From: Sulfurimonas paralvinellae | Lineage (GTDB): Bacteria > Campylobacterota > Campylobacteria > Campylobacterales > Sulfurimonadaceae | Direction of reading: 5' to 3' | Assembly (NCBI RefSeq): GCF_014905135.1 | Contig: NZ_CP041406.1 | Coordinates: 806,001 to 870,000, forward strand | DNA: 64,000 nt | In this document: piece by piece, positions 1-64,000 of the stretch | How the letters are laid out: each line of letters starts with the position of its first letter | Position numbering within the stretch: the stretch's first letter is position 1 | Position numbers and translations under genes: made by a program | The notes under the pieces: generated by a model | What the model saw: the letters and a program-made list of their open reading frames with translations, nothing else | Told to the model about the DNA's origin: nothing | The model's database searches: none

Positions 1-1638
1 ACAAGAAAAGGAACAATCCGTTCCGTAACTGAAAAAGATTTTCAGCCGTTTCAGTACTCGACTGTAGAGATGCATGACAGAACAGGAAAAGGAATGAGAA
101 ACTCTGATGGAACTGATGTTTCCTATTTTGGTACCAACCCTGTTGATATTCCAAACTGTTACGCATGTCACTCAAGAAATGGTAAAGCAGCGCAAATGGC
201 AAGAGATGAAGGCATAGGTTACTCAGATAAAGAGTACGCATACTGGAAAACATATCCGGATGAGTCTGAATATATGGCAAGACTTGCTGAAGCTTCAATC
301 AATATTCTCTCTTTACATGATAAACATCATGGAACAAAGTTTTTAGCTGATTATAAAGACAATGCTTCTGGGAACAGACTTGGTAAAGTGGGTATGGTAA
401 ACTGTGCTGACTGTCATGGTGATAATGTCTCGGGTAACTTACAAGAACCTCGCCCGACGGCAACAGGATATAAAGCTGTTAAAGCGAAGCCTCTGTCTGA
501 AGCGATTCACGGTTTTCACCTTGGAATGGTTCCAATGCCTGATGGTGCAGGACGTTCACAAGCATGTCAATCATGTCACCCGACACACTTCCAAAATCCT
601 AATATGAATGATGATTCAAACCCATACCGTGTTACGGATAGATATGGAGAAGGAAGATTCTCTAAAGGTGATATCAGACTCTCTGGTGGTGGATGTTATG
701 TAAGACGTGACGCTCACTCAAATCCAAATGCGAAACCGCCTTTCTTCTTGAATAACTATGGTAAATGGCAGTACAAAAATGTTTCAACGAAAGATGAGCA
801 TGGTAAACCGACAAAAGAGTTGCGTGGACTTTACTGTACAAACTGTCATACAAAAGTTGCTCAGGAATTCCAAAACTATGACAACATCACGCATGATTCT
901 ACACAAGAGGGCAAAACTTTAAGAAATAAATCACTTAAAGAGATGATCAAAGCTATTGCCGGTGGTGATGCGAAAAAATTTGCTGCGCTTGCTGATCCGA
1001 AAACAACGGGTGACAATGAAGTTATGAAGTACTATACTGAGCATAAATCAGCGACACTAGTAAAAAATGTCGGTAAAGACGGTAAACTTGATCTAAAACC
1101 TTGGAATCATCCAAAAGGTGGAGCCGTTCCTTATGCAGCAGCATCTGGTGGTGATGACTGGTGGTTGGCAGCTTCTGAACCGCATTGTGCAGATTGTCAC
1201 GTAGCACCGTTTGTTGAGCAGGAGACTGGTGGAAAATATTTCCCAATCGATCTTCCAAATAAATATTCTCTGTATAGATACTCTAAAGGACACGGCAGCA
1301 TCGCATGTCAAACATGTCACGAATCTACACATGGTCTTTACTCTACAAGGTATGACGGTAAAGAGCGTTCTGTTGACGTAACAACACACGAACAAGCACT
1401 TCAGTACTCTCCAGATGGAGAATATGCCGGTCCTGTTACTTGTGCCGCATGTCACACAGTAAATAAAAAAGGTGTGCCTTTACAACTTAAAGATACTGAG
1501 TATGCAAATGATTACTGGGCATCGGTTACGTTGGCTCACTTCATGAGAGAGGGCGATCAAAAACTTTCTATCAAAGAGTTGGTTGCTAAATACCCATACA
1601 AAAAATCTTCAAAAATCGTTAAAGACGGTTGGAAGTAA
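1..1638 (+). CDS. multihaem cytochrome c (5' partial)
   Basis: The reading frame is open back to base 1, so the true start lies outside the window; 545 residues are visible. Seven CXXCH haem-binding motifs start at about bases 157, 403, 565, 835, 1186, 1306 and 1441. A further Cys at base 694 sits in CYVRRDAH, which lacks the second Cys and adjacent His and so is not a normal haem site. It is therefore a periplasmic or extracytoplasmic multihaem electron carrier or reductase. The exact family (for example an octahaem type) cannot be settled because the N-terminus is missing. The cytochrome c synthetase gene lies downstream, which fits. A strong hairpin terminator follows at once. Confidence 0.85.
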   Translation, partial: TRKGTIRSVTEKDFQPFQYSTVEMHDRTGKGMRNSDGTDVSYFGTNPVDIPNCYACHSRNGKAAQMARDEGIGYSDKEYAYWKTYPDESEYMARLAEASINILSLHDKHHGTKFLADYKDNASGNRLGKVGMVNCADCHGDNVSGNLQEPRPTATGYKAVKAKPLSEAIHGFHLGMVPMPDGAGRSQACQSCHPTHFQNPNMNDDSNPYRVTDRYGEGRFSKGDIRLSGGGCYVRRDAHSNPNAKPPFFLNNYGKWQYKNVSTKDEHGKPTKELRGLYCTNCHTKVAQEFQNYDNITHDSTQEGKTLRNKSLKEMIKAIAGGDAKKFAALADPKTTGDNEVMKYYTEHKSATLVKNVGKDGKLDLKPWNHPKGGAVPYAAASGGDDWWLAASEPHCADCHVAPFVEQETGGKYFPIDLPNKYSLYRYSKGHGSIACQTCHESTHGLYSTRYDGKERSVDVTTHEQALQYSPDGEYAGPVTCAACHTVNKKGVPLQLKDTEYANDYWASVTLAHFMREGDQKLSIKELVAKYPYKKSSKIVKDGWK

Positions 1639-1646
1639 TCTAACCA

Positions 1647-1686
1647 TTCACTTTTCCCTTGCGGGAGGAGTGAAACTTTATTTTAT
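1647..1686 (+). terminator. intrinsic terminator after the multihaem cytochrome gene
   Basis: The arm TTCACTTTTCCC (1647-1658) pairs with GGGAGGAGTGAA (1663-1674) with two mismatches and a TTGC loop. A T-rich run follows. It begins 8 bases after the stop codon. Confidence 0.75.
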
Positions 1687-1760
1687 TAAAAGTATATAAC
1701 GGTATATTTTTACAAGAATAATCTTCAACTCAAATAATCACAATCAAGGAAAACAATATC

Positions 1761-2441
1761 ATGAAACAGACTTTTGGAACTATTTTTACTTTTTTATTTC
1801 TTTTTGGTGCTTCAGCTCACGCAGAGCTTGTAAAAAGTTACTTCAAAACGGGTGAGTTAAAAGCGGAAACCCATTATGTAGACGGTACGAATACGAAGAT
1901 CAAAGAGGGTATTAAGAACGGCATAGAAAAAACATACTATATGGAAGGTACTTTGGCATATAAAGTGAACTATATCAACGGCAAGCGTGACGGAGAGTTG
2001 GTCTGGTTTGACAAGCAAGGTCGCAAGATCGCGAAAATGTTTTACAAAAATGGAAAGCTTGATGGTGATGAGATAGCTTACTTTCCTCATAACGGTAAAA
2101 TAAAGCATATTGTAAAGTATGTCAATGACATGAAAGAGGGCATGCAAAAAGAGTTCTATGATAATGGGCAGCTTGCCATGGAAGTACCGTATGTTCACAA
2201 CAAAAAAGAGGGTATGCAAAAAGAGTATACATATGACGGTAAGCTTTATTCAGAAGTACTTTATAAAAATAACTATAAAGAGGGGTACCAGACCTGGTAT
2301 GATGCAAAGGGAAATGTAACAAAAAAAGAACTCTTTAAAATGGACAGACCTGTTAATGTGATGAAAGAGATAGAAGCGAAAAAAGAGCAGCCTGGTATTG
2401 AGATAAAAGGTATCGATTTTTCCCCAAATAAACCTAAATAG
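1761..2441 (+). CDS. secreted MORN-repeat (YwqK-like) protein
   Basis: 226 residues. An N-terminal signal peptide (about residues 1-21, hydrophobic core then SAHA) predicts export. The body is a run of repeats of the form Y-x-x-G-x-x-x-G-E/K, such as YYMEGTLAYKVNYINGKRDG and FYDNGQLAMEVPYVHNKKEG, typical of the MORN / 'toxin-antitoxin system YwqK family antitoxin' annotation. That annotation name is not evidence of an antitoxin role here: no toxin is adjacent and the protein is exported. It stands as a single gene between the cytochrome terminator and the cytochrome synthetase. The function is unknown; surface or periplasmic protein interaction is likely. Confidence 0.8.
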   Translation: MKQTFGTIFTFLFLFGASAHAELVKSYFKTGELKAETHYVDGTNTKIKEGIKNGIEKTYYMEGTLAYKVNYINGKRDGELVWFDKQGRKIAKMFYKNGKLDGDEIAYFPHNGKIKHIVKYVNDMKEGMQKEFYDNGQLAMEVPYVHNKKEGMQKEYTYDGKLYSEVLYKNNYKEGYQTWYDAKGNVTKKELFKMDRPVNVMKEIEAKKEQPGIEIKGIDFSPNKPK

Positions 2442-2520
2442 ACGAAAAAATCGTGTTATATACCTTTTATTAGCTAATATTGATTAAAATAATTTTTTTT
2501 ACAAACTAAGGATATAAAGA

Positions 2521-5500
2521 ATGAAACAACTCCTCTCTTTCATAGGCTCTATGAAAACAATGGCAGTTTTGATGTTGATTTTTGCATTTGCGATCGGTTA
2601 TGCAACTATTGTCGAAAATGATTTTGGTACGATGACCGCAAAAGCAGAGATCTATAATGCCAGATGGTTCGAAGTACTTCTCGGACTTTTAGCTATTAAT
2701 CTAATCTATAATATTTTTCACTATAAAATGTACACACTGAAAAAATTTCCTATCTTTCTTTTTCACCTTGCATTTCTTATTATCCTTGTTGGCGCGGCGA
2801 TAACGAGATATGTCGGTTATGAAGGCTCGATGCATATTCGTGAAGGGATGACATCAAATACGATGCTCAGCTCTGATCCTTACGTTGTTATCAATGCACA
2901 GGATATGAAAAACAAAGCCGAGTATGATAAGATATTGTATCTCTCAAAAAGAGGGGACAACAGTTTTGAAAAGTCTCTCTCTTTAGATGGCAAAAAAGTC
3001 GATGTAAAATTGGCTGAGTACATTCCAAATGCAGTAGATGCTCTTGTTGCCGATAAAAACGGTAAAGCGATTGTACAACTTATGATAACCGGAGGTGGTG
3101 CAGGAAAACCTGTAGCACTTGAAGAAGGGAAGTATTATGATGCCGGAAACTTCGTACTTGATTTTAACTCAGGTTTGACATTTGACAAGCCTGTCATTGC
3201 ACTCTTTTTAAAAGATGACAACCTGTTTATGAAACATCCTATGCAGCTTTCGTATCTTAAAATGGCAGATCGTTCTCAAGGCAGCCTCCCTGCAAACGAT
3301 AATGAAGCGCTGCAGAAGCGAATTCTCTATTCAACGGAACTTGGCGGGTTTGTAGTTCGTAACTTCATGCCTCACGCAAGAAAGAAAATCGTAACCAATT
3401 CAAATGCACTTCTTCGAAATTCAGGTGTGGATGCATTGAAATTTATTGTTAATGTTGATGGAAAAAGTAAGGAGATTATGGTTTTTGGACAAAAAGGTCT
3501 TCCCGGCGCTGTCAGCCATACTGTAATAGATGGTATGAATGTCGCTGTTTCATATGGTTCAAAAGAGATCAAACTGCCGTTTAAGATCAAACTTCTTGAT
3601 TTTCAACTCGATCGTTATCCCGGCTCTATGAGTCCGGCATCGTATGCAAGTGAAGTAGAACTCATTGATGAGAAAAATGGAGTCCATATGCCATACAGAA
3701 TTTATATGAATCATATTTTAGATTATAAAAACTACAGATTTTTTCAGGCATCGTATGACAGAGATGAAAAAGGAACTGTACTCTCAGTCAATCATGATCC
3801 GGGAACGCTGCCTACATACATAGGATATGCTTTAATGGCTCTTGGTATGTTCTGGGTACTCTTCTCACGCAAGTATAGATTTGGAAAACTCTCTGCAAAA
3901 GCTAAAAAAGCGGCAGAGTGCAAGATCGTTCCGGCACTCCTTGTTGTAGGTATTCTTTTTGGTATGACACCTGCAAAAGCGGCTGAGATTGATCCGGCTA
4001 TTAAGACAATTTTGGCTTTTGATAAAGATCACGCCGCAAAATTCGGTGAGCTTATCGTACAAGATACCCAAGGAAGAATGAAACCAATAGATACACTTTC
4101 CACTGAGATCTTGGCAAAACTGCACAGAAGTGCAACACTGAAAGTCGGCAATCAAAAACTAACGGCAAATCAAGTTATATTGGGCATGATGATTCGTCCT
4201 GATATCTATAAAGAGGTTAAGCTGATCCGTACTGGTGATCCAAAAATAAACTTGGCTATCGGTGCGAAAAAAGAGGCAAAATATGTCTCTTTTTCACAAT
4301 TTTTCCAAGACTCTGTCAATATGCGCGGCTATAAAATTGCAACACTTGTAGATGAAGCGGCACGTAAAGCGCCAAAAGACAGAAACAAGCTCGATAAAAA
4401 AGCTTTGGAAGTAGATGAGAGAGTCAATGTTGTCTATATGGTCTTTACCGGATCATTGCTAAGAATCTGGCCGAAGCCAAATGATGTCAACAATAAATGG
4501 TATGCAACGATCGATGCACTGGGAAAATTTCCAAAAGAAGAGTCTTTAAAGGTACGTGCACTTGCGCTATCATATTTTACAGATATTGATGCAGCGCTTC
4601 AATTAGGCGACTGGGCTAAATGTGACACTGATCTGAAAAAAATAGCAGAGTATCAGAAGTTTTACGGAGCTGCTGTTTATCCTCCTGCTGGAAAAATCAA
4701 AGCAGAGATCTTTTATAACCACTCCAATGTCTTTGAGATATTGTGGCCGCTTTATTTTGTAGTAGGTTTTGTGCTTTTGGTGCTTAGTTTCATCAAAATC
4801 ATCAAACCAAGATTTAAAATGGATGCAGTTACAAAGATCTCTTTAGGACTTTTGGCACTCTTCTTCATAGCTCATACAGCAGGTCTTGCACTTCGTTGGT
4901 ATATTTCAGGGCATGCTCCGTGGTCGAATGGTTTTGAATCTATGACTTACATTGCGTGGGCAACTGTTCTAGCAGGATTTATCTTCTCAAAACAGTCACC
5001 GATCACTTTGGCATCGACTTCCATTTTGGCAGGGCTCATTCTTTTCGTTGCGCATCTTAGCTGGATGAATCCGCAGATAACAAATCTTGTGCCGGTACTT
5101 AATTCTTACTGGTTGAGTATTCACGTCTCGATGATTACGGCTTCGTATGGTTTCTTGGGACTTGGCGCACTGCTTGGATTTATCACGCTGCTGCTTTACA
5201 TCTTTGGAAACGGTGCAAATCGTGAGCAGATAGCACTCTCTATCAAAGAGCTCAATGCCATCAATGAGATGAGTATGCTCATCGGGCTTGTTATGCTTAC
5301 TGTCGGAAACTTTCTCGGCGGTGTCTGGGCAAATGAGTCATGGGGACGTTACTGGGGATGGGATCCAAAAGAGACATGGGCGCTTGTGACTATTCTTGTC
5401 TATTCAGTAGTTGTTCACTTGCGATTTATCAAGTCTGTCTACAACCAGTTTAACTATGCAGTGATCTCATTGCTTGCGTTCACGTCGGTACTGATGACAT

Positions 5501-5643
5501 ACTTCGGAGTGAACTACTATTTAGCCGGTATGCACTCTTATGCAAAAGGTGATCCTGTGCCGATTCCGGATTTTGTTCCTGTGTCTTATGCAGTTGTTTT
5601 TGTCATCATTATTCTTGCTTTTAGAAACAGAAAGATTGCATAA
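2521..5643 (+). CDS. ccsBA: CcsBA: fused ResB-CcsA cytochrome c synthetase (System II)
   Basis: 1040 residues. The N-terminal half is ResB/CcsB-like: membrane segments near 13-33, 45-62 and 78-98, then a large periplasmic domain to about 430, a further membrane segment near 430-447, and a signal-like hydrophobic stretch near 467-485. The C-terminal half is CcsA-like with many membrane segments from about 740. It contains the haem-handling motif WGRYWGWDPKETW at about 941-953 and conserved His residues near 785, 798, 868 and 1005. The protein moves haem across the membrane and attaches it to CXXCH motifs of exported apocytochromes. This fused form is the usual one in Campylobacterota. The start ATG at 2521 is preceded by an AAGGAT-type ribosome site. 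Confidence 0.95.
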   Translation: MKQLLSFIGSMKTMAVLMLIFAFAIGYATIVENDFGTMTAKAEIYNARWFEVLLGLLAINLIYNIFHYKMYTLKKFPIFLFHLAFLIILVGAAITRYVGYEGSMHIREGMTSNTMLSSDPYVVINAQDMKNKAEYDKILYLSKRGDNSFEKSLSLDGKKVDVKLAEYIPNAVDALVADKNGKAIVQLMITGGGAGKPVALEEGKYYDAGNFVLDFNSGLTFDKPVIALFLKDDNLFMKHPMQLSYLKMADRSQGSLPANDNEALQKRILYSTELGGFVVRNFMPHARKKIVTNSNALLRNSGVDALKFIVNVDGKSKEIMVFGQKGLPGAVSHTVIDGMNVAVSYGSKEIKLPFKIKLLDFQLDRYPGSMSPASYASEVELIDEKNGVHMPYRIYMNHILDYKNYRFFQASYDRDEKGTVLSVNHDPGTLPTYIGYALMALGMFWVLFSRKYRFGKLSAKAKKAAECKIVPALLVVGILFGMTPAKAAEIDPAIKTILAFDKDHAAKFGELIVQDTQGRMKPIDTLSTEILAKLHRSATLKVGNQKLTANQVILGMMIRPDIYKEVKLIRTGDPKINLAIGAKKEAKYVSFSQFFQDSVNMRGYKIATLVDEAARKAPKDRNKLDKKALEVDERVNVVYMVFTGSLLRIWPKPNDVNNKWYATIDALGKFPKEESLKVRALALSYFTDIDAALQLGDWAKCDTDLKKIAEYQKFYGAAVYPPAGKIKAEIFYNHSNVFEILWPLYFVVGFVLLVLSFIKIIKPRFKMDAVTKISLGLLALFFIAHTAGLALRWYISGHAPWSNGFESMTYIAWATVLAGFIFSKQSPITLASTSILAGLILFVAHLSWMNPQITNLVPVLNSYWLSIHVSMITASYGFLGLGALLGFITLLLYIFGNGANREQIALSIKELNAINEMSMLIGLVMLTVGNFLGGVWANESWGRYWGWDPKETWALVTILVYSVVVHLRFIKSVYNQFNYAVISLLAFTSVLMTYFGVNYYLAGMHSYAKGDPVPIPDFVPVSYAVVFVIIILAFRNRKIA

Positions 5644-5652
5644 GGAAAGGGT

Positions 5653-6360
5653 GTGGCATTTTCAGGTTTTTCTAAAAAAACACTCCCTTTTTTAAAAAAG
5701 ATCGCCCAGAATAACAACAAAGAGTGGTTTAGCACACATAAAAAAGAGTATGAAGAGCTCATACTCGAGCCAAGCCGTGATTTTGTCGTTGAGATGGGTG
5801 AACATCTTCAAGCTCTCGAGCCGACTATTCACGCAGAACCAAAGATCAATAAATCACTTTACAGAATCTACAGAGACTCACGTCGTCCCAATGCCATTGC
5901 CATGCCGATAAAAGAACGCATAGGAGTAATCTTTTGGCAGGGAAACGGCAAGCGAATGCAGAGCTCTTCATTTTATCTCCATTTTTCACCCGAGGAACTC
6001 TATGTGGCCGTCGGTGTGCGGTGGTTTGAAAAACCGATGCTCGATGCTTTTCGAGAGGCCATTAAAAACGATGAAAAACGTCAGGAACTTTGGAATATTT
6101 TAACCAAGATAAAGAGCATGGGCAAAGACTACACACATCTTGAAAAAGGTTATAAACGCTATCCAAAAGGTTTCAGTGCCGATATGCCTCACGCAGAGCT
6201 GAGCCTTTATAAAGGTATGGCAACGTACAAAACAGTTGATGCCCACATTATTGAAGACGGCGAATTACTTATAGATACCTTGTATGAAATTTATGAAGAT
6301 ATGCTACCATTACAACAATTTATGTATGACGTGAGTCTGCGTGTTAAACAAGAAGGTTAA
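5653..6360 (+). CDS. DUF2461 (TIGR02453) family protein
   Basis: 235 residues with a GTG start, preceded by AAGGAAAGG. The N-terminal FSGFSKKTLPFLKKIAQNNN and NKEWFSTHKKEYEE, and the central RIYRDSRRPN segment, are characteristic of the widespread DUF2461 family, a soluble protein of unknown function. It starts 9 bases after ccsBA stops and ends 3 bases before hemH starts, so the three probably form one operon. The family is recognised with good confidence, but no biochemical role can be assigned from the sequence. Confidence 0.8.
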   Translation: MAFSGFSKKTLPFLKKIAQNNNKEWFSTHKKEYEELILEPSRDFVVEMGEHLQALEPTIHAEPKINKSLYRIYRDSRRPNAIAMPIKERIGVIFWQGNGKRMQSSSFYLHFSPEELYVAVGVRWFEKPMLDAFREAIKNDEKRQELWNILTKIKSMGKDYTHLEKGYKRYPKGFSADMPHAELSLYKGMATYKTVDAHIIEDGELLIDTLYEIYEDMLPLQQFMYDVSLRVKQEG

Positions 6361-6363
6361 ACA

Positions 6364-7314
6364 GTGGCAAAAGAAGCAGTAATTCTCCTCAATATGGGTG
6401 GACCGAACAATCTCGAAGAGGTTGAAATCTTTTTAAAGAATATGTTCGCAGATAAGAACATACTTACCATGAAAAGTGGACTGCTTCGCAAGTTTGTAGG
6501 GAGTATGATCGTCTTTACAAGGACAGAAAGTTCACAGGAAATCTATAGAGAACTCGGCGGCAAGTCTCCCATAGTAGGGCATACAAAAAAACTGGTTGCT
6601 GCACTGCAGAATCGTTTGGGTGAGAATGTCATCGTTGATTTTGCAATGCGTTATACACCTCCTTTTGCCTGTGAGGTTATAGAACGTTTGAATCAAGAAG
6701 ATGTCGATAAGATTTATCTCATTCCTCTCTATCCGCAATACTCCACAACAACGACAAAATCTTCGTTAGAGGATTTTGAAGAGTGCTATCATGATAAAGG
6801 CGCTAATGCACTGCTTGTCGAGATAAAACATTTCTTTGAAAATGAAAAATACAATCAGGCTGTTGTAGAACGGATAAAAGAGAGTGTTGGCAAAGATGAT
6901 TACAAAGATTTTGACATTATCTTCTCAGCACACGGACTGCCGAAGAAGATAGTAGATGCCGGTGATGTCTATGAAAAACATGTGAATCGCCATGTCGATA
7001 TTTTAAAAGAGATGATGCAGTGTGAGGGGATGGATTTTCATGAAGTTCATCTTGCTTACCAATCCAAAGTAGGGCGTATGGAGTGGTTGACACCATCGCT
7101 TGAAGATAAACTTGCAAGTGTCCGCAATCGTGGTGTTGTCATTTTCCCTGTCGCTTTTACCATTGACAACTCAGAGACCGATTTTGAGCTTGATGTTGAG
7201 TATAGAGAGATAGCCAAAGAGATGGGATTTAAAGAGTACAGAGTGGCAAAATGTCCAAATGACAGCGCTCTTTTTGTTGATGCGCTTGTCGAGATATATG
7301 ACAAGATGAAATAA
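6364..7314 (+). CDS. hemH: ferrochelatase
   Basis: 316 residues, the normal length for bacterial HemH; GTG start. It inserts Fe2+ (or acts in the coproporphyrin/protoporphyrin step) at the end of haem synthesis. The N-terminus VILLNMGGPNNLEEVEIFL is typical. The catalytic His is in FSAHGLPKK near residue 190, and the conserved acidic segment is NSETDFELDVEY near 263-274. Placement behind the cytochrome c synthetase gene links haem supply to haem attachment. Its stop overlaps the next start by one base (TAATG). Confidence 0.95.
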   Translation: MAKEAVILLNMGGPNNLEEVEIFLKNMFADKNILTMKSGLLRKFVGSMIVFTRTESSQEIYRELGGKSPIVGHTKKLVAALQNRLGENVIVDFAMRYTPPFACEVIERLNQEDVDKIYLIPLYPQYSTTTTKSSLEDFEECYHDKGANALLVEIKHFFENEKYNQAVVERIKESVGKDDYKDFDIIFSAHGLPKKIVDAGDVYEKHVNRHVDILKEMMQCEGMDFHEVHLAYQSKVGRMEWLTPSLEDKLASVRNRGVVIFPVAFTIDNSETDFELDVEYREIAKEMGFKEYRVAKCPNDSALFVDALVEIYDKMK

Positions 7315-7946
7315 TGCAGAAAATTGTCATTTTCGATATGGACGGCACACTGATAGATTCAAAAAAAGATATGACAATATCGGTGAATTATGTGCGTGAG
7401 CATAATCATAATCTTCCACCGCTTTCAGAGAAGTTCATTGTTGATGCCATCAATATGCACGAGCGAAATCTTGCCAAACTTTTCTACGGTACCGAACTCT
7501 ATGAAAGAAGAGATAAAAAGCTCTTTGAAAAGCATTATAAAGAGCAGTGTATAGAACATCCTTATCTTTATGACGGTGTGGCTGATATGTTGGTGACTTT
7601 AAAAGAAAACGGTGTCAAAATGTCGGTCGCTACCAATGCACCGACACTTTTTGCACAGACGATGCTGGAACATCTTAGCGTAGATAAACTTTTTGATCTC
7701 ATCATCGGTGCTGACAAGGTGAAGGCATCCAAACCCAATCCTGATATGATTCATGCTATTTTAGAGTACTATCAATATGAATCTGAAACAGACAGAGCAT
7801 GGATGGTCGGTGACAATTCCAAAGATATTGAAAGTGCCAAAAATTCAGGTATTGAAGCCATCTTTGCTGCGTGGGGATTTTCAGCAAACGGGACACATAC
7901 TGTCGTTATCAAAGATCCAAAAGAGATATTAGATATAGTTTTATAA
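7314..7946 (+). CDS. HAD-family hydrolase, phosphoglycolate phosphatase-like
   Basis: 210 residues. HAD motif I is DMDGTLIDS near residues 8-16 (nucleophile and acid Asp). Motif II is VATNAP near 105-110, motif III Lys is in KASKPNPDM, and motif IV is MVGDNSKDI near 165-173. An alpha-helical cap lies between motifs I and II, as in the Gph/PpaX subgroup. It is a phosphomonoesterase; the substrate (phosphoglycolate or pyrophosphate) cannot be told from the sequence. It is translationally linked to hemH through a one-base overlap. Confidence 0.85.
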   Translation: MQKIVIFDMDGTLIDSKKDMTISVNYVREHNHNLPPLSEKFIVDAINMHERNLAKLFYGTELYERRDKKLFEKHYKEQCIEHPYLYDGVADMLVTLKENGVKMSVATNAPTLFAQTMLEHLSVDKLFDLIIGADKVKASKPNPDMIHAILEYYQYESETDRAWMVGDNSKDIESAKNSGIEAIFAAWGFSANGTHTVVIKDPKEILDIVL

Positions 7947-7968
7947 AAAAATATGATAGAATGTTGTC

Positions 7969-9192
7969 ATGTTTGATACAGACTTATTGATTGCTCTTGG
8001 TTTTATGGCTCTTTTATTCCTAAGACATGTGGCAATACTCAAAAAACCAAATAAGATTAATTATGCTCCTTTAGTAATCGCTATAGGGGTACTTGCAAGT
8101 TTGATCCACCTTATTATTCACCCTAATCCATCTGATATTGTTCTACTTATGCGTGAATCGTTGATGCCTTTGGTCGTTGCAATGATTCTATACATTGTGA
8201 TGAATATACTCAATCAGACAAAAGAGTCTTACTCTGCTAAGCTGCATGAAGAGTTCACGCAGGCTCTTTCAAGAGAGGTTAGTGAGTTGAAAAAATTCAT
8301 TCTCGATCTTGAGTCACGTATGACAGAATACTCCCAAGAAGATCGCAAGACACAACTGGAAATTCAAGAGAAGTTTAAAACAGATGTCAAAGCCCTTGAA
8401 GCCATACAGGCAAACCAGATGGAATTTGCAAAGAAATTCGATACCATCGGAGAGTGGCATGAAAGTGTCAATAAATCTTTTGCATACTTCAGTGAAGTGC
8501 AGCTGCCTGAACTTGACAATGTTGTTCACAAGCATATTGATATACTTAGAGTCGCTGAACAGGATCATTACAATAAGCTCACGCAGCTTCTTGAGAAAGT
8601 GGGTGAAAGCAGATATGACATAGCTGAAGAGATAGAGAACTTAAAAAGCAGTCTGGAGTCGATGAAAACACTCTCCGATACTATTGCAAAAACGATAGTT
8701 GATAAAACACTCTCAAAACTCTCAGCTCTCATGCAAGAGTTCGAATCAAAAATGCTCACGTTGAAACTTCACGCAGAAGGTGTTGAAACTTCTTTGTATG
8801 AAGATGAAAGCACATTGACAAACATCCGAACGCAAAGTGAGATGATTATGAAGCAGATCGTTTTGTCTGCACAGGGTATGGAAGAGTTTCAGGAGTACAA
8901 TAATATAGTGACAAAGACACAAAACAGTCTGCGTGAGATAGTACAAGAGATAGAGAATATAAAAACTGACTATATCAAATCCCAAGCGCAACTTGGTGAG
9001 ATTGTCCATGATTTTCAAAGAGAAAGAGCCAAAGAAGCCGAAGGTGAAATGGTTTTTATAAAAAAACTTCAGGATATAGAAGAAAAACTCGAAGCACTTG
9101 GCGAACACTACAAAACATCAACTGCCGATATGACAGAACATGTGCAACTGCTTGCAAAAAAAGCACAGCTTCAAAAAGGTTATGGTGAATGA
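7969..9192 (+). CDS. membrane-anchored long coiled-coil protein, unknown
   Basis: 407 residues. Two or three hydrophobic segments lie at the N-terminus (about 5-20, 32-50 and 66-84), followed by a largely helical, charged coiled-coil tail from about 88 to the end, rich in heptad-like Leu/Glu/Lys. No catalytic motif is visible. The stop TGA (9190-9192) overlaps the ATG (9189-9191) of the remnant of ybgC. In the uninserted chromosome the two genes therefore shared an ATGA junction and were probably translationally coupled. The mobile element now separates them. Confidence 0.7.
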   Translation: MFDTDLLIALGFMALLFLRHVAILKKPNKINYAPLVIAIGVLASLIHLIIHPNPSDIVLLMRESLMPLVVAMILYIVMNILNQTKESYSAKLHEEFTQALSREVSELKKFILDLESRMTEYSQEDRKTQLEIQEKFKTDVKALEAIQANQMEFAKKFDTIGEWHESVNKSFAYFSEVQLPELDNVVHKHIDILRVAEQDHYNKLTQLLEKVGESRYDIAEEIENLKSSLESMKTLSDTIAKTIVDKTLSKLSALMQEFESKMLTLKLHAEGVETSLYEDESTLTNIRTQSEMIMKQIVLSAQGMEEFQEYNNIVTKTQNSLREIVQEIENIKTDYIKSQAQLGEIVHDFQRERAKEAEGEMVFIKKLQDIEEKLEALGEHYKTSTADMTEHVQLLAKKAQLQKGYGE

Positions 9193-9230
9193 AAATACGA
9201 GTCTATTACGAAGACCTCTTTTTTCTCTAA
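9189..9230 (+). pseudogene. ybgC: 5' remnant of the original ybgC start
   Basis: This frame reads MKIRVYYED, exactly the N-terminus of the intact thioesterase at 29984, then leaves homology after GAC (9213-9215) and stops at 9228-9230. It keeps the ancestral ATG. The downstream copy uses a GTG contributed by the element. The remnant marks the left junction of the insertion. Confidence 0.9.
9190..9214 (+). repeat. attL: left 25-bp direct repeat
   Basis: The repeat starts TGAAAATACGAGTC and ends TATTACGAAGA. It is identical to 29985-30009. It covers the ATGA overlap of the upstream gene and codons 2-8 of ybgC. The flanking bases differ on both sides (A then C here, G then T at the right), which sets the limits of identity. 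Confidence 0.9.
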
Positions 9231-9242
9231 AATAACGAAAAA

Positions 9243-9280
9243 AACCCTATTTTAGGGTTGTCTATATTTCTTCTTTTTTT
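9243..9280 (+). terminator. terminator-like hairpin just inside attL
   Basis: AACCCTA (9243-9249) and TAGGGTT (9253-9259) pair around a 3-base loop, followed by a T-rich tract to 9280. It would stop host operon transcription from entering the element. Confidence 0.65.
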
Positions 9281-9293
9281 ATAAATTGCTACT

Positions 9294-9326
9294 TTAAGCG
9301 AAAAAATAGTCACGATTTTGGTCACG
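9294..9326 (+). repeat. copy of the integrase 3'-end sequence near attL
   Basis: Bases 9301-9326 match 29911-29936 (end of the integrase gene) at 23 of 26 positions, including CACGATTTTGG and a second CACG 12 bases later. Weaker likeness extends leftward (TGC..TTTAAG). It is either a relic of a second integrase gene or a pair of arm-type recombinase sites flanking the attachment core on both sides. Confidence 0.6.
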
Positions 9327-9420
9327 CATATATGGTTCAATTTTAGCTTGGATAGTAGTGTAATCTGTCTTATTTTTTTAGCCTAATACTAAACAATGCG
9401 CTAACTTAAGAGTTGTCATA

Positions 9421-9436
9421 GTTATCTGAGTTATCT
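9421..9436 (-). repeat. 16-bp inverted copy of a right-end tandem heptamer
   Basis: The reverse complement reads AGATAACTCAGATAAC, two AGATAAC units 9 bases apart. The same 16 bases occur in the opposite orientation at 28357-28372, just after the RepA-like gene. It is a candidate protein-binding site at both ends of the element. Confidence 0.5.
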
Positions 9437-9449
9437 GTACCTTTTGTTA

Positions 9450-9620
9450 TTATGATTGCAAGTGTTTTTTGACATAATGAAAAAAAGCACTATAGCTCAT
9501 ATGCGCTTCTTCTGGCAAGGAGTGATTTATAATCTTCCATGCTGACTTAATAGAGATTCCAATATTTAATAAATATTTTATTTCAGATTTATATTGCTCA
9601 AATTTGCTATTTTTTGCCAT
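9450..9620 (-). CDS. small basic helical protein of 56 residues, unknown
   Basis: On the minus strand an ATG (complement of 9618-9620) follows AAAGGAAA at good spacing. The frame encodes 56 residues beginning MAKNSKFEQYKSEIKYLL, with the middle ISIKSAWKIINHSLPEEAHM, ending at TAA (9450-9452). The segment SIKSAWKIINHSLPEEAHMS followed by YSAFFHYVKK looks like a small helix-turn-helix or ribbon-helix DNA-binding protein of the kind encoded beside mobilization genes. That family call is an impression, not a match I can verify. It is divergent from the membrane gene at 9700, and the two share a promoter region with a 19-bp palindrome. Confidence 0.65.
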   Translation of the reverse strand: MAKNSKFEQYKSEIKYLLNIGISIKSAWKIINHSLPEEAHMSYSAFFHYVKKHLQS

Positions 9621-9635
9621 TGGGCTTTCCTTTTA

Positions 9636-9683
9636 GTATTTATCTCTATTCATAATTTAAAAAATATGAATAGAGATAAATAC
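9636..9683. promoter_or_regulatory. 19-bp perfect inverted repeat between divergent genes
   Basis: The arm GTATTTATCTCTATTCATA (9636-9654) is exactly complementary to TATGAATAGAGATAAATAC (9665-9683), with a 10-base A/T spacer. It lies between the start of the 56-residue minus-strand gene (9620) and the start of the plus-strand membrane gene (9700). The position suggests an operator for a dimeric regulator controlling both, or a transfer-origin-type dyad. Confidence 0.7.
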
Positions 9684-9699
9684 AAAAGAAGGAAGAATT

Positions 9700-10410
9700 A
9701 TGCAAAATAATCAAAATCCATACTCAAACAACAGTCCCTATACGGTAAACAATCCCTATCAAAGTTCAGATAACAGCGTAGATAAACAAATGCAGGCTCA
9801 ACGGCGATTAGACCAAGAACGAAAACAACAGCAATATAAGTTTTAGTGTGAACTAGCACTTGATAGTATTACACATGAGTTTTTAAGTGCCGAGCATAAT
9901 CAACTTAACAGTTGGAACCTAAATGCAGGAGATAAAGCAGCAGTTATCCGTTATTATAAGAGATATTGGGATAATCAATTTGTCTCATTATCCATTGTAG
10001 TTATGGTGATAACTACTATCTTGTCATTTTATACGCCTCTTGCATTCATTGGCATATTTGTAGTATTTATGCTTCGTGAATTTTATGCACAGCGTGTTTT
10101 TTTAACATATATGCTTAATGATCACGAATTAAGTCGTAAGCAAATTACCGAGATCAAAGATAAAATCTTCTATAAGCAACTAAAAACAACTACCACTATA
10201 ATATTTACTCTATTTCTGATGGCTATAAGTTTTGTATCGTATTATTATTCAACAACGATATTTATAGAGCCAGCGAAATATCAAAAAGTGATAGAAATCC
10301 TTTCAAAACTCAGTCCATTTCACCCAGAAAATGAACTATTTGCATACACAAATATTATGGCTATTTTTGCCTTGTTGCTTTTGAAAACTTACGAAAAATG
10401 GAGTAAATGA
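9700..10410 (+). pseudogene. membrane protein of the transfer module, interrupted by an in-frame TAG
   Basis: The ATG at 9700 follows AAGGAAG. The frame reads a Asn/Gln/Pro-rich soluble head (starting MQNNQNPYSNNSPY) to a TAG at 9844-9846. It then continues open in the same frame for 188 more codons to 10408-10410. The second part holds an amphipathic segment and then two or more hydrophobic segments (around bases 9990-10075 and 10195-10260, with another near 10355-10385). No ATG, GTG or TTG exists in frame before the ATG at 10003, which lies inside the first membrane segment, so a separate downstream gene starting there is unlikely. With the stop suppressed the product would be about 236 residues. 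It ends one base before the coupling-protein gene and is probably its membrane partner. It is either a nonsense mutant, a sequencing error or a read-through gene. Confidence 0.75.
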
Positions 10411-10411
10411 G

Positions 10412-11944
10412 ATGTTTTTTGCAAAAACAAAACCTCAAAAAACATCTAACTTTGGCCAATATGCACCATCAAGTGTATACGGTCGAGGTTTAACATCTGT
10501 ACAATCCGCACAAGATGAGTTGTTTAATGAGCATATCCCATTCAAACCTCTTAATCTTATTAGCATTGAAAAACAATTTTTCGGACTTGAGCTACATTCA
10601 AAGCAGCCATTTTATATGCCGTATGAAGATAGTACACATTTACTATATTGCGGACCTACAAGGTCTGCAAAAGGTGTGGCACTATCACATAGAGTCGTAG
10701 AAGCCTTTAAACAGGGAAAAGGTGTCATTATCATTGACCCAAAAAAAGATGATTTTTTACCTCAGGTAATCACAGAAGAACTTCAAAGACAAAACAGGAT
10801 AGATGATCTCGTTATAGCTTCATATCCAAATAATTTTTCCTACTCAGGTTTCGACAAATCTGACACATACAGAGAGTTTGCAAACAAACTTATCGTTGCA
10901 CTCGATTTAGCCCCAAGTGGCGATCCAAAATCAGATTTTTATCGTCGTAATGAGCGGACACTTTTAAAAAAAGTAGTAGATATATTTTTAAACTCATTAT
11001 CTTTACTGGATATCGAATTTGAGATGAATTACAAGAGCCTTGCAAACTTCATTAAGTATCTCTATTTGGATTTATCTGCCACTCAAAACTACAATCATGA
11101 AATCTCAAAAAACAAACCAAATATGGATCTGATAGAGCGATATTCAAAACGATACTTTGATCCAGATTTGTTCCAAAAATTGGAACTGTCATTTGATGAA
11201 ATTTCTACTCTTAAAGGGTTGCATCAAACCATTTTAGAGCTATGTGATGCAAATATTTACACTCAAATAGATATTTCGGATGCCTTATACAATGGAAAAG
11301 TTATCTATATACAAGCCGATCAGCTCGATGAAGCGAGTCTAAAAATGCTTAAAATTTTACAGGTCGATATCATCCAAAAAGCTAAGAAAAAAAGAGCAAA
11401 TTGCATAGTGATAGCTGATGAAGTAAGTTTTTACGCTACAAAAACGCTTTCAGATAGCCTCTCCACGATAGCAGGATTTGGAGTGCATTTTATTCTTGCA
11501 TTGCAAGACCTTGCTCAACTAAATGATGAAACAATAAAAAACCCAATCCTTTCCAACTGCCAAACAAAACTTTTTTACAAAAGTAGCGATATCGAAACGC
11601 TTGAGTACATAGAAAAAATATCAGGTTTGGAGCTTGTAACCCAAACCACAAAACATCAATCAGATATTACTATCCGACAGATTCAAGAACCGCTACTAAA
11701 CATTACGCGACTTCGAGCACTCAAGCGAGACAGAGTTGCTGTACTTATCGTCGAATCACTCAATACCCCTGTGATAGTGCAAACTTGGCATATTGAAGTA
11801 AAACAAAAATTTGACTGGTCAAAACACGACAAATTGATATTTAAGCCGAAAGTCTCACAACTCTCAAAAGATTTTAGAGTCGAGCTAAAACGAGAGAGCT
11901 TTGATGAAGTTGCACAAGAGCCGAAAAAGGAGCTTCAACTATGA
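10412..11944 (+). CDS. type IV secretion coupling ATPase, VirD4/TraG/TraD type
   Basis: 510 residues. The Walker A region is CGPTRSAKGVAL near residues 80-91, followed by the typical strand GKGVIIIDPKKDD. The Walker B-like segment is CIVIADEVSFYA near 330-341, then an FILALQDLAQL sensor-like strand. This is the coupling-protein family that recruits DNA-protein complexes to a conjugation channel. It lacks its own N-terminal membrane helices, which are probably supplied by the preceding (interrupted) gene. Its stop overlaps the next gene by ATGA. No channel genes accompany it. An alternative is a TraM-recruitment (TraD_N-like) ATPase, which is the same functional class. Confidence 0.85.
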   Translation: MFFAKTKPQKTSNFGQYAPSSVYGRGLTSVQSAQDELFNEHIPFKPLNLISIEKQFFGLELHSKQPFYMPYEDSTHLLYCGPTRSAKGVALSHRVVEAFKQGKGVIIIDPKKDDFLPQVITEELQRQNRIDDLVIASYPNNFSYSGFDKSDTYREFANKLIVALDLAPSGDPKSDFYRRNERTLLKKVVDIFLNSLSLLDIEFEMNYKSLANFIKYLYLDLSATQNYNHEISKNKPNMDLIERYSKRYFDPDLFQKLELSFDEISTLKGLHQTILELCDANIYTQIDISDALYNGKVIYIQADQLDEASLKMLKILQVDIIQKAKKKRANCIVIADEVSFYATKTLSDSLSTIAGFGVHFILALQDLAQLNDETIKNPILSNCQTKLFYKSSDIETLEYIEKISGLELVTQTTKHQSDITIRQIQEPLLNITRLRALKRDRVAVLIVESLNTPVIVQTWHIEVKQKFDWSKHDKLIFKPKVSQLSKDFRVELKRESFDEVAQEPKKELQL

Positions 11945-12531
11945 TTACAGATAGAGATATCGAGATTTTCAAGTTTATCAACAAATATGGCAAAAGTTAT
12001 ATCGAGGTGCTTGCAAAAACTTTTTTTACAAACGAACAAGTCGCACGCAATCGGATGAATATTTTAGCAAAGCAAAATCTTATCACCTACTGGAATACAA
12101 ATCTCATGAAACCTCGCCGTGCAATAGTACTCACCTCCGATACAAAATCAATGCTTGAAAATGATTTCGATATAACACCACGAAACGCTAAACTCAACCG
12201 TACAACCATACAGCATAATATCATCGAGCAAATCGTTGATTTTCATTTATCTAAAATCGGTACCGTTGAGAGAACAACAGTTTATACTCATAAAGAGAAA
12301 TTGCACCATATTCCAGACTTCATTTTTATAAATGGATCTGGCAATAAAATCAATATCGAGGTGGAGCTAACGAAAAAATCAGCTCCTAGGTATGCTAAGT
12401 TGATGCAGTCAGTTTCAAAGGACAATCCCGATGCGATCATCTATGTTTTAACTTCCAAAGAGAAGATAAAACCCTTTGCAACTATTATGCAAAATGGCAT
12501 AAACTCTTTTTTATCAGCGTTGATGATCTGA
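11941..12531 (+). CDS. winged-helix plus nuclease-like protein of the replication-relaxation type
   Basis: 196 residues as a simple frame. The N-terminal 70 residues form a winged helix (KYGKSYIEVLAKTFFTNEQV, then ARNRMNILAKQNLITYW). The C-terminal part has PDFIFIN followed by INIEVELTKKSAPRYAKLM, a PD-(D/E)XK-like pattern seen in the replication-relaxation family of mobilization proteins. It overlaps the coupling protein gene by ATGA, which supports a transfer role. The annotated end is doubtful: a T TTT TTA heptamer at 12507-12513 precedes a coding-like -1 frame that runs to 12605 and would add about 30 residues. Confidence 0.65.
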   Translation: MITDRDIEIFKFINKYGKSYIEVLAKTFFTNEQVARNRMNILAKQNLITYWNTNLMKPRRAIVLTSDTKSMLENDFDITPRNAKLNRTTIQHNIIEQIVDFHLSKIGTVERTTVYTHKEKLHHIPDFIFINGSGNKINIEVELTKKSAPRYAKLMQSVSKDNPDAIIYVLTSKEKIKPFATIMQNGINSFLSALMI

Positions 12532-12605
12532 TAAAAAATATTGATCAAACAGGACAGATCAAGCCAATTCCGCAGGAGCAGAGTTTGTTTGAAACTCCTA
12601 TTTGA
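12507..12605 (+). other. candidate -1 frameshift site and C-terminal extension
   Basis: In the zero frame the codons are TCT TTT TTA, giving the slippery heptamer T TTT TTA. Shifting back one base opens a frame reading ISVDDLIKNIDQTGQIKPIP and then QEQSLFETPI to TGA at 12603-12605. This tail is protein-like, while the zero frame stops 18 bases on. The site could be a programmed frameshift or a one-base indel in a run of six T. Confidence 0.6.
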
Positions 12606-12694
12606 TACTCCATTTAAAAGTTTATTCAATCCGTAAACAAACTTTTAAATGATATTGCGGTGCTAAAACCTCCTAAGGTCGGTGTTATCACCTT

Positions 12695-12904
12695 GTGGGC
12701 GCGTCAGGAGTTACCTCCCGACCCCGATGTCCCATCGAGTATTTGTTGAAAACAAAAAATTAACGCAGCAGCGAGCGTTAACATTTTCTTTTAATCAAAA
12801 CTCGACCACCATCAAGTTTATCCACAACTTGCCCCTCCCGGCAACTGGCTGTCTAAACTGAATGGTTTGAGCCATCGGGGTCTGGAGAATCCAGACGCGC
12901 CCAC
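12695..12904. repeat. 210-base nested inverted repeat
   Basis: GTGGGCGCGTC (12695-12705) pairs exactly with GACGCGCCCAC (12894-12904). Inside it GACCCCGATG (12720-12729) pairs exactly with CATCGGGGTC (12873-12882). The stretches between the two stems (14 and 11 bases) are also partly complementary (GGA, TT, CTCC against GGAG, AA, TCC). This makes a nearly continuous stem of about 30 pairs. The enclosed 143 bases contain two smaller hairpins. It is a structured RNA, an origin or a transfer-origin candidate. Confidence 0.6.
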
Positions 12905-13070
12905 ACTCCGTTACGACATTTTTAAAAAATCACCTCCCAGGTAATTTCTTTAAAAATATCTGATCTTCGTGATTTCTCGCAAAGTAAAGAAAAGCTGGAT
13001 GGCTTTTCTATCTATCTGCATTGTGGATTTCACTTGCGTTCAATCTTTTTTATTTTTTGTAGTTTCTTTT

Positions 13071-13226
13071 AAACTTCAAGCCCTTTTAAGACAAGAGAAT
13101 TTTAACGCACTGTAAGGCTGACATAAAAAATAAAACTTCTTTTATTTTTCTGCAAGCATAGTGCAATTCTTTGTCTTTGTTCAAAAGGGCATTTAAGCCC
13201 AAAAGAACATGAGAGTCTTGAAGTTT
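13071..13226. promoter_or_regulatory. 156-base extended hairpin upstream of ardA, candidate single-strand promoter
   Basis: Successive complementary blocks run inward. AAACTTCAAG (13071-13080) pairs with CTTGAAGTTT (13217-13226). GCCCTTTT (13080-13087) pairs with AAAAGGGC (13183-13190). AAGACAA (13088-13094) pairs with TTGTCTT (13171-13177). GAATT pairs with AATTC, and GCACT with AGTGC. The apical block is AAAAATAAAA (13126-13135) with TTTTATTTTT (13140-13149) around CTTC. It ends 72 bases before ardA. The layout resembles leading-region promoters that work on the incoming single strand. Confidence 0.55.
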
Positions 13227-13297
13227 TTTCAACTTCGCTGGTTTCGACTTGTAGTCGCCAAATATTTTACGAAAACATTTGATAAAAGGATCACATC

Positions 13298-13828
13298 ATG
13301 AGAGTTTATATCACAGACTTAGAGGCTTACAATAATGGTCGTTTAGTTGGAAGTTGGTACGAATTGCCAATGAACAAAGATGAGCTTACGCAAGCTATAC
13401 AAAACGAGTTGCAAAAAGGGCAACAAGTTTGTGAACATGCCCATACGCACGAAGAATATTTTATCTCAGATTTTGAGTATGATTATATGAAAATCGACGA
13501 ATACGACAGCCTTGATGAACTCAATGAAATTGCACAAAAAATTGAAAAGTTGGACGAAAGTGAGAAAATGGCAGTAAAAATGATGGTTGAAAACCATATA
13601 GTGAACTCCATAGATGAAGCTATAGAAAATCTTGAAAATATGATCTGTACAGGAGAAAACAGTATGGAGGATATAGCTTACAATTATATTGAAGAGAGTG
13701 GGCTACTACAAAGAATGCCGGAGAATTTACAAGGATATTTTGATTATGAGGCGCTTGGGCGTGATATGGAGATTGAAGGGAACTATTTTAGAGATGAAAA
13801 TAATATTTTATGGGAGTATGTAGGATAA
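13298..13828 (+). CDS. ardA: ArdA antirestriction protein
   Basis: 176 residues, close to the family length. The N-terminus MRVYITDLEAYNNGRLVG followed by SWYELP is diagnostic of ArdA, and the protein is highly acidic, as expected for a mimic of bent DNA that blocks type I restriction enzymes. ArdA is usually expressed early in the recipient from the leading region of conjugative elements, and this gene stands behind an unusually folded non-coding region. A Shine-Dalgarno AAAGGA precedes the ATG. Just after it, AGGATA and TATCCT form a small hairpin over the stop codon. Confidence 0.9.
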   Translation: MRVYITDLEAYNNGRLVGSWYELPMNKDELTQAIQNELQKGQQVCEHAHTHEEYFISDFEYDYMKIDEYDSLDELNEIAQKIEKLDESEKMAVKMMVENHIVNSIDEAIENLENMICTGENSMEDIAYNYIEESGLLQRMPENLQGYFDYEALGRDMEIEGNYFRDENNILWEYVG

Positions 13829-13907
13829 TGCTATCCTGCATTTAAATCGAGATTTAGTCTGTTTAGATAGAATATTATTGTAGTTTAAATGAGGGTTTTA
13901 AATAAGG

Positions 13908-16900
13908 ATGCTTTTAGATAATAAAAAAAATGGTAGAGTTGGTGATGTTTTAAAACAAAACATCACCAACAATTCAAAACTCTCTATTATCTCAGGCTAC
14001 TTTACCATCTACGCCTTTGCAGAGTTAAAAAAAGAACTTAGCAAAATTAAGGAGCTAAGGATTCTCTTTAGTGCACCGATTTTTACAAATGGATATACCA
14101 ACAACTACCTATCTGGTGAACCAGAAGAGATAAAATTTAAAAATCAACTACAGCAGGTTAAAATTGCTCGTGAGTGTGCAACATGGATAAAAGAGAAGGT
14201 TCAAGCCAAAGAGGTTAAAACTGCGGGTGCTATCCCTTTTAATCTCTATCACATTGATAATAACACAGCAATTACAGGAAGTTCTAACTTCTCCTGCGTT
14301 GGTCTTGGATATGCAAGCTCCTCCACCTTTGCTATGAATACATTGGCAAAAGATGCCCAAACAACAAAAGAGTTTTTAAGCACTTTTGATGAAGTGTGGA
14401 ACAACAAAGAGATGGTTCGTGAAGTCAAGCAAGAGATACTCGAAGCGATAGAGGAGATTTATAGCGACAAATCCCCACAGTTTTTATACTTTATGACCCT
14501 TTATAATATTTTCAAAGAGTTTCTTGGTGAACTTGACGAAGAGAAAATCATACGGACAAAAACAGGGTTTAAAGATACCATTGTATGGAATAAACTCTAT
14601 AATTTTCAAAGAGATGGTGTGCTTGGTGCAATAGATAAGCTTGAAAAATACAATGGTTGCATCATTGCAGACAGTGTTGGGCTTGGTAAAACTTTTGAAG
14701 CACTTGCCGTTATCAAGTATTATGAGCTAAGAAACGATAGAGTCTTGGTTTTAGCTCCAAAAAAACTAAGAGAGAACTGGTCTATCTACACCATAAATGA
14801 CAAAAGAAATATACTGGCTGAGGATAGATTTAACTATGATGTTTTAAACCATACAGATTTATCACGCTCAAAAGGGATGAGTGGGGAGATAAACCTCTCT
14901 ACTCTCAACTGGGAGAACTATGACCTCATAGTCATAGATGAATCACACAACTTTAGAAACAGTGGCACAGCAAACAAAAAGAAAAAAACAAAGTCAAGAT
15001 ATGCACGGCTTTTAGAAGATGTTTTACAAAAAGGTGTAAAAACAAAAGTGCTTATGCTATCAGCAACCCCAGTAAACAACAAACTAAACGACCTTAAAAA
15101 TCAAGTAGCATTCATTACAGAAGCAAACGATGAAGCTTTTGCCTCACAAGGTATCAAGTCTATAGAACAGACACTTAGAAAATCGCAAACCAAATTTAAT
15201 GCTTGGATGAAGTTAAGCGAAAAAGAGCGAACTACCGCCAAGCTTTTAGACAGTCTCAATTTTGACTACTTTAAACTGCTTGATTTAATCACCATTGCAA
15301 GAAGCAGAAAACATATTGAGAAGTATTATGATACGACCAATATTGGCAAATTTCCGCAAAGAAATAAGCCACTCAATCTAAAACCCGACATCGACACTTT
15401 AAACGCATTTCCTCCACTGAGCGATATAAACAAAACCATAAGAAGACTCTCATTGTCTGCTTATTCCCCTTTAAAGTATGTCTATCCGCACAAGCAAGAG
15501 GAGTATGCTCAAAAGTATGATATTGATTTAGGTGGAGGACGGGTTTTTAGGCAGTCTGATAGAGAAAATTCTCTTATCCATCTCATGCGAGTAAATCTAC
15601 TCAAGCGGATGGAAAGCTCCATAAACTCTTTTTCATTAACGCTTATTAAGCTGATAGAAACAAACCAAAAAATCATAGATTTAATAGACAATCATGTAAG
15701 CAGTAGCTTTGAAGAAGCAAGCATAATAGATGTAGATATAGAAAGTGACGCATATGCTTCACAACTCATAGGAAACAAAGTAAAAGTCTTAATCTCTGAT
15801 GTAGATAAAATCAAATGGAAACAAGATTTACAAAGTGATTTAGATAAGCTTGAAGAGTTGTTGGCTAACTCTATTGAAGTGGATAACAAAAGAGACAATA
15901 AACTCAAAATCCTCAAAGAAAATATCAAGCAGAAAATCCAAAACCCTTTTAATGCAAACAACAAAAAGGTGATTATCTTCACAGCCTTTTCAGATACAGC
16001 CGAGTATCTCTATCAGAACATACATCAGTGGGCGAAAAAGGAGTTTGGAGTTGAGAGTTGTCTCATAACTGGAAGTGGCACAAACAAAACAACTCTAAAC
16101 ACAAAACACAAAGACTTAAACTCACTCCTTACTCATTTCTCCCCTATCTCAAAAAGTAGAGCCAAAACCAACCCAGAAGCTACAAAAGAGATAGATATAC
16201 TCATAGCAACCGATTGTATATCCGAAGGGCAAAACTTGCAAGATTGTGATTATCTCATTAACTACGATATTCACTGGAATCCTGTAAGAATCATCCAAAG
16301 ATTTGGTCGTATTGATAGACTTGGTTCAACCAACGAAACGATACAGCTTGTGAATTTTTGGGCAAATATGGAGCTTGACGAATACATAAACTTAGAAAGC
16401 CGTGTAAGTGGTCGAATGGTATTGCTTGATGTCTCTGCAACTGGAGAAGAAAACATCATAGACACGCAAACCACAGGTGATATGAATGACTTATCATACC
16501 GTGCAAAGCAGTTAAAAGAGCTTCAAGAGACAGTTATAGACCTTGAAGATGTCAGTGGTGGTATATCCATCACAGACCTTACTTTAAACGACTTTAAAAT
16601 GGATTTAATGGGCTACCTTAAAACAGATGAAGCAAAACTACAAAAAACGCCTCTTGGTATTCATAGCGTAGTATTAAATCAAGACGAAGCAAACGACTCC
16701 ATAGAGAAGGGAACTATTTTTTGTCTCAAGCTTTTAAAAAATGAAGTGCAAACAGACAACTACTCATTAGAGCCTTACTACTTGGTTTATGTAAATGAAG
16801 AGGGTGAAGTCAAACTAGGCTTTAGCAGTGCCAAAACCATACTCGACATCTACAAAAAACTCTGTATGGGTCAAGAGAGAGCCATACAAGATGCAGTAAC

Positions 16901-17102
16901 ACTTTTTGAAAATGAAACAGACAACTATAACAATATGAACAAATACACCACACAGCTACAAACAGCCATTGAGAGTATTATAGGGAAAAAAGAGGAGAGT
17001 GGAATGGACTCACTTTTTTCTCGTGGTGGCACAACTATTTCAAGCGACACCATAAGCAACATAGAAGATTTTGAACTTATATCTTACTTGGTTATAAAAT
17101 GA
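13908..17102 (+). CDS. PLD-domain SNF2-type helicase, defence-associated
   Basis: 1064 residues. Residues 1-185 are phospholipase D-like, ending in a single HKD-like element, LYHIDNNTAITGSSNFS, in which the usual Lys after His-x is Asp, so nuclease activity is uncertain. Residues 230-850 are an SF2 helicase: ADSVGLGKTFE near 254 (Walker A), VIDESHNF near 343, LMLSATPVNN near 382, IIFTAFSDTAEY near 688 and QRFGRIDRLGS near 797. A C-terminal domain of about 220 residues has no motif I recognise. It overlaps the DUF4391 gene by ATGA and lies upstream of mod and res. The same helicase/DUF4391 pair is known to me as a recurrent neighbour of type III methylases. The coding start is followed by a 14-bp perfect hairpin. 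Confidence 0.85.
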   Translation: MLLDNKKNGRVGDVLKQNITNNSKLSIISGYFTIYAFAELKKELSKIKELRILFSAPIFTNGYTNNYLSGEPEEIKFKNQLQQVKIARECATWIKEKVQAKEVKTAGAIPFNLYHIDNNTAITGSSNFSCVGLGYASSSTFAMNTLAKDAQTTKEFLSTFDEVWNNKEMVREVKQEILEAIEEIYSDKSPQFLYFMTLYNIFKEFLGELDEEKIIRTKTGFKDTIVWNKLYNFQRDGVLGAIDKLEKYNGCIIADSVGLGKTFEALAVIKYYELRNDRVLVLAPKKLRENWSIYTINDKRNILAEDRFNYDVLNHTDLSRSKGMSGEINLSTLNWENYDLIVIDESHNFRNSGTANKKKKTKSRYARLLEDVLQKGVKTKVLMLSATPVNNKLNDLKNQVAFITEANDEAFASQGIKSIEQTLRKSQTKFNAWMKLSEKERTTAKLLDSLNFDYFKLLDLITIARSRKHIEKYYDTTNIGKFPQRNKPLNLKPDIDTLNAFPPLSDINKTIRRLSLSAYSPLKYVYPHKQEEYAQKYDIDLGGGRVFRQSDRENSLIHLMRVNLLKRMESSINSFSLTLIKLIETNQKIIDLIDNHVSSSFEEASIIDVDIESDAYASQLIGNKVKVLISDVDKIKWKQDLQSDLDKLEELLANSIEVDNKRDNKLKILKENIKQKIQNPFNANNKKVIIFTAFSDTAEYLYQNIHQWAKKEFGVESCLITGSGTNKTTLNTKHKDLNSLLTHFSPISKSRAKTNPEATKEIDILIATDCISEGQNLQDCDYLINYDIHWNPVRIIQRFGRIDRLGSTNETIQLVNFWANMELDEYINLESRVSGRMVLLDVSATGEENIIDTQTTGDMNDLSYRAKQLKELQETVIDLEDVSGGISITDLTLNDFKMDLMGYLKTDEAKLQKTPLGIHSVVLNQDEANDSIEKGTIFCLKLLKNEVQTDNYSLEPYYLVYVNEEGEVKLGFSSAKTILDIYKKLCMGQERAIQDAVTLFENETDNYNNMNKYTTQLQTAIESIIGKKEESGMDSLFSRGGTTISSDTISNIEDFELISYLVIK
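13938..13970. repeat. 14-bp perfect inverted repeat in codons 11-21 of the helicase gene
   Basis: GTTGGTGATGTTTT (13938-13951) pairs exactly with AAAACATCACCAAC (13957-13970) with a 5-base loop. It begins 30 bases after the start codon. As RNA it would be very stable and could slow early elongation. As DNA it could be a protein-binding site. Confidence 0.7.
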
Positions 17103-17833
17103 TACAAGAACCTATACACAATCTTAAAATCCCACACGAGTGTAAGATAGGCAAAAGGCTAACAAAAAAGCAGTTTCTTGAAAACTTCTCTCTCAAAGCC
17201 AATGAGAAAAAAATCCTTAAAGAGGATATTCAAAGCATCACTTTGGAGTATCTACTTAACAAACACAACATCAACATAGCGCCATTTGTAGATGAAGAGA
17301 ATGATTACTCAGAGATAGCCTTTATACAAGTGGAGATTCTAAACCAAAGCAAGTTAAAGTCCATAGCGACAATTGTTCAGTATATCCCATACCCTCTAAT
17401 CGTATTTTTTATCTATAAAAATTCACTCTGCATAAACATAAGCCCAAAACGCATCAATAAAAACGACAGCACGAAGCTAGCTGTAGAAGAGTCATACTTT
17501 ACAAACTGGATAGACCTTGAACAGACTAACTCTTTAGAAGAAGATTTTCTTAAAAGCTTAGAGATTCAAAACCACCCTTTTACAGATTTTCTATCATTTT
17601 ACAACAGTTTTTTAGATAAAATAGTAGCATTTAATGCCTCTGCTTACAGTGGAAGTTTGAGTGTCAATGAAGAGACGAAAACCATACTTGACGAGATAGC
17701 ACAGTGCGAAACCAAGATAACAGAGCTAAAAAACAAGATAAAAAAAGAGACGAACTTTAGCGACAAGGTCAATATGAACATAGAGCTGAAAAAAATGAAG
17801 AATAAAATAAACGATTTGAAAGGAAAACTGTAA
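17099..17833 (+). CDS. DUF4391 protein
   Basis: 244 residues. The order of conserved pieces, GKRLTKKQFLENFSLKANEK, then EYSEIAFIQVEIL-like and QYIPYPLIVFFIY strands, then SPKRINKND and EESYFTNWIDL, fits DUF4391. The C-terminal 50 residues form a charged coiled coil. No catalytic residues are evident, so it is likely a partner or specificity subunit of the upstream helicase, with which it overlaps by four bases. It is followed by a structured 64-base sequence rather than directly by mod. Confidence 0.8.
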   Translation: MIQEPIHNLKIPHECKIGKRLTKKQFLENFSLKANEKKILKEDIQSITLEYLLNKHNINIAPFVDEENDYSEIAFIQVEILNQSKLKSIATIVQYIPYPLIVFFIYKNSLCINISPKRINKNDSTKLAVEESYFTNWIDLEQTNSLEEDFLKSLEIQNHPFTDFLSFYNSFLDKIVAFNASAYSGSLSVNEETKTILDEIAQCETKITELKNKIKKETNFSDKVNMNIELKKMKNKINDLKGKL

Positions 17834-17840
17834 TGATAAT

Positions 17841-17904
17841 CTCAAAGAGTTCTAGCTCGAAGCTAGCACAGCCAAATATCTTGAACGATTTGGCACCCTT
17901 TGAG
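17841..17904 (+). ncRNA. candidate three-stem structured RNA between DUF4391 and DUF3800
   Basis: The outer stem CTCAAAG (17841-17847) / CTTTGAG (17898-17904) encloses two hairpins. The first is CTAGCT / AGCTAG with loop CGA (17852-17866). The second is GCCAAAT / ATTTGGC with a 10-base loop (17871-17894). All stems are perfect. It starts 7 bases after the DUF4391 stop and has no terminator-like T run. It could be a processed leader, an attenuator or a small RNA. It is not a tRNA. Confidence 0.5.
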
Positions 17905-17948
17905 GAGTTGTGTAATTATACAACAATTAAAAGATTAAAGGAAGGTTC

Positions 17949-18761
17949 GTGAAATTAATATATGTAGATGATTCTGGAAATACAGGAAAAAAACTAGATG
18001 ATATATTGCAGCCTTTGTTTTTACTTGGTGGTTTTATAATAGATGAAGATAATTGGAAAAAAGTTGATAAGGCTATAGCAGATATAAAAATAAAATACAA
18101 TATAGAAGATATGGAAATACACTCTATAGAGATAATGAATGGGAAAAAAGGAACTCCATATCAAGATTGGGCTTATGAGAAAAAACTACAATTTTTTTCA
18201 GATATTTTGCAAGTTATTCAAAAATTTGACTTAAAAGTAATCTATTTTTCAGTTAAGAAGATAAACTTTAAAAGATATTTTCAATCAAAATATGGAAAAG
18301 ATTTTGAACAACAGTTTAATATCTCTCCATATTTACTTGCTTTTTCTTATATGCTCCAAATTGCGGATTCTTATCTTGTATCTCAAGATTCTAATGGAAT
18401 GCTGATATTAGATGAGCAAGATGAGTGGAAAAAACCAGCAAATAAAACTTTTAATCTTTTAACCACACTTATAGATGAACCGGAAGTGCAAATAGAAAAA
18501 CTTCTTGATAGGAGTTTTTTTGTAGAATCAAGTGAAAGCAATATGATACAACTTGCAGATGTTATAGCATACACTACAAAACGATATTTAGAATTAGAAA
18601 TTAGGGAACTTAATGATAAAAAAAGAGATGAAAGAATAAAACTTTATTATATATATAAAGACAACATCTACAAGCCAAATTTTGAGTATGGGAGTCATTC
18701 TATATTGAAGTGGTTAGAAGATAATATTGGCAACCAAACGAAGGATAAACCAATTGGTTAG
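17949..18761 (+). CDS. DUF3800 protein, predicted nuclease-like
   Basis: 270 residues with a GTG start after AAAGGAAGG. The N-terminal KLIYVDDSGNTG, central LGGFIIDEDNW and MEIHSIEI, and C-terminal ESNMIQLADVIAYTTKRY are the conserved acidic patches of DUF3800, thought to have an RNase H-like fold. The catalytic Asp/Glu positions (DDSG and QLAD) are kept. By eye its codons are much more AT-rich than those of DUF4391 and the mod ends, and it has its own leader and hairpins on both sides. It therefore looks like a later insertion into the defence operon. DUF3800 genes are often found in defence islands. Confidence 0.8.
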   Translation: MKLIYVDDSGNTGKKLDDILQPLFLLGGFIIDEDNWKKVDKAIADIKIKYNIEDMEIHSIEIMNGKKGTPYQDWAYEKKLQFFSDILQVIQKFDLKVIYFSVKKINFKRYFQSKYGKDFEQQFNISPYLLAFSYMLQIADSYLVSQDSNGMLILDEQDEWKKPANKTFNLLTTLIDEPEVQIEKLLDRSFFVESSESNMIQLADVIAYTTKRYLELEIRELNDKKRDERIKLYYIYKDNIYKPNFEYGSHSILKWLEDNIGNQTKDKPIG

Positions 18762-18771
18762 TCACTGTTGG

Positions 18772-18798
18772 CTGCCGATACAATGGTATTGTAACAGA
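18772..18798 (+). repeat. hairpin after the DUF3800 gene
   Basis: TACAAT and ATTGTA pair around GGT near 18779-18793, within an outer CTGTT / AACAG pair. It lies between DUF3800 and mod and matches the position of the dyads before DUF3800, so the gene is bracketed by hairpins. Confidence 0.45.
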
Positions 18799-18829
18799 AA
18801 ATAGTTAAAATTTCAAGAGGTAAAAATAT

Positions 18830-20671
18830 ATGAAAAAATTAGATGGTAAAAGTTTAGATATAGTGAGTGAAAATGTAGAGAAGTTAAAAGAGCTATTCCC
18901 TGAAATTTTTGAAGAAGGGAAAATCGACTTTGAAAAGCTACAAAATGAGCTTGGCAAGTTTATAGACAAAGAGCAAGAGAGATACAACTTCACTTGGAAC
19001 GGCAAACAAGAAGCCAAAAAGATAGCCCAAACTCCATCTACTGGAACACTAAGACCTGCACCAAACGAGTCTAAAAACTGGGACACTACACAAAACCTCT
19101 ACATAGAGGGTGATAACCTTGAAGTGTTAAAACTTCTACAAAAATCTTACCACAAAAAAGTCAAAATGATATACATAGACCCACCTTACAACACAGGCAA
19201 AGACTTTGTCTATAAAGACAACTTCAAAGACAATATTAAAAATTATCTTGAAGTTACAGGGCAAGTAGATAGTGAAGGAAATAGACTAAGCACAAATAGT
19301 GATACAAATGGGAGGTATCATAGTGATTGGCTTAGTATGATGTATCCGCGACTCAAACTTGCAAGAAATTTACTTAAAGATGATGGGGTTATTTTTATAA
19401 GTATTGATGACAATGAAGTGGCAAATCTTAGAAAGCTTTGTGATGAGATTTTTGGGGAGGATAATTTTGTAGGAAATATTATATGGCAACATAGTATTCA
19501 AGGTAAAGGTTATGGAGGTAAATTGTCAATACATCATAATCATATTTTAGTATTTAGTAAAAATACTGATTTTGAATTAGGAATGTTTAAAAGAACAGAA
19601 GAAGATAATAAAAATTATTCTAATCCAGATAATGATCCAAATGGAGATTGGCGAACAGGAGATGTGAGAAATGCACTTGATAGACCAAATTTAAAATATA
19701 ATATTACTACACCCAGTGGAAATATAATTAAACATCCAGATAATGGATGGAGATGGAGCAAAGAAACATTAAATGAAAAAATTAAATCTGGTGAAATTAT
19801 TTTCAATGAAGATGAAACAAGAATAATCAGAAAAATTTATTTAAAAAATCAAGAAGGTAGAGTTCCTGAAAGTATATTTGATGGAAAAAAATTTGGAACA
19901 ACACGAGATGGAACAACTGAGTTAAAAGATCTATTTAATAAGCCTCCTTTTGATACACCTAAACCAACTTTATTAATTAGAAAGATAATGGAGTTAAATT
20001 GTCATGAAAATGACTTTATCTTAGACTTCTTCTCAGGCTCAGCCACAACAGCCCATGCTGTGATGCAACTCAATGCAGAAGATGGAGGAAAGAGAAAATA
20101 TATTTGTGTCCAAATCCCCGAACCAACAGATGAAAAAAGTGAAGCCTACAAAGCAGGATATAAAAACATCTGTGAGATAGGAAAAGAGAGAATAAGAAGA
20201 GCAGGAGAAAAGATAATAGTCGACAATCCAGACAAAGATTTATCAAATCTTGATATAGGTTTTAAAGTATTTAAACTTGATAGCTCCAATATAAAAGAGT
20301 GGGATAGTGATTTTGATAATTTAGAGCAAAACCTCCTTGATGCTACTGAAAATATCAAAGAAGATAGAACAAGCGAAGACCTACTCTATGAAATCCTCCT
20401 CAAATATGGACTTGATTTAACTCTTCCTATTGAAGAAAAAATTATTGATGGCAAGAAAGTGTTTATTATAGGTTTTGGTGCATTAGTAGTTTGCCTTGAT
20501 GACAATATAACAACTGACATAGTTGAACAAATAGCTGACCTAAAAGAAGAATATGAAACTGAAGTGATGCGAGTAGTATTTAAAGACAGCAGTTTCAAAG
20601 ATGCTGTTGTCAAAACAAATGCTATTCAGATACTAAAACAGCATGGTATTGATGAAGTCGTGAGTGTGTAA
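18830..20671 (+). CDS. mod: type III restriction-modification DNA methyltransferase (Mod)
   Basis: 613 residues. The methylase motif IV YIDPPYNTG is near residues 114-122 and motif I DFFSGSATTAHAV near 400-412. That permuted order is the beta class used by type III Mod, giving N6-methyladenine. The target recognition region lies between the two (about 140-395). That middle part is visibly richer in A/T-ending codons than the two conserved ends, so the recognition domain has probably been exchanged. Mod works alone as methylase and with Res for cleavage. Here Res does not follow directly: the KAP gene is inserted with no gap. Confidence 0.93.
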   Translation: MKKLDGKSLDIVSENVEKLKELFPEIFEEGKIDFEKLQNELGKFIDKEQERYNFTWNGKQEAKKIAQTPSTGTLRPAPNESKNWDTTQNLYIEGDNLEVLKLLQKSYHKKVKMIYIDPPYNTGKDFVYKDNFKDNIKNYLEVTGQVDSEGNRLSTNSDTNGRYHSDWLSMMYPRLKLARNLLKDDGVIFISIDDNEVANLRKLCDEIFGEDNFVGNIIWQHSIQGKGYGGKLSIHHNHILVFSKNTDFELGMFKRTEEDNKNYSNPDNDPNGDWRTGDVRNALDRPNLKYNITTPSGNIIKHPDNGWRWSKETLNEKIKSGEIIFNEDETRIIRKIYLKNQEGRVPESIFDGKKFGTTRDGTTELKDLFNKPPFDTPKPTLLIRKIMELNCHENDFILDFFSGSATTAHAVMQLNAEDGGKRKYICVQIPEPTDEKSEAYKAGYKNICEIGKERIRRAGEKIIVDNPDKDLSNLDIGFKVFKLDSSNIKEWDSDFDNLEQNLLDATENIKEDRTSEDLLYEILLKYGLDLTLPIEEKIIDGKKVFIIGFGALVVCLDDNITTDIVEQIADLKEEYETEVMRVVFKDSSFKDAVVKTNAIQILKQHGIDEVVSV

Positions 20672-22801
20672 ATGTTAGTTGTAGATAAGCCTATTGAAAG
20701 TATAGATGAAGATTTTTTAAATAGAAAAGATTTTGCTCAAAACATCGCTAAAGCTATTTTAAATTATTCAGATAAAAATAACTCTAGCTTAACAATAGGA
20801 CTTTATGGAAAATGGGGGTCAGGTAAAACATCTATAATAAATATGATTACTGAAAATATTGATGATGTGATTATCTTTAAGTATGAACCTTGGATATTCT
20901 CAGATACTCAACAGTTGATAAGTAATTTTTTTAAAGAATTTGCTAAAGCCATAAAGCACAAGGATTATGCAGAAGATGCAAAAAAAATTGGAGAAGAGCT
21001 TGAAACATATGCAAGCTTTTTTGAACCATTAAGTTTAATACCAGAGCCTACAGTATCTTTATTAAGTTTGGCAAGTGCAAAAGTTTTTGGAAGTATTGGT
21101 AAAGCAAGTAAGAAATGGGGAAATTTAAAGAGTAAAAATCTCTCAACAACAAAGCTATCTATCGAAAAGCATTTACAAAAATTAGACAAAAAAATTTTAA
21201 TTATTATAGATGATATTGATAGGCTTAATAATACTGAAATACGCCAAATATTTCAAATGATTAAAGTATTAGGAAATTTCCCTAATACAATATATTTATC
21301 TTCAATGGATAGAGAAGTTGTTGTTGAAGCATTATCCGAAGTGCAAAAGGGTGATGGAAGTGAATATCTTGAAAAGATAATCAATGTGCCATTTATTGTG
21401 CCAAGTATTAGCAAAGAAGATGTTCAGAAGTTTTTATTTATGAAGCTTGATGAAATCATTGAAGATGCAGATTTTGATAAAAATCATTGGGGAAATATTT
21501 ATCATAGTGGATTTAAAAATTTCTTTTCGACCATTCGAGATGTAGTGAGATATATAAATATTTTTCAGTTTAACTATGGAGTTTTAAAAAATAAAGTTAA
21601 TACCGTTGATTTAATTGCTTCAAGTGCCTTACAAGTTTTTGAACCTAAAATATTTGAATCTATGAAGTATAACAAAAATATTTTTGTTGGCTCAATTCCT
21701 GAAAGTCAATATGGTAGAAATGATGAAAAAGCTAAAATAAAGGAGTTTATTGAAAAGTCATTTGAAAACTTACAAGTTTTATCTCAAGAGGTTTATCTAC
21801 TTTTTTTAAAAGAACTATTTGTTAAAATCAATGAAGTATATTCCAATACACATTATGTAGGTGCTACTTCAAGGTGTAGAAAAGATGCAAAAATTTGTAG
21901 TGCTGAATATTTTGATACATACTTTACAATGATACTAAATGATAAAACACTCTCTAGTTTTGAGATGAAAAGTTTTATTAAAGACCTATCCAATGAAAAG
22001 AAGTTTAGAAACGATATCATATCCTTAAATAGAGAAAACAAGATAACAGACTTTTTAGAAAAATTACAAGATTTTACACAAGAAGACATTGAAATTAGAA
22101 ATTATCAAGTTTTATTTAATGTTCTGATGGACTTAGCAGATACCTTTCCCGAAGAAGATGATGGTATGTTCTCTTTTGGAAACAGTATGCAGGTTATGAG
22201 AATTTTTCATCAGTTATTAAAAAGAATAGACAATAAGGATGAAAGATTTAAAATTATAAAAACAGCTATGGAACAAGCTGAAAACAGTATAAGTATATTA
22301 TCGGAAGAGATAAGTATTTATATGCAAGAACATGGTGAATATGATGGGGATGCAAAATCTGAATCACAATTAACTATAGAAAAAGATGATTTATTGGAAT
22401 TGAAAAAATTACTGTTATTAAAGATTGAACAATGGACTTCAAAATATAGTTTGCTGCAACATAAAAAAGGACTTAGCATATTATATGTTTGGCTGAGATT
22501 AGACGAAAAAAAATCTAAAGAATATATTGCTAAAGAAATTAAAGAGGATAAAAAATTAATAGATTTCTTGAAACTTTTTATATCATATTCTTATAGTCAA
22601 ACAAGCGGAGATTATACCACTAGAAAAAATATAAAATATAATTACGATGGTATAGTAAATTTTATTGATGTAGCTAAAATCATAGATAGAGTTAATGAGT
22701 TAAATATAACTGATGATAAAGATAAATTGGCACAGTATGCAATAGAAAATTTTTTAGCACACTATAACGGTATAGCAATAGTAAATGAGGATGATTTATA
22801 A
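20672..22801 (+). CDS. KAP-family P-loop NTPase
   Basis: 709 residues. Walker A is LYGKWGSGKTSIIN near residues 44-57 and Walker B is ILIIIDDIDRLNN near 173-185, with the long insertion between them typical of KAP NTPases. Downstream is the VRYINIFQFNY helix region found in the family, then a long helical C-terminus. KAP NTPases occur in phage-exclusion systems such as PifA, so a defence role is likely, but the target is unknown. I see no clear membrane helices in the insertion. The gene starts at the base after the mod stop and its own stop shares one base with the res start. It is very AT-rich beside its neighbours. Confidence 0.85.
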   Translation: MLVVDKPIESIDEDFLNRKDFAQNIAKAILNYSDKNNSSLTIGLYGKWGSGKTSIINMITENIDDVIIFKYEPWIFSDTQQLISNFFKEFAKAIKHKDYAEDAKKIGEELETYASFFEPLSLIPEPTVSLLSLASAKVFGSIGKASKKWGNLKSKNLSTTKLSIEKHLQKLDKKILIIIDDIDRLNNTEIRQIFQMIKVLGNFPNTIYLSSMDREVVVEALSEVQKGDGSEYLEKIINVPFIVPSISKEDVQKFLFMKLDEIIEDADFDKNHWGNIYHSGFKNFFSTIRDVVRYINIFQFNYGVLKNKVNTVDLIASSALQVFEPKIFESMKYNKNIFVGSIPESQYGRNDEKAKIKEFIEKSFENLQVLSQEVYLLFLKELFVKINEVYSNTHYVGATSRCRKDAKICSAEYFDTYFTMILNDKTLSSFEMKSFIKDLSNEKKFRNDIISLNRENKITDFLEKLQDFTQEDIEIRNYQVLFNVLMDLADTFPEEDDGMFSFGNSMQVMRIFHQLLKRIDNKDERFKIIKTAMEQAENSISILSEEISIYMQEHGEYDGDAKSESQLTIEKDDLLELKKLLLLKIEQWTSKYSLLQHKKGLSILYVWLRLDEKKSKEYIAKEIKEDKKLIDFLKLFISYSYSQTSGDYTTRKNIKYNYDGIVNFIDVAKIIDRVNELNITDDKDKLAQYAIENFLAHYNGIAIVNEDDL

Positions 22802-25761
22802 TGAAAATACAATTTGAAAGCAATTTAAACTACCAAAATAAAGCAATAAGCTCCATTGTGGATATATTTGAAGGGCAAGAGATTTGTCAAAGTAATTTCT
22901 CTGTCTCTCGTGTTGTAGGCGATACGCTTGGTATCACTGAAAATGAGCTTGGTATTGGTAATAGACTTGAACTTTTAGATGACGAGATACTTGCTAATGT
23001 GCAAAAGATTCAGCTTAAAAATGGACTTCCTCAATCTAAAAAGTTAAGTAGTATGGACTTCTCAGTGGAGATGGAGACGGGAACGGGTAAGACTTATGTC
23101 TATCTCAAAACCATTTTTGAACTAAGTCGTAAATATGGCTTTACAAAATTTATAATCGTTGTACCATCCATCGCCATAAAAGAGGGAGTTAAAAAGACAC
23201 TTGACATAACCACTGAACACTTCAAATCACTCTTTGATAATGTAAATTATGACCACTTTGTCTATGATAGTTCCAACTTAGAGCAAGTAAGAGATTTTGC
23301 AACGAGTAGCGATATTCGCATAATGGTTATAAATATAGACGCTTTTAGAAAAAGCTTCACTGACCCAAGTAAAGATACAAAAGCAAATATTATCCACCGT
23401 CAAAACGATAGACTAAACGGTGAGAGACCCATAGACTTTATCGCTTCTACAAACCCTATACTTATCATAGATGAGCCTCAGAGTGTTGATAATACCTCAA
23501 AGGCAAAAGAGGCTATAGAAAAGCTAAATCCTCTTTGTAAGCTACGCTACAGTGCTACACACATAGAGAAGTTCAACCTTATGTATAAACTTGACTCTAT
23601 TGATGCATATGAGCAAAAACTTGTAAAACAGATAGAAGTTGCCAATGTAAAAATAGACGACAGTTCAAACAAAGCATACATAAAACTTCTAAGTGTAAAA
23701 GCCAACCCAAGAAGTGCAAAAGTAGAGATAGATATAACAAAAAATGGCAATACAAGCAGAAAAACCATAACCATAAAAGATGGAAGCGATTTATATGAAC
23801 TCTCTAATGGTCGTGATGTGTATAGTGGCTACACCGTCAATGATATTTATATCGAAAAAGGGAATGAATATATCGAATTTTCGAATGGAGAAAGTGTAGG
23901 TATCGGCGAGGTTATAGGTGATATAGATGATGATAGCATTAAACAGCTTCAAATACGAAAAACAATTGAAGAGCATTTAGATAAAGAGCTGCGTTTGACC
24001 TCCAAAGGGATTAAGGTATTGAGTCTCTTTTTTATAGATAGAGTGGCGAACTATAGAACCTATGACGAAGAGGGAAATCCCCAAAAAGGAAAATATGCAC
24101 GATGGTTTGAAGAAGCCTACAAAGAGATAAGCCAAAAAAGAAAATACAAAACCCTCTTTGAAGATGTAGATATTAGCGCCGATATTGAAAAAATCCATGA
24201 TGGATACTTTGCACAAGATAGAAGTGGCAAACTCAAAGATAGCACGGGTAAAAATAAAGATGATGAGAGTGCATTTGACAAGATTATGAAAAACAAAGAG
24301 AAACTGCTTAGTTTTAGTGAGCCTTTGCGATTTATATTTTCTCACTCTGCACTCAAAGAGGGATGGGATAACCCCAATGTTTTTCAGATTTGTACTCTTA
24401 ATGAAACAAATTCTGTAATGAAGAAAAGACAAGAAATTGGTCGTGGGCTTAGAATATGTGTCAATCAAGACGGAGAGAGGGTTCAAGGCTTTTATGTCAA
24501 TACATTAACCGTTATGGCAAATGAAAGCTATGAAGAGTTTGCAAAAAGTCTGCAAGCAGAGATAGAACAAGAGGAAGGAATTAAGTTTGGTGTTATAGAG
24601 GAGCACTTTTTTGCAAATATACCTATAAAAAATGAAGAGGGTGATGTAGAATACTTTGGAGCCGACAACAGTGAGGCTATATTTGCATATCTCAAAGAGA
24701 ATGATTATATAGACTCAAGGGGTAAAATACAAGATAGCCTCAAGCTCGATATAAAAAATGAGAAGTTTGAAGTGCCTGCCGAGTATCAAAATTTACAAGC
24801 TGAAATAACATCAGTCATCAAAAAAATTGCGGGTAATCTCAACATAAAAGATGCAAGCGACAGAAAGCTTGTAACGCTTAACAAAGAAGTGTTACTAAGT
24901 GATGATTTTAAAGAGTTGTGGGAGAGAGTAAAATACAAAACTACTTATAGAGTAGATTTTGACATTGATAGTTTAGTGAATAAGTGTGCTGAGAAAATTG
25001 CAAATGAACTCACCATTGGTAAGATTAAGTATCTCTATTCTAAAGCAAAAAATAAAATCACAAAAGTTGGTGTTGAAGTTGATTTAGATAGTGTCAAAGA
25101 GCAGTTTAGCGATGTGGAAATTATAGACTATGAACTACCAGATATTATTACATACCTGCAAAATGAGACAAATTTAACACGCAAAAATATTGTAGATATA
25201 CTTATTAAAAGCGGAAAATTAGAGAGCTTTAAAAACAATCCTCAAAAGTTTATAGATGGTGCTATTAAAATCATAAAAAAGACAATGAGTATATTTATTG
25301 TTGATGGAATCAAATACCAAAAAATCGGCAATGATTCCTACTATGCCCAAGAGTGTTTTGAAGACCAAGAGCTTTATGGATACCTATCTAAAAATATGAT
25401 TGAAAACAGAGAAAACAAGTCTATCTACAACTACACCGTTTATGATTCAGATGTAGAAAAAGGGTTTGCAAGGTCGTTTAATGAAAATGAAGATGTAAAG
25501 CTTTTTACAAAACTCCCTTCTTGGTTTAAAATAAATACCCCTCTTGGTGGATACAACCCTGACTGGGCTGTTCTAATCGAAAAAGACAATGAAGAGAAGC
25601 TATACTTTGTAGTTGAAAGCAAGGGAAGTCTCTTTACAGACGATTTACGAGATACAGAAGAGGCAAAAATAAAATGTGCAACTGAGCATTTTAAAGAAAT
25701 ATCAACAGAGACTCAATTTATACAGTCTAATAATTTTGAGCATATGAGGGAGTTTTTGTAA
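22801..25761 (+). CDS. res: type III restriction enzyme helicase-endonuclease subunit (Res)
   Basis: 986 residues. The SF2 helicase has METGTGKTYVYLKTI near 90 (Walker A), LIIDEPQSVD near 221 (motif II) and RQEIGRGLRI near 541 (motif VI). The C-terminal endonuclease has NPDWAVLIEKD near 919 and LYFVVESKG near 934-942, matching the PD...(D/E)XK core. Res with Mod moves along DNA and cuts between head-to-head unmethylated sites. All motifs are intact, so the enzyme is probably active. It ends 11 bases before a 13-bp hairpin shared with the convergent regulator gene. Confidence 0.93.
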   Translation: MKIQFESNLNYQNKAISSIVDIFEGQEICQSNFSVSRVVGDTLGITENELGIGNRLELLDDEILANVQKIQLKNGLPQSKKLSSMDFSVEMETGTGKTYVYLKTIFELSRKYGFTKFIIVVPSIAIKEGVKKTLDITTEHFKSLFDNVNYDHFVYDSSNLEQVRDFATSSDIRIMVINIDAFRKSFTDPSKDTKANIIHRQNDRLNGERPIDFIASTNPILIIDEPQSVDNTSKAKEAIEKLNPLCKLRYSATHIEKFNLMYKLDSIDAYEQKLVKQIEVANVKIDDSSNKAYIKLLSVKANPRSAKVEIDITKNGNTSRKTITIKDGSDLYELSNGRDVYSGYTVNDIYIEKGNEYIEFSNGESVGIGEVIGDIDDDSIKQLQIRKTIEEHLDKELRLTSKGIKVLSLFFIDRVANYRTYDEEGNPQKGKYARWFEEAYKEISQKRKYKTLFEDVDISADIEKIHDGYFAQDRSGKLKDSTGKNKDDESAFDKIMKNKEKLLSFSEPLRFIFSHSALKEGWDNPNVFQICTLNETNSVMKKRQEIGRGLRICVNQDGERVQGFYVNTLTVMANESYEEFAKSLQAEIEQEEGIKFGVIEEHFFANIPIKNEEGDVEYFGADNSEAIFAYLKENDYIDSRGKIQDSLKLDIKNEKFEVPAEYQNLQAEITSVIKKIAGNLNIKDASDRKLVTLNKEVLLSDDFKELWERVKYKTTYRVDFDIDSLVNKCAEKIANELTIGKIKYLYSKAKNKITKVGVEVDLDSVKEQFSDVEIIDYELPDIITYLQNETNLTRKNIVDILIKSGKLESFKNNPQKFIDGAIKIIKKTMSIFIVDGIKYQKIGNDSYYAQECFEDQELYGYLSKNMIENRENKSIYNYTVYDSDVEKGFARSFNENEDVKLFTKLPSWFKINTPLGGYNPDWAVLIEKDNEEKLYFVVESKGSLFTDDLRDTEEAKIKCATEHFKEISTETQFIQSNNFEHMREFL

Positions 25762-25772
25762 ATTTTAAAAAT

Positions 25773-25804
25773 CAGATAAATTCAACTTTATTTGAATTTA
25801 TCTG
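25773..25804 (-). terminator. hairpin terminator between convergent res and regulator genes
   Basis: CAGATAAATTCAA (25773-25785) and TTGAATTTATCTG (25792-25804) are perfectly complementary with a 6-base loop. On the minus strand a run of T follows the hairpin, so it ends regulator transcription. The plus side has no T run. Confidence 0.7.
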
Positions 25805-26513
25805 GGAATAGAGATTTTAAGTTGATTTTCCTATGAGCTTTGATCATGCTTGCTGGCATCTTTTCTTCTAGCTTTTTGAGTGTTGTTTCAGCATTTGTAA
25901 CTAAGACTTGGCATTCCTCTTTAGATATTTCGAGCTCAAATCTTGCAGAAATTTCATCTTTTATTTTATTAGTGAATATAGGGTTATTATGCCACGACAA
26001 GGTTTTGAAAGATAAAACAATATCGATTAGATATTGTCTATAATCTGTAATAGAGTTTTTGTTTTCATCTTGTACAATAAACTGAAATATATAATACAGA
26101 AATAAAAAAGGTCTTACAGGTATATGCCCCTCTAATTTAATGGCTTCAAAAAATTTATACATTGGTGACTTTTCTTCATCAGAAATTTGAAATTTTGAGA
26201 GTATTTCGTCTATGAAAATTTCTTCAAGTTTTTTTTGTATTTCATCTTGATTTAAAATTTTTCTTAAATCAGATAGAACAATATAGCTTTCATTATTTAA
26301 ACCAGGTATATCTGAGAGTTTGTAGGGTTCCTTTCCAGTAAAAAGAAAAAGTGGATTAGCATCCACTTTTTCAATATATTTCATAATAGTGTCAGTCGTC
26401 GGTTTAACTTTATTTGTTTCATATCTGGCAATAGTTGTTTGTGCAACATCTAGTTTTTCAGCAAGTTCTTTTTGGGTCAAGTTCAATCTCTCGCGAAATT
26501 CTTTTAAGTACAT
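25788..26513 (-). CDS. Xre/Cro-type repressor with large C-terminal domain
   Basis: 241 residues. The helix-turn-helix lies at residues 5-50, with recognition-helix region LAEKLDVAQTTIARYETNKV. The remaining 190 residues are helical with no protease (LexA/CI) Ser-Lys dyad that I can see. It is divergent from the gene at 26643, and the 130-base gap carries two 18-bp near-identical repeats that are good operator candidates. It is likely the master regulator of the element's replication and excision genes. Confidence 0.85.
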   Translation of the reverse strand: MYLKEFRERLNLTQKELAEKLDVAQTTIARYETNKVKPTTDTIMKYIEKVDANPLFLFTGKEPYKLSDIPGLNNESYIVLSDLRKILNQDEIQKKLEEIFIDEILSKFQISDEEKSPMYKFFEAIKLEGHIPVRPFLFLYYIFQFIVQDENKNSITDYRQYLIDIVLSFKTLSWHNNPIFTNKIKDEISARFELEISKEECQVLVTNAETTLKKLEEKMPASMIKAHRKINLKSLFPDKFK

Positions 26514-26528
26514 ACAGGCACCTTTGTT

Positions 26529-26541
26529 GTATCATAGATAC
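26529..26541. promoter_or_regulatory. short palindrome next to the Xre start
   Basis: GTATCATAGATAC has 5-bp arms around ATA. It sits 16 bases upstream of the Xre start codon, a position suited to autoregulation. Confidence 0.45.
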
Positions 26542-26547
26542 TAAATT

Positions 26548-26565
26548 ATATCATAAATGTTATAT
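26548..26565. promoter_or_regulatory. operator-like repeat copy 1
   Basis: ATATCATAAATGTTATAT differs by one base from copy 2 at 26607-26624. The half-sites ATATCAT and ATGTTATAT are roughly symmetric. It lies between the divergent Xre gene and the downstream gene. Confidence 0.6.
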
Positions 26566-26606
26566 TTAAGCAATATGTAATGCAAATAACATTAAAATAC
26601 TTTTTA

Positions 26607-26624
26607 ATATCATATATGTTATAT
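26607..26624. promoter_or_regulatory. operator-like repeat copy 2
   Basis: ATATCATATATGTTATAT ends 7 bases before the Shine-Dalgarno AGGAG (26632-26636) of the gene at 26643, so binding here would block that promoter. Confidence 0.6.
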
Positions 26625-26642
26625 AGTATTCAGGAGATAACC

Positions 26643-27209
26643 GTGAAGGCAATTGATATCGCAACAGAATATTGCTCAAAAAATATCAGGTACTCAGAAG
26701 ATATTTTTTTAATAGATGAAATTTTTGAAGATGCTTGTTTTTGGGCGAGAGAGTCTTGCCGTGAAATGTTTCAAACAAATTCCATGAGAATAGATTTAGT
26801 TCGAAAAATTGATGACGTAGGCGCTGAAGTTGATAGATATATGCATGGCAAGCGGTTTAAAATGCTGAAAAATGCCAAGCAAGGCAAAAATTCACTTTGT
26901 TTAGCTTTGATTAGCAAAAAAGCAACAATAAAATGGTTCGTACAGCGGTGGATAAATATATTCATGAATATTACTACAAACCCCAAATATAAAACATACA
27001 TAGATATAGGAAGTATTGGCTTAATACTTGATGAAAATTTTAGCCATGATGAAGATGCTTTGGCGTTGATATTGAAAGAAGAGGAAAAATGTGAACAGAA
27101 AGAAGATATAGAAAAATGGGAAAAAGATTTAATAAATATGGTGAACAGTGGACAATTTGGTGGCGAAGCAACTGAGTCTGGCGGGACTCAGATATTTTTA
27201 ATTTTTTAA
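26643..27209 (+). CDS. unknown element protein, 188 residues
   Basis: I prefer the GTG at 26643 (reads MKAIDIATEYCSKNIRY) because AGGAG lies 6 bases before it. An ATG in frame at 26580 would place coding sequence across an operator copy and adds an unconvincing hydrophobic leader. The protein is helical with a basic middle (RYMHGKRFKMLKNAKQGKN) and an acidic stretch late on (EEEKCEQKEDIEKWEKD). I do not recognise the family. It is the first gene of the right-end operon leading to the RepA-like ATPase, so a role in replication, excision or its control is plausible. Confidence 0.6.
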   Translation: MKAIDIATEYCSKNIRYSEDIFLIDEIFEDACFWARESCREMFQTNSMRIDLVRKIDDVGAEVDRYMHGKRFKMLKNAKQGKNSLCLALISKKATIKWFVQRWINIFMNITTNPKYKTYIDIGSIGLILDENFSHDEDALALILKEEEKCEQKEDIEKWEKDLINMVNSGQFGGEATESGGTQIFLIF

Positions 27210-27232
27210 TCCAAATGCAAGAAAGGACTAAT

Positions 27233-28357
27233 ATGAAAAAAAGTATATCTGAAATAGAAAAAGAAGTAAAGAACAAAGAAGCAAAAGTTGCTAAACTAAT
27301 GTATCTTGAAGAATTAAAATTATCTGACTACATTAAAGATCATGACATTGTGATAATTGAAGAAGAAATGACTTCGATTCAAAATGAACTCAAATTAAAA
27401 ACTGAAAAAAAATTGAGTGAATTAGATAATTTTTTGGATAGTTTCGATTTAGAATATGAAAAAATTGAAAATGCAAAATTTGAGTATTTATATCAGGATT
27501 TTATCGTAAAAAATGAAATTACAATGTTTGCAGCACCACCTAGCAGTGGAAAAAGTCTTATTAGTGTAGCTTTATGTAATCTTTTCTTATTAAACAAAAG
27601 AATCAATCAAATTATCTATTTTGATGCAGACAATGGAACAGCTACACTTAAAGAGAGGAATATTCATAATCTAAAGAAAAAATGGTTAAAACAATTTCGT
27701 TATTTTCATGAGAGTCAAGTGACAAAAGCACAAATGCTGCAAATTATAAAACAGTTACAGAAAACTGATTTAAAAGATGTCCTGATTATATTTGATTCAA
27801 TTAAAAATTTTATGATTGGTGGAGATAGAGATAAAAATAGAGATGTTAGCAAGGTCATGGAAGTTTTGAAATCTTTGAGAGCTAGAGGAGCAACTGTCCT
27901 TTTCCTCCATCATACTAATAAGCCAAATAAGGATTTGCAAGAACTTATTTATGCGGGGAGTAGTGCTTTTCAGGAAGACTCTGGTAATGCTTATATTATG
28001 CACCAAAATGAATATAAACAGAGTTTTATTTTTAAAAATTTTAAAAAAAGAACTGGAATAGTAATCGATATAGCATTTACTTATGGGGAAAATCATACAC
28101 TTAATCAAGTTGATTTTATAGAGGCTAATGAAACTGAAGAAGATGAACAAATTCGTACAGAAATTGTTGCTTTTATTGATTCTAATCCAAGATGTATATA
28201 CAGTCAAATTTTACAGCATGTTACAAGTTTGGGCTATTCAAAAGATAAGGTGAATAAAGTTATACAAGCCGGAAAAACTAAATATTGGGAAGCTGTGAAA
28301 AATAAGACCAAACAAAATCGTGATGAGTACATCTTAATCAAATATTTAAATGATTAA
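27233..28357 (+). CDS. RepA-like AAA (RecA-fold) ATPase, replication helicase type
   Basis: 374 residues from the ATG at 27233, chosen because AAAGGA precedes it at 7 bases; an in-frame ATG at 27215 adds only six codons. Walker A is AAPPSSGKSLIS near residue 99 and Walker B is VLIIFDSIKNF near 182. The following strand VLFLHHTNKPNKD is typical of RepA / RSF1010-type hexameric helicases. A C-terminal winged-helix-like segment follows. It suggests that the excised circle can replicate, or that the protein aids integration upkeep. After the TAA at 28355-28357 the frame stays open for 35 more codons. Confidence 0.8.
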   Translation: MKKSISEIEKEVKNKEAKVAKLMYLEELKLSDYIKDHDIVIIEEEMTSIQNELKLKTEKKLSELDNFLDSFDLEYEKIENAKFEYLYQDFIVKNEITMFAAPPSSGKSLISVALCNLFLLNKRINQIIYFDADNGTATLKERNIHNLKKKWLKQFRYFHESQVTKAQMLQIIKQLQKTDLKDVLIIFDSIKNFMIGGDRDKNRDVSKVMEVLKSLRARGATVLFLHHTNKPNKDLQELIYAGSSAFQEDSGNAYIMHQNEYKQSFIFKNFKKRTGIVIDIAFTYGENHTLNQVDFIEANETEEDEQIRTEIVAFIDSNPRCIYSQILQHVTSLGYSKDKVNKVIQAGKTKYWEAVKNKTKQNRDEYILIKYLND

Positions 28358-28372
28358 GATAACTCAGATAAC
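28357..28372 (+). repeat. tandem AGATAAC motif, right-end copy
   Basis: AGATAACTCAGATAAC is the inverted partner of 9421-9436. It begins at the last base of the RepA-like gene. The two units are 9 bases apart. Confidence 0.5.
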
Positions 28373-28474
28373 ACTAGTTCTTTAGATACTCAAGCAAGAC
28401 ATAATGATCAGATAGCTGTAGATTACTATAGTACATCTAATGTATCAGATTGCAATGAAAAATAGGAGGAGAAG

Positions 28475-28813
28475 ATGTTAGATTCACTTGAAGAAGTTTT
28501 ATTGGATATGAAAGATGAGTTGAAAATTCAAAGACAATTATTGCAACTTGTAATTGAGTCGTTAACAACCAAAAAAGCAGTAGCAAAGTTTTTAGGTGTT
28601 TGCACAAAGACTGTGGAGACAATGACGCAAGATGGACGCCTGATTGAAGGAGAAGCATGGTTTTACAATGAACAAGGTGTGAAAGAATTTATTCCGGATG
28701 GTGTAATAGAAGCAAAACGCAAAAGAGAGTTAAAAAAAGGATCCGTTATTAAAGGTACTAAGCATAAAATGCACCCAACAGCATCAAAATTTATGGTGAT
28801 TAAAAATGGCTAA
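28475..28813 (+). CDS. excisionase-like helix-turn-helix protein
   Basis: 112 residues with a GGAGGAG ribosome site before the ATG. After a helical leader, the segment TKKAVAKFLGVCTKTVETMT followed by QDGRLIEGEAWFY matches the MerR/excisionase-type (HTH_17) fold in which a winged helix reads DNA. The C-terminus is basic. It overlaps the integrase gene by 8 bases, so the two are co-expressed, and it is best read as the recombination directionality factor. A plain DNA-binding role elsewhere is possible. Confidence 0.75.
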   Translation: MLDSLEEVLLDMKDELKIQRQLLQLVIESLTTKKAVAKFLGVCTKTVETMTQDGRLIEGEAWFYNEQGVKEFIPDGVIEAKRKRELKKGSVIKGTKHKMHPTASKFMVIKNG

Positions 28814-29957
28814 ATCATTTAAATATATTTACTCAGATATAAAATTTACAATTTTCGAGCGTCATAAAAAATGGTGGTTGGATTTTTATTGGAAAAAGAA
28901 ACGAATTCGTAGATCAACTGAATTGTCAGCTAATCAAGATAATCTAAAAGTGATTAAAAAACAGATTATTCCAGATATAATCATAGGGTTGGGTCATAAG
29001 ATTGAAGAGACAATGAAAACAGATAAAACAGAGCAAACTTTAAATGAATTTGCTCAAGAGTTTTTTGACATGCAACGAGCCCGTAAGGAAGTAAGAGAAC
29101 ATGTTATCGATAAAAATATTGCACATTATAACAAGCATATTGCTCCATTGTTTGGAGATAAAAAATTAGTTGATATAGATATTGAAGAGCTGGATAAATG
29201 GCAAATTCAATTATTGCAAAACTATAAACACTTAACTGTGCAAAAGTTTCGTTCTGTTTTGTTCTCCATACTAACAGAAGCAGTTAGATACAAAAGGATA
29301 CAGGAGAATCCTCTTTCATTTGTCAAGGCACCAAAACTAAAACACAAAATTGATGAAGATATAAATCCATTCACAGAGACAGAGCTTATAAAGATTTCTC
29401 ATACAGCATATGGATATATGAAGAATTTCATTTTCTTAATGGTTAGTACTGGAATGAGACCGGGTGAGATAGTTGCACTTAAATGGAATGATATTAATTT
29501 TGAGAAAAAATTTATACGGATTAATAAAACGGTTGTACGAGGAAACGAAGGAGATGTGAAAACATATTCATCGAATAGATTTGTAGATATGTTACCACAG
29601 GCTGAGCTATATTTGCAAAGGCAATTTGAATTAACAGGTCATCATGAGTTCGTATTTTTGAGTAGTTTCCATAAACAATTTTATTCCCATGATATAATAG
29701 GTGTAAATTTTAAAAAAATATTGCAAAAAAGTGGTGTAGAAGTAAGAAAGCTGTATAATTTGCGTCATACATTTGCATCTCAAATGATTAGTAAGGGTGC
29801 AGATATTGTTTGGGTGTCTAAAATACTTGGACACAAAGATGTATCTATTACTTTAAAAATATATACGAAGTTTATACAGGAAGATGATGATATGCGTTTT
29901 AAGAAAATTGAAAAAATGGGCACGATTTTGGGCACGATAGAAGAAGTAAGTGTTTAA
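28806..29957 (+). CDS. int: tyrosine recombinase (integrase)
   Basis: 383 residues. It has an N-terminal arm-binding-like part, a core-binding domain (about 80-180, SAM-like), and a catalytic domain with Arg in STGMRPGEIVALKW near 214, LRHTFASQM near 318 and LGHKDVSITLKIYTKF ending in the nucleophile Tyr near 351. The usual His three residues before the second Arg is Tyr (LYNLRHT), a variant seen in some element integrases. It ends 27 bases from ybgC and so sits at the right end beside attR. It would carry out integration into the 25-bp core in the 5' end of ybgC. Confidence 0.93.
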   Translation: MAKSFKYIYSDIKFTIFERHKKWWLDFYWKKKRIRRSTELSANQDNLKVIKKQIIPDIIIGLGHKIEETMKTDKTEQTLNEFAQEFFDMQRARKEVREHVIDKNIAHYNKHIAPLFGDKKLVDIDIEELDKWQIQLLQNYKHLTVQKFRSVLFSILTEAVRYKRIQENPLSFVKAPKLKHKIDEDINPFTETELIKISHTAYGYMKNFIFLMVSTGMRPGEIVALKWNDINFEKKFIRINKTVVRGNEGDVKTYSSNRFVDMLPQAELYLQRQFELTGHHEFVFLSSFHKQFYSHDIIGVNFKKILQKSGVEVRKLYNLRHTFASQMISKGADIVWVSKILGHKDVSITLKIYTKFIQEDDDMRFKKIEKMGTILGTIEEVSV

Positions 29958-29983
29958 GGTATCTATAAATAGGGGGTTATAAG

Positions 29984-30361
29984 GTGAAAATACGAGTCTA
30001 TTACGAAGATACAGATACCGGTGGGGTTGTGTACCATTCAAACTATCTGAATTTTTGCGAGCGGGCAAGAAGTGAGGCTTTTTTTGACAAAGGTCTGACA
30101 CCTGTTTTGGAAGGCGGGCATTTTGTCGCGCGTAAAGTTACAGCTGACTTTTATACAAGTGCAAAACTTGGAGATCTTCTTGAAGTGAAAAGTGAACTTT
30201 TGGAGATGAAAGCAGCCTCTTTTTCTCTACGACAGACTATTTACAGAGATGATGTCAAGATATTTGAACTTGAGATACTGCTTGTTTATATCACTTTTGA
30301 AGGTAAAGTACAAAAACTCGATGAAACGAGTAAAGCACTTGTTTTATCACTCTTCACGTGA
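29984..30361 (+). CDS. ybgC: YbgC/4HBT acyl-CoA thioesterase
   Basis: 125 residues, normal for the family. The hot-dog fold signature is YYEDTDTGGVVYHSNYLNFC near 6-25, with the catalytic Asp and the HSNYL motif, followed by ERARSEAF. It hydrolyses short- or acyl-ACP thioesters and is tied to phospholipid or Tol-Pal functions in other bacteria. The element supplies its new upstream region: GTG start at 29984 preceded by AAGG only two bases away, and GGGGG further up, so expression may be weaker than from the original ATG. The end overlaps the convergent gene by 15 bases. Confidence 0.92.
   Translation: MKIRVYYEDTDTGGVVYHSNYLNFCERARSEAFFDKGLTPVLEGGHFVARKVTADFYTSAKLGDLLEVKSELLEMKAASFSLRQTIYRDDVKIFELEILLVYITFEGKVQKLDETSKALVLSLFT
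29985..30009 (+). repeat. attR: right 25-bp direct repeat
   Basis: It is identical to 9190-9214. It covers the last two bases of the GTG start and codons 2-8 plus two bases of ybgC. The base before it (G here, A at attL) changes the host start from ATG to GTG. Confidence 0.9.
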
Positions 30362-31672
30362 GGATACATAGGGAAGAAATCTTGATATTCCGGGGCGTAA
30401 AAGCTCTATGCCGTATACCATTTGATTATCGGTCACATTGATATCATAATCTTTATCATCACCTGTGATTTGATTGTAAAAATAATCTACACCGATAGTT
30501 GTCGTATAATTGATCCAGTCATAGACTATGTCATTACCAAGAAGTGAATTTGTTTCTATAAGAACACTGTTGTTCTTGATGATGGAGTTTGCAACAACCA
30601 TTTTTTCTCTATCTATATACTGTGTCATGGAAAGCAGCAACGGATCATAATTTATCTGCGTAGAAAGAATGTTTGTTGCATTTGTATCATAGAGCGTTAA
30701 CTGCGATAAGATCATACCACTTTTAATGATAGGAGTATTTATAAAAAATGAACCATTGATGATATCTTCATTCTCTTTGAGATAGTGTTCGAGGTTGGTA
30801 GTTCTGCGTGAGATAAAATACTTAATAACTTTTTTTTCACTTGCATTGGCATCTTCATTCTCTACGGTCTCTTTATCTGCTGCTTCGTCACTGGCTGCCG
30901 ATGAGTTGAAAAAACTGCCGAAAATGCCGTTTTCTTCTACTTTTTCATCTATGGTCTGTTTTGGATGTAAGAATTCTTCTTCTTGATAAAGTGCCAGTTT
31001 TTTTCCTGTCTGTGATTTGTCGGAGAATATGATAAGCGGCGAGACAGCTTCTTTGAGAAGGAGTTTACTCTGCGCATTGTAGTCAATACCGCCAAAAACA
31101 TAGTATGGAGAACTGCTTTGGATGTCATTTTTGTTAATTGTTGGAAAATAAATGTTGAGATTTGGATCGATATCGATGATGTTTGTAGCACCTTCTTTTG
31201 TAACAGGTGCGATTACATAATCAAAACCGTCATCTTGAATTTTACGAAGTGCAGCGCTGAGATCTTCTATATTTTCACTTTCTACTCTATAGCTTTTTAG
31301 TGAAAACGGGTTGCCTTTTGTCATCAGATAGGCAAAGCTCGCATTGATCGTTGAAGAAGCATATTTCCCAATTTTTTTGTATGGCAGAAGCAGAGCGATT
31401 TTAAGCTTTCCTCCTGCATTGAAAGCGCCTATATTGAAGATTGCGATGTTCATGGTTCTGGCTTCATCCAACTCTTTATCAGTTAATTTCGTGTCTGCGT
31501 GAGCCAAAAAAGAAAAGATCATTCCATTATCCAAATACTCATGCATACAGGAGTCATCGCACTCATAAGGATCTAAGTCCTGAATATAAGTTTTTGGAAG
31601 AGGAATGTTGGAGATCATAAAACTTTGTGCAAAGAGAATGATCGGCAGTGTTAAAAACAGTAATTTTTTCAT
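30347..31672 (-). CDS. exported periplasmic-binding-protein-like protein, unknown
   Basis: 441 residues from the ATG that overlaps the UDG stop as ATGA; a TTG two codons upstream is less likely. The signal peptide is MKKLLFLTLPIILFAQS. The segment KIALLLPYKKIGKYASSTIN and the following DGFDYVIAPVTKEGATNI recall the PBP-like domain of LpoA/LppC-type proteins, and DYVIAPVT fits the strand before the ligand cleft. No lipobox is seen. The C-terminal half is less clear. A cell-envelope role is inferred only from the fold hint and export. Confidence 0.6.
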   Translation of the reverse strand: MKKLLFLTLPIILFAQSFMISNIPLPKTYIQDLDPYECDDSCMHEYLDNGMIFSFLAHADTKLTDKELDEARTMNIAIFNIGAFNAGGKLKIALLLPYKKIGKYASSTINASFAYLMTKGNPFSLKSYRVESENIEDLSAALRKIQDDGFDYVIAPVTKEGATNIIDIDPNLNIYFPTINKNDIQSSSPYYVFGGIDYNAQSKLLLKEAVSPLIIFSDKSQTGKKLALYQEEEFLHPKQTIDEKVEENGIFGSFFNSSAASDEAADKETVENEDANASEKKVIKYFISRRTTNLEHYLKENEDIINGSFFINTPIIKSGMILSQLTLYDTNATNILSTQINYDPLLLSMTQYIDREKMVVANSIIKNNSVLIETNSLLGNDIVYDWINYTTTIGVDYFYNQITGDDKDYDINVTDNQMVYGIELLRPGISRFLPYVSSREE

Positions 31673-32328
31673 AAGCAACTCTTTATAGTATGTAAATCAT
31701 TTAAAGTAATTTTTTTTAGTTCAGGATTCCGCAGTAGATACTGGGGATGATATATCGGAATCAATTTATAATCTTTATAGTCTATAACGTGACCCCTGAC
31801 GTTTTCAAAGTTATCTGCAGTGTCATTTGTAAGATGTGCATATGCTTCTTCACCAAGTGTCACTATTACCTTCGGCTTGATGAACTCCAACTGCGAAAAA
31901 AGATAACTTTTACAAGAGTTCCACTCCGAAGGGGACGGCTTGTTTGATTGTAAAGGCTTGCATTTTATGGCATGTGTGACATAAATATCGTTGATATTGA
32001 GATGTAAGACCTTTTCAATCATGTTTTTTAACGTCTCACCGGAGCGACCGACATAGTAACTGTCTGCACTGTCTTGAGCCTGCGATACCAGATAGTCAAT
32101 TATAACAAGATTTGCATTTGCATTTCCATAGCCGCCCATACTTTGTGTCCGCGATTTACTAAGATCACATAGGTGGCAGTTATGTACATTGTGAAGAAGT
32201 TCATCGAGTGAACTTGGCTGTTCATAATTTCTTTTTTCATTAATGGTGAAATGGTCGATATATTCATACCCAATAGACTTAAGTCTATAAAGATTTTGTA
32301 AAAGAATTAGATTTTGAAAGGATTTCAT
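31669..32328 (-). CDS. family 4-type uracil-DNA glycosylase-like Fe-S protein, altered motif A
   Basis: 219 residues. Cys ligands for a 4Fe-4S cluster are visible (CHLC near 52, then KCKP and WNSC near 127-140). The C-terminal motif is HPQYLLRNP near 195, and VGRSGETLKNMI matches the region after motif A. The usual catalytic motif GEAPGxxED is replaced by DYLVSQAQDSADSYY, so activity on uracil in DNA is doubtful or changed. It overlaps the next gene by ATGA. Confidence 0.7.
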   Translation of the reverse strand: MKSFQNLILLQNLYRLKSIGYEYIDHFTINEKRNYEQPSSLDELLHNVHNCHLCDLSKSRTQSMGGYGNANANLVIIDYLVSQAQDSADSYYVGRSGETLKNMIEKVLHLNINDIYVTHAIKCKPLQSNKPSPSEWNSCKSYLFSQLEFIKPKVIVTLGEEAYAHLTNDTADNFENVRGHVIDYKDYKLIPIYHPQYLLRNPELKKITLNDLHTIKSCL

Positions 32329-32416
32329 TGAAGAAGTATAGTTTAAATCGAGTTAAACTCTACTTTATGTCAAAAAAATATGATATGATACTTGTAAGAA
32401 AGATTTGGAGCGGTAC

Positions 32417-34006
32417 ATGCCTGTTGAGAGTGATAAACTAGAGATAAACAATTTTCAATTAGAATCATCAGTTGAAGTTGAAGACATTGTTCAGCAGATA
32501 AAACTCCTCGAAAAAAATAAGGTGCTTGTTCATATAGTTTCTTATATCCATAATACCGTTTTGGTTCAAAATCTGCTTAAAGAACTTAAAAAAACAATAC
32601 CTCAAGCACAGATTGTACTTCTTAAACATGATAATAAAGTGATTACATCTGTAACTGTTTTTACAATAAAAACCGATGATGAAAAACACATAAGCGATGA
32701 GATACTCAAAGAACTCTGTATTGACAACTATAATAAAAAACAGAGTTTAGAGGAGTATCGGGTACAGCTCTTTCAGCGTTACTTCACTGATCATCTGACA
32801 AATCTGCCTAATCTTTATCAGTTAAGAAAAGATATGCAAAATTATGATGATGCCGGACTCATCTTACTCAAGATAGATAATTTTCAAGCTATAAATAACT
32901 TTTACGGTTTTGTTGTCGGCGATTATGTATTGGAATATGTCGGTAAGTTATTTAAAGAGATACTTCATGAACATAAGGTTTATAGACTCTCAGGAGCTGA
33001 ATATGGTATTATCACTGATTCTCGTTTAGGATTTTATCAGCTTAAAGATTATCTTACAGAGATTTATGAGAAGATAAAAAATATAGAGATAGTTTATCAG
33101 GATACAAAAATATATGTAGATTTTACCTTGGCATCATCCTCAAACCGTGACAATACAAACATCTTTTCAAAAGTTTCTATGGCACTTATCTATGCAAAAC
33201 AACAGGGCGTTCCTTTTTGGATATATGAAGACAGAATGAATTTTGAGGATGAGTACAGAAGAAACCTTGAACTTTCTCATGTTGTTAGAGAAGCTGTTGA
33301 CAATAAGAGAGTTGTGCCTTATTATCAGGCGATTATGGATAACAAAACGTCTAAGATTGTTAAGTACGAATGTCTAGCAAGACTAGTGGATCATAACGAA
33401 AAAATTCTCTCTCCAATGCTTTTTATCCCCATAGCAAAAACTGCAAAGATCTATAATGAAGTAACAAAACTCATTATAGACAAGTCTTTTGAAATGTTTG
33501 AGAAGAGCGAGTATGAATTTAGTGTAAACCTTTCCATTGAAGATATTATGAGCAGTGAAATATTCAACTTTATTATCAATAAATTGAAAAACAACCGCTC
33601 TGTTGCAAACAGGGTTACCTTTGAGCTGCTTGAATCTGAAGCAGTGAAAGATTATAAAAAAGTGGACAGATTTATCGGAGAGGTTGCGCGCTATGGTGCA
33701 AAAATAGCCATAGATGATTTTGGGAGCGGATACTCGAACTTTTCTTATTTGACAAAAATCAATGCCGATTACATAAAAATAGACGGTACTTTAATAGAAA
33801 ATATAGATATTGATGAAGCTTCTTTTATCGTTGTAAAAACGATTGTGGAATTCGCAAAACAATTGGGCATAAAGACAATTGCCGAGTATGTTCATTCAAG
33901 TGTGGTGATGGATAAAGTAAAAGAGCTTGGAATAGACTATTCACAAGGATTTTATATTGATGAGCCTTCTGTGGGTTTAACTGAAGATAAGAATAAAGAG
34001 AAATAA
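32417..34006 (+). CDS. degenerate GGDEF plus EAL domain protein
   Basis: 529 residues from the ATG at 32417, which follows GGAG by 6 bases; a TTG at 32405 in frame has no ribosome site. Residues 1-115 are an unrecognised N-terminal region. A GGDEF domain follows whose active motif reads SGAEY rather than GGDEF, so no cyclase activity is expected. The EAL domain has YECLARL (for ExLxR), FELLESE, IAIDDFGSGYSNF, IKIDGTLI and KTIAEYV, with metal and catalytic residues kept. It is predicted to be a cyclic di-GMP phosphodiesterase with a regulatory GGDEF domain. No membrane segment is present. Confidence 0.88.
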   Translation: MPVESDKLEINNFQLESSVEVEDIVQQIKLLEKNKVLVHIVSYIHNTVLVQNLLKELKKTIPQAQIVLLKHDNKVITSVTVFTIKTDDEKHISDEILKELCIDNYNKKQSLEEYRVQLFQRYFTDHLTNLPNLYQLRKDMQNYDDAGLILLKIDNFQAINNFYGFVVGDYVLEYVGKLFKEILHEHKVYRLSGAEYGIITDSRLGFYQLKDYLTEIYEKIKNIEIVYQDTKIYVDFTLASSSNRDNTNIFSKVSMALIYAKQQGVPFWIYEDRMNFEDEYRRNLELSHVVREAVDNKRVVPYYQAIMDNKTSKIVKYECLARLVDHNEKILSPMLFIPIAKTAKIYNEVTKLIIDKSFEMFEKSEYEFSVNLSIEDIMSSEIFNFIINKLKNNRSVANRVTFELLESEAVKDYKKVDRFIGEVARYGAKIAIDDFGSGYSNFSYLTKINADYIKIDGTLIENIDIDEASFIVVKTIVEFAKQLGIKTIAEYVHSSVVMDKVKELGIDYSQGFYIDEPSVGLTEDKNKEK

Positions 34007-34029
34007 AGTTCCAAAAAGAGGAACTTTAT
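34003..34029. terminator. bidirectional hairpin between convergent genes
   Basis: ATAAAGTTCC (34003-34012) and GGAACTTTAT (34020-34029) pair exactly with a 7-base loop. It overlaps the stop of the EAL gene and lies 24 bases from the end of the superoxide reductase gene. Confidence 0.7.
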
Positions 34030-34052
34030 AAGAAATAGAAGTCTGAAATTGA

Positions 34053-34439
34053 CTATTCAGTAACTTCTACGATTTCAGGAGTTGATTCCCAGATACCGTG
34101 TTTTGTACAGTAGCCGTGTGCTACAAGGTTAAGTTTATTTTTCATTGGACGGATGTTGAAAGTTACTTCTGCGTGAGACTTTTCGTTTCCAAGTGTTCCC
34201 GGTACGAAAGTAGCCATTGCTAGTTTAGTGTCACCATCAAAAAGTGTGATAGACTCAATGTAGTGATCGAAGTCATCAGGGTGAGTGTACTCTTGACCCA
34301 TTTTCACATTTACTGCAAGCATTTCACCTTTTTTAGCAACACCCGGTACTGTGATGAACGGTGAGTGACGATCGATTAAATCTTTTTTTGCTTCTCTTTC
34401 TACTGTGTCAATATCAACATATTTGTTAATCTTTGGCAT
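34053..34439 (-). CDS. superoxide reductase, class II desulfoferrodoxin (neelaredoxin) type
   Basis: 128 residues, without the N-terminal desulforedoxin domain. Iron ligands are visible in order: His in RHSPFITVP near 24-32, two His in THPDDFDHYI near 51-60, and Cys plus His in YCTKHGIWES near 108-117. It reduces superoxide to peroxide without making oxygen, which suits a microaerophile or anaerobe. It is transcribed alone, with a TATAAT box on its strand about 30 bases upstream (34464-34469) and an AAGGATT ribosome site. Confidence 0.9.
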   Translation of the reverse strand: MPKINKYVDIDTVEREAKKDLIDRHSPFITVPGVAKKGEMLAVNVKMGQEYTHPDDFDHYIESITLFDGDTKLAMATFVPGTLGNEKSHAEVTFNIRPMKNKLNLVAHGYCTKHGIWESTPEIVEVTE

Positions 34440-34463
34440 ATTAAATCCTTTTGGTTTGTTTTA

Positions 34464-34469
34464 ATTATA
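34464..34469 (-). promoter_or_regulatory. -10 box for superoxide reductase
   Basis: TATAAT on the minus strand within GCTATAATTA, about 25 bases before the start codon. Campylobacterota promoters mostly rely on the extended -10, so no clear -35 is expected. Confidence 0.5.
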
Positions 34470-34539
34470 GCGCTATTGTATCTATAAAATCTTTTAGCAA
34501 AACATAAATAAGACAATGTTTATCTTAATTAAGTTTTTT

Positions 34540-35172
34540 TTAATTTCTAGAGCTGAAATTTGCCTGCTCAATTATGAGCGGATAAAAATATCCGTAACCG
34601 AAATCTTTGTCTTTGACAGCAACACCTTTTGTATACACTATTGAGCCGACTTTTGGCGGTGTTGTTTTGGTTGTAAAGACGAGATCATCCATACCTTGAT
34701 ATCGGCTACCGTCTTGAATATGCACCCAGTTGCGGCCCATGATTTGTTGTGAAACTTTTGTCACTTTTCCTTTGACAGTGACTTTTGTTCCTGCATACTG
34801 TGTTCTTTCTTTAAAAAGTTTGGCAATGCTCTGTGTGCCTTTTTCTTCATATTGTGAGTGCATAATATTTGGCTTTGCCGGTGTTTTTTGTGACTTTTGT
34901 GTAGTAACATCCGCTGCAAAAAGAATCTTGTCAAATGTGCGGTTGAGTGTTTTGGAATGAAAGTTCTGCATCCACCCCTGTTCAGAGTATTTAATGGTAT
35001 CCCCCGGTTTTAGGGATCTTTGTGTCATCACTATCCAGTAACTTTGCCCTTTGTCACTTACTTTAATGTAAGTATATCCGCCGCTGTTCATGGTTTTGAG
35101 TACTTTTGCCGTATGAATGTTTGCAGCGAAAAGTCCTGCTGAGAGTAGTAATGCAAGTGCCAGTTTCTTCAT
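34540..35172 (-). CDS. exported OB-fold-like protein
   Basis: 210 residues. The signal peptide is MKKLALALLLSAGLFAA. There are two small beta-rich units: residues 20-85 (HTAKVLKTMNSGGYTYIKV, YWIVMTQRSLKPGDTIKY) and residues 125-205 (GTKVTVKGKVTKVSQQIMGR then NWVHIQDGSRYQGMDDLVF). The second reads like the periplasmic nucleic-acid-binding OB-fold domain often annotated as 'DNA-binding protein' in this phylum. The ligand is unknown. It is probably a single gene. Confidence 0.65.
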   Translation of the reverse strand: MKKLALALLLSAGLFAANIHTAKVLKTMNSGGYTYIKVSDKGQSYWIVMTQRSLKPGDTIKYSEQGWMQNFHSKTLNRTFDKILFAADVTTQKSQKTPAKPNIMHSQYEEKGTQSIAKLFKERTQYAGTKVTVKGKVTKVSQQIMGRNWVHIQDGSRYQGMDDLVFTTKTTPPKVGSIVYTKGVAVKDKDFGYGYFYPLIIEQANFSSRN

Positions 35173-35270
35173 AGTTCTCCTTTTGTTTGGTGCATTTTAA
35201 CAAGAGTTTAACCAACAAATAGATAAAATCGCCTCAATTAATAGAGAAATCATCCACAAAGAGTACAAAT

Positions 35271-37292
35271 ATGTTAAAACCATTACTAATTGAGATAGGT
35301 GTTGAAGAGTTGCCGGCTGTTCCACTTTTAAAAGAACTGAGAAACATTGAAAAAAAATATGCAAAGATTTTAGAAGAGTATGCGCTTTTAGGCGAATTTG
35401 AGTTTTATTATACGCCTCGCCGACTGGTTCTTTGGCATAGAGAGTTTAAAACAGCTCAAGAAGACTCGGTAGAAGAGTTCTTTGGCGCACCTTTAAATGT
35501 GGCATATAAAGATGGCAAGCCGACAAAAGCGGCAGAAGGTTTCGCACGAAAATGTGGTGTATCTCTTGATGAGTTGACAACGGCTGAAAAGGGCGGTAAA
35601 GAAGTACTTTATTATAAAAAAGACATCAAAGGACGCCCATCAAGTGAACTGCTTCCGGAAATAGTCGACAGATGGCTGAAGTCTCTTGATTTTGGAAAAT
35701 CTATGCGTTGGGGAAGCTTGCGTGAGAGTTTCATTCGTCCTATTCGCTGGGTAAATGTTATGCTTGATGATACAGTTGTTCCTATGAAGATTTTTGAAGT
35801 AGATGCAGCAAAAACAACGCGTGTACATCGCATTGCAAATTTTGATCCTGTAGCTGTTGCAGGTGCGAAAGATTACTTCCAAACACTTCAAAATGGCGGT
35901 GTAACACTCTATCAGGATGAGAGACGTAAGAAAATATTTAACGACTTTAAAAAGATTGAATCTGCGAACAAGCTTACAATCGAGGTTGATGATGATCTGC
36001 TTGCCGAAGTTGTAGCCATTACAGAAAATCCGACAGCACTGCTTGGTTCATTTGATGAAAAGTTTTTACAACTTCCGCCGGAAGTCATCATTACCTCGAT
36101 GAAAGAGCATCAACGCTATTTTCCTGTTTTTAAAGATGGTAAACTTATCAATAAATTTGTCGTCGTCTCCAACGCACTGACTGATGACTTCTCTGAGGTC
36201 ATCGCCGGAAATGAAAGAGTGCTTCGTCCTCGTCTTGCTGATGGACTTTTCTTTTGGGAAAATGACCTCAAAAACGGCCTTTCTACAAAAGGACTTGAAA
36301 AAGCGGCATTCTTTAAAGGACTCGGCACTATTGCAGATAAGATCGTGCGTGAGACAAAGATAGCTGAAATACTCTATGAAAAGTATAATATCGACACTCC
36401 AAAAGCTGATCTGCTTCGAGCGATGGAACTTGCAAAAGCTGACCTTATGAGCGAAATGGTTTATGAGTTTACAGAATTGCAGGGACTTATGGGTTATTAT
36501 TATGCAAAAGAAGCAGGTGAAAAAGAGGCTGTAGCTATCGCCATTAAAGAACAGTATCTTCCCGAGGGTGAAGAGAGTGCGTTGCCTTCAACACCACTTA
36601 GTGCTATCGTAGCGATGAGTATCAAGCTTGATACTTTGCTTGGGCTGTTTTCAGTCAATGAGATTCCGACAGGCTCACGTGATCCGTTCGCACTGCGTCG
36701 TGCTGTAAACGGTATTATTCGCATTGTCAATGAGTATGGATTTAGATTTGACATTGTCAGGGACATGAAAGAGCTTGCAAAAAATTATGAGGGTTCAATA
36801 GATCTTGAAAAGCTGGAGAATTTTATCATTGAGCGAATCAAACGCTACTACAAGGTGAATCCATCTATCATCGAAGCGGTACTTTCTTCAGGCGAGCGTG
36901 AACTGTTGGCTCTTGGACAAAAGATAGAAGCACTTGATAATCTAGTGAATTCAGAAGGTTTTGATGAAGTAAGCTCTACCTTTAAACGTGTTGCAAACAT
37001 TACGAAAGATATTAACCTCACGCAAGCATTAACAGTGGATGAGAATCTGCTTGAAGAGGATGCTGAAAAAGCACTTTATAAGCGTTATATGGAAGTCTCT
37101 TCTAAAACGTACGATTCGTACGAGGAAGAACTCGATGCTCTTCTTGGACTCAAACCAGAGCTTGATGCTTTCTTTGATAATGTCATGGTAAATGCAGAAG
37201 ATGAGGCATTGAAAAACAACAGAAAGATGCTTGTTGCTTCCATTTACAAAAGTATTCTTACTATTGCAGATATTAAAGAGGTAAGTATATAG
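35271..37292 (+). CDS. glyS: glycyl-tRNA synthetase beta subunit
   Basis: 673 residues, close to the usual 670-690. The N-terminus LLIEIGVEELPAVPLLKELR, the ITSMKEHQRYFPVF segment near 270-285, the NPTALLGSF segment before it and the TGSRDPFALRRAVNGIIRIV segment near 464-483 are diagnostic for the beta chain of the heterotetrameric enzyme that charges tRNA-Gly. The alpha subunit (glyQ) is not in this window. Confidence 0.95.
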   Translation: MLKPLLIEIGVEELPAVPLLKELRNIEKKYAKILEEYALLGEFEFYYTPRRLVLWHREFKTAQEDSVEEFFGAPLNVAYKDGKPTKAAEGFARKCGVSLDELTTAEKGGKEVLYYKKDIKGRPSSELLPEIVDRWLKSLDFGKSMRWGSLRESFIRPIRWVNVMLDDTVVPMKIFEVDAAKTTRVHRIANFDPVAVAGAKDYFQTLQNGGVTLYQDERRKKIFNDFKKIESANKLTIEVDDDLLAEVVAITENPTALLGSFDEKFLQLPPEVIITSMKEHQRYFPVFKDGKLINKFVVVSNALTDDFSEVIAGNERVLRPRLADGLFFWENDLKNGLSTKGLEKAAFFKGLGTIADKIVRETKIAEILYEKYNIDTPKADLLRAMELAKADLMSEMVYEFTELQGLMGYYYAKEAGEKEAVAIAIKEQYLPEGEESALPSTPLSAIVAMSIKLDTLLGLFSVNEIPTGSRDPFALRRAVNGIIRIVNEYGFRFDIVRDMKELAKNYEGSIDLEKLENFIIERIKRYYKVNPSIIEAVLSSGERELLALGQKIEALDNLVNSEGFDEVSSTFKRVANITKDINLTQALTVDENLLEEDAEKALYKRYMEVSSKTYDSYEEELDALLGLKPELDAFFDNVMVNAEDEALKNNRKMLVASIYKSILTIADIKEVSI

Positions 37293-37301
37293 TTCTTATA
37301 A

Positions 37302-38417
37302 TTACTGCAGGCTTTTAATAGTACGTAGCTGCCTTTGTATCTTTTTGTGGTAGATGAGTGAAGTGTTATTTGTTTTATCTATCTTCAAAGCTTTTTCAAA
37401 ACACTGTTTTGCCTGATCGAGATTTTTGCTGTTATAGTATCTTTTTCCTTCATTCACCAGTCTGTTTACCGCTTCTTTTGCTCTTTTATTCGCTTTTGCT
37501 ATGATCTGCTTCGCCTGCCTGTTTTGTGATTCCAACTGTAAGACTTTTTTAGCATAGTCAATGGATTCCAAATAGTTGTTTTGCTTGAGAGCTTTTTGTG
37601 CCATGGCTAAATTGTGTTTTTTACTTTGTTTGAAAGCTATGCGTTGCATGTATTTTTCTGCTGTAACATCATCAGGGTAAATAGATAAAATCTCGAGAAA
37701 TTTTTGTTTTGCTTGTTTAAGATTGCCTTTTTTGTAAATAGCAATGGCATTTTTAAGTAAGATCTCTTTTTGTTCCCTTAAGAGTTCTCTCGCTTTTTGC
37801 AGGCTTGTATTTTTATAGTCATACTTTGCAAGATTGTTTAGACTGTTCTTTATAGCCTTTAACTCTTGATAGCTTCCTTTGTTGTTTATAAGCTTTGTTT
37901 CCAAAGAATTTTCAAGTGAATGAATATATATGCGCATGGCTCTGTCATTTCTGAGTTTGCTGTAGAGTTCTTGCGTGTTTTTATACTCAGGATTGTTCAT
38001 CATGACACTGTTGAGTTCGATGAGAGCTCTTTTTTTGTCTTTGTAGAGATATTTTTTGGCATTTTGATAATGAATGTAGGCTCTTTTTTTCGCTTCTACC
38101 TTAATCTCTTTTATCTTTTGTAATGGTATGGCAGGATAGCCTTCATAAAAGTTTACGAGTTCATAAGCCTTGATGGCATCATAATAATATCCATATTTGT
38201 AGTCTTCGTTTCCCATTTTTCGATGAAGACGAATCTCATTTTTAATAGATTTGTAGATAAGGCGTTTATCATGTGAATCAAGTTCCTTGACCTCTTTGTT
38301 AAGTTTTGTAATATGTATCTGTTTTTTTTGTACAACCGTAGTGTGCTTTTTTTCCAAAGGAACACAGGCAGTTAGAAATATCAATAAAAAAGCTGAAAAA
38401 AGAGTAAAGAGTTTCAT
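37302..38417 (-). CDS. TPR-like lipoprotein
   Basis: 371 residues from the ATG at 38417, placed two bases after the cyclase stop. An upstream in-frame start (MRARCHK) would overlap the cyclase gene and spoil the signal peptide. The signal peptide ends in LTAC, a lipobox, so the protein is lipid-anchored. Helical tetratricopeptide-like repeats fill residues 60-370, clearest as AKQKFLEILSIYPDDVTAEK, YLESIDYAKKVLQLESQNRQ and LDQAKQCFEKALKIDKTNNT. It probably works with the cyclase upstream as a sensor or scaffold. This pairing of cyclase and TPR lipoprotein is an inference from position. Confidence 0.75.
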   Translation of the reverse strand: MKLFTLFSAFLLIFLTACVPLEKKHTTVVQKKQIHITKLNKEVKELDSHDKRLIYKSIKNEIRLHRKMGNEDYKYGYYYDAIKAYELVNFYEGYPAIPLQKIKEIKVEAKKRAYIHYQNAKKYLYKDKKRALIELNSVMMNNPEYKNTQELYSKLRNDRAMRIYIHSLENSLETKLINNKGSYQELKAIKNSLNNLAKYDYKNTSLQKARELLREQKEILLKNAIAIYKKGNLKQAKQKFLEILSIYPDDVTAEKYMQRIAFKQSKKHNLAMAQKALKQNNYLESIDYAKKVLQLESQNRQAKQIIAKANKRAKEAVNRLVNEGKRYYNSKNLDQAKQCFEKALKIDKTNNTSLIYHKKIQRQLRTIKSLQ

Positions 38418-38418
38418 C

Positions 38419-39861
38419 TTATGACACCTTGCTCTCAATTGAGTAGGCTGTGACGTGGTTTGTGATGCCTTTTAGAGATAACGGTTCAGTAAGCGTATAG
38501 TTACATTTGTATCCAGAGTGAGCAAACGTTTTTTTATCGATGATGATTTCACCGCCTTTTGCATAAGAACAGAGACGGGAAGTCATATTGACCGCTAGTC
38601 CTATTGCAGTATAATCCATATGATCATCATAACCGACATTACCAACAATAACCTGACCTTTAGATATTCCGATTCCGACCTGACAAGTGGTTTTATTTTC
38701 ATTTTTTCGTAAAATATTCTCTTTTTGAATGGTCTGTTGGATTTCAATAGCAGATTGAAGTGCCCGTTGACTGGCGTCTTCTCCTGAAAATGAAGCCATT
38801 GTTTCATCACCTATAAATTTATCGATATCACCTTTGTTTTTCTTGATAATTTTCGCTTGAAGTGAAAAGTAAAAGTTGACGATTTCAATGACCTCTTGCG
38901 GTGTTTTTTTCTCATTTAAAGAGGTGAAGTCTCTAATATCACAGAATAAAAAGGTCATATTTCTGTACTCTCCGCCTAAGGCAGCCGGTTCGTGTGAAGA
39001 TTTTTTAATCATATCTACCGTGGAGTTGGAAACGAACTTCTGGAGTTTATCTTTCTCTTTGAGCCAGTTTACCATTGTATTAAAGTGGTTTGCAAGATTT
39101 TGAATCTCATCGTTCGTATGAATGTCGAGATGGATGTCAAGATTACCTTTGGTGATTTCAGAAGATGCTTTTGTAATCTCTAAGATTGGTTTGGTGACGC
39201 GTGTTCCTATAAAATAGACATAGAGTGTCGAGAGGAGTAAAATGATAAAAGCAATAGTGTATATATAATTAAGAACCTGATCGATGATCTTCGAGATGGC
39301 TTTTTTGTCATAATAGAGCAAAGTAAAACCAAGAAGGATGTTTTCACCCTTGTACTTGTAGAGAATCGGGCGTATGAAGCGATAAGTTTCAATGGACTGT
39401 GTTGGAGTTTTTATAGTGTAAGTATCATAGGTAACATGCTCTGTTTTACAGTTCTGAAGGTATTTGAGAAGGCCTTTCTCAAGAGGGAGATCTTTTACTT
39501 TTTCCCCAAATCCTGAAATATATTGGAAGTAGTTTTTTTGACCATTTTTTTGTCTTTCATAAATAGATATGCCAAGCAGACCATCAATGTGTGATTCTTT
39601 AAGCCGTTCGATGGCATCGTTAAGACTGAGACGATTTTCATAGGTACGTTCTAAAAGTGCAAAAGAAGAAAAATCTGAGATACGTTCAATGGTCGTTGAA
39701 CTGACCTCAAATGCTTTTTTTTCAATGTTTTCTTTTATAAATGGAATGATAAAGTAGTTTTGTACAGAGATAGCCAGAAAGATAGAGACAAATACAAAGC
39801 TGATAAGCTTTAATTTTAATCCGCCTCTGTATAATAACTCTTTAATAGTTTTTCGAATCAT
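38419..39861 (-). CDS. membrane class III nucleotidyl cyclase with periplasmic sensor and HAMP
   Basis: 480 residues. Membrane helix 1 lies near 16-33, a periplasmic sensor domain (about 35-195), membrane helix 2 near 195-213, HAMP near 215-268 and the cyclase catalytic domain near 290-475. Metal-binding Asp residues are in LFCDIRDFTSL and KFIGDETMASF. The glycine-rich ends VGIGISKGQVIVGNVGYDDH and DYTAIGLAVNMTSRLC fit class III cyclases. It would make cAMP (or cGMP) in response to an external signal. No CRP-like partner is visible here. Confidence 0.88.
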   Translation of the reverse strand: MIRKTIKELLYRGGLKLKLISFVFVSIFLAISVQNYFIIPFIKENIEKKAFEVSSTTIERISDFSSFALLERTYENRLSLNDAIERLKESHIDGLLGISIYERQKNGQKNYFQYISGFGEKVKDLPLEKGLLKYLQNCKTEHVTYDTYTIKTPTQSIETYRFIRPILYKYKGENILLGFTLLYYDKKAISKIIDQVLNYIYTIAFIILLLSTLYVYFIGTRVTKPILEITKASSEITKGNLDIHLDIHTNDEIQNLANHFNTMVNWLKEKDKLQKFVSNSTVDMIKKSSHEPAALGGEYRNMTFLFCDIRDFTSLNEKKTPQEVIEIVNFYFSLQAKIIKKNKGDIDKFIGDETMASFSGEDASQRALQSAIEIQQTIQKENILRKNENKTTCQVGIGISKGQVIVGNVGYDDHMDYTAIGLAVNMTSRLCSYAKGGEIIIDKKTFAHSGYKCNYTLTEPLSLKGITNHVTAYSIESKVS

Positions 39862-39901
39862 TCTATTATTTTACCTGAAAATTCTAAAGGAAAGTTATAA
39901 A

Positions 39902-41023
39902 GTGTATGATGTAGCAGTAATCGGGGCAGGAATAAACGGATGCAGTGTCGCTTATGAGTTCACACAGACCGGAAAAAATGTCATAGTTTTTGACAAAGAA
40001 GGTGTGGCTAGCGGCGGCAGTGGTGCTGCCGGTGCTTTCATCTCTCCGAAATTCTCTAGAGCAGGGGAACTTAAGGAGATTATAGAAGATGCTTTTGTCT
40101 ACTCTATGGAGTATTATGAAAAAAACTTTCAAAACTTTTTTACAAAAGCACAACTGCTGCATATTGCTAAAGATGAAGTAGAAGAAGAAACATTGAAAAT
40201 TTTTAAAGAAAAAACATCGCTTCCTTTAAAAATTCCCGAACAAAAAGTTTTGGACTCTCTCACGCAGAGTGCACGAGTTAGAGAATATGTTTCTTTGGAT
40301 GCAGGTGTAGTTGCCGCTAAAGGTGTTTGCCAGAAGATGATAGCTGCTGCAAAGTTCGTTACATTGCATGTAGAAGATTTAGTCTGGGAAGATGGGTACT
40401 GGCTCATCAATGAAACATATGCCGCACGTGAGGTTGTCTTGGCGACAGGAGCATACAAAACTATCATAAATGAGCCATATATCGGTCTGCGTGGGGTATG
40501 GGGACATAGAATAGATGTTAAAAGTACGTTTGAAAATCCCTACTCAATTCATCAGTTCGTTTCAATCTCACCAACGAATCAAGGCATAACTGCGATTGGT
40601 GCGACACATAATGTTCACTATCATCCAGAGATAAACAAAGAACCGTATGATGTAAAGCAGGGCAGAGAGGAACTGCTTGAAAAAGCTTCACGCACAGTGA
40701 AGATCGATGATGTTGAAATAGTGAAAGATTACATGGGACTGCGTTCGGGTTCGCATGACTATATGCCGCTTGTCGGTCCACTTGTACTCTCACGTGAGAC
40801 ATTGGAGTGCTGTGAAAAGAAGATCCGCGTAAAGAGACCGGATTTTGAAAATTTTCTCTACTATCCGCATCTTACAATGATAAACGGCAGTGGAGGTTAC
40901 GGTTTTGTTCTTGCCCCTTATCTGGCAAAAATATTAAAAGATTACATCGTAAGTGACAAACACATAAGCCAAAGAATAGTCCCTGCAAGATTCTTTGCCC
41001 GTTGGGCGAAAAAAAAGATTTGA
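39902..41023 (+). CDS. FAD-dependent oxidoreductase (DAO family)
   Basis: 373 residues with a GTG start, preceded by AAAGGAAAG. The N-terminal Rossmann motif is VIGAGINGCSVAYEF (GxGxxG) near 5-19. The C-terminal part has LRSGSHDYMPLVGPL and NGSGGYGFVLAPYLA, the second flavin-contacting region of the D-amino-acid oxidase/MnmC-like fold. It may be a stand-alone MnmC C-domain-like oxidase acting on modified tRNA uridine, or a glycine-oxidase-like enzyme. The sequence alone does not decide this. Confidence 0.8.
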   Translation: MYDVAVIGAGINGCSVAYEFTQTGKNVIVFDKEGVASGGSGAAGAFISPKFSRAGELKEIIEDAFVYSMEYYEKNFQNFFTKAQLLHIAKDEVEEETLKIFKEKTSLPLKIPEQKVLDSLTQSARVREYVSLDAGVVAAKGVCQKMIAAAKFVTLHVEDLVWEDGYWLINETYAAREVVLATGAYKTIINEPYIGLRGVWGHRIDVKSTFENPYSIHQFVSISPTNQGITAIGATHNVHYHPEINKEPYDVKQGREELLEKASRTVKIDDVEIVKDYMGLRSGSHDYMPLVGPLVLSRETLECCEKKIRVKRPDFENFLYYPHLTMINGSGGYGFVLAPYLAKILKDYIVSDKHISQRIVPARFFARWAKKKI

Positions 41024-41041
41024 GGATAGGAAGGTAAGCTT

Positions 41042-41779
41042 TTAAGAGATCTTAACTATCTGTGGTGGGATTGTCTTAAAAACTTCCTTGATCCCATTGG
41101 CTCTTATTTGGCGCATTTTTCCTGTGGCAAACGGGGAGAGAAAGTAGGCGATTTCTTTACATTCTTCGGCATCGTAGTTGTTGTCATGCATAAAGACGAC
41201 TGTTTTATCAAGCTTGTTGACGTGCTCGCTGAGTGCTCTTGCATATGCGATGATGTTTTTGTGGTGCCTGTCATATTTGTGACCCATACCAAAAAAGACA
41301 AATTTTCCGGTAAGACGAATATTTGGAATGTCGATGTAATTGAGATGACGGTCATAACGAGTCAGCTGCGTTGAAGTGAATTTGTCTAAATCGGCATCAA
41401 ACTCTTCTAGAATAGGTGTGGGTTCTATATTTTCACGATTATAGTTAAAGAGGTAGCGAATCTCAACTAGTTTGCCTTTATAGTGCTCTTTTAATGCGGC
41501 ATTGAGGACATACATGCGGGGTGTTTCCTGAATGGTGACATACTCGTCATATTTGTCAAATCCCTCATCTTGTAAAAAGCGGCTCATCTTATAACCTGTC
41601 GGTGTCTCTTCAGGATTGTACAAAAAGATAGTTCCTACTACATGTTTGCGCTTTTTTTTGAGCATATTTTCAAGGTCGGCTACGCTGATCTTTTCATCTT
41701 CGTTTTCATTAATGTAGATATATTGTTCTACGAGATAATCCATATCGAAATTTGTTGAGAATTTTCCAAATACTTGCAT
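41042..41779 (-). CDS. unknown protein, 245 residues
   Basis: The protein is soluble with mixed alpha/beta composition. Notable pieces are TIFLYNPEETPTGYKMSRFL near 51-70, FVFFGMGHKYDRHHKNIIAY near 162-181 and TVVFMHDNNYDAEECKEIAY near 195-214. No family is recognised. It faces away from the hydrolase gene downstream; I placed that start at 41824 so that the two do not overlap. Confidence 0.55.
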   Translation of the reverse strand: MQVFGKFSTNFDMDYLVEQYIYINENEDEKISVADLENMLKKKRKHVVGTIFLYNPEETPTGYKMSRFLQDEGFDKYDEYVTIQETPRMYVLNAALKEHYKGKLVEIRYLFNYNRENIEPTPILEEFDADLDKFTSTQLTRYDRHLNYIDIPNIRLTGKFVFFGMGHKYDRHHKNIIAYARALSEHVNKLDKTVVFMHDNNYDAEECKEIAYFLSPFATGKMRQIRANGIKEVFKTIPPQIVKIS

Positions 41780-41823
41780 ATAATAAACCTTTTAATTTTG
41801 CGAATTATACTATAATTATCAAC

Positions 41824-42585
41824 ATGATTTATATAGCTTTTATGATTTTTACACTCTTGGTTCTTATTTTTGTCTTTTACCAGTGGCAGTATTTTATGAT
41901 CTTTTCTCCTCTGTATTACAGAGAAGAGCCTTTATGTGAGTTCTGCACGCCGTTGAGTATTGTAACAGATGACGGAATTGAGCTTGAAGGTGTCATTTAT
42001 GAACCGACAGAGTACAAAAACAGGCTTCTTGTTTTTGTAGGACGTAGTCATGATGCAGTTGCACTTATCAATAGGTTTGCAAAGCTCTATCCAAATACGC
42101 AGATCATCACTTTCAATTATCGCTCTTACGGCAAAAGCGATGGTGTGGCAAGTGAGAAAAACTTTTTGAGCGACGGTGTGAAGATAGCTGAGCTTGTGCA
42201 AAAGAACTACGGAGATTTTTATCTGCTTGGCTTTTCCATAGGTTCAAGTGTTGCTGCTTATGTCGCTACAAAGGTAAAAGTAAAAGGTCTTTTTTTGATT
42301 GGTGCCTTTGATTCTATAGCATCACTGACAAAAAGTAAATTTGGCATTAACCTCAAACCTGTGTTAAGATACTGCTTCAATACAAAAAAATTTATACAAC
42401 AGGTAGATGTGCCGACATATCTTTTCGTCAGTCGTGATGATGAAATAATCTATATAGAAAATGCAAGAGCACTGAAAAAAGCTGTGCTGAATCTTGCTTA
42501 CTATGTCGAGTTTGACAATTTGCATCATAAAGAGTTGCTGTGGGATGAACGTGTTGTGAAAAAAATAAAAGAGGTGATTGCGTGA
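41824..42585 (+). CDS. membrane-anchored alpha/beta hydrolase
   Basis: 253 residues from the ATG at 41824. A longer in-frame start at 41752 would overlap the divergent gene and precede the hydrophobic anchor with an odd leader. One N-terminal membrane helix is present (about 1-22). The nucleophile elbow is FSIGSSVAAY near 139-148, with catalytic Ser. The acid is likely Asp in FVSRDDE near 206-212, and His lies in LHHKELLW near 237. It belongs to the BEM46/YqkD-like serine hydrolases. It overlaps the next gene by GTGA. Confidence 0.8.
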   Translation: MIYIAFMIFTLLVLIFVFYQWQYFMIFSPLYYREEPLCEFCTPLSIVTDDGIELEGVIYEPTEYKNRLLVFVGRSHDAVALINRFAKLYPNTQIITFNYRSYGKSDGVASEKNFLSDGVKIAELVQKNYGDFYLLGFSIGSSVAAYVATKVKVKGLFLIGAFDSIASLTKSKFGINLKPVLRYCFNTKKFIQQVDVPTYLFVSRDDEIIYIENARALKKAVLNLAYYVEFDNLHHKELLWDERVVKKIKEVIA

Positions 42586-43352
42586 GTGAGTTGGGATTTT
42601 TACTGAAAAAATTTATATCTTTTTTCCTTGAACCAGTTGGTTTGATTTTAACATTGTTGGCTCTTGGGATCTACTACTTTTATGCGAAAAATGAAAACAG
42701 AGCCGAGAAGTTCTTTCTTGCATCCTTTTTTCTGCTTCTGCTTTTTGCATATCCACCGTTTGCAAACTATCTTGTATCTGGGCTGGAAAATCAATATGCA
42801 AAATATGATTATAAACAGAGTGCTGCTTACATTCATGTACTCGGAAACGGACACGACACAGATCCGTCACAGCCTATCTCTTCACAGATCTCTGATGCAG
42901 GAATCAAGAGAGTTGTTGAAGGTATAATCATTCACAACCATATGTCTGATTCCAAAATTATATTTACAGGTTATGAAGGAAAAACAGATATCAGCAATGC
43001 ACAGATGAATGCACGACTTGCCAGAGAGTTAAATGTCTCACGCAGTGATATTCTCATCAATCCGCTGCCAAAAGATACAAAGGAAGAAGCACTTTTTACC
43101 AAAATGGTTGTCGGAGATAAGCCGTTCGTGCTTGTGACATCGGCTTCGCATATGCCAAGAGCGATGATGCTGTTTGAATCACTCGGTATGCATCCAATTG
43201 CTGCACCGACAAGTTTTTATAAACAAGAGTTTCAAGGTTATTTGCGTGCACCGAGCGCACATGCACTTTTTGTCTCTACCCTTGCTATCCATGAATACAT
43301 TGGAATAGCATGGGCAAAGGTGAAGTATTTGCTCAGAGGAGTTTTTTCATAA
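42582..43352 (+). CDS. ElyC/SanA/YdcF (DUF218) family protein
   Basis: 256 residues with a GTG start overlapping the previous stop. Two N-terminal membrane helices are present (about 10-28 and 36-55). The YdcF fold pieces are IHVLGNGHDTD near 84-94, IIFTGYEG near 126-133, EEALFTKMVV near 166 and LVTSASHMPRAMMLFE near 182-197. ElyC-type proteins affect cell-envelope integrity and undecaprenyl-linked processes in E. coli. This gives a plausible role but no proven reaction. Confidence 0.85.
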   Translation: MSELGFLLKKFISFFLEPVGLILTLLALGIYYFYAKNENRAEKFFLASFFLLLLFAYPPFANYLVSGLENQYAKYDYKQSAAYIHVLGNGHDTDPSQPISSQISDAGIKRVVEGIIIHNHMSDSKIIFTGYEGKTDISNAQMNARLARELNVSRSDILINPLPKDTKEEALFTKMVVGDKPFVLVTSASHMPRAMMLFESLGMHPIAAPTSFYKQEFQGYLRAPSAHALFVSTLAIHEYIGIAWAKVKYLLRGVFS

Positions 43353-44142
43353 GTTCGATGTGGTAACTCTCTTGATAATTGATAAAATTGAAGAATTTTG
43401 AGAGCTTTTCATCCTTGATGGCATCACTGAGCTCTTTACACATCTCTTTTGCAGCTTCTTCTTCGGCAATACCGTCTTTGACGAACTTGTCCAGGTCTTT
43501 GACGACATAGGTCATTTCATGCAGCTCACGCGGCAGTGCCAAAATGCCAAGTCGTGCCATCATATTGCCAAATGATTTCAAGTGAAAGTGTGATTCATCT
43601 ACAAGGTCCTGAAATACGTTGAAATGCAATACATTGTCAGTTCGTGCCTGCATATAGGCATAAACAAGAATAAGTTCATACTCTTTGTATGACTCTTCAA
43701 ACAAAAAGAGTGTCAAGGCATCAATTTGAGCCTGATCGAGATCTTCCCATTTGCGCTGCATATTAAAGGCAGTTACCTCAGCGTCATTTGTTTTGTCAGA
43801 TAGAAGTTCCGAGATGTATTGCAAAAGATAGGCATCATCTGTTGTCATACGTTCACCCAAGATACTTTCAGGGTAAATTTTGCCGGCAGACTCGAGCGTG
43901 TTTTTAAGAGCCGCCAAGATATCAAAATTGCTTTCTCTTTTGAAAAGCTGCATATCTCTGTCGTAGTTGTAATCATCGCCATTTTCTAAAATCGACTCTC
44001 CAAGCCATTTCATATGTCGAAAAGCGATCTGAGAAAAATCATAGAGACGTGACTTAATGGCTTCATCATTGATGGCAAAAGATGCAAAGAGGATCTCAAG
44101 CCACAGCTCATGTTTTGTTTGATATAGTCTATTTTTCATCAT
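43333..44142 (-). CDS. unknown, ferritin-like four-helix protein
   Basis: 269 residues, all helical. Acidic and His pairs recur in the order of diiron helices: FRHMKWLGESI near 48, LFLFEESYKEYELILVYAYM near 146-165, DESHFHLKSFGNM near 182-194 and QESYHIELMKKLL at the end. The E..H spacings suggest a ferritin-like diiron carboxylate fold, which is my inference. It overlaps by 14 bases the NifU/IscU-like gene upstream and shares its transcript, so a part in iron or Fe-S handling is likely. Confidence 0.6.
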   Translation of the reverse strand: MMKNRLYQTKHELWLEILFASFAINDEAIKSRLYDFSQIAFRHMKWLGESILENGDDYNYDRDMQLFKRESNFDILAALKNTLESAGKIYPESILGERMTTDDAYLLQYISELLSDKTNDAEVTAFNMQRKWEDLDQAQIDALTLFLFEESYKEYELILVYAYMQARTDNVLHFNVFQDLVDESHFHLKSFGNMMARLGILALPRELHEMTYVVKDLDKFVKDGIAEEEAAKEMCKELSDAIKDEKLSKFFNFINYQESYHIELMKKLL

Positions 44143-44602
44143 TTTCTCCTTCTTGTTCGGGAATTTCGCAGCTCTCTTTCATTTTAAGTACATGGAGTTC
44201 TTCATCCGCACCATTGTCTCTGTTTTCTTTGTTTTTCAAAGAAGCTATAAATGCCGTAAATACAATGTCGGCACAGACTTGCTGTTTAGGAGAGAGTTTT
44301 CCAAGTTTTTCATGCATTTTTTGCACTGCCTGCTGCGCATAATCAAGATCATTACCTAGAATCATCTCCGTAAACATAGAGCCGATAACAACAGTGTCCT
44401 GACAGCCGTTCGTTGCATATTTTACATCTTTAATAAGCTCATTGTCTAGTTTTGTATAGAAAATGACATACTCTCCCGTCTTTTCATCGAGTGCAACACC
44501 GACACCGTCAGCATCATCGAGTTTACCATAGTTCTTTGGATACATAAGATGCTCCAGAGCTTCCGGACTCATTCCCTCCGGCATTTTGACATCTTCAAAC
44601 AT
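44129..44602 (-). CDS. IscU/NifU N-terminal-like scaffold lacking one Cys ligand
   Basis: 157 residues. The start HLMYPKNYGKLDDADGVGVA corresponds to the IscU start. Cys is kept at TNGCQDTVVIGSMFTEM near 66-82 and QVCADIVFTAF near 107-117, two of the three cluster ligands. The first ligand position (usual ACGD) reads GEYVIFY here. It may be a Fe-S carrier or assembly partner rather than the primary scaffold. It is followed on the same strand by the ferritin-like gene. Confidence 0.75.
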   Translation of the reverse strand: MFEDVKMPEGMSPEALEHLMYPKNYGKLDDADGVGVALDEKTGEYVIFYTKLDNELIKDVKYATNGCQDTVVIGSMFTEMILGNDLDYAQQAVQKMHEKLGKLSPKQQVCADIVFTAFIASLKNKENRDNGADEELHVLKMKESCEIPEQEGENDEK

Positions 44603-44616
44603 ACTTCATATCTCCT

Positions 44617-45327
44617 TTAGTATTTTATTTTAGCAAGGTAAAGCCCGTTTGGAGGGGCAGAATCTACCTTGTGATTTGTATGGGTTAACTTTTGCAACAG
44701 TTGTTCTTCAGTGAGTTTGAACAGTGAACCGACCATCATACGAATCTGACTGCGTAAAAAACCGTTTGCCTCGAAGTTGAGTATTATATACCCTTTATGC
44801 TTATATGCAAAAGCTTTGTAGATGAAACGTACAGTCGTTTTTTCATCGCTGCCGTTTTTTTTAAAATGTTTGAAGTCGTGTTCACCGATAAAATGCTGCA
44901 TTTTTTTATTTAATGATGCAATATTAATCTTTTTCGTGATCGAAGTAACAAAATCTGCTTCAAAAGGTGTTACTGCGCTATTTTTGATTATGTAGCGGTA
45001 AACTCTTTTTTTTGTGCTGTAGCGTGCATGAAAATCATCATTGACCTCTTTTACCATACGAACACGGATGGAAGAGGGGAGCATGAAATTGAGTACGCGC
45101 TTAAGCTTTGTTGTGTCAGTCCAATAGGGCGGCAGGTCAAAATGGCATACTTGCCCGGTCGCATGAACCCCTTTGTCCGTTCGACCGCTGGCGATAACTC
45201 GCTGCTCGATTCCAAGCTCTTTGAGCGCTTTTTCAAATACCCCGAAGATGGTATTTGTAAAATCTCTTTGAACTTGAGAGCCAAGATAGTGTGTGCCGTT
45301 ATAGGCTAAAGTGACTGCAACTCGCAT
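44617..45327 (-). CDS. truA: tRNA pseudouridine38-40 synthase
   Basis: 236 residues. The N-terminus VTLAYNGTHYLGSQVQRDFT, then SGRTDKGVHATGQVCHFDLP near 47-66 with the catalytic Asp, and the late NGFLRSQIRMMVGSLFKL segment are TruA signatures. It makes pseudouridine at positions 38-40 of the tRNA anticodon stem. Its start shares a base with the stop of the permease gene upstream. Confidence 0.95.
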   Translation of the reverse strand: MRVAVTLAYNGTHYLGSQVQRDFTNTIFGVFEKALKELGIEQRVIASGRTDKGVHATGQVCHFDLPPYWTDTTKLKRVLNFMLPSSIRVRMVKEVNDDFHARYSTKKRVYRYIIKNSAVTPFEADFVTSITKKINIASLNKKMQHFIGEHDFKHFKKNGSDEKTTVRFIYKAFAYKHKGYIILNFEANGFLRSQIRMMVGSLFKLTEEQLLQKLTHTNHKVDSAPPNGLYLAKIKY

Positions 45328-46346
45328 CAGAACTTTTTAACGATGGTTTTTCTATAGTACATATAGCTGACTCCAAGCCAAAAGAGAGCAACGGCAGGAA
45401 TAGTGTAAAAGCCAAGATGCTTTTCAACTGCCAAAAGACCTGCGTAGAAAAAAAGAATTGTTAAAAACATATAGAGATATATCTTTGATTTTTGATGCCT
45501 GACTTGAACGATACCGAAACTGACAACTAGAAAAAGAGTTAAAACAGGAAAAAGGCTCATGAGCGTATTTCGTATCATCAGGTGTTTTTTTCGCCCTTCC
45601 AGCTTTTCTTCGAACCAGTATTGCAGTGGTTTTTTGTAGTTTATCAAGTCAGTTTTCATTGTGTCATTGATAAACATCGTTTTAAAGTTGATTTGTGAAA
45701 ATTTTTCTGTAGAGTAACTGTAGCCTTGCCCATTTGTCAGTTTGAGGCGTAGAATTCCTGCATCATTGATGACCTGCGCTTTTTTTGCAGCAATGAGGAT
45801 CTCTTCTTTTTGTTTTTTATTGAACAAAAAGACCTTTTCAAAACTGCCGTCTTTATTCTTTTTTCCAAGGTACAAAAGCCAGTCTCCAAAACTGTTCCCG
45901 AATTCACTTGCTGAAAGGTTGAATTTGGCTTCACTCTTTTTGTATGAGATGAAATTCTTGGAAAGTACTGTCGCATGTGGAGTGATGATGATGAAATTAA
46001 AAAACATAACAGCACTGAGCAGTATTGCAGGCCAAAAGAATGTACGGACAATAAAAGCTGGTTTGATGCCAAGTGCAAACAATACAATAACCTCGTTATC
46101 GTTTGATAGCTTAAAGAGTGAGAGCGTCGCAGCCACAAAAAAAGTTATTGGGAGTGTATAAAACAGAAGTTGCGGCAGAATAAAGATATAAAGTTTTGTC
46201 ATTTCCCAGATAGTCAACTGAATAATTGCTGTATATGCTGCAAGCTTGATGAGAAAAATAACAGATGCAATGGCAAAGAGCGGCACAAAAATAGAGAGAA
46301 AAAGAGCTGAGAAATTGTTGAGTATGTACTTTCTGAGACGTTTCAT
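45327..46346 (-). CDS. LptF/LptG (YjgP/YjgQ) family permease
   Basis: 339 residues. Membrane helices lie near 13-33, 54-78 and 98-120, a beta-jellyroll periplasmic domain near 130-250, then three further helices near 260-335. This is the LptF/G layout of the ABC exporter that pulls lipopolysaccharide from the inner membrane. Which of F or G cannot be told without comparison. It overlaps both neighbours by one base, forming a tight run coaBC-uppS-pilD-lpt-truA. Confidence 0.85.
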   Translation of the reverse strand: MKRLRKYILNNFSALFLSIFVPLFAIASVIFLIKLAAYTAIIQLTIWEMTKLYIFILPQLLFYTLPITFFVAATLSLFKLSNDNEVIVLFALGIKPAFIVRTFFWPAILLSAVMFFNFIIITPHATVLSKNFISYKKSEAKFNLSASEFGNSFGDWLLYLGKKNKDGSFEKVFLFNKKQKEEILIAAKKAQVINDAGILRLKLTNGQGYSYSTEKFSQINFKTMFINDTMKTDLINYKKPLQYWFEEKLEGRKKHLMIRNTLMSLFPVLTLFLVVSFGIVQVRHQKSKIYLYMFLTILFFYAGLLAVEKHLGFYTIPAVALFWLGVSYMYYRKTIVKKF

Positions 46347-47167
46347 CAGTAGCTTGCCTTGATATAATCCATAATCTGTGAATCAAAAAGAAAAACGATG
46401 AATGTCGCAATCGCTAAAAAAGGTACGAAAGGAACACGTTGCTCCTCAGCTGAACGTCCAAGCATAATAACCATAACAGGCAGAGCCAAAAGAGCTGATA
46501 AAAAGATAGCGACAAGACCGAGCTTGATACCAAGAAGTGCTCCCATTGTGGCAGCTACCATAATGTCACCTTCACCCATGGCTTCTATAAAAGGTGTTCT
46601 ATCATAGTGCTTGTTCCATGAAGTTTTTGTCTTTTTACCTGCTCGAAAAACTGAGGAAGTCAAATAGTATGAGAGGGCAAAGCGTAACAGAGTGAATCCC
46701 CCGGCAAAAAGAAGTGCATTTTGAAAATTCTCTGCCACTCCGTGAACATTCCAAGCTCCAAAAACTGCAAAAAAGATAGCAAGAAGATTTAATGAATCGG
46801 GAATCATTTTGTATCGAAAGTCGATGACTGAAAGGGCAAGTAGCATTAAAAAGCTCATACCGATGAAAAATGAGGCAAAAGAGATGCTGTATTTCGCAGC
46901 GATAGCAAGAAAGATAAGAGCGGAGACAAGTTCAACAACAGGGTATTGGATAGAGATAGGTGTCTTGCAGTAAGCACATTTTCCACGCAGAAACAACCAG
47001 GAAAGCAGGGGAATATTATGCCAAGGTTTTAGTTTTTCGCCGCAGTTGGTACAATGTGAAGCACCAAAAACGATGCTTTCCCCTTGTGGTATTCTAAGAA
47101 TAACTACATTTAAAAACGAACCAATCAGCAGCCCTAAGATAAAAGCCAGTAGTAAATTATATTCCAT
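46346..47167 (-). CDS. pilD: prepilin peptidase (A24 family, PilD/type 4)
   Basis: 273 residues. It has an N-terminal membrane helix, then a zinc-binding pair of CxxC motifs (CTNCGEK and CAYCKTP near 40-65). The catalytic Asp residues are in DFRYKMIPD near 114 and GEGDIMVAATMG near 200. Eight hydrophobic helices are expected. It cleaves and N-methylates type IV pilin-like signal peptides. No pilin genes are in the window. Confidence 0.9.
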   Translation of the reverse strand: MEYNLLLAFILGLLIGSFLNVVILRIPQGESIVFGASHCTNCGEKLKPWHNIPLLSWLFLRGKCAYCKTPISIQYPVVELVSALIFLAIAAKYSISFASFFIGMSFLMLLALSVIDFRYKMIPDSLNLLAIFFAVFGAWNVHGVAENFQNALLFAGGFTLLRFALSYYLTSSVFRAGKKTKTSWNKHYDRTPFIEAMGEGDIMVAATMGALLGIKLGLVAIFLSALLALPVMVIMLGRSAEEQRVPFVPFLAIATFIVFLFDSQIMDYIKASY

Positions 47168-47844
47168 TATTTCAATCCCCCAAATCTTCGCTCGACTTTT
47201 TTAAATTTTTTGATGATTTTTTCCAGTTCTTTAATAGAAAAATCAGGCCAGAGTGTATCGACAAAGAAAAGTTCGGCATAGGCCGCCTGCCAAAGTAAAA
47301 AATTTGAGAGACGTTTGTCTCCTCCGGTTCTTATCAACATATCGACATTATGATTACAGTCAAGTGCATTTGAAAGCATCTGTGCAGTGATGTCGGATTC
47401 AGTATGTCTTAGTTTGTTTACTGCACGCACTATTTCATCCTGTGCTCCGTAGTTCAGTGCCAATGACTGCACAAGACCGTCACAGTGTGCTGTCTTTTCT
47501 TGAACTGTAATGATCGTTTTTTGCAGTGATTTGGAAAAAGCGCGAATATCACCGATAGGTTCAAAACGGACATTATTTTTAAGATAAACCTCAAGTTCAT
47601 TTTTCAGATAATTATCAAGCAGTTTCATTAAAAACTCAACTTCAAGTCGAGGCCGTTTCCAGTTCTCAGTAGAGAATGCATAGAGCGTGAGACGTTCTAT
47701 CTCTTCATTGTTTGAGCAGTATGTTGTTATCTCTTTGACAATCTTGGCACCGGCTTCATGACCTTTTACACGTTTTTTTCCCTGCAGTTCTGCCCAGCGC
47801 CCGTTGCCGTCCATAATAATTGCTATATGTTTTGCTGCATTCAT
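47167..47844 (-). CDS. uppS: isoprenyl (undecaprenyl) diphosphate synthase
   Basis: 225 residues. The N-terminal IAIIMDGNGRWAELQGKKR with the catalytic Asp near residue 12, the FSTENWKRP segment near 73 and the C-terminal LIRTGGDKRLSNFLLWQAAY are the cis-prenyltransferase signatures. It makes the C55 lipid carrier for peptidoglycan and O-chain synthesis. It starts just after the coaBC stop. Confidence 0.95.
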   Translation of the reverse strand: MNAAKHIAIIMDGNGRWAELQGKKRVKGHEAGAKIVKEITTYCSNNEEIERLTLYAFSTENWKRPRLEVEFLMKLLDNYLKNELEVYLKNNVRFEPIGDIRAFSKSLQKTIITVQEKTAHCDGLVQSLALNYGAQDEIVRAVNKLRHTESDITAQMLSNALDCNHNVDMLIRTGGDKRLSNFLLWQAAYAELFFVDTLWPDFSIKELEKIIKKFKKVERRFGGLK

Positions 47845-49122
47845 TTAGTACTCTTGAAGTTCTTTTGCATTGTTGAGAATTTCAAAAGAGACGTTCAATT
47901 TGTCATTTTTTGCAATTGAAGTTACTTGCTCTTTTGTTATAAACTCAATGGCGTTGCTGTCGGAGCCAAAACTTGATGAATTCTCTAAAATATTCAGACA
48001 GACTGCATCAAGATTTTTAGCCTGCAACATTTTTCCTGCATTGTCGATGGCTGAGAGTGCATTCATTTCAGCTTTGAAACCGATCACTGTTATGCCGTCT
48101 TTGTCAATAGAACTTAAAATGTCAATGTTCTTTTTTAGAGATAAAGACCATTCGTCTCCCAGAATTTCTTTTTTCAGTTTGCCCTCTTGTGTAAATTTTG
48201 GAACATAGTCACTGACAGCAGCAGCCATAAAAAGATAAGGTCGTTTTTCTATAAGATGAATGTGTTCATCACGCATAAGTGTCGGTTTTGAAAGTTTTGG
48301 TTTTTTAGCGATGCGGATAGAGTCTGTAAGGTACTCCAGCATCTCCTGAGAACTCTCCACATCGATTTTATGCATATTTGTCGGCAGGTCTGTATCAAAT
48401 CGTGTTGTTATGAGGTTGACATCTGCACCTTTTAGATAGAGTGCCGTAGCTAAAGCAGAAGCCATTTTACCACTGGAAAAATTAGAGAGATAACGTACTT
48501 CATCGATCTTCTCAATGGTACCGCCGCCTGTTACAATGACGCGTCTGTCGACCCAAAATTCATCTTTTAGCAACTCACGTGCACTTTGGTAAAAAATGTC
48601 AAGCGGTTCAGCCATAGCACCATCACCTGTCGTCTTACATGCAAGCTCTTTTACCTGTGTATCGAGAATTGTATAGTTGGCAATACCAAGCATTTTAAAA
48701 TTTGCTTGTGTGATTGGGTTTTGGAGCATATTGGTATTTGCCGAAGGAGCAAGAATTTTCATACCGGAGTAAGCTAAAGCACATTGTAACAGGATGTTGT
48801 CAGCAATGGCGTTGGCAAGTTTGGCAACAGTGTTTGCCGTTGCGGGTGCAATTACCATCAGGTCCGCCCATTGTGTGATCTTAATATGGTTAAAGTCAGT
48901 TGACCAGTCTTCATTGGTATCGTCAAGGACTTTCTTGGAAGTGAGTGTCTCAAAGGTGAGTGGTGCTACGAATTTTTTTGCACTCTCACTCATCACGACC
49001 CGCACCTCTGCACCTGCTTTGACAAAAAGTCTGACGAGCTCAAGTGATTTGTAAGCAGCGATAGAACCGGTAACGGCTAAAAGAATTTTTTTATCTTGAA
49101 GTAAGTCATTTGCAATATTCAT
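47845..49122 (-). CDS. coaBC: bifunctional phosphopantothenoylcysteine decarboxylase/synthetase
   Basis: 425 residues. The N-terminal flavoprotein domain (about 10-180) has ILLAVTGSIAAYKSLELVRL and the PASTN-like motif ILAPSANTNMLQNP near 124-137. The C-terminal CoaB domain starts at VIVTGGGTIEKIDEVRYLSN near 195 and has GFKAE near 355. Together they make 4'-phosphopantetheine from 4'-phosphopantothenate, two steps of coenzyme A synthesis. Coding direction and overlaps place it first in the uppS-pilD-lpt-truA run. Confidence 0.93.
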   Translation of the reverse strand: MNIANDLLQDKKILLAVTGSIAAYKSLELVRLFVKAGAEVRVVMSESAKKFVAPLTFETLTSKKVLDDTNEDWSTDFNHIKITQWADLMVIAPATANTVAKLANAIADNILLQCALAYSGMKILAPSANTNMLQNPITQANFKMLGIANYTILDTQVKELACKTTGDGAMAEPLDIFYQSARELLKDEFWVDRRVIVTGGGTIEKIDEVRYLSNFSSGKMASALATALYLKGADVNLITTRFDTDLPTNMHKIDVESSQEMLEYLTDSIRIAKKPKLSKPTLMRDEHIHLIEKRPYLFMAAAVSDYVPKFTQEGKLKKEILGDEWSLSLKKNIDILSSIDKDGITVIGFKAEMNALSAIDNAGKMLQAKNLDAVCLNILENSSSFGSDSNAIEFITKEQVTSIAKNDKLNVSFEILNNAKELQEY

Positions 49123-49357
49123 AAAAATCTTTCTATTTTTTTTGTATTTTACCTAAAAATACTTATATTTGTATTTGCTTTTAACTAAAGGGTGATATTG
49201 AAAACTAGGCACAATTAGGAAAAGCTATTTTGAAAATAACTGTTACGAGAGTATACACTGAACGGAAATATTAACAAATTAAGTACTAGTTGAGAAATAT
49301 TCTATTGTGCTTGCACTACAATGTAAAAAACAGATTAGCAATAAGAAGGTGAAAAAC

Positions 49358-50164
49358 ATGACAAAAACTCTTTTGGCAAATATAGAATCAATTCCGGCAC
49401 TTCCTGAGTCTGTACAGGAAGTTGAAAGAATTTACCATGATTCGGAATCAACATTTGAAGATATGCAAAAAGCAATAGAAAAAGATCCACTTTTGACGGC
49501 AAATATACTTCGCATCGTAAACTCTCCTGCTTATGGGATTAAAAGCAACATTACTGGTGTTAAACAGGCAATTTCATTGCTAGGTAAAGATGCTGTGCGT
49601 ACTTTTGTGCTTGCAAGTGCAGTAGATTCAAATTTTGAGATAGATCTTTCACCATACAATATGACAAAAGAGGAGTTTGCACTTGCCTGTGATAGACAGC
49701 TCTCTTTAACGATAAATTGGCTCATTCGTAAAGAATCCAAAAATCTTGCCATTTTGGCACCGGCAGCGTTTTTAGTTGACATCGGTCGTGTTATTATTGC
49801 TAAAACACTTGTCGAAGATGATAAGGTAGATATCATTCAGCAGGCACTCTTAGCAGGTGAAGATATCTCTAGTGCAGAAAAAACTGCTTGTGGAGCGCAA
49901 ACTACGGATGTTACTGCAACACTTTTTCATAAATGGGGCCTTGATCCTGAGGTCGTTCATATTATTCGTTACAGTGATGATCCGGAAGGAACTGGACCTG
50001 AGGAACAAAGAATGGCGGCAGAATTAAAAGCTGTGCGTGAGACGGTTATGCCAAACGGTGAGATCACGGATGAGTCTATCGAGACAGCAAAAGAGACAAT
50101 AGAAGAGTTTGATCTTGATCTGGAGTCATACGAAAAAGCACTTGAAAAAATTTTAGAGGCTTAA
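49358..50164 (+). CDS. HDOD-domain signalling protein
   Basis: 268 residues from the ATG at 49358, which follows GAAGGTG; an upstream ATG at 49307 adds 17 unconvincing residues. The HDOD domain starts with IESIPALPESVQEVERI and has LTANILRIVNSPAYG and ITGVKQAISLLGKDAVRTFV. The fold resembles an HD phosphohydrolase, but HDOD proteins lack the metal His-Asp pairs and usually act in signalling. The C-terminal 45 residues are acidic. It has its own 235-base upstream region with A/T-rich promoter-like sequence. Confidence 0.85.
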   Translation: MTKTLLANIESIPALPESVQEVERIYHDSESTFEDMQKAIEKDPLLTANILRIVNSPAYGIKSNITGVKQAISLLGKDAVRTFVLASAVDSNFEIDLSPYNMTKEEFALACDRQLSLTINWLIRKESKNLAILAPAAFLVDIGRVIIAKTLVEDDKVDIIQQALLAGEDISSAEKTACGAQTTDVTATLFHKWGLDPEVVHIIRYSDDPEGTGPEEQRMAAELKAVRETVMPNGEITDESIETAKETIEEFDLDLESYEKALEKILEA

Positions 50165-50653
50165 AATCTCTTCAAAAGCTGTTTTATATCTTTGCAGCTT
50201 CTCTTCAAACTTCATACTTGCGTGAGCAGGTGAAGTTGATGGCAGTGTTACTCTCTTAATTGGTAGATATTTATATTTTTTATTAAAAATTTGTTCTGCT
50301 TTTTTCCCTGTAAATAGAATTAGTTCTATATTTGGATACTTTTGCAAAAGTGTTTTAAAATCATTGACTTCTATATTTTTCAAGTTTGTATCACTTGAAT
50401 TCCCTTTTTCTCTCTGCAGGCTTTTAGCGCTGTCAAAGAGTGCTAAATGATGCTTTTTACAAAGGGCAGTTTTTTTCTCTTTTGTAGTTGCTTTTTCATT
50501 GAATATCTGCGAGAGAATAGGCCAGAACTGGTTGCGTGGATGGGCATAGTAGAAGCCTTCTTCCAAAGATTTGATACTTGGAAAAGAGCCCAGTATCAAA
50601 ATTTTGGAATCAGGAAAAATAACAGGCTTTAGCGTATGCTGTTCAAGTGTCAC
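50153..50653 (-). CDS. DNA-deoxyinosine glycosylase-like (Mug/UDG superfamily) protein
   Basis: 166 residues. The active-site strand ILILGSFPSIKSLEEGFYYA near 13-32, then HPRNQFWPILSQIFNE near 33-48, and the late motif LPSTSPAHASMKFEEK near 139-154 match the TIGR04274-type hypoxanthine-DNA glycosylases. It would remove deaminated adenine from DNA. It overlaps glmU by 4 bases at its start and the HDOD gene by 12 bases at its end. Confidence 0.85.
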   Translation of the reverse strand: MTLEQHTLKPVIFPDSKILILGSFPSIKSLEEGFYYAHPRNQFWPILSQIFNEKATTKEKKTALCKKHHLALFDSAKSLQREKGNSSDTNLKNIEVNDFKTLLQKYPNIELILFTGKKAEQIFNKKYKYLPIKRVTLPSTSPAHASMKFEEKLQRYKTAFEEILSL

Positions 50654-51963
50654 GTATCTTGTTTTTTCCCGAAAAATTTATAATAAAAATCTTTTACAAG
50701 ACGCATCTTCGTTCTGCTTAGAACGAGATTTCCACTCTCAATAGTTCCGCTTGTAACGGTTGTTCCCGCTGCTATCATCACATCGTCGCCAATGGTTACA
50801 GGTGCTACAAGCTGGCTGTCACTGCCTATAAAAACATTTTTGCCAATAATGGTTTTGTATTTATTGATGCCGTCATAGTTGCAGGTAATTGTTCCCGCAC
50901 CGATATTGGTGCCTTTATCTATATCGGCATCGCCAAGGTAGCTTAAATGTCCTGCTTTGACACCTGTGAGTGTAGCTTTTTTTGTCTCTACAAAGTTGCC
51001 GATGTGAGTGTCTCTTAGCTGCGTGAGAGGGCGTAGGTGTGCCATAGGACCACAGTCTGAGTTTTGCATGATGCTATCTTCTACAACAGATCCGGCTTTT
51101 ATGTGAGAATTGATTATTTTGCTCTCACCTGTAATGCGGCAGTTGTTTTCAACACTGCACTCTCCTTCAAAAACAACACCCTCTTCGATATAGATAGTCT
51201 CAGGAAGCTGCATGCTCACACCGTCTCGCATCCATTGATCTCTTATGCGACGCTGCATAATAACCTCTGCTTCAGCGAGATCTTTTTTAGAATTGACTCC
51301 TTTAAAATGTTCTTCATCGACAAGAAGCGGTACAATGGAACACTCATCCTCATTTGCCATGGCGATAATGTCAGTCAGATAATACTCTTGCTGTGCATTG
51401 TCATTTTCAAGATCGGGAATATAGCGTTCAAGAATAACTTTTGAAAAAGCGTAGATACCGGCATTGACAGTCGTGACATTGAGTTCGGCGTCATCGGCGT
51501 CTTTTTGTTCTACAATATACTCGACATGATTGTTGCGTATGATGACTCTGCCGTAACCGTTAGGATCTTCAAGGTCGAAAATACTCATGATGATATCTGC
51601 TTCAAGTTCTAAAAAACCTTTGAGCGCATCCGCTGTGATGAGCGGCATGTCACCGTTGAGAACGAGGACTTTGTCATATTTTGGTGCGATGTCCATAACA
51701 GCACCACCGGTTCCAGGATAATTTTTGGCATCCTGTTCTATAAAATTGATGTTGTCAAAATAGTGCTGCATTGATTCGATAACAGCATCTTTTTGATGTG
51801 CGACCACAACACTAATGTCATCAGAAAGTTTTTTAGACTCTTTGATGATATGATATAACATCGGTTTTCCACTGATAGAGTGCAATACCTTTGCTTTGTT
51901 TGATTTCATGCGGCTGCCTTTCCCGGCTGCCAAGATTACTATACTTATTTGTTGTTCTGTCAT
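50650..51963 (-). CDS. glmU: bifunctional GlmU: GlcN-1-P acetyltransferase / GlcNAc-1-P uridyltransferase
   Basis: 437 residues. The N-terminal nucleotidyltransferase has LAAGKGSRMKSNKAKVLHSI near 11-30. The C-terminal left-handed beta helix has hexapeptide repeats and the acetyl-CoA site region KATLTGVKAGHLSYLGDADI near 330-349 then NIGAGTITCNYDG. It produces UDP-GlcNAc for peptidoglycan and lipid A. Confidence 0.95.
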   Translation of the reverse strand: MTEQQISIVILAAGKGSRMKSNKAKVLHSISGKPMLYHIIKESKKLSDDISVVVAHQKDAVIESMQHYFDNINFIEQDAKNYPGTGGAVMDIAPKYDKVLVLNGDMPLITADALKGFLELEADIIMSIFDLEDPNGYGRVIIRNNHVEYIVEQKDADDAELNVTTVNAGIYAFSKVILERYIPDLENDNAQQEYYLTDIIAMANEDECSIVPLLVDEEHFKGVNSKKDLAEAEVIMQRRIRDQWMRDGVSMQLPETIYIEEGVVFEGECSVENNCRITGESKIINSHIKAGSVVEDSIMQNSDCGPMAHLRPLTQLRDTHIGNFVETKKATLTGVKAGHLSYLGDADIDKGTNIGAGTITCNYDGINKYKTIIGKNVFIGSDSQLVAPVTIGDDVMIAAGTTVTSGTIESGNLVLSRTKMRLVKDFYYKFFGKKQDT

Positions 51964-52071
51964 AAATGCTCTTTAGGTGAAATAATGGTGTAATTCTATC
52001 ATTTTTTCTTTTACTTAGTATTCATTTTAAAACTGTATAATTGCAAAATTTTATAAAAAGAGAACATTTCC

Positions 52072-53676
52072 TTGAAATCCTTAACAAAACTCACGCAAAC
52101 ACAACTTATTTTACTGACAAGCCTGTTTTTAGTTGTCTTTGATAATTATGCTTTTTTTACGAACCTGATAAAAGTTTACCCGATGAGTGAAAACTTTGGT
52201 TTTGTTGCCTCTACAGCTATTGTTAATTTCTTTTTCACTGTACTGCTTCTGAGTCTGGTAAGTACAAAATGGACCATTAAACCAATTATTATTACCATTT
52301 TACTTGTCTCTTCTTTGACGAACTACTTTATGAACGCTTATCATGTCATTATTGATGCGAGTATGATTCGTAACATGATGCAGACAAATTTCAATGAATC
52401 TATGGATCTCCTGACATTCAAACAGGTTCTTTATTTTACTCTTTTAGGGATATTGCCTTCTCTTTATGTCTATAAGGTGAAAATCGAACAAAGAGGTTTG
52501 AAAACGGAACTTATTTCACGTTTGAAGTTACTTGTTACTACGATTGTTGTCATTGGTCTGTCTATCTTTCTTTTTAGTAAACATTACACTTCATTTGCAC
52601 GTGAGCATAAACCATTGCGTTTTACGGTAAATCCTACCTACTGGATATATTCAACAGGGAAATATATTCATAAAACATTTAACAGTGGCCCTATTGTAGT
52701 CAAACCAATCGGCGAAGATGCTAAAGTCGTTAAAAATCTTGATGACAATCGATCGAAACTTGTAATAATGGTCGTAGGTGAAGCGGCACGAGCGGATCAT
52801 TTTTCACTCAACGGCTATAAGAGAGATACAAACCCGCTTCTTGAAAAAGAGAAGGAGATCATAAACTTTACAAATATGAGCTCTTGCGGCACTTCAACTG
52901 CCGAATCTGTGCCATGTATGTTCTCCAAATATGATCGTGGAGATTACAGCTATAAAAAAGGCATTACTACTGAAAATGTTCTCGATGTGCTCAAACATAC
53001 AAAAGATATTGCCATATTATGGAGAGATAATAATTCCGATTCAAAAGGTGTTGCTTTAAGAGTGCCATATGAAAATTATAAAACTCCTCAAAACAACACG
53101 GTATGTGTTGAAGGAGAATGTAGAGATGTTGGCATGCTTGTTGGACTTGACAAATTCATTGAAAAAAATAGAGGTAAGGATATTCTTATTGTTCTCCATC
53201 AGATGGGAAATCATGGTCCTGCTTATTTCAAACGCTACACAAAAGAGTTTGAAAAATTTAAGCCTACCTGTAAAACAAATCAACTTGAAGAGTGCACGCA
53301 AGATGAAATCAAAAATGCTTATGACAACGCTATTTTATATACGGACTATTTCTTAGATAATGTCATCAAATTTTTAAAGAAATATGATAATACCTATGAT
53401 ACGGCTATGATCTATATGGCTGATCATGGGGAGAGCCTGGGAGAGGGCGGTGTTTATCTGCATGGGTTGCCGTATTTTATGGCTCCTGATGCACAGACAC
53501 ATATTGGCGCTGTTATGTGGTTTGGCAAGCATATGCGTGAAAATCCTGCTGTCAAAGCTTTGCGTGAGAGAAATCATAAAGCATACTCTCAAGACAATCT
53601 GTTTGATACGCTTCTTGGAATTTTCAATGTCCAGACAAAAGTCTATGACAAAGATATGGATATGCTCGTAAAATGA
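52072..53676 (+). CDS. phosphoethanolamine transferase (EptA-like)
   Basis: 534 residues with a TTG start. Five membrane helices lie at about 12-30, 45-62, 70-88, 119-137 and 150-172, then a periplasmic sulfatase-fold catalytic domain. Metal/nucleophile motifs are VVGEAARADHFSLNGYKR near 237-254, SCGTSTAESVPCMFS near 273 (nucleophile Thr), HQMGNHGPAY near 376 and MADHGESLGE near 455. It adds phosphoethanolamine to lipid A (or, in Campylobacter, also to the flagellar rod), lowering charge. It overlaps the PAP2 phosphatase gene by four bases, an arrangement like lipid A phosphatase plus EptA. Confidence 0.9.
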   Translation: MKSLTKLTQTQLILLTSLFLVVFDNYAFFTNLIKVYPMSENFGFVASTAIVNFFFTVLLLSLVSTKWTIKPIIITILLVSSLTNYFMNAYHVIIDASMIRNMMQTNFNESMDLLTFKQVLYFTLLGILPSLYVYKVKIEQRGLKTELISRLKLLVTTIVVIGLSIFLFSKHYTSFAREHKPLRFTVNPTYWIYSTGKYIHKTFNSGPIVVKPIGEDAKVVKNLDDNRSKLVIMVVGEAARADHFSLNGYKRDTNPLLEKEKEIINFTNMSSCGTSTAESVPCMFSKYDRGDYSYKKGITTENVLDVLKHTKDIAILWRDNNSDSKGVALRVPYENYKTPQNNTVCVEGECRDVGMLVGLDKFIEKNRGKDILIVLHQMGNHGPAYFKRYTKEFEKFKPTCKTNQLEECTQDEIKNAYDNAILYTDYFLDNVIKFLKKYDNTYDTAMIYMADHGESLGEGGVYLHGLPYFMAPDAQTHIGAVMWFGKHMRENPAVKALRERNHKAYSQDNLFDTLLGIFNVQTKVYDKDMDMLVK

Positions 53677-54359
53677 CGCTCAATAGGCAGATTGTTCTCA
53701 CATCCTTAATACTTGCTGCGGTTATACTTTTTTTTGGTATAACCGATGTGGATTTGTGGGTGCAGGATATATTTTATAACTTTTCAACACATAAGTGGAT
53801 ACTTGATTCGAGTTTACAACCCTATAGATTTATATTTTATGACGGCATCAAAAAGTTGTTGATCGCTATTGCTGTGCTTCTTTTGTTAACACTTCTCTTT
53901 TTTTATAAAATGAGAATTGTGCAAGAATATAAAAGAGGAATGGTTATTGTAATACTTTCTGCTATTTTTGTACCTGTCATTGTAGGCACACTAAAAAAAG
54001 AGACGAATATGCCGTGTCCATATAATGAAGTGCATTATTCTGGAATCTACCCAAGAACTGCCGTGTGGCAGGAATACCCTAAAGAGTTTACACTCACGCA
54101 TAAAAGAAGTAAATGCTGGCCTGCTGGACACGCAAGTGGTGGATTTGCACTCTTGAGCCTGTTTTTTCTTTTTAAGAAAAAAAGAAATAAAATCATTGGT
54201 TTGGGAATAGGTTTTGTGACAGGTTGGAGTATGGGGCTTTATAAGATGATTATTGGAGATCATTTTTTGAGTCATACGGTCATCACAATGATACTCGCAT
54301 GGCTTATTATATTGATTATCGCAAAAATGATAAGCTCTTTGCATATTTTAAAATTGTAA
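53673..54359 (+). CDS. PAP2-type phosphatase, probably lipid A 1-phosphatase-like
   Basis: 228 residues with about five membrane helices. The PAP2 motifs are variant: LKKETNMPCP near 104 for motif 1, CWPAGHASGGFALLSL near 147 (PxGH with catalytic His) and KMIIGDHFLSHTVITM near 188 for motif 3. In Gram-negative bacteria an EptA-type enzyme coupled to a PAP2 phosphatase can remove a lipid A phosphate and replace it by phosphoethanolamine. The four-base overlap with the transferase supports that joint role. Confidence 0.85.
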   Translation: MTLNRQIVLTSLILAAVILFFGITDVDLWVQDIFYNFSTHKWILDSSLQPYRFIFYDGIKKLLIAIAVLLLLTLLFFYKMRIVQEYKRGMVIVILSAIFVPVIVGTLKKETNMPCPYNEVHYSGIYPRTAVWQEYPKEFTLTHKRSKCWPAGHASGGFALLSLFFLFKKKRNKIIGLGIGFVTGWSMGLYKMIIGDHFLSHTVITMILAWLIILIIAKMISSLHILKL

Positions 54360-54402
54360 AAAAAAGCTACCATTTCCCTCTACATAATAATTTTTGTGGT
54401 AT

Positions 54403-54408
54403 TATAAT
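54403..54408 (+). promoter_or_regulatory. -10 box for motA
   Basis: TATAAT within GGTATTATAATGTG, 30 bases before the motA start and preceded by a T-rich stretch, in the style of Campylobacterota promoters. It follows the end of the PAP2 gene by 43 bases. Confidence 0.55.
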
Positions 54409-54437
54409 GTGATTATAAATTTTGACAAGGTAATTAA

Positions 54438-55202
54438 ATGGATTTAGGTACGGTCATTGGTATTGTTTTGATTATGGCGCTGTTGCTCGGTGCTATGGTT
54501 ATGGGTGTTGGTATCGGTGCATACATCGATATTCCTTCAGTGCTTATCGTTGTCGGTGGTAGTATCGGTGCCTTAATGGTTTCATTTAAACCTGCTCAAA
54601 TGAAACAGTTCACAAAGATCTTCATGAAAGCCATAAAACCGGGTGAAGAAGATACAGCTGAACTTATTAAAAAACTTGTAGAATTTGCTACAAAAGCCAG
54701 AAAAGACGGTATTTTAGCGTTAGAGAGTGAAGTCAATAATGAAGAGAATGAATTTTTGAAAAAAGGGCTCTCTATGGCAATTGACGGCAGTGAACCGGAT
54801 ACAATTAGAGAACTTTTAGAGATAGAGATGGAGCAGACAAGTACACGTCATAAAGTGCATGGTTCCATCTTCAGCCAGTGGGCCGGACTTGCCGGTGCGA
54901 TGGGTATGATCGGTACACTCATCGGTCTTGTTGCAATGCTTTTAAATATGGCTGATCCATCAGCGATTGGTCCATCAATGGCCGTAGCCTTGCTTACAAC
55001 AATGTACGGTGCAATGATCGGGAATATCTTTGGTGCTCCTATTGCAAATATCTTAGCCGTTCGAAATGATGAAGAGACCATGGTAAAAGAGATGATCCTT
55101 GAAGGTATCATGTCTATTCAATCAGGAGATGCTCCACGTGTACTTGAAGCTAAACTACTCGCATTTTTAGCTCCAGCAGACCGTGTGAGTCAGTTTGACT
55201 AA
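54438..55202 (+). CDS. motA: flagellar motor stator protein MotA
   Basis: 254 residues, normal length. Four membrane helices are present. The cytoplasmic loop includes the charged region near 80-130, and the loop-to-helix segment FSQWAGLAGAMGMIGTLIGL near 145-164 contains the conserved Pro/Gly pattern of MotA. With MotB it forms the proton channel that turns the flagellum. It shares one base with the motB start (TAATG). Confidence 0.95.
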   Translation: MDLGTVIGIVLIMALLLGAMVMGVGIGAYIDIPSVLIVVGGSIGALMVSFKPAQMKQFTKIFMKAIKPGEEDTAELIKKLVEFATKARKDGILALESEVNNEENEFLKKGLSMAIDGSEPDTIRELLEIEMEQTSTRHKVHGSIFSQWAGLAGAMGMIGTLIGLVAMLLNMADPSAIGPSMAVALLTTMYGAMIGNIFGAPIANILAVRNDEETMVKEMILEGIMSIQSGDAPRVLEAKLLAFLAPADRVSQFD

Positions 55203-55975
55203 TGGGAAAGCAAAAGTGTCCTGAGTGTGAAGAGTGTCTTCCTGCGTGGTTAGCCGCGTTTGGAGACTTGATGTCTCTTCTCTTATGTTTTTTCGTTCTT
55301 CTTCTTTCCATGTCCAGTATGGATGCAAAAAAAGTCAGTGAAGCAATCGGTTCACTGTCGGGTGCTATGAGTGTTTTAGAAGGCGGAACAAAAACAGAAA
55401 TTTCCAAACAGCGTATTCAAGAATCAACACCGATAGAATCACAAGATGAGACTTCAGAGGCTGTCAATAGAATTCAGCAGGCAGCAGCCGATGCCAATGA
55501 GATGATGGAAAAATCACAAGGCCCGGAAGTGACTGTTGATGAGGCAGAAAGCGGATTTGTCATCAAACTGCCGGCTGCACTTCTTTTTAAGCCTGGCAGC
55601 GCAACGATTGAAAATCAGGATGCTCTGTTATTTTTAAAAAGGGTTGCTCTTATTGTCGGTGAACTACCAAATGATATGCAGGTGAGTGTGCAAGGACATA
55701 CTGATGACAGAGGGCCTGGTCCTTCATCACCATTTAAAGATAACTGGGAACTCTCTGCTGCACGTGCAATTTCCGTACTGCATGAACTTATCTTGGACGG
55801 TGTACAGCCAAATCGAATGTCAGCGGCAGGTTTTGCACAGTATCAACCCATAGCGACCAATGCAACTCCTACAGGCAGAGAAAAAAATCGACGTGTGGAA
55901 CTTCATTTCTTTGGTAAAAAAAGTGAAGAGAACAATAAAGAGACAAGCTCTGTCTTGGATAAGGTAAATAAATAG
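55202..55975 (+). CDS. motB: flagellar motor stator protein MotB
   Basis: 257 residues. The single membrane helix with the proton-binding Asp is FGDLMSLLLCFFVLLLSM (Asp22). A linker and then an OmpA-like peptidoglycan-binding domain follow (VQGHTDDRGP near 162 and NRRVELHF near 230). Two Cys pairs lie before the helix (CPEC and EEC near 6-12). It anchors the stator to the wall. It is translated right after motA. Confidence 0.95.
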   Translation: MGKQKCPECEECLPAWLAAFGDLMSLLLCFFVLLLSMSSMDAKKVSEAIGSLSGAMSVLEGGTKTEISKQRIQESTPIESQDETSEAVNRIQQAAADANEMMEKSQGPEVTVDEAESGFVIKLPAALLFKPGSATIENQDALLFLKRVALIVGELPNDMQVSVQGHTDDRGPGPSSPFKDNWELSAARAISVLHELILDGVQPNRMSAAGFAQYQPIATNATPTGREKNRRVELHFFGKKSEENNKETSSVLDKVNK

Positions 55976-55978
55976 AAC

Positions 55979-56716
55979 ATGATTAGAATCATTCTGACTC
56001 TTTTAGCGTTAGCTTTGACCGCTTATGGTGCTGACAGTGTCACTATTCCGACGGTAAACCTTAACCTTTCAGCTCCAGATACGCCGCAACAGCTCGTTTC
56101 TTCTTTAAATGTAGTTGTTATTCTTACACTTCTTGTTCTGGCTCCTTCTATGGTTTTGGTGATGACAACATTTACCCGTTTTGTCATTGTCTTTGGCTTT
56201 TTACGTCAGGCACTGGGAACACAACAGGTCCCACCGACACAACTGCTTGTGATGCTTGCGATGATACTTACATTTTTTGTAATGGAGCCAATCGGAACCA
56301 AAGCGTATGAGCAGGGAATAAAACCTTATGTTGCCGAACAAATAGGTTATGAAGAGGCTTTTACAAAAACAGCTCTGCCTTTTAAGAATTTTATGATACG
56401 AAATACAAGAGAGAAAGACCTTGCACTTTTTTTACGTATAAGAAAGATGGAAAATCCAAAAAGTGTTGCCGATGTGCCGCTCTCTATTGTTATTCCCGCT
56501 TTTATTATCAGTGAGATGAAGACAGCCTTTGAGATAGGTTTTTTACTCTTTTTACCGTTTTTGGTCATTGATATGGTCGTAGCTTCCATTTTGATGTCTA
56601 TGGGTATGATGATGCTGCCGCCTGTTATGATTTCTTTGCCGTTTAAGATACTTGTTTTTGTTCTGATAGACGGATGGAATCTTCTTATAGGCAACTTGAT
56701 CGCTTCTGTGAAGTAA
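55979..56716 (+). CDS. fliP: flagellar export protein FliP
   Basis: 245 residues. An N-terminal signal-like segment is followed by LVLAPSMVLVMTTFTRFVIV near 55-74, LGTQQVPPTQLLVMLAMILT near 81-100, and the C-terminal VASILMSMGMMMLPPVMISL segment, all highly conserved in FliP/SctR. It forms the core of the type III flagellar export gate with FliQ and FliR, neither of which is in the window. It starts 3 bases after the motB stop. Confidence 0.96.
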   Translation: MIRIILTLLALALTAYGADSVTIPTVNLNLSAPDTPQQLVSSLNVVVILTLLVLAPSMVLVMTTFTRFVIVFGFLRQALGTQQVPPTQLLVMLAMILTFFVMEPIGTKAYEQGIKPYVAEQIGYEEAFTKTALPFKNFMIRNTREKDLALFLRIRKMENPKSVADVPLSIVIPAFIISEMKTAFEIGFLLFLPFLVIDMVVASILMSMGMMMLPPVMISLPFKILVFVLIDGWNLLIGNLIASVK

Positions 56717-56725
56717 GGAGAAAAT

Positions 56726-57838
56726 TTGGAATGTAACTATTTTGGTCAATGTGGTGCATGCAGGGTCTATGAAGATGGCTATGAAGGGCAGCTGCAGCAA
56801 AAATTGGCAGTTAACAAAGAACGTTTTTCCCCTTACTATACAAAAGAGATAGAAGTTTTCAGATCTCCTGATGAACACTACAGGGCACGTGCGGAGTTTA
56901 AGATATGGCACGAGGGTGAGAGCATTCATTATGCAATGAATCATATCGAGGGCAAAGGTGTCGTGTTTGTAGATGAGTGTCCACAGGTAAATGAGCATAT
57001 TGCAGCATTGATGCCAAAACTGCTGAAAAAAATTCAAGAAGATTTTCTTGGTTTTAAACTTTTTGGTGCAGATTTTTTAAGTTCAAGCAGCGGTGAAATT
57101 GCTGTTTCTCTGCTCTATCATAGAAAACTTGAGGATGATTGGGAAGTCAAGGCAAAAAAGATAGCCAAGGAACTCGGCATTTACATTATAGGCCGCTCAC
57201 GCAAGCAAAAAGTTGTGATTGGACAGGATTTTATCACGGAATCATTGACCATAGATGATAAAATATATAAATTTAACTACATAGAAAACAGCTTTACACA
57301 GCCAAATCCGCGTGTCAATGAGCAGATGATTGCATGGGCGATGGATGTCTTTGGTGAAGCAAAAGGTGATCTGTTGGAGCTTTACTGCGGCGCAGGAAAC
57401 TTTACCATTCCATTTGCGACAATGTTCGATAAAGTTCTCGCAACGGAGATCTCAAAATCTTCCATCAATGCTGCAAAATCAAATATGACCTTAAATGATG
57501 TGCATAATATTGAATTTATCCGCATGAGTGTAGAGGAGTTTACGCAGGCACTCAAAGGTGTACGTGAATTTCGTAGAATGAATCACATAAATATGGATGA
57601 TTATAATATCAAGTCAATTTTTGTCGATCCTCCACGCAGTGGTATGGATGAATTCTCTTGTGATTTCACTGCACAGTATGATACTATCGTCTATATCTCC
57701 TGTAATCCTGAAACACTCTATCGTGATTTGGAAATATTATGTAAATCTCATGAAGTTGCAGAGATGGCACTTTTTGATCAATTTCCATATACACATCATG
57801 TTGAGATGGGTGTAAAACTTACACGAAAAGGTTCCTAA
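56726..57838 (+). CDS. trmA: tRNA (uracil-54-C5)-methyltransferase
   Basis: 370 residues, close to the E. coli length. TTG start, preceded by AAGGAG. The SAM site is LYCGAGNFTIPFATMFDKVL near 217-236. FVDPPRSGMDE is near 292 and YISCNPETLYRDL near 315 with the catalytic Cys. The N-terminal CNYFGQCGACRVY is typical of the short TrmA form. It makes ribothymidine in the T loop. It overlaps the next start by one base. Confidence 0.93.
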   Translation: MECNYFGQCGACRVYEDGYEGQLQQKLAVNKERFSPYYTKEIEVFRSPDEHYRARAEFKIWHEGESIHYAMNHIEGKGVVFVDECPQVNEHIAALMPKLLKKIQEDFLGFKLFGADFLSSSSGEIAVSLLYHRKLEDDWEVKAKKIAKELGIYIIGRSRKQKVVIGQDFITESLTIDDKIYKFNYIENSFTQPNPRVNEQMIAWAMDVFGEAKGDLLELYCGAGNFTIPFATMFDKVLATEISKSSINAAKSNMTLNDVHNIEFIRMSVEEFTQALKGVREFRRMNHINMDDYNIKSIFVDPPRSGMDEFSCDFTAQYDTIVYISCNPETLYRDLEILCKSHEVAEMALFDQFPYTHHVEMGVKLTRKGS

Positions 57839-58431
57839 TGAAACATATTCTTCTGTTATTCGTGTTACTTGTTTTTACTTTGGAACTTAATGCTAGTCAA
57901 GAGATAAAACGGATAGACTCTATTGTCAGTGATATTGCGATGCTTCGAAAAGAATATAAAGAAAAACTGCTTGACGAAAAAGAGAAAAATATTATTTTAT
58001 CACAACAAAACAGAGAGTATGAGCGAAAGATTACAAATCTGGAAAATGAAATAAAAAACCTGAAATCTCTTTTAAAAAATAGAAAAAATAACACACAAAA
58101 TAAGATAATAGTAAAAGAAAAAATAAAAAAACTAGTAGTAGTCGCTCCACTATGTAAAGATGAAAATCCATTTCCAAAGCTCAAGTTAAAAGCCGATGAA
58201 AGAGTAGAACATTTTAAACCGACCGCCTTTTATTTGAAAAAGGCTGCAGCTGTTTATGATGGTATGACAACATCAAACGTAGTTGCAAAATGGGATAAGT
58301 ACACATCTTTCACATCCAATACAAAAAGTGACAGCAGAATTAAAATAACGGGTTATTTTATCAATAAAGTCTGGACAAAAGCCAATAGAGAGATGTGGGT
58401 AGATCTCTCAAATGTCATAAAAAAGTTCTGA
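57838..58431 (+). CDS. exported coiled-coil protein with SH3-like C-terminus
   Basis: 197 residues. The signal peptide is MKHILLLFVLLVFTLELNAS. A coiled coil covers about 25-95 (with ENEIKNLKSLLKNRKN). The C-terminal segment RIKITGYFINKVWTKANREM followed by WVDLSNVIKKF resembles a bacterial SH3 domain. It likely binds cell wall or another envelope component. No firm family call. Confidence 0.6.
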   Translation: MKHILLLFVLLVFTLELNASQEIKRIDSIVSDIAMLRKEYKEKLLDEKEKNIILSQQNREYERKITNLENEIKNLKSLLKNRKNNTQNKIIVKEKIKKLVVVAPLCKDENPFPKLKLKADERVEHFKPTAFYLKKAAAVYDGMTTSNVVAKWDKYTSFTSNTKSDSRIKITGYFINKVWTKANREMWVDLSNVIKKF

Positions 58432-58443
58432 TATAATACAGCC

Positions 58444-59850
58444 ATGAAAAAAATATTGATAATCAGTGATGGTGCCATCGGTGAACACTTTATACAAAGG
58501 GTTACAGAGACATATACAAGTGAAAACATTTACTATGTCGTTGAGTTAAAAGCTAAAGAATTTCCCGAGGCAAACCCAGCACGATTCAAATTTTATGAAT
58601 TTGACCCTACAAGTTTTTCAAAACTTTCCAATCTCCTAAAAATGGAATTTATCCAGATTATTATTGCTATGGATAACAAGTCGGATGTTGAGAATACCAT
58701 TAAAAATATTAGGATCGTAAAAAAGCAGCTGCGTATCATAGTACTAAATCAATGGGATATGCAAAATGAAGATGCCAATGTCGTTTTAGTCAATGCAAAC
58801 GAAATATTGGCATCGAGAATGCTTGATTATTTACCGAATGTTCCTGTTATTGCGCAAAATGTCGGTCTTGGAGAAGGCGAGATAATGGAAGTTCTCGTAC
58901 CTTTTGGAAGTTCCTTCGTCTACCGTCATATTGGTGTAATTGAGCAGAAAAATTGGCGAATAGTTGCCATATATAGAAATCGTCAGCTACTTATGCCCTC
59001 ACGCAGACGGATGATACAACCCAATGATCTCCTTCTTTTAGTCGGTGAGCCGGCAGTTTTAAAATCTGTATATCGTGCGATTAAGCGTGAACTTGGGCAG
59101 TTTCCTGAACCATATGGCGCCAATATTTTACTTTATATAGATATGGATATAGTACCGCATGATACTATAAGTGAGTTAGTTCGTCGTGCTGTTTATGTCC
59201 ACACAAAGTTTAAACATGATCTCGTCATAAAAATTGTCAATCCATCCAATATTGATCTTTTGGAACATATAAAAGAGTACAGGGATCTTGATATAGTTGT
59301 AGATATTGATTACGGCAGTATAAGTCTCAAAGAGACCTTCTTTAATGATATAAAATCTTATCATGTAGGACTTGTAATTGTCTCTAGCGAAATGTTTGCA
59401 GACTATTATGTTCGGCGTGCTCTTTATGAAGTCCATGTACCTGTACTCAAACTTTCTCAGAAAAGCTTTTCAAATGTAAAAGATGCGGTGCTTGTTCTCT
59501 CAGACAACAGAGACTTGGAAAAGATTTCGGCAACTATCTTCGATATTTCCGAACAGATGAACTTCAACCTTGAACTTTATAATTATGTTCATGAACATCA
59601 GGAAGAAAAAGAGCAGGTGATTGAACACTATTATAATCTTTCGACGATCTTTTCTAAGTCCATTAAGGTCATCAAAGAGAATGAAAATCCTATTCGTGCA
59701 TTAAAGCAAAAAGATAATTTTATTCAGATACTTCCCTTTACGTCAAAATTGACAACACGGCGTTTATATGCACTATTCTCAACAGATAGTGAAAAACTCT
59801 ATTTTAAACTTGATGATTATCATCAGATTTTCATCCCGGTACAGATCTGA
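58444..59850 (+). CDS. K+ channel regulatory protein-like (TrkA-N/TrkA-C, COG3400)
   Basis: 468 residues. A Rossmann-like N-terminal domain begins KKILIISDGAIGEHFIQRV. A TrkA-C-like domain covers about 145-215 (MEVLVPFGSSFVYRHIGVIE, then LLMPSRRRMIQPNDLLLLVG). The central part is a second flavodoxin-like region. There is no membrane helix, so it is a cytosolic regulator that would sense nucleotides. COG3400 is the family I recall for this layout in Campylobacterota; it is unusual in carrying no channel nearby. Confidence 0.75.
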   Translation: MKKILIISDGAIGEHFIQRVTETYTSENIYYVVELKAKEFPEANPARFKFYEFDPTSFSKLSNLLKMEFIQIIIAMDNKSDVENTIKNIRIVKKQLRIIVLNQWDMQNEDANVVLVNANEILASRMLDYLPNVPVIAQNVGLGEGEIMEVLVPFGSSFVYRHIGVIEQKNWRIVAIYRNRQLLMPSRRRMIQPNDLLLLVGEPAVLKSVYRAIKRELGQFPEPYGANILLYIDMDIVPHDTISELVRRAVYVHTKFKHDLVIKIVNPSNIDLLEHIKEYRDLDIVVDIDYGSISLKETFFNDIKSYHVGLVIVSSEMFADYYVRRALYEVHVPVLKLSQKSFSNVKDAVLVLSDNRDLEKISATIFDISEQMNFNLELYNYVHEHQEEKEQVIEHYYNLSTIFSKSIKVIKENENPIRALKQKDNFIQILPFTSKLTTRRLYALFSTDSEKLYFKLDDYHQIFIPVQI

Positions 59851-59910
59851 TTTAGCCGTTTTTTAGCATAATTTAAGTAGTATTTATCATATTATATTTT
59901 TGGATAAATA

Positions 59911-60957
59911 ATGCAGGTAAATATTCCCCTTAAACAAGTTGTAGATAACTCATATGACATAACAATAGATACGCTTCCCAAACTTAGCTATGATACAAAA
60001 GTGGCTATTGTTACCAACCCAAAAGTCTCAGGACTGCATCTAGGCTATCTTTTGTCAAAGATCTCTGCAAAAGAGCTTTATATTATTACTGTTCCCGATG
60101 GAGAGGCTTATAAGAACCAAGCATCGATCGATCTTATCTTAGAATCACTTTTCAATCACCGTTTTAATCGAAAATCACTTCTTATTGCTTTTGGCGGCGG
60201 TGTTATCGGTGATATGACAGGGTATGCTTCAAGTATCTATCAGCGTGGGATTGACTTTGTTCAGATTCCGACAACACTGCTTTCTCAGGTAGATGCAAGT
60301 GTCGGGGGTAAGACAGGTATCAACAACAGTTACGGAAAAAACCTCATTGGTGCTTTTCACCAACCACGTACTGTCTATATCGATCCTCATTTTTTAACGA
60401 CTTTACCTTCTCGAGAATTTGGAGCGGGTGTCGCTGAAGTCGTCAAAATGGCAGTAACATTCAATGCAGACTTTTTTAATTATCTTGAAAGTGCCGATCT
60501 TAACGATAAAAAATCATTGCAAGAAGCTATCAAACAGGCAGTTCAGACTAAAGCCGGTGTCGTTGCAAAAGATGAAAAAGAACATGGGCTAAGAGCTGCA
60601 CTCAATTACGGGCATACATTTGGACATGTTATAGAAAATGAGACGGGATATAAAAAATATTTACACGGTGAGGCAGTTGCTATCGGTATGGTAATGGCGA
60701 ATGCACTTGCTGTTAAGCTTGGGCTTATGAAAGAGAATGAAGCCGATCGAGTAAAAGATCTTTTAAAAAAATATGATCTTCCGACATCCTATACAATAGA
60801 AAATGTAGAAAGCTTTTATGATGCATTCTTCTTGGATAAAAAGAGTTCTGATGCAACGATAACATTCATTTTGCCTGTTGGCATAGGTGATGTGAAAATA
60901 ACAGACAGTGTGGCAAAAGAGACAGTGATTTCTGTTCTAGAAGGGTTTAGCCGATAA
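59911..60957 (+). CDS. aroB: 3-dehydroquinate synthase
   Basis: 348 residues. NAD-binding and metal motifs are present: LIAFGGGVIGDMTGYASSIY near 90-109, RGIDFVQIPTTLLSQVDASV near 111-130, GGKTGINNSYGKNLIGAFHQ near 131-150, and the C-terminal ALNYGHTFGHVIENETGYKK near 230-249 with metal His. It is the second step of the shikimate pathway. Its last base is the first base of the next gene (TAATG). Confidence 0.95.
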   Translation: MQVNIPLKQVVDNSYDITIDTLPKLSYDTKVAIVTNPKVSGLHLGYLLSKISAKELYIITVPDGEAYKNQASIDLILESLFNHRFNRKSLLIAFGGGVIGDMTGYASSIYQRGIDFVQIPTTLLSQVDASVGGKTGINNSYGKNLIGAFHQPRTVYIDPHFLTTLPSREFGAGVAEVVKMAVTFNADFFNYLESADLNDKKSLQEAIKQAVQTKAGVVAKDEKEHGLRAALNYGHTFGHVIENETGYKKYLHGEAVAIGMVMANALAVKLGLMKENEADRVKDLLKKYDLPTSYTIENVESFYDAFFLDKKSSDATITFILPVGIGDVKITDSVAKETVISVLEGFSR

Positions 60958-62597
60958 TGATGCAAATTATAAAAGGAATTTTTTTCATATTTATCCTCGC
61001 AGTTCAGCTATGGGCATCTGCTGATACAATTGCAACAGACAACAATGTAACTGATGCGAAGCAGCAAGCAGAGAAACAACGTATTATCCAATCACAGATC
61101 AGTGATTATATGACTGAGCTTAATCGACTTGAATCACAGATCTCCGATGAAAATGTCTGGATTAAAAGTTATGCATCTTATTTGACCTCTTTAGATGTGA
61201 AAAGTAATCTTGACAAGATAAAAAAAAGAATCAAATGGCTTTCCAAACATGCTAAAACATCAAGTGATATTGATGAACTTAATGGATTGATATCCAAAGA
61301 AAATATTTTAACATCACAGGTGGATCAGCTTAAAGGCAAGAGCAGCGCACCCTTTTCAAATTTAATTACCCCGCCGAAACTTGATAAAATTCCAAATATT
61401 TCCAATCCGTTTGAGATATTTACAGGACTTTCTCTCATTAAAACCATCGATGCCAATTATGAGGATTATAAAAGAAAGAAAGAGAACCTTAATGAACTCA
61501 TTATTCTGTTGCGTAAAGAGATCGGGATATATAAAAACCTTTATAAGATCGATCAAAAGAAATACAAAGATATATTGGAAAAGAAACAGACAGAGTTAGA
61601 GCGTTTCGAGCGTGCACTTGATACGATGAATGTGACACTCAATGTATATCAAAAACGTCTTGAAATTGCAAAGATAAATATCAATAAAGGTATAGAGAAA
61701 CAGGTTTACAGACTTGTTAAAATCGGAATTGCTATTTTAGTCGTCTTTTTTATCTTCTTTTTGCTGAAACTCGTTGTCAAAAAGTATATTACAGATAATG
61801 AACGCTTCTATATGGCAAATAAGATTATTACCTTTACGAATTTCACAATCATTATTCTTATTCTGTTTTTTAATTATATTGAAAATGTTTCCTATCTGGT
61901 GACTATTTTAGGATTTGCTTCAGCAGGTATCGCTATTGCAATGAAAGACTGGTTTATGTCTATTCTTGGCTGGCTTGTTATCGTTTTTGGAGGCAGTATA
62001 CATGTCGGAGATAGAATTCGTGTTGATATGGACGGCAAAAAATATGTAGGAGATGTTCTTGATATTTCACTGCTTCGCATGACGATCTTAGAAGATATAA
62101 CACTGACTTCCATTATGCAAAATCGTCGTGCAGGGAGAATTGTTTTTATACCAAATAATTATGTTTTCACGCAGATGATAGCAAACTATACACACTACTC
62201 ACTCAAGACTGTATGGGATGGTGTGAAAATCACGATCACCTTTGACTCAAATCATAAAAAAGCGATGCACTTAGTCAAAGAGATAACTAAAAAGTATTCG
62301 AAAGGATACACCGACATTACCAGAAAACAGCTTAATAAACTACGACAACACTACAGCTTGAAAAATACAAATGTCGAGCCTAGAATTTACTCTTTTATTG
62401 AGTCAAACGGGCTTGATATTGAAGCGTGGTACTTGACGAATGCATATGGTACTTTGACACTCAGAAGTGTCATCTCAAGTGAGATAGTCGATGCTTTTAA
62501 TGCCGAAGATGACATTACCATCGCTTACCCAACGCAAAAACTTCATGTCGCTATGCAGAGTGAAGAACCGAGTGAACACAATCACGAGTTGGTATGA
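60957..62597 (+). CDS. MscS-family mechanosensitive channel with extended periplasmic region
   Basis: 546 residues. A signal peptide near 1-21 is followed by a coiled-coil, mostly helical periplasmic region (about 22-255). Three membrane helices lie near 257-275, 290-308 and 313-345; the last is the pore helix with GFASAGIAIAMKDWFMSILG. The cytosolic beta domain starts GDRIRVDMDGKKYVGDV near 347, then mixed alpha/beta to the end. It opens under membrane tension to release solutes on osmotic downshift. It overlaps mtaB by four bases. Confidence 0.88.
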   Translation: MMQIIKGIFFIFILAVQLWASADTIATDNNVTDAKQQAEKQRIIQSQISDYMTELNRLESQISDENVWIKSYASYLTSLDVKSNLDKIKKRIKWLSKHAKTSSDIDELNGLISKENILTSQVDQLKGKSSAPFSNLITPPKLDKIPNISNPFEIFTGLSLIKTIDANYEDYKRKKENLNELIILLRKEIGIYKNLYKIDQKKYKDILEKKQTELERFERALDTMNVTLNVYQKRLEIAKININKGIEKQVYRLVKIGIAILVVFFIFFLLKLVVKKYITDNERFYMANKIITFTNFTIIILILFFNYIENVSYLVTILGFASAGIAIAMKDWFMSILGWLVIVFGGSIHVGDRIRVDMDGKKYVGDVLDISLLRMTILEDITLTSIMQNRRAGRIVFIPNNYVFTQMIANYTHYSLKTVWDGVKITITFDSNHKKAMHLVKEITKKYSKGYTDITRKQLNKLRQHYSLKNTNVEPRIYSFIESNGLDIEAWYLTNAYGTLTLRSVISSEIVDAFNAEDDITIAYPTQKLHVAMQSEEPSEHNHELV

Positions 62598-63844
62598 TGA
62601 AAAAGGTATATTTTAAAACATTTGGATGCCGTACAAATCTTTATGATTCACAGGTAATGATGAGTTCGCTCAAAGAGTATGAGATAACTGAAAATGAAGA
62701 TGAAGCGGATGTAGTCGTCATTAACTCCTGTACAGTTACAAATGGAGCCGATACACATGTCCGTTCTTATATCTCACAACTTGAGAGGCAAGGTGAGAAT
62801 AAGAAGCTTTTTTTAACAGGATGCGGAGCACATACAAAAGGTGAGTCTCTTTTGCGTGAGGGACGTATTCACGGTGTTTTTGGTCAGAGTGAAAAGCAAA
62901 AGATTGATAACCTGCTGAAAAAAGAGCAACCTTTTTATGAGCCGGGTGATCTGAATCATATAGATGATATGGTCGTCGATGAATTTGTCGGCAAGAGCAG
63001 GGCATTTATTAAGATTCAGGAAGGGTGTAATTTTCGATGTTCATACTGTATTATTCCTTTTGTTCGCGGTGATGCAAGAAGCATGGATGAAGCGCGTATC
63101 TTAGAACAGATTCAAAGACTCGCCCTCAACGGTTTTGGAGAATTTATCCTCACGGGAACTAATGTCGGCTCTTACGGGCAGGATACAAAGACATCACTTG
63201 CAAAGCTGATGAAGAAAATGTCTCAGATTCGCGGTGTTCGCAGAATTCGCCTCGGCAGTGTCGAACCGATCCAAATAACCGATGAATTTAAAGAGATACT
63301 GGATGAACCGTGGATGGAAAAACATATGCACATTGCCTTGCAGCATACTTCACCAAAAATGCTGAAGCTGATGAATAGACGCAATGTTTACAGACAAGAC
63401 AGAGAGCTTTTTGAATTTTTGGCTGATAAGGGCTATGCTATTGGTACGGATTTTATTACAGGTTTTCCGGGTGAGAGTGAGGAACTATGGCGTGAGGCGA
63501 TGGAAAATGCCAAAGCTCTGCCGCTGACACATCTGCATGCCTTTACCTACTCCAAACGTGATGGAACACCTGCTGCACATATGAAACCTGAAGTAAACGG
63601 TAAACTTGCAAAAGAGCGTCTTCACGAGATCGAATCACTTGTAAAGAGTAAAAATTATGAATTTCGAAAAGCGCACAAAGATGAGCTTAATGTTCTTATA
63701 GAGTCCTATAAGAGTGGTCTCTATCATGGACTTGACCAGCATTTTAACAAAATAGTGGTAAAATCAGAGGAAGATTTTTTGGGTAACTGGATAACAGTTT
63801 CGGACTATGAAGTGCAAAAGGAACATAACTATGCCATCATCTAA
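62594..63844 (+). CDS. mtaB: tRNA t6A37 methylthiotransferase MtaB
   Basis: 416 residues. N-terminal domain: KTFGCRTNLYDSQVMMSSL with first cluster Cys, INSCTVTNGAD and TGCGAH. Radical SAM CxxxCxxC motif: QEGCNFRCSYCIIPFVRG near 142-159. It modifies the base next to the anticodon of tRNAs reading ANN codons. The N-terminal GCRTN variant distinguishes it from MiaB. It overlaps ftsH by 14 bases. Confidence 0.92.
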   Translation: MMKKVYFKTFGCRTNLYDSQVMMSSLKEYEITENEDEADVVVINSCTVTNGADTHVRSYISQLERQGENKKLFLTGCGAHTKGESLLREGRIHGVFGQSEKQKIDNLLKKEQPFYEPGDLNHIDDMVVDEFVGKSRAFIKIQEGCNFRCSYCIIPFVRGDARSMDEARILEQIQRLALNGFGEFILTGTNVGSYGQDTKTSLAKLMKKMSQIRGVRRIRLGSVEPIQITDEFKEILDEPWMEKHMHIALQHTSPKMLKLMNRRNVYRQDRELFEFLADKGYAIGTDFITGFPGESEELWREAMENAKALPLTHLHAFTYSKRDGTPAAHMKPEVNGKLAKERLHEIESLVKSKNYEFRKAHKDELNVLIESYKSGLYHGLDQHFNKIVVKSEEDFLGNWITVSDYEVQKEHNYAII

Positions 63845-64000
63845 AACAAATCGTATCGCACTTATCGCTTCTGCTTTTGTCATTATAGCACTCATTCTTT
63901 TTGCCATGCTGCGTGATAATGCCGATGCAATTACACTCAATCAGGCAAATTCATTACTACAGAGTAAAAGTGTCAAAAAGGTCATTGTTACAAAAGAGTA
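63831..64000 (+). CDS. ftsH: FtsH ATP-dependent zinc metalloprotease (3' partial)
   Basis: The first 56 codons are visible. The ATG at 63831 starts MPSSKTNRIALIASAFVIIA, an N-terminal membrane helix, then TLNQANSLLQSKSVKKVIVT, which matches the short periplasmic start of FtsH. ATPase and zinc motifs lie outside the window, so the call rests on the N-terminus and on the mtaB neighbour. Confidence 0.7.
   Translation, partial: MPSSKTNRIALIASAFVIIALILFAMLRDNADAITLNQANSLLQSKSVKKVIVTKE

Follow-up and report, generated by a model that had tools for sequence, protein, structure and literature searches.

A conserved long hairpin upstream of ardA in an integrative element of Sulfurimonas paralvinellae is a candidate single-strand promoter

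In a 64,000-nucleotide stretch of the Sulfurimonas paralvinellae genome (the window, meaning the whole of the DNA analysed), the antirestriction gene ardA is preceded by a long interrupted hairpin that is, on balance, probably best explained as a single-strand promoter working like Frpo of the F plasmid. Conjugative plasmids such as F carry leading-region promoters that are active only on the folded transferred strand and drive antirestriction genes. We favour the Frpo-like reading because hairpins of this kind lean toward the template strand, expose a -10-like hexamer in a bulge (classes 1/2) and, in one genome (G184), adjoin a MOBV nic motif. RNA polymerase binding, transcription, its timing and the strand transferred by the window's own element are what we infer from these patterns.

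The element occupies approximately 9.2 to 30.0 kb of the window, with borders inferred from gene content. That content, which also includes an AAA_25 ATPase, bore out the initial annotation in placing the dyad before ardA within an integrative element, one with a coupling-protein/MobC-like module and an integrase. Related records are named Sulfurimonas, Helicobacteraceae or Campylobacterales. The hairpin lies inside the 766 nt of non-coding DNA that separate the MobC-like gene from ardA, in the following setting:

10412-11944, plus strand: TraG/VirD4-type coupling protein (family match)
11941-12531, plus strand: MobC-family replication-relaxation protein, 196 aa (weak match to NF041423, 44 bits where the cut-off is 200)
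12600-13060, no strand assigned: extremely structured stretch from the mobC-like gene to the hairpin, conjecturally an oriT/origin or EGeRS-like element (fold)
13298-13828, plus strand: ardA, antirestriction protein (PF07275, 127 bits)
28806-29957, plus strand: tyrosine integrase, close to the element's right end (family match)

Behind ardA (13908-25761) are genes for an SNF2/PLD helicase, a DUF4391 protein, a DNA methylase, a KAP NTPase and a type III restriction-type protein, and given this defence island, the antirestriction gene travels with a restriction system. Close to the element's left end and ahead of the coupling-protein operon, two perfectly complementary 19-bp arms enclose a loop of 10 nt (9636-9683), an inverted repeat that was not found upstream of the coupling-protein operon in L072, and positions 9700-10410 hold a homologue of a 246-aa gene of L072 that is broken by an in-frame TAG, with a 135-aa C-terminal part remaining open. 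The non-coding sequence between the MobC-like gene and the hairpin (12531-13070, 539 nt) had z -10.3 on each strand, with related stretches in L002 and L072, and is possibly an oriT, an origin or an EGeRS-like element.

Folded as single-stranded DNA with DNA energies, the hairpin reached -30.6 kcal/mol on the plus strand and -31.2 kcal/mol on the minus strand (z -5.74 and -5.78), and none of 200 dinucleotide shuffles folded as well. Among 2456 segments of 156 nt scanned along the minus strand of the 64 kb with DNA energies, only two reached -31.2 (starts 12663 and 12689), both in the structured stretch adjoining the hairpin, and after regression on GC the hairpin ranked first. The initial annotation, made from the letters alone, was therefore right that a long interrupted hairpin is present, as each strand folds as single-stranded DNA far beyond its shuffles, and exactly right about an apical A/T stem of 10 pairs (13126-13135 with 13140-13149, closing a 4-nt loop). 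Its complementary blocks across 156 bases stood as a hairpin, but the outermost pairing seen in the window (10 perfect pairs, 13071-13080 with 13217-13226) differs from the conserved one, in which CTTAAAACCCTTTT in the 5' arm (here approximately 13074-13087) pairs with AAAAGGGCATTTAAG (approximately 13183-13197); the window sequence is able to form both. The fold comprises:

13071-13226, minus strand: long interrupted hairpin, the proposed single-strand promoter, which would be active as the folded minus strand (fold, covariation, strand lean)
13126-13149, no strand assigned: apical 10-pair A/T stem-loop (sequence)

Several ordinary identities were considered for this structure. Rfam at gathering thresholds gave no match to the hairpin and a lax scan only chance-level matches, and an Rfam RNA family or a tRNA/tmRNA was rejected. 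The genome holds exactly one copy, which, together with compensatory changes between relatives, led us to reject a mobile hairpin repeat (MITE), and an intrinsic terminator was rejected because the T-run is not conserved. It is also very improbable that the structure acts as an ardA mRNA leader or attenuator, or as a cruciform or operator in duplex DNA: the plus strand of the window does carry a terminator-like CTTGAAG followed by TTTTTT (13217-13229), but in most relatives it is the less well folded strand, and conservation of the outer stem and T-run breaks down in L007 and L009.

A blastn search against 149 relatives gave any match at all in 19 genomes and, with short or weak matches left out, real copies at ten loci outside the window's own genome. 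L008 and L031 are one and the same place and entered the counts once. A covariance model built from 11 sequences was then run, with an E threshold of 0.01, against the 135 genomes of the genus and matched 15 of them; two (G010 and G184) were dropped from this count since their matches fell entirely within coding sequence and had E above 0.001, and L035, L036 and L047 (in coding sequence, E above 0.001), as well as minus-strand echoes of real matches, had been excluded before counting. This left 15 genuine copies in 13 of the 135 genomes, all of them directly upstream of open reading frames and in one orientation, followed by ardA in nine cases, a small J-domain gene in five and a DUF7249 gene in one. 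The J-domain and DUF7249 genes would presumably be establishment genes. Searching 398 genomes of the order with the model matched four, of which one locus (L049) was new and in another family. The L049 locus (1500-1940) has a similar hairpin, followed by a small open reading frame and a further gene that we take to be PAPS-reductase-like.

The conserved pairing was accompanied by covariation. Across the 11 sequences, both sides had changed in 15 of 38 pairs compared to 6.4 in shuffles, the covariation score was 0.254 versus 0.104, and 91.1% versus 82.4% of cells were paired; none of 500 shuffles reached the paired-cell share, the double-changed pairs or the covariation score, counts that are not probabilities because the 11 sequences are related to each other. 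The ardA leader that follows is conserved as well, with a palindrome, CAAATATTTTACGAAAACATTTG, and a Shine-Dalgarno-like AAAAGG. Upstream of the hairpin in L069, L071, L073, L076, L078, L079 and L080 small stem-loops recur, their stems variable but complementary and their loop fixed as CCAAGGT or CCACGGT, with five in a row in L080; L076 has a second such module on the same contig (1740-1850), without a long hairpin. Upstream of the class 3 hairpin in L078, L079 and L080 we also observed a conserved inverted repeat, ACATTCTTTTA...TAAAAGAATGT, followed by ACCATCC, which is reminiscent of an oriT.

A second hairpin family (class 4), with no detectable sequence similarity to the first, occupies the same position. 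A class 4 query gave any match in 24 genomes, and, leaving out short or weak matches, 12 loci in 11 of the 135 genomes that spanned most of the query, six before ardA and six before the J-domain gene, two of the latter after one small open reading frame. Including a copy before ardA in another family, 13 copies are known (seven ardA, six J-domain gene), and both sides had changed in 15 of 39 pairs. Two hairpin families without detectable similarity thus serve the same two genes. The genus has 19 ardA matches in 17 of 135 genomes, and 15 of the 19 have a hairpin (nine of the first family, six of class 4), the remainder being L062, L068 and the fragments L065 and L066. Comparing the regions before other ardA genes thus showed a hairpin in most cases within the genus but in few beyond it: among 13 ardA matches listed elsewhere in the order, 11 were folded (L126 and L127, with partial ardA, were left unfolded), and an adjacent hairpin was present at two, L117 (z -4.9) and L125 (class 4, z -3.8). 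The other nine had no adjacent hairpin, although L121 has a structure with z -3.6 far upstream.

The strand on which these hairpins fold better points to the template of the downstream gene. With RNA energies, z was lower on the minus strand, which is the gene template, in 20 of 22 hairpins (mean -4.3 versus -2.7); with DNA energies, z was lower on the minus strand in 17, with one tie, and energy in 20. In class 4, DNA energy was lower on the minus strand in all 13 copies and DNA z in nine, with one tie, six of these hairpins being common to the sets of 13 and 22 with different borders. Consensus RNA energies, minus versus plus, were -9.6 versus -2.8 for class 4 and -20.0 versus -13.3 for classes 1/2. 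Some wobble pairs on the class 4 minus strand are conserved, for example a G-U pair in 12 of 13 copies; in classes 1/2, the wobble count varies with the strand from which the structure came. No lean was found in 120 background segments of the same elements (mean difference 0.03, SD 1.12; minus lower in 42%), in the upstream stretches as a group, or in the window's own hairpin copy, which is symmetric. The leader also folds better on the minus strand, in the same direction as the hairpins, and the idea of the leader as a plus-strand RNA structure was dropped on account of this lean. As a positive control, the F plasmid gave -67.0 versus -59.7 (template versus other strand) for Frpo1 and -61.4 versus -57.3 for Frpo2. 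The leading genes of F run toward oriT and the transferred strand is their template, with which the parts of PMC9849209 on this subject concur.

The same lean could be expected if the minus strand encoded a structured antisense or 6S-like RNA acting on ardA expression or on RNA polymerase, all the more as RNA energies give a larger lean than DNA energies and the leader shares it. 6S RNA is a long hairpin whose bubble imitates an open promoter, whereas the structure proposed here is DNA. Such an RNA nevertheless seems quite unlikely, given that the minus-strand hairpin lacks a following U-run, that Rfam offered no match, and that Frpo of F, which acts as single-stranded DNA, leans likewise.

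The Frpo-like reading gains further from the anatomy of the 3' arm. Read on the minus strand, this arm has a T-rich tract, often followed by TCAG, then 10-13 nt and a -10-like hexamer, which takes the forms TA(A/G)A(A/G/C)T, TATGCT or TATAGT among 28 aligned hairpins. The hexamer is not independent evidence because it was the alignment anchor picked by the analyst; most hexamers match at 4-5 of 6 positions, within AT-rich DNA, while L125 was omitted from the -10 tables since it has no hexamer fitting the rule. In the window, the corresponding parts are:

13118-13135, minus strand: T-rich tract and TCAG in the non-template arm, including one arm of the apical stem, the presumed equivalent of an UP/-35 region
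13102-13106, minus strand: conserved 5-nt bulge in which the upstream portion of the -10-like hexamer has no pairing partner (fold)
13099-13104, minus strand: -10-like hexamer TAAAAT, read on the minus strand (putative function)
13165-13297, plus strand: proposed mRNA start region (predicted at approximately 13170-13178) and conserved leader

The hexamer's second base, an A, lies unpaired owing to a 5-6 nt bulge in every one of the 11 class 1/2 hairpins (mean probability 0.96), among the most open parts of the non-template arm. In class 4 it is partly unpaired (12 hairpins, mean 0.73). In class 3 (four hairpins), the hexamer stays paired (mean 0.11), which counts against the idea of an exposed -10. 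The aligned hairpins have no TTGACA-like -35, and the T-rich tract is in its place. The hexamer faces ardA only when the strand is folded; in duplex DNA it is oriented the opposite way. The single-strand promoter suggested by the initial annotation is thus strengthened by the position before ardA, the covariation, the template lean and the bulged -10 of classes 1/2, and weakened by the lack of a canonical -35.

A transferred strand could be assigned most directly in G184, where a MobV/Mob_Pre relaxase gene is divergent to the hairpin-ardA pair. Approximately 80 nt before the relaxase start, the minus strand, which is the relaxase coding strand, reads GTATAGTGGG/TTATAC, that is, GATAGTGTATAGTGGG/TTATACCC. 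Sections of PMC5090054 and PMC5863519 describe the MOBV nic sites TAGTGTG/TTA and TAGTGCG/TTA on the mob coding strand, the one that is nicked and transferred. By this rule, the motif on the relaxase coding strand makes the ardA template the transferred strand in G184. In G187 and G069, a MobC-like protein, relaxase and coupling protein are encoded on the hairpin's strand (those of G069 by similarity to those of G187), and if relaxase genes enter last, as part of PMC11541004 describes as typical, the transferred strand would again be the template. G193 (L139), in which ardA carries a stop codon, has an operon of NikA-like, relaxase and coupling-protein genes convergent with the hairpin-ardA pair, and there the relaxase-last rule gives the opposite answer, a non-template transferred strand. 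For CloDF13-like modules, the portion of PMC2262945 concerned gives the order oriT-mobB-mobC. An ATCCTG-type nic with inverted repeat was not found near the hairpins, nor were MOBV nic motifs near the other class 4 hairpins.

The G184 nic motif makes the template the transferred strand, but the hairpin lies there at the end that enters last, outside the leading region. This position is, by analogy, also expected of a single-strand origin, at which RNA polymerase or primase would make a second-strand primer after transfer or rolling-circle replication, the proximity of ardA being secondary. The hairpins adjoin mobilization genes, in G184 also the nic motif, and their fold is strand-specific, as in sso1 of ICEBs1, which according to the relevant part of PMC4595007 lies directly downstream of the relaxase gene nicK, and in ssoA of IMESag, where the order is oriT-mob-ssoA; all are strand-specific folded sequences adjoining the mobilization genes of an integrative element. 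In contrast, sso1 and ssoA are defined by second-strand synthesis rather than by a downstream gene, whereas the hairpins described here always stand directly before an open reading frame (after a small one at two class 4 loci) with the leader and its Shine-Dalgarno-like sequence conserved, the downstream open reading frame differs, and what the two hairpin families have in common is the genes they precede, not a mobilization type. Second-strand priming is the closest rival, one that we consider unlikely as the sole role but not negligible, and it may coexist with a promoter; the two explanations overlap, since a primer made on the minus strand would run into ardA anyway.

Likeness to Frpo (ssi) of F, ColIb-P9 and their relatives comprises a long template-strand stem-loop upstream of establishment genes including antirestriction genes, an A/T-rich apical stem, a better fold on the template strand (Frpo1, Frpo2) and, as far as PMC9849209 covers this point, several copies before different genes. 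However, the hairpins described here are shorter (approximately 125-156 nt versus roughly 240), lack a TTGACA-like -35, reside in integrative elements of Campylobacterota, and in G184 lie at the opposite end. No blastn match to known Frpo or any plasmid was obtained in 72,556 plasmid records, and neither hairpin nor leader had DNA similarity in viral contigs, plasmids and phages. Given that no such similarity was detected and that promoter activity is a prediction, we do not file the hairpin in the Frpo family. In the open-licence literature, as far as the sources go, single-strand promoters have been shown experimentally in enterobacterial plasmids, with candidates elsewhere proposed via similarity or consensus boxes, and searches that combined such promoters with Campylobacterota, Sulfurimonas or ardA showed, among the papers listed, none about them in this phylum.

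A structured non-coding sequence before establishment genes is also what EGeRS1 of pLS20-family plasmids represents, and the hairpin could be an element of that kind, acting otherwise on double-stranded DNA or on the transcript. The kind of gene and the position are the same, and the 539 nt upstream of the window hairpin are strongly structured on both strands. In pLS20, as stated in the part of PMC8708921 that deals with these elements, the transferred strand is the non-template, and EGeRS1 therefore cannot be single-strand DNA promoters. EGeRS1 consists of 400-600 bp with inverted repeats, however, and the strand that folds here is the template; the minus-strand lean is seen in hairpin and leader but not in the upstream stretches, and an RNA of the plus strand would favour plus. 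We consider such an element improbable.

If the Frpo-like reading is correct, transfer of the minus strand, or another single-stranded state of it, would allow 13071-13226 to fold on itself, so that the 3' arm would serve as the non-template strand, presenting the T-rich upstream tract and TAAAAT with its first bases unpaired in the conserved bulge. With the promoter mimic already open in this way, RNA polymerase would bind it and copy the 5' arm outwards, and ardA mRNA would be made before the complementary strand exists. Since the -10 points away from ardA in the duplex, formation of the double strand would shut the signal off. The RNA from the hairpin may also prime second-strand synthesis.

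The J-domain gene extends beyond the phylum, with relatives in 2692 plasmid records, of which 2200 are typed conjugative. Very strong hairpins were observed upstream of it in an Acinetobacter plasmid (L151, 6172-6371; -47.5 on the template versus -38.8 on the other strand, z -9.5) and a Plesiomonas plasmid (L152, 6365-6564; -59.1 versus -46.7, z -7.9), and in two stretches folded upstream of the J-domain gene of a Selenomonas plasmid there was no hairpin.

Our study adds hairpin families that are supported by covariation, unrelated in sequence, and located in integrative elements of another phylum, as well as a strand test that does not need a known oriT. More broadly, and tentatively, integrative elements of Campylobacterota might have single-strand promoter families of their own, without detectable similarity to known ones, in which a pre-opened -10 with no -35 would allow antirestriction genes and J-domain establishment genes to be expressed from the entering strand; these might double as priming sites, and some, entering last, might fire once the strand is complete and circular. 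If the single-strand promoter reading holds, early expression from incoming single strands would be more widespread as a device, and the small J-domain gene, found on many conjugative plasmids too, would be a candidate establishment factor.

Follow-up and report, generated by a model that had tools for sequence, protein, structure and literature searches.

Type III restriction-modification (RM) systems are taught as two genes, mod and res, that need two inverted sites; their cleavage is ATP-dependent and requires these sites to be unmethylated. EcoP15I and EcoP1I are such systems, and the locus described here shares homologous Mod and Res subunits with them. Unrelated defence genes between RM genes, in operon orientation, are known from type I systems, as exemplified by prrC in EcoprrI, TgvAB, and DarTG2, the last embedded in an E. 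coli type I locus (PMC12255303). The PDC and HEC candidates likewise come from guilt-by-embedding, as described in PMC12988326. SNF2-family helicases beside adenine methylases occur in DISARM (DrmD) and BREX (BrxHI and BrxHII).

The window analyzed here, 64,000 nucleotides of Sulfurimonas paralvinellae DNA, carries a block of six ORFs at 13908-25761, all on the forward strand, and the families that the initial annotation had assigned to them were confirmed by Pfam and PADLOC profile matches. Four of the genes are treated below as the core. The first (13908-17102, 1064 aa) encodes an SNF2/RapA-like helicase with a degenerate N-terminal PLD-like domain, and its reported ATGA overlap with the second, the DUF4391 gene (17099-17833, 244 aa; Pfam E 2.5e-57), is real (-4 nt). 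The DUF4391 protein scored 194.9 bits against a gathering score of 29.9 for Pfam PF14335. An approximately 90-nt conserved structured element (17834-17927, forward strand) forms the left edge of cargo slot 1, which holds a DUF3800 gene (17949-18761, 270 aa, GTG start; E 4.4e-17). The third core gene encodes a type III Mod with a DPPY motif before motif I (18830-20671, 613 aa; E 7.5e-242), and the fourth a type III Res with SF2 helicase and PD-(D/E)xK endonuclease domains (22801-25761, 986 aa; PADLOC E 0, RE_endonuc E 2.5e-36). Both are homologous to the EcoP15I subunits (4zcf: Res E 2.8e-65, Mod E 2.9e-76). Between them, in cargo slot 2, lies a PifA-like KAP P-loop NTPase gene (20672-22801, 709 aa; KAP_NTPase E 2e-48), with a mod/KAP junction of 0 nt and a KAP/res overlap of 1 nt. 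In this window, the DUF3800 and KAP genes have a GC content of 27-28%, versus 32-36% for the core genes.

Compared with EcoP15I and EcoP1I, the block adds the helicase and DUF4391 genes before mod as well as internal cargo slots; compared with the type I operons that bear embedded genes, its host operon is a four-gene type III variant. Defence genes inside restriction operons being already known, what would be new here, as judged from sequence, is the four-gene type III variant hosting them, and the locus reads better as a putative, unnamed four-gene anti-phage system than as a six-gene one. RefSeq gives generic names to the E. coli copies and most plasmid copies, a literature search for DUF4391 yielded a single paper that names it once in its text, and PADLOC models the helicase as C3a139. 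A name for the four-gene unit was found in none of the resources searched, a set that did not take in the list of the guilt-by-embedding preprint, and this absence is not proof of novelty.

The block could be told apart from the other helicase-containing systems. Its helicase shows PLDc_2 (below cut-off), SNF2-rel_dom, and Helicase_C domains and matches the PADLOC C3a139 "HKD+Snf2" model (E 1.6e-139), a PLD-like plus SNF2 layout similar to that of the HKD+Swi2/Snf2 helicase of Type-2 BR systems (PMC12839542). It lacks an HKD motif, however, and its partners are Mod, Res, and DUF4391. It scored only 163.7 bits against the NCBIfam equivalog for DISARM DrmD, whose cut-off is 610 bits. Neither DrmA nor DrmB occurs in the locus, whose six genes, like the flanking genes that were scanned, match other families, and a weak DrmA match of the helicase reflects shared SNF2 similarity. 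The DUF499 ATPase and DUF3780 of Type-2 BR systems (PMC12839542) were not found among the block's proteins either. As for the KAP NTPase, residues 4-686 align to positions 7-704 of the 720 in the PADLOC PifA model, nearly its whole length (E 1.7e-87), and a Walker A motif, GKWGSGKTS, is present. PifA acts in T7 exclusion; the block's KAP, a putative exclusion protein, differs in that it sits between mod and res.

The block is carried by a 20.8-kb integrated element (9190-30009) that is bracketed by a perfect 25-bp direct repeat. The left copy (9190-9214) is a probable attL, and the right copy (29985-30009), at the 5' end of a 4HBT thioesterase gene, a probable attR. A tyrosine integrase gene (28806-29957) lies next to the right repeat, and the element also encodes a TraD/TraG-type coupling protein (10412-11944) and, 79 nt upstream of the block, an ArdA antirestriction protein (13298-13828), all of these features being on the forward strand. 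In a congener (G163), the two flanks stand a few hundred bases apart with a single diverged copy of the repeat, as expected of an empty site.

To examine the conservation of the locus, the DUF4391 Pfam profile was searched over the family, order, and phylum, plasmids were searched by tblastn, and a helicase profile was run over genome and viral collections; each locus was then annotated with profiles of all four core proteins. DUF4391 alone, used as a seed against genome contigs, gave no matches, its sequence being too divergent, and the helicase profile succeeded. All four core genes were found in 143 of 196 helicase loci, and the remainder mostly stop at a contig edge. In the helicase-seeded genome loci that extended 7 kb or more downstream, DUF4391 was present in 60/60, Mod in 58/60, and Res in order in 57/60, counts drawn from the best 80 of at least 587 matches, so that close helicase relatives are favoured and the loci are not independent. 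With the same downstream length, the complete core was in order in 35/35 DUF4391-seeded loci and complete in 41/50 loci of the viral collection. A helicase adjoined 41 of the 43 intact DUF4391 genes from the DUF4391 searches; of the remaining two, one lies at a contig edge and the other is a weak match. Among the three genome exceptions, two from Bacteroidetes MAGs (L143 and L150) retain all four genes in the order Mod-Res-x-helicase-DUF4391, where x in L143 is GmrSD-like; the association of the helicase/DUF4391 pair with mod-res therefore survives a change of gene order. The core was found in Campylobacterota, Firmicutes, Proteobacteria, Bacteroidetes, and archaea, including some E. coli chromosomes, and copies in E. 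coli are free of cargo.

The core proteins also diverge together. Across 117 loci, their distances co-varied for all six pairs (Mantel r 0.70-0.84, values reached by 0 of 499 permutations), a correlation that could equally arise from shared linkage and does not separate linkage from functional coupling. Catalytic motifs were kept through the set: DPPY before motif I in 143/148 Mod proteins, PD..ExK in 133/134 Res proteins, and the helicase motifs in 183-185 of 185 helicases. The proposal that the helicase/DUF4391 pair belongs with type III mod-res was thus upheld by its near-universal occurrence there, its persistence through rearrangement, and the co-varying distances. By these comparisons, SNF2 helicase, DUF4391, Mod, and Res form a conserved and co-diverging putative core, and the four are very probably one working unit. 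A small HTH-type gene, possibly a regulator, stands immediately upstream of the helicase in four loci (L032, L046, L044, and L268); an HTH-type gene is annotated as MAD1-like in E. coli MB64, and the window has ArdA in that place.

Of the order's 299 genomes, 68 had a type III Res, against 15 with the helicase. The helicase is thus missing beside most type III Res of the order, so Res can work in its absence. In a Res tree, the helicase-linked proteins all fell on one side of a well-supported branch; nine helicase-less Res, several of them cut by contig ends, were on that same side and eleven on the other. Four genomes with a helicase-less Res on the linked side had no helicase genome-wide at E 1e-100. 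Because some Res on the linked side lack a helicase nearby, the pair can be lost, and it apparently marks one branch of type III systems and was lost from some members. An extra motor and putative adaptor conserved in one branch raises a testable question, namely, what the motor adds.

The helicase aligned best with RapA, the RNA polymerase-associated SNF2 ATPase, and other SNF2 ATPases, and RapA was its closest solved relative in both sequence and fold. The whole-helicase fold search was dominated by the SNF2 motor, and the assessment of the PLD-like domain relied on its motif alone. An HxK(x4)D motif was present in only 3 of 185 helicases, and no conserved H or K was found at the HKD position in A7. 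The "PLD-SNF2 helicase" of the initial annotation was thus right in layout and wrong insofar as the name implies the catalytic motif of a nuclease. Because the motif is missing in 182/185 helicases and the PLDc_2 score lies below the Pfam cut-off, the PLD-like domain is not expected to cut DNA. No nuclease was recognized in the helicase-DUF4391 pair.

DUF4391 evolves fast, with a median identity of 22% versus 47% for the helicase. Its structure was predicted with a pLDDT of 96.7; the best Foldseek hit had an E value of 0.035, and VIA-align rows were confined to the C-terminal coiled coil, a lack of convincing PDB matches that is no proof of a new fold. Four helicase loci have no Mod and Res (L190, L193, L203, and L208); in these, the helicase is followed by an Eco57I-type methylase whose N-terminal region is related to DUF4391 (hhalign probability 96.8, E 2.4e-10, 178 columns), a fusion confined to contigs of the viral collection. 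When a domain stands alone in some loci and is joined to a methylase in others, contact between the two is classically suspected. Docking of the motor to Mod-Res by DUF4391 is favoured because of this fusion, and we lean modestly towards DUF4391 coupling the motor to the methylase. The fusion in L203 additionally bears a DUF3800 domain.

Taken as a whole, the locus is probably a four-gene RM system with two exchangeable effector slots on an integrated element, a judgement that includes the following mechanism. As in EcoP15I, Mod would recognize an asymmetric site, methylate adenine on a single strand, and guide Res. The helicase would be a double-stranded DNA translocase that does not itself cut, and DUF4391 would dock it to the Mod-containing complex, letting the motor act with Res on unmethylated DNA. 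The motor might, for example, clear bound proteins or join distant complexes, making poorly oriented sites restrictable. That it widens the substrate range of Res is a guess, made because site orientation is a known weakness of type III enzymes (PMC12707154), and it falls somewhat short of probable. We advance still more tentatively the idea of a widespread, unnamed class of motor-assisted type III systems, in which a new-fold adaptor, DUF4391, couples a non-cutting translocase to Mod-Res and the slots are refilled as cassettes, with the approximately 90-nt element marking one edge in the genus. If it were true, DNA beyond the classical type III enzymes, with few or same-orientation sites or with protein-covered sites, would be restricted.

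The strongest competitor is the reading of the initial annotation, in which helicase and DUF4391 make up a second, separate effector that attacks DNA without Mod's mark, independently of Res. The two genes are translationally coupled, move as a block, and pair in some loci with the Eco57I-type methylase in the absence of Res; moreover, in Type-2 BR systems the role of primary effector has been proposed for HKD+Snf2 helicases (PMC12839542). The helicase here, however, has no HKD motif and the pair no recognized nuclease, so a non-cleaving mechanism would be required, and Res is kept in nearly all loci. We consider this reading improbable. Less probable again is that the pair works as a RapA-like remodeller, delaying Res expression or activity until Mod protects the host. 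The kinship with RapA fits such a role, as does the delayed translation of EcoP15I res during establishment (PMC12707154), but the resemblance mostly concerns the SNF2 motor that both have in common, and the many type III systems that lack the pair become established all the same.

The preferred reading, a four-gene core with exchangeable slots, treats the remaining genes as cargo. A total of 187 ORFs were interposed among core genes, 177 of them in operon orientation. Slot 1 (DUF4391/Mod) was occupied in 51 loci, slot 2 (Mod/Res) in 59, and the helicase/DUF4391 gap in seven, and 63 of the 143 complete loci contained no cargo. The interposed ORFs formed 107 similarity clusters. The families recognized, mostly with links to defence or toxins, were AAA_21/AbiEii, RloB, GmrSD, PemK, RhuM, Schlafen, YhcG nuclease, Abi_2, Abi_C, Fic, AAA_13 (RloC/PrrC-like), and KilA-N; many matched PADLOC PDC or HEC models and others the AbiLi, GajA, PtuA, or AriA models. 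Candidate anti-phage effectors can be read off from the slots, and several of these belong to no recognized family. Genes are also present between mod and res in seven type III loci that lack the helicase (L228, L232, L234-L237, and L246), so a filled slot 2 is no peculiarity of the helicase branch.

The neighbourhood count that the initial annotation had proposed gave a split answer: mod and res flank helicase-DUF4391 almost always, and DUF3800 and KAP are rare in their slots, being found in 3/74 sampled slot-0/1 and 2/92 sampled slot-2 proteins, respectively. Its description of the two as modular extras was borne out, other genes or nothing filling the slots elsewhere. On these comparisons the slots look interchangeable, holding DUF3800 and a PifA-like KAP NTPase here and varying cargo in other loci, and we regard with high confidence the cargo as optional to the core. 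Simple defence-island clustering, in which independent neighbours do not cooperate, would suit a mobile element with ArdA and the KAP relatives found on plasmids away from type III genes. It accounts for the cargo but not for a core order that hardly varies among bacteria and archaea, and as an explanation of the locus it is very unlikely. The single cooperating system of six obligate genes is the least credible of all, for although KAP sits in a 0/-1 nt mod-res junction and is hence probably co-expressed, and a DUF3800 domain is fused to the L203 methylase, two genes this rare in slots so often empty, with rotating families and a differing base composition, fit poorly with an obligate role.

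Within the four-gene reading, cargo genes would act as back-up effectors, by abortive infection or restriction of modified DNA, that share the operon and are unneeded by the core. DUF3800 and KAP could be either independent cargo or a guard of the restriction enzyme. The TgvAB system of a Vibrio type I locus protects without HsdR (PMC11411939), which favours independent cargo, and PrrC of EcoprrI is activated upon inhibition of its restriction enzyme (PMC12707154), which favours a guard role. Loci with and without cargo form a natural series for asking if embedded effectors act as guards of the restriction enzyme in the way that PrrC guards EcoprrI.

Finally, the stretch 3' of DUF4391 folds better than all 200 shuffles (z -3.29). 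The structure reported for a leader of the DUF3800 gene is therefore real, but its assignment to DUF3800 was rejected: the element was not found with the two DUF3800 relatives and stands before other cargo. In relatives, it recurs at 82-87% identity over about 90 nt (L028:10339-10427, L060:14787-14699, L023:6890-6802, L271:5247-5162, L270:969-882, and L272:6077-5992). The copies that follow DUF4391 precede a PemK-like gene (L028), a 246-aa gene (L023), and a Mod gene without slot-1 cargo (L060), and those away from DUF4391 lie before relatives of the L023 gene (two genomes) or next to integrase-like genes (a third genome). The element is dispersed in the genus, both in and outside type III loci, and often stands immediately before genes that are unrelated to one another. 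Rfam gave no match in the window. A short protein of 39 codons, coupled at both ends, is an unlikely explanation, amino acid-changing differences outnumbering silent ones and third positions being no freer. One hairpin keeps its pairing through three two-sided changes, in four sequences only, and relatives do not preserve a second hairpin that the single-sequence fold contains; the element could be either a leader with a regulatory role or a handle for recombination. One relative of the 246-aa protein of L023 is 66% identical to it, and the protein itself contains an RNARNDICHH stretch, which may be a HEPN-type motif.
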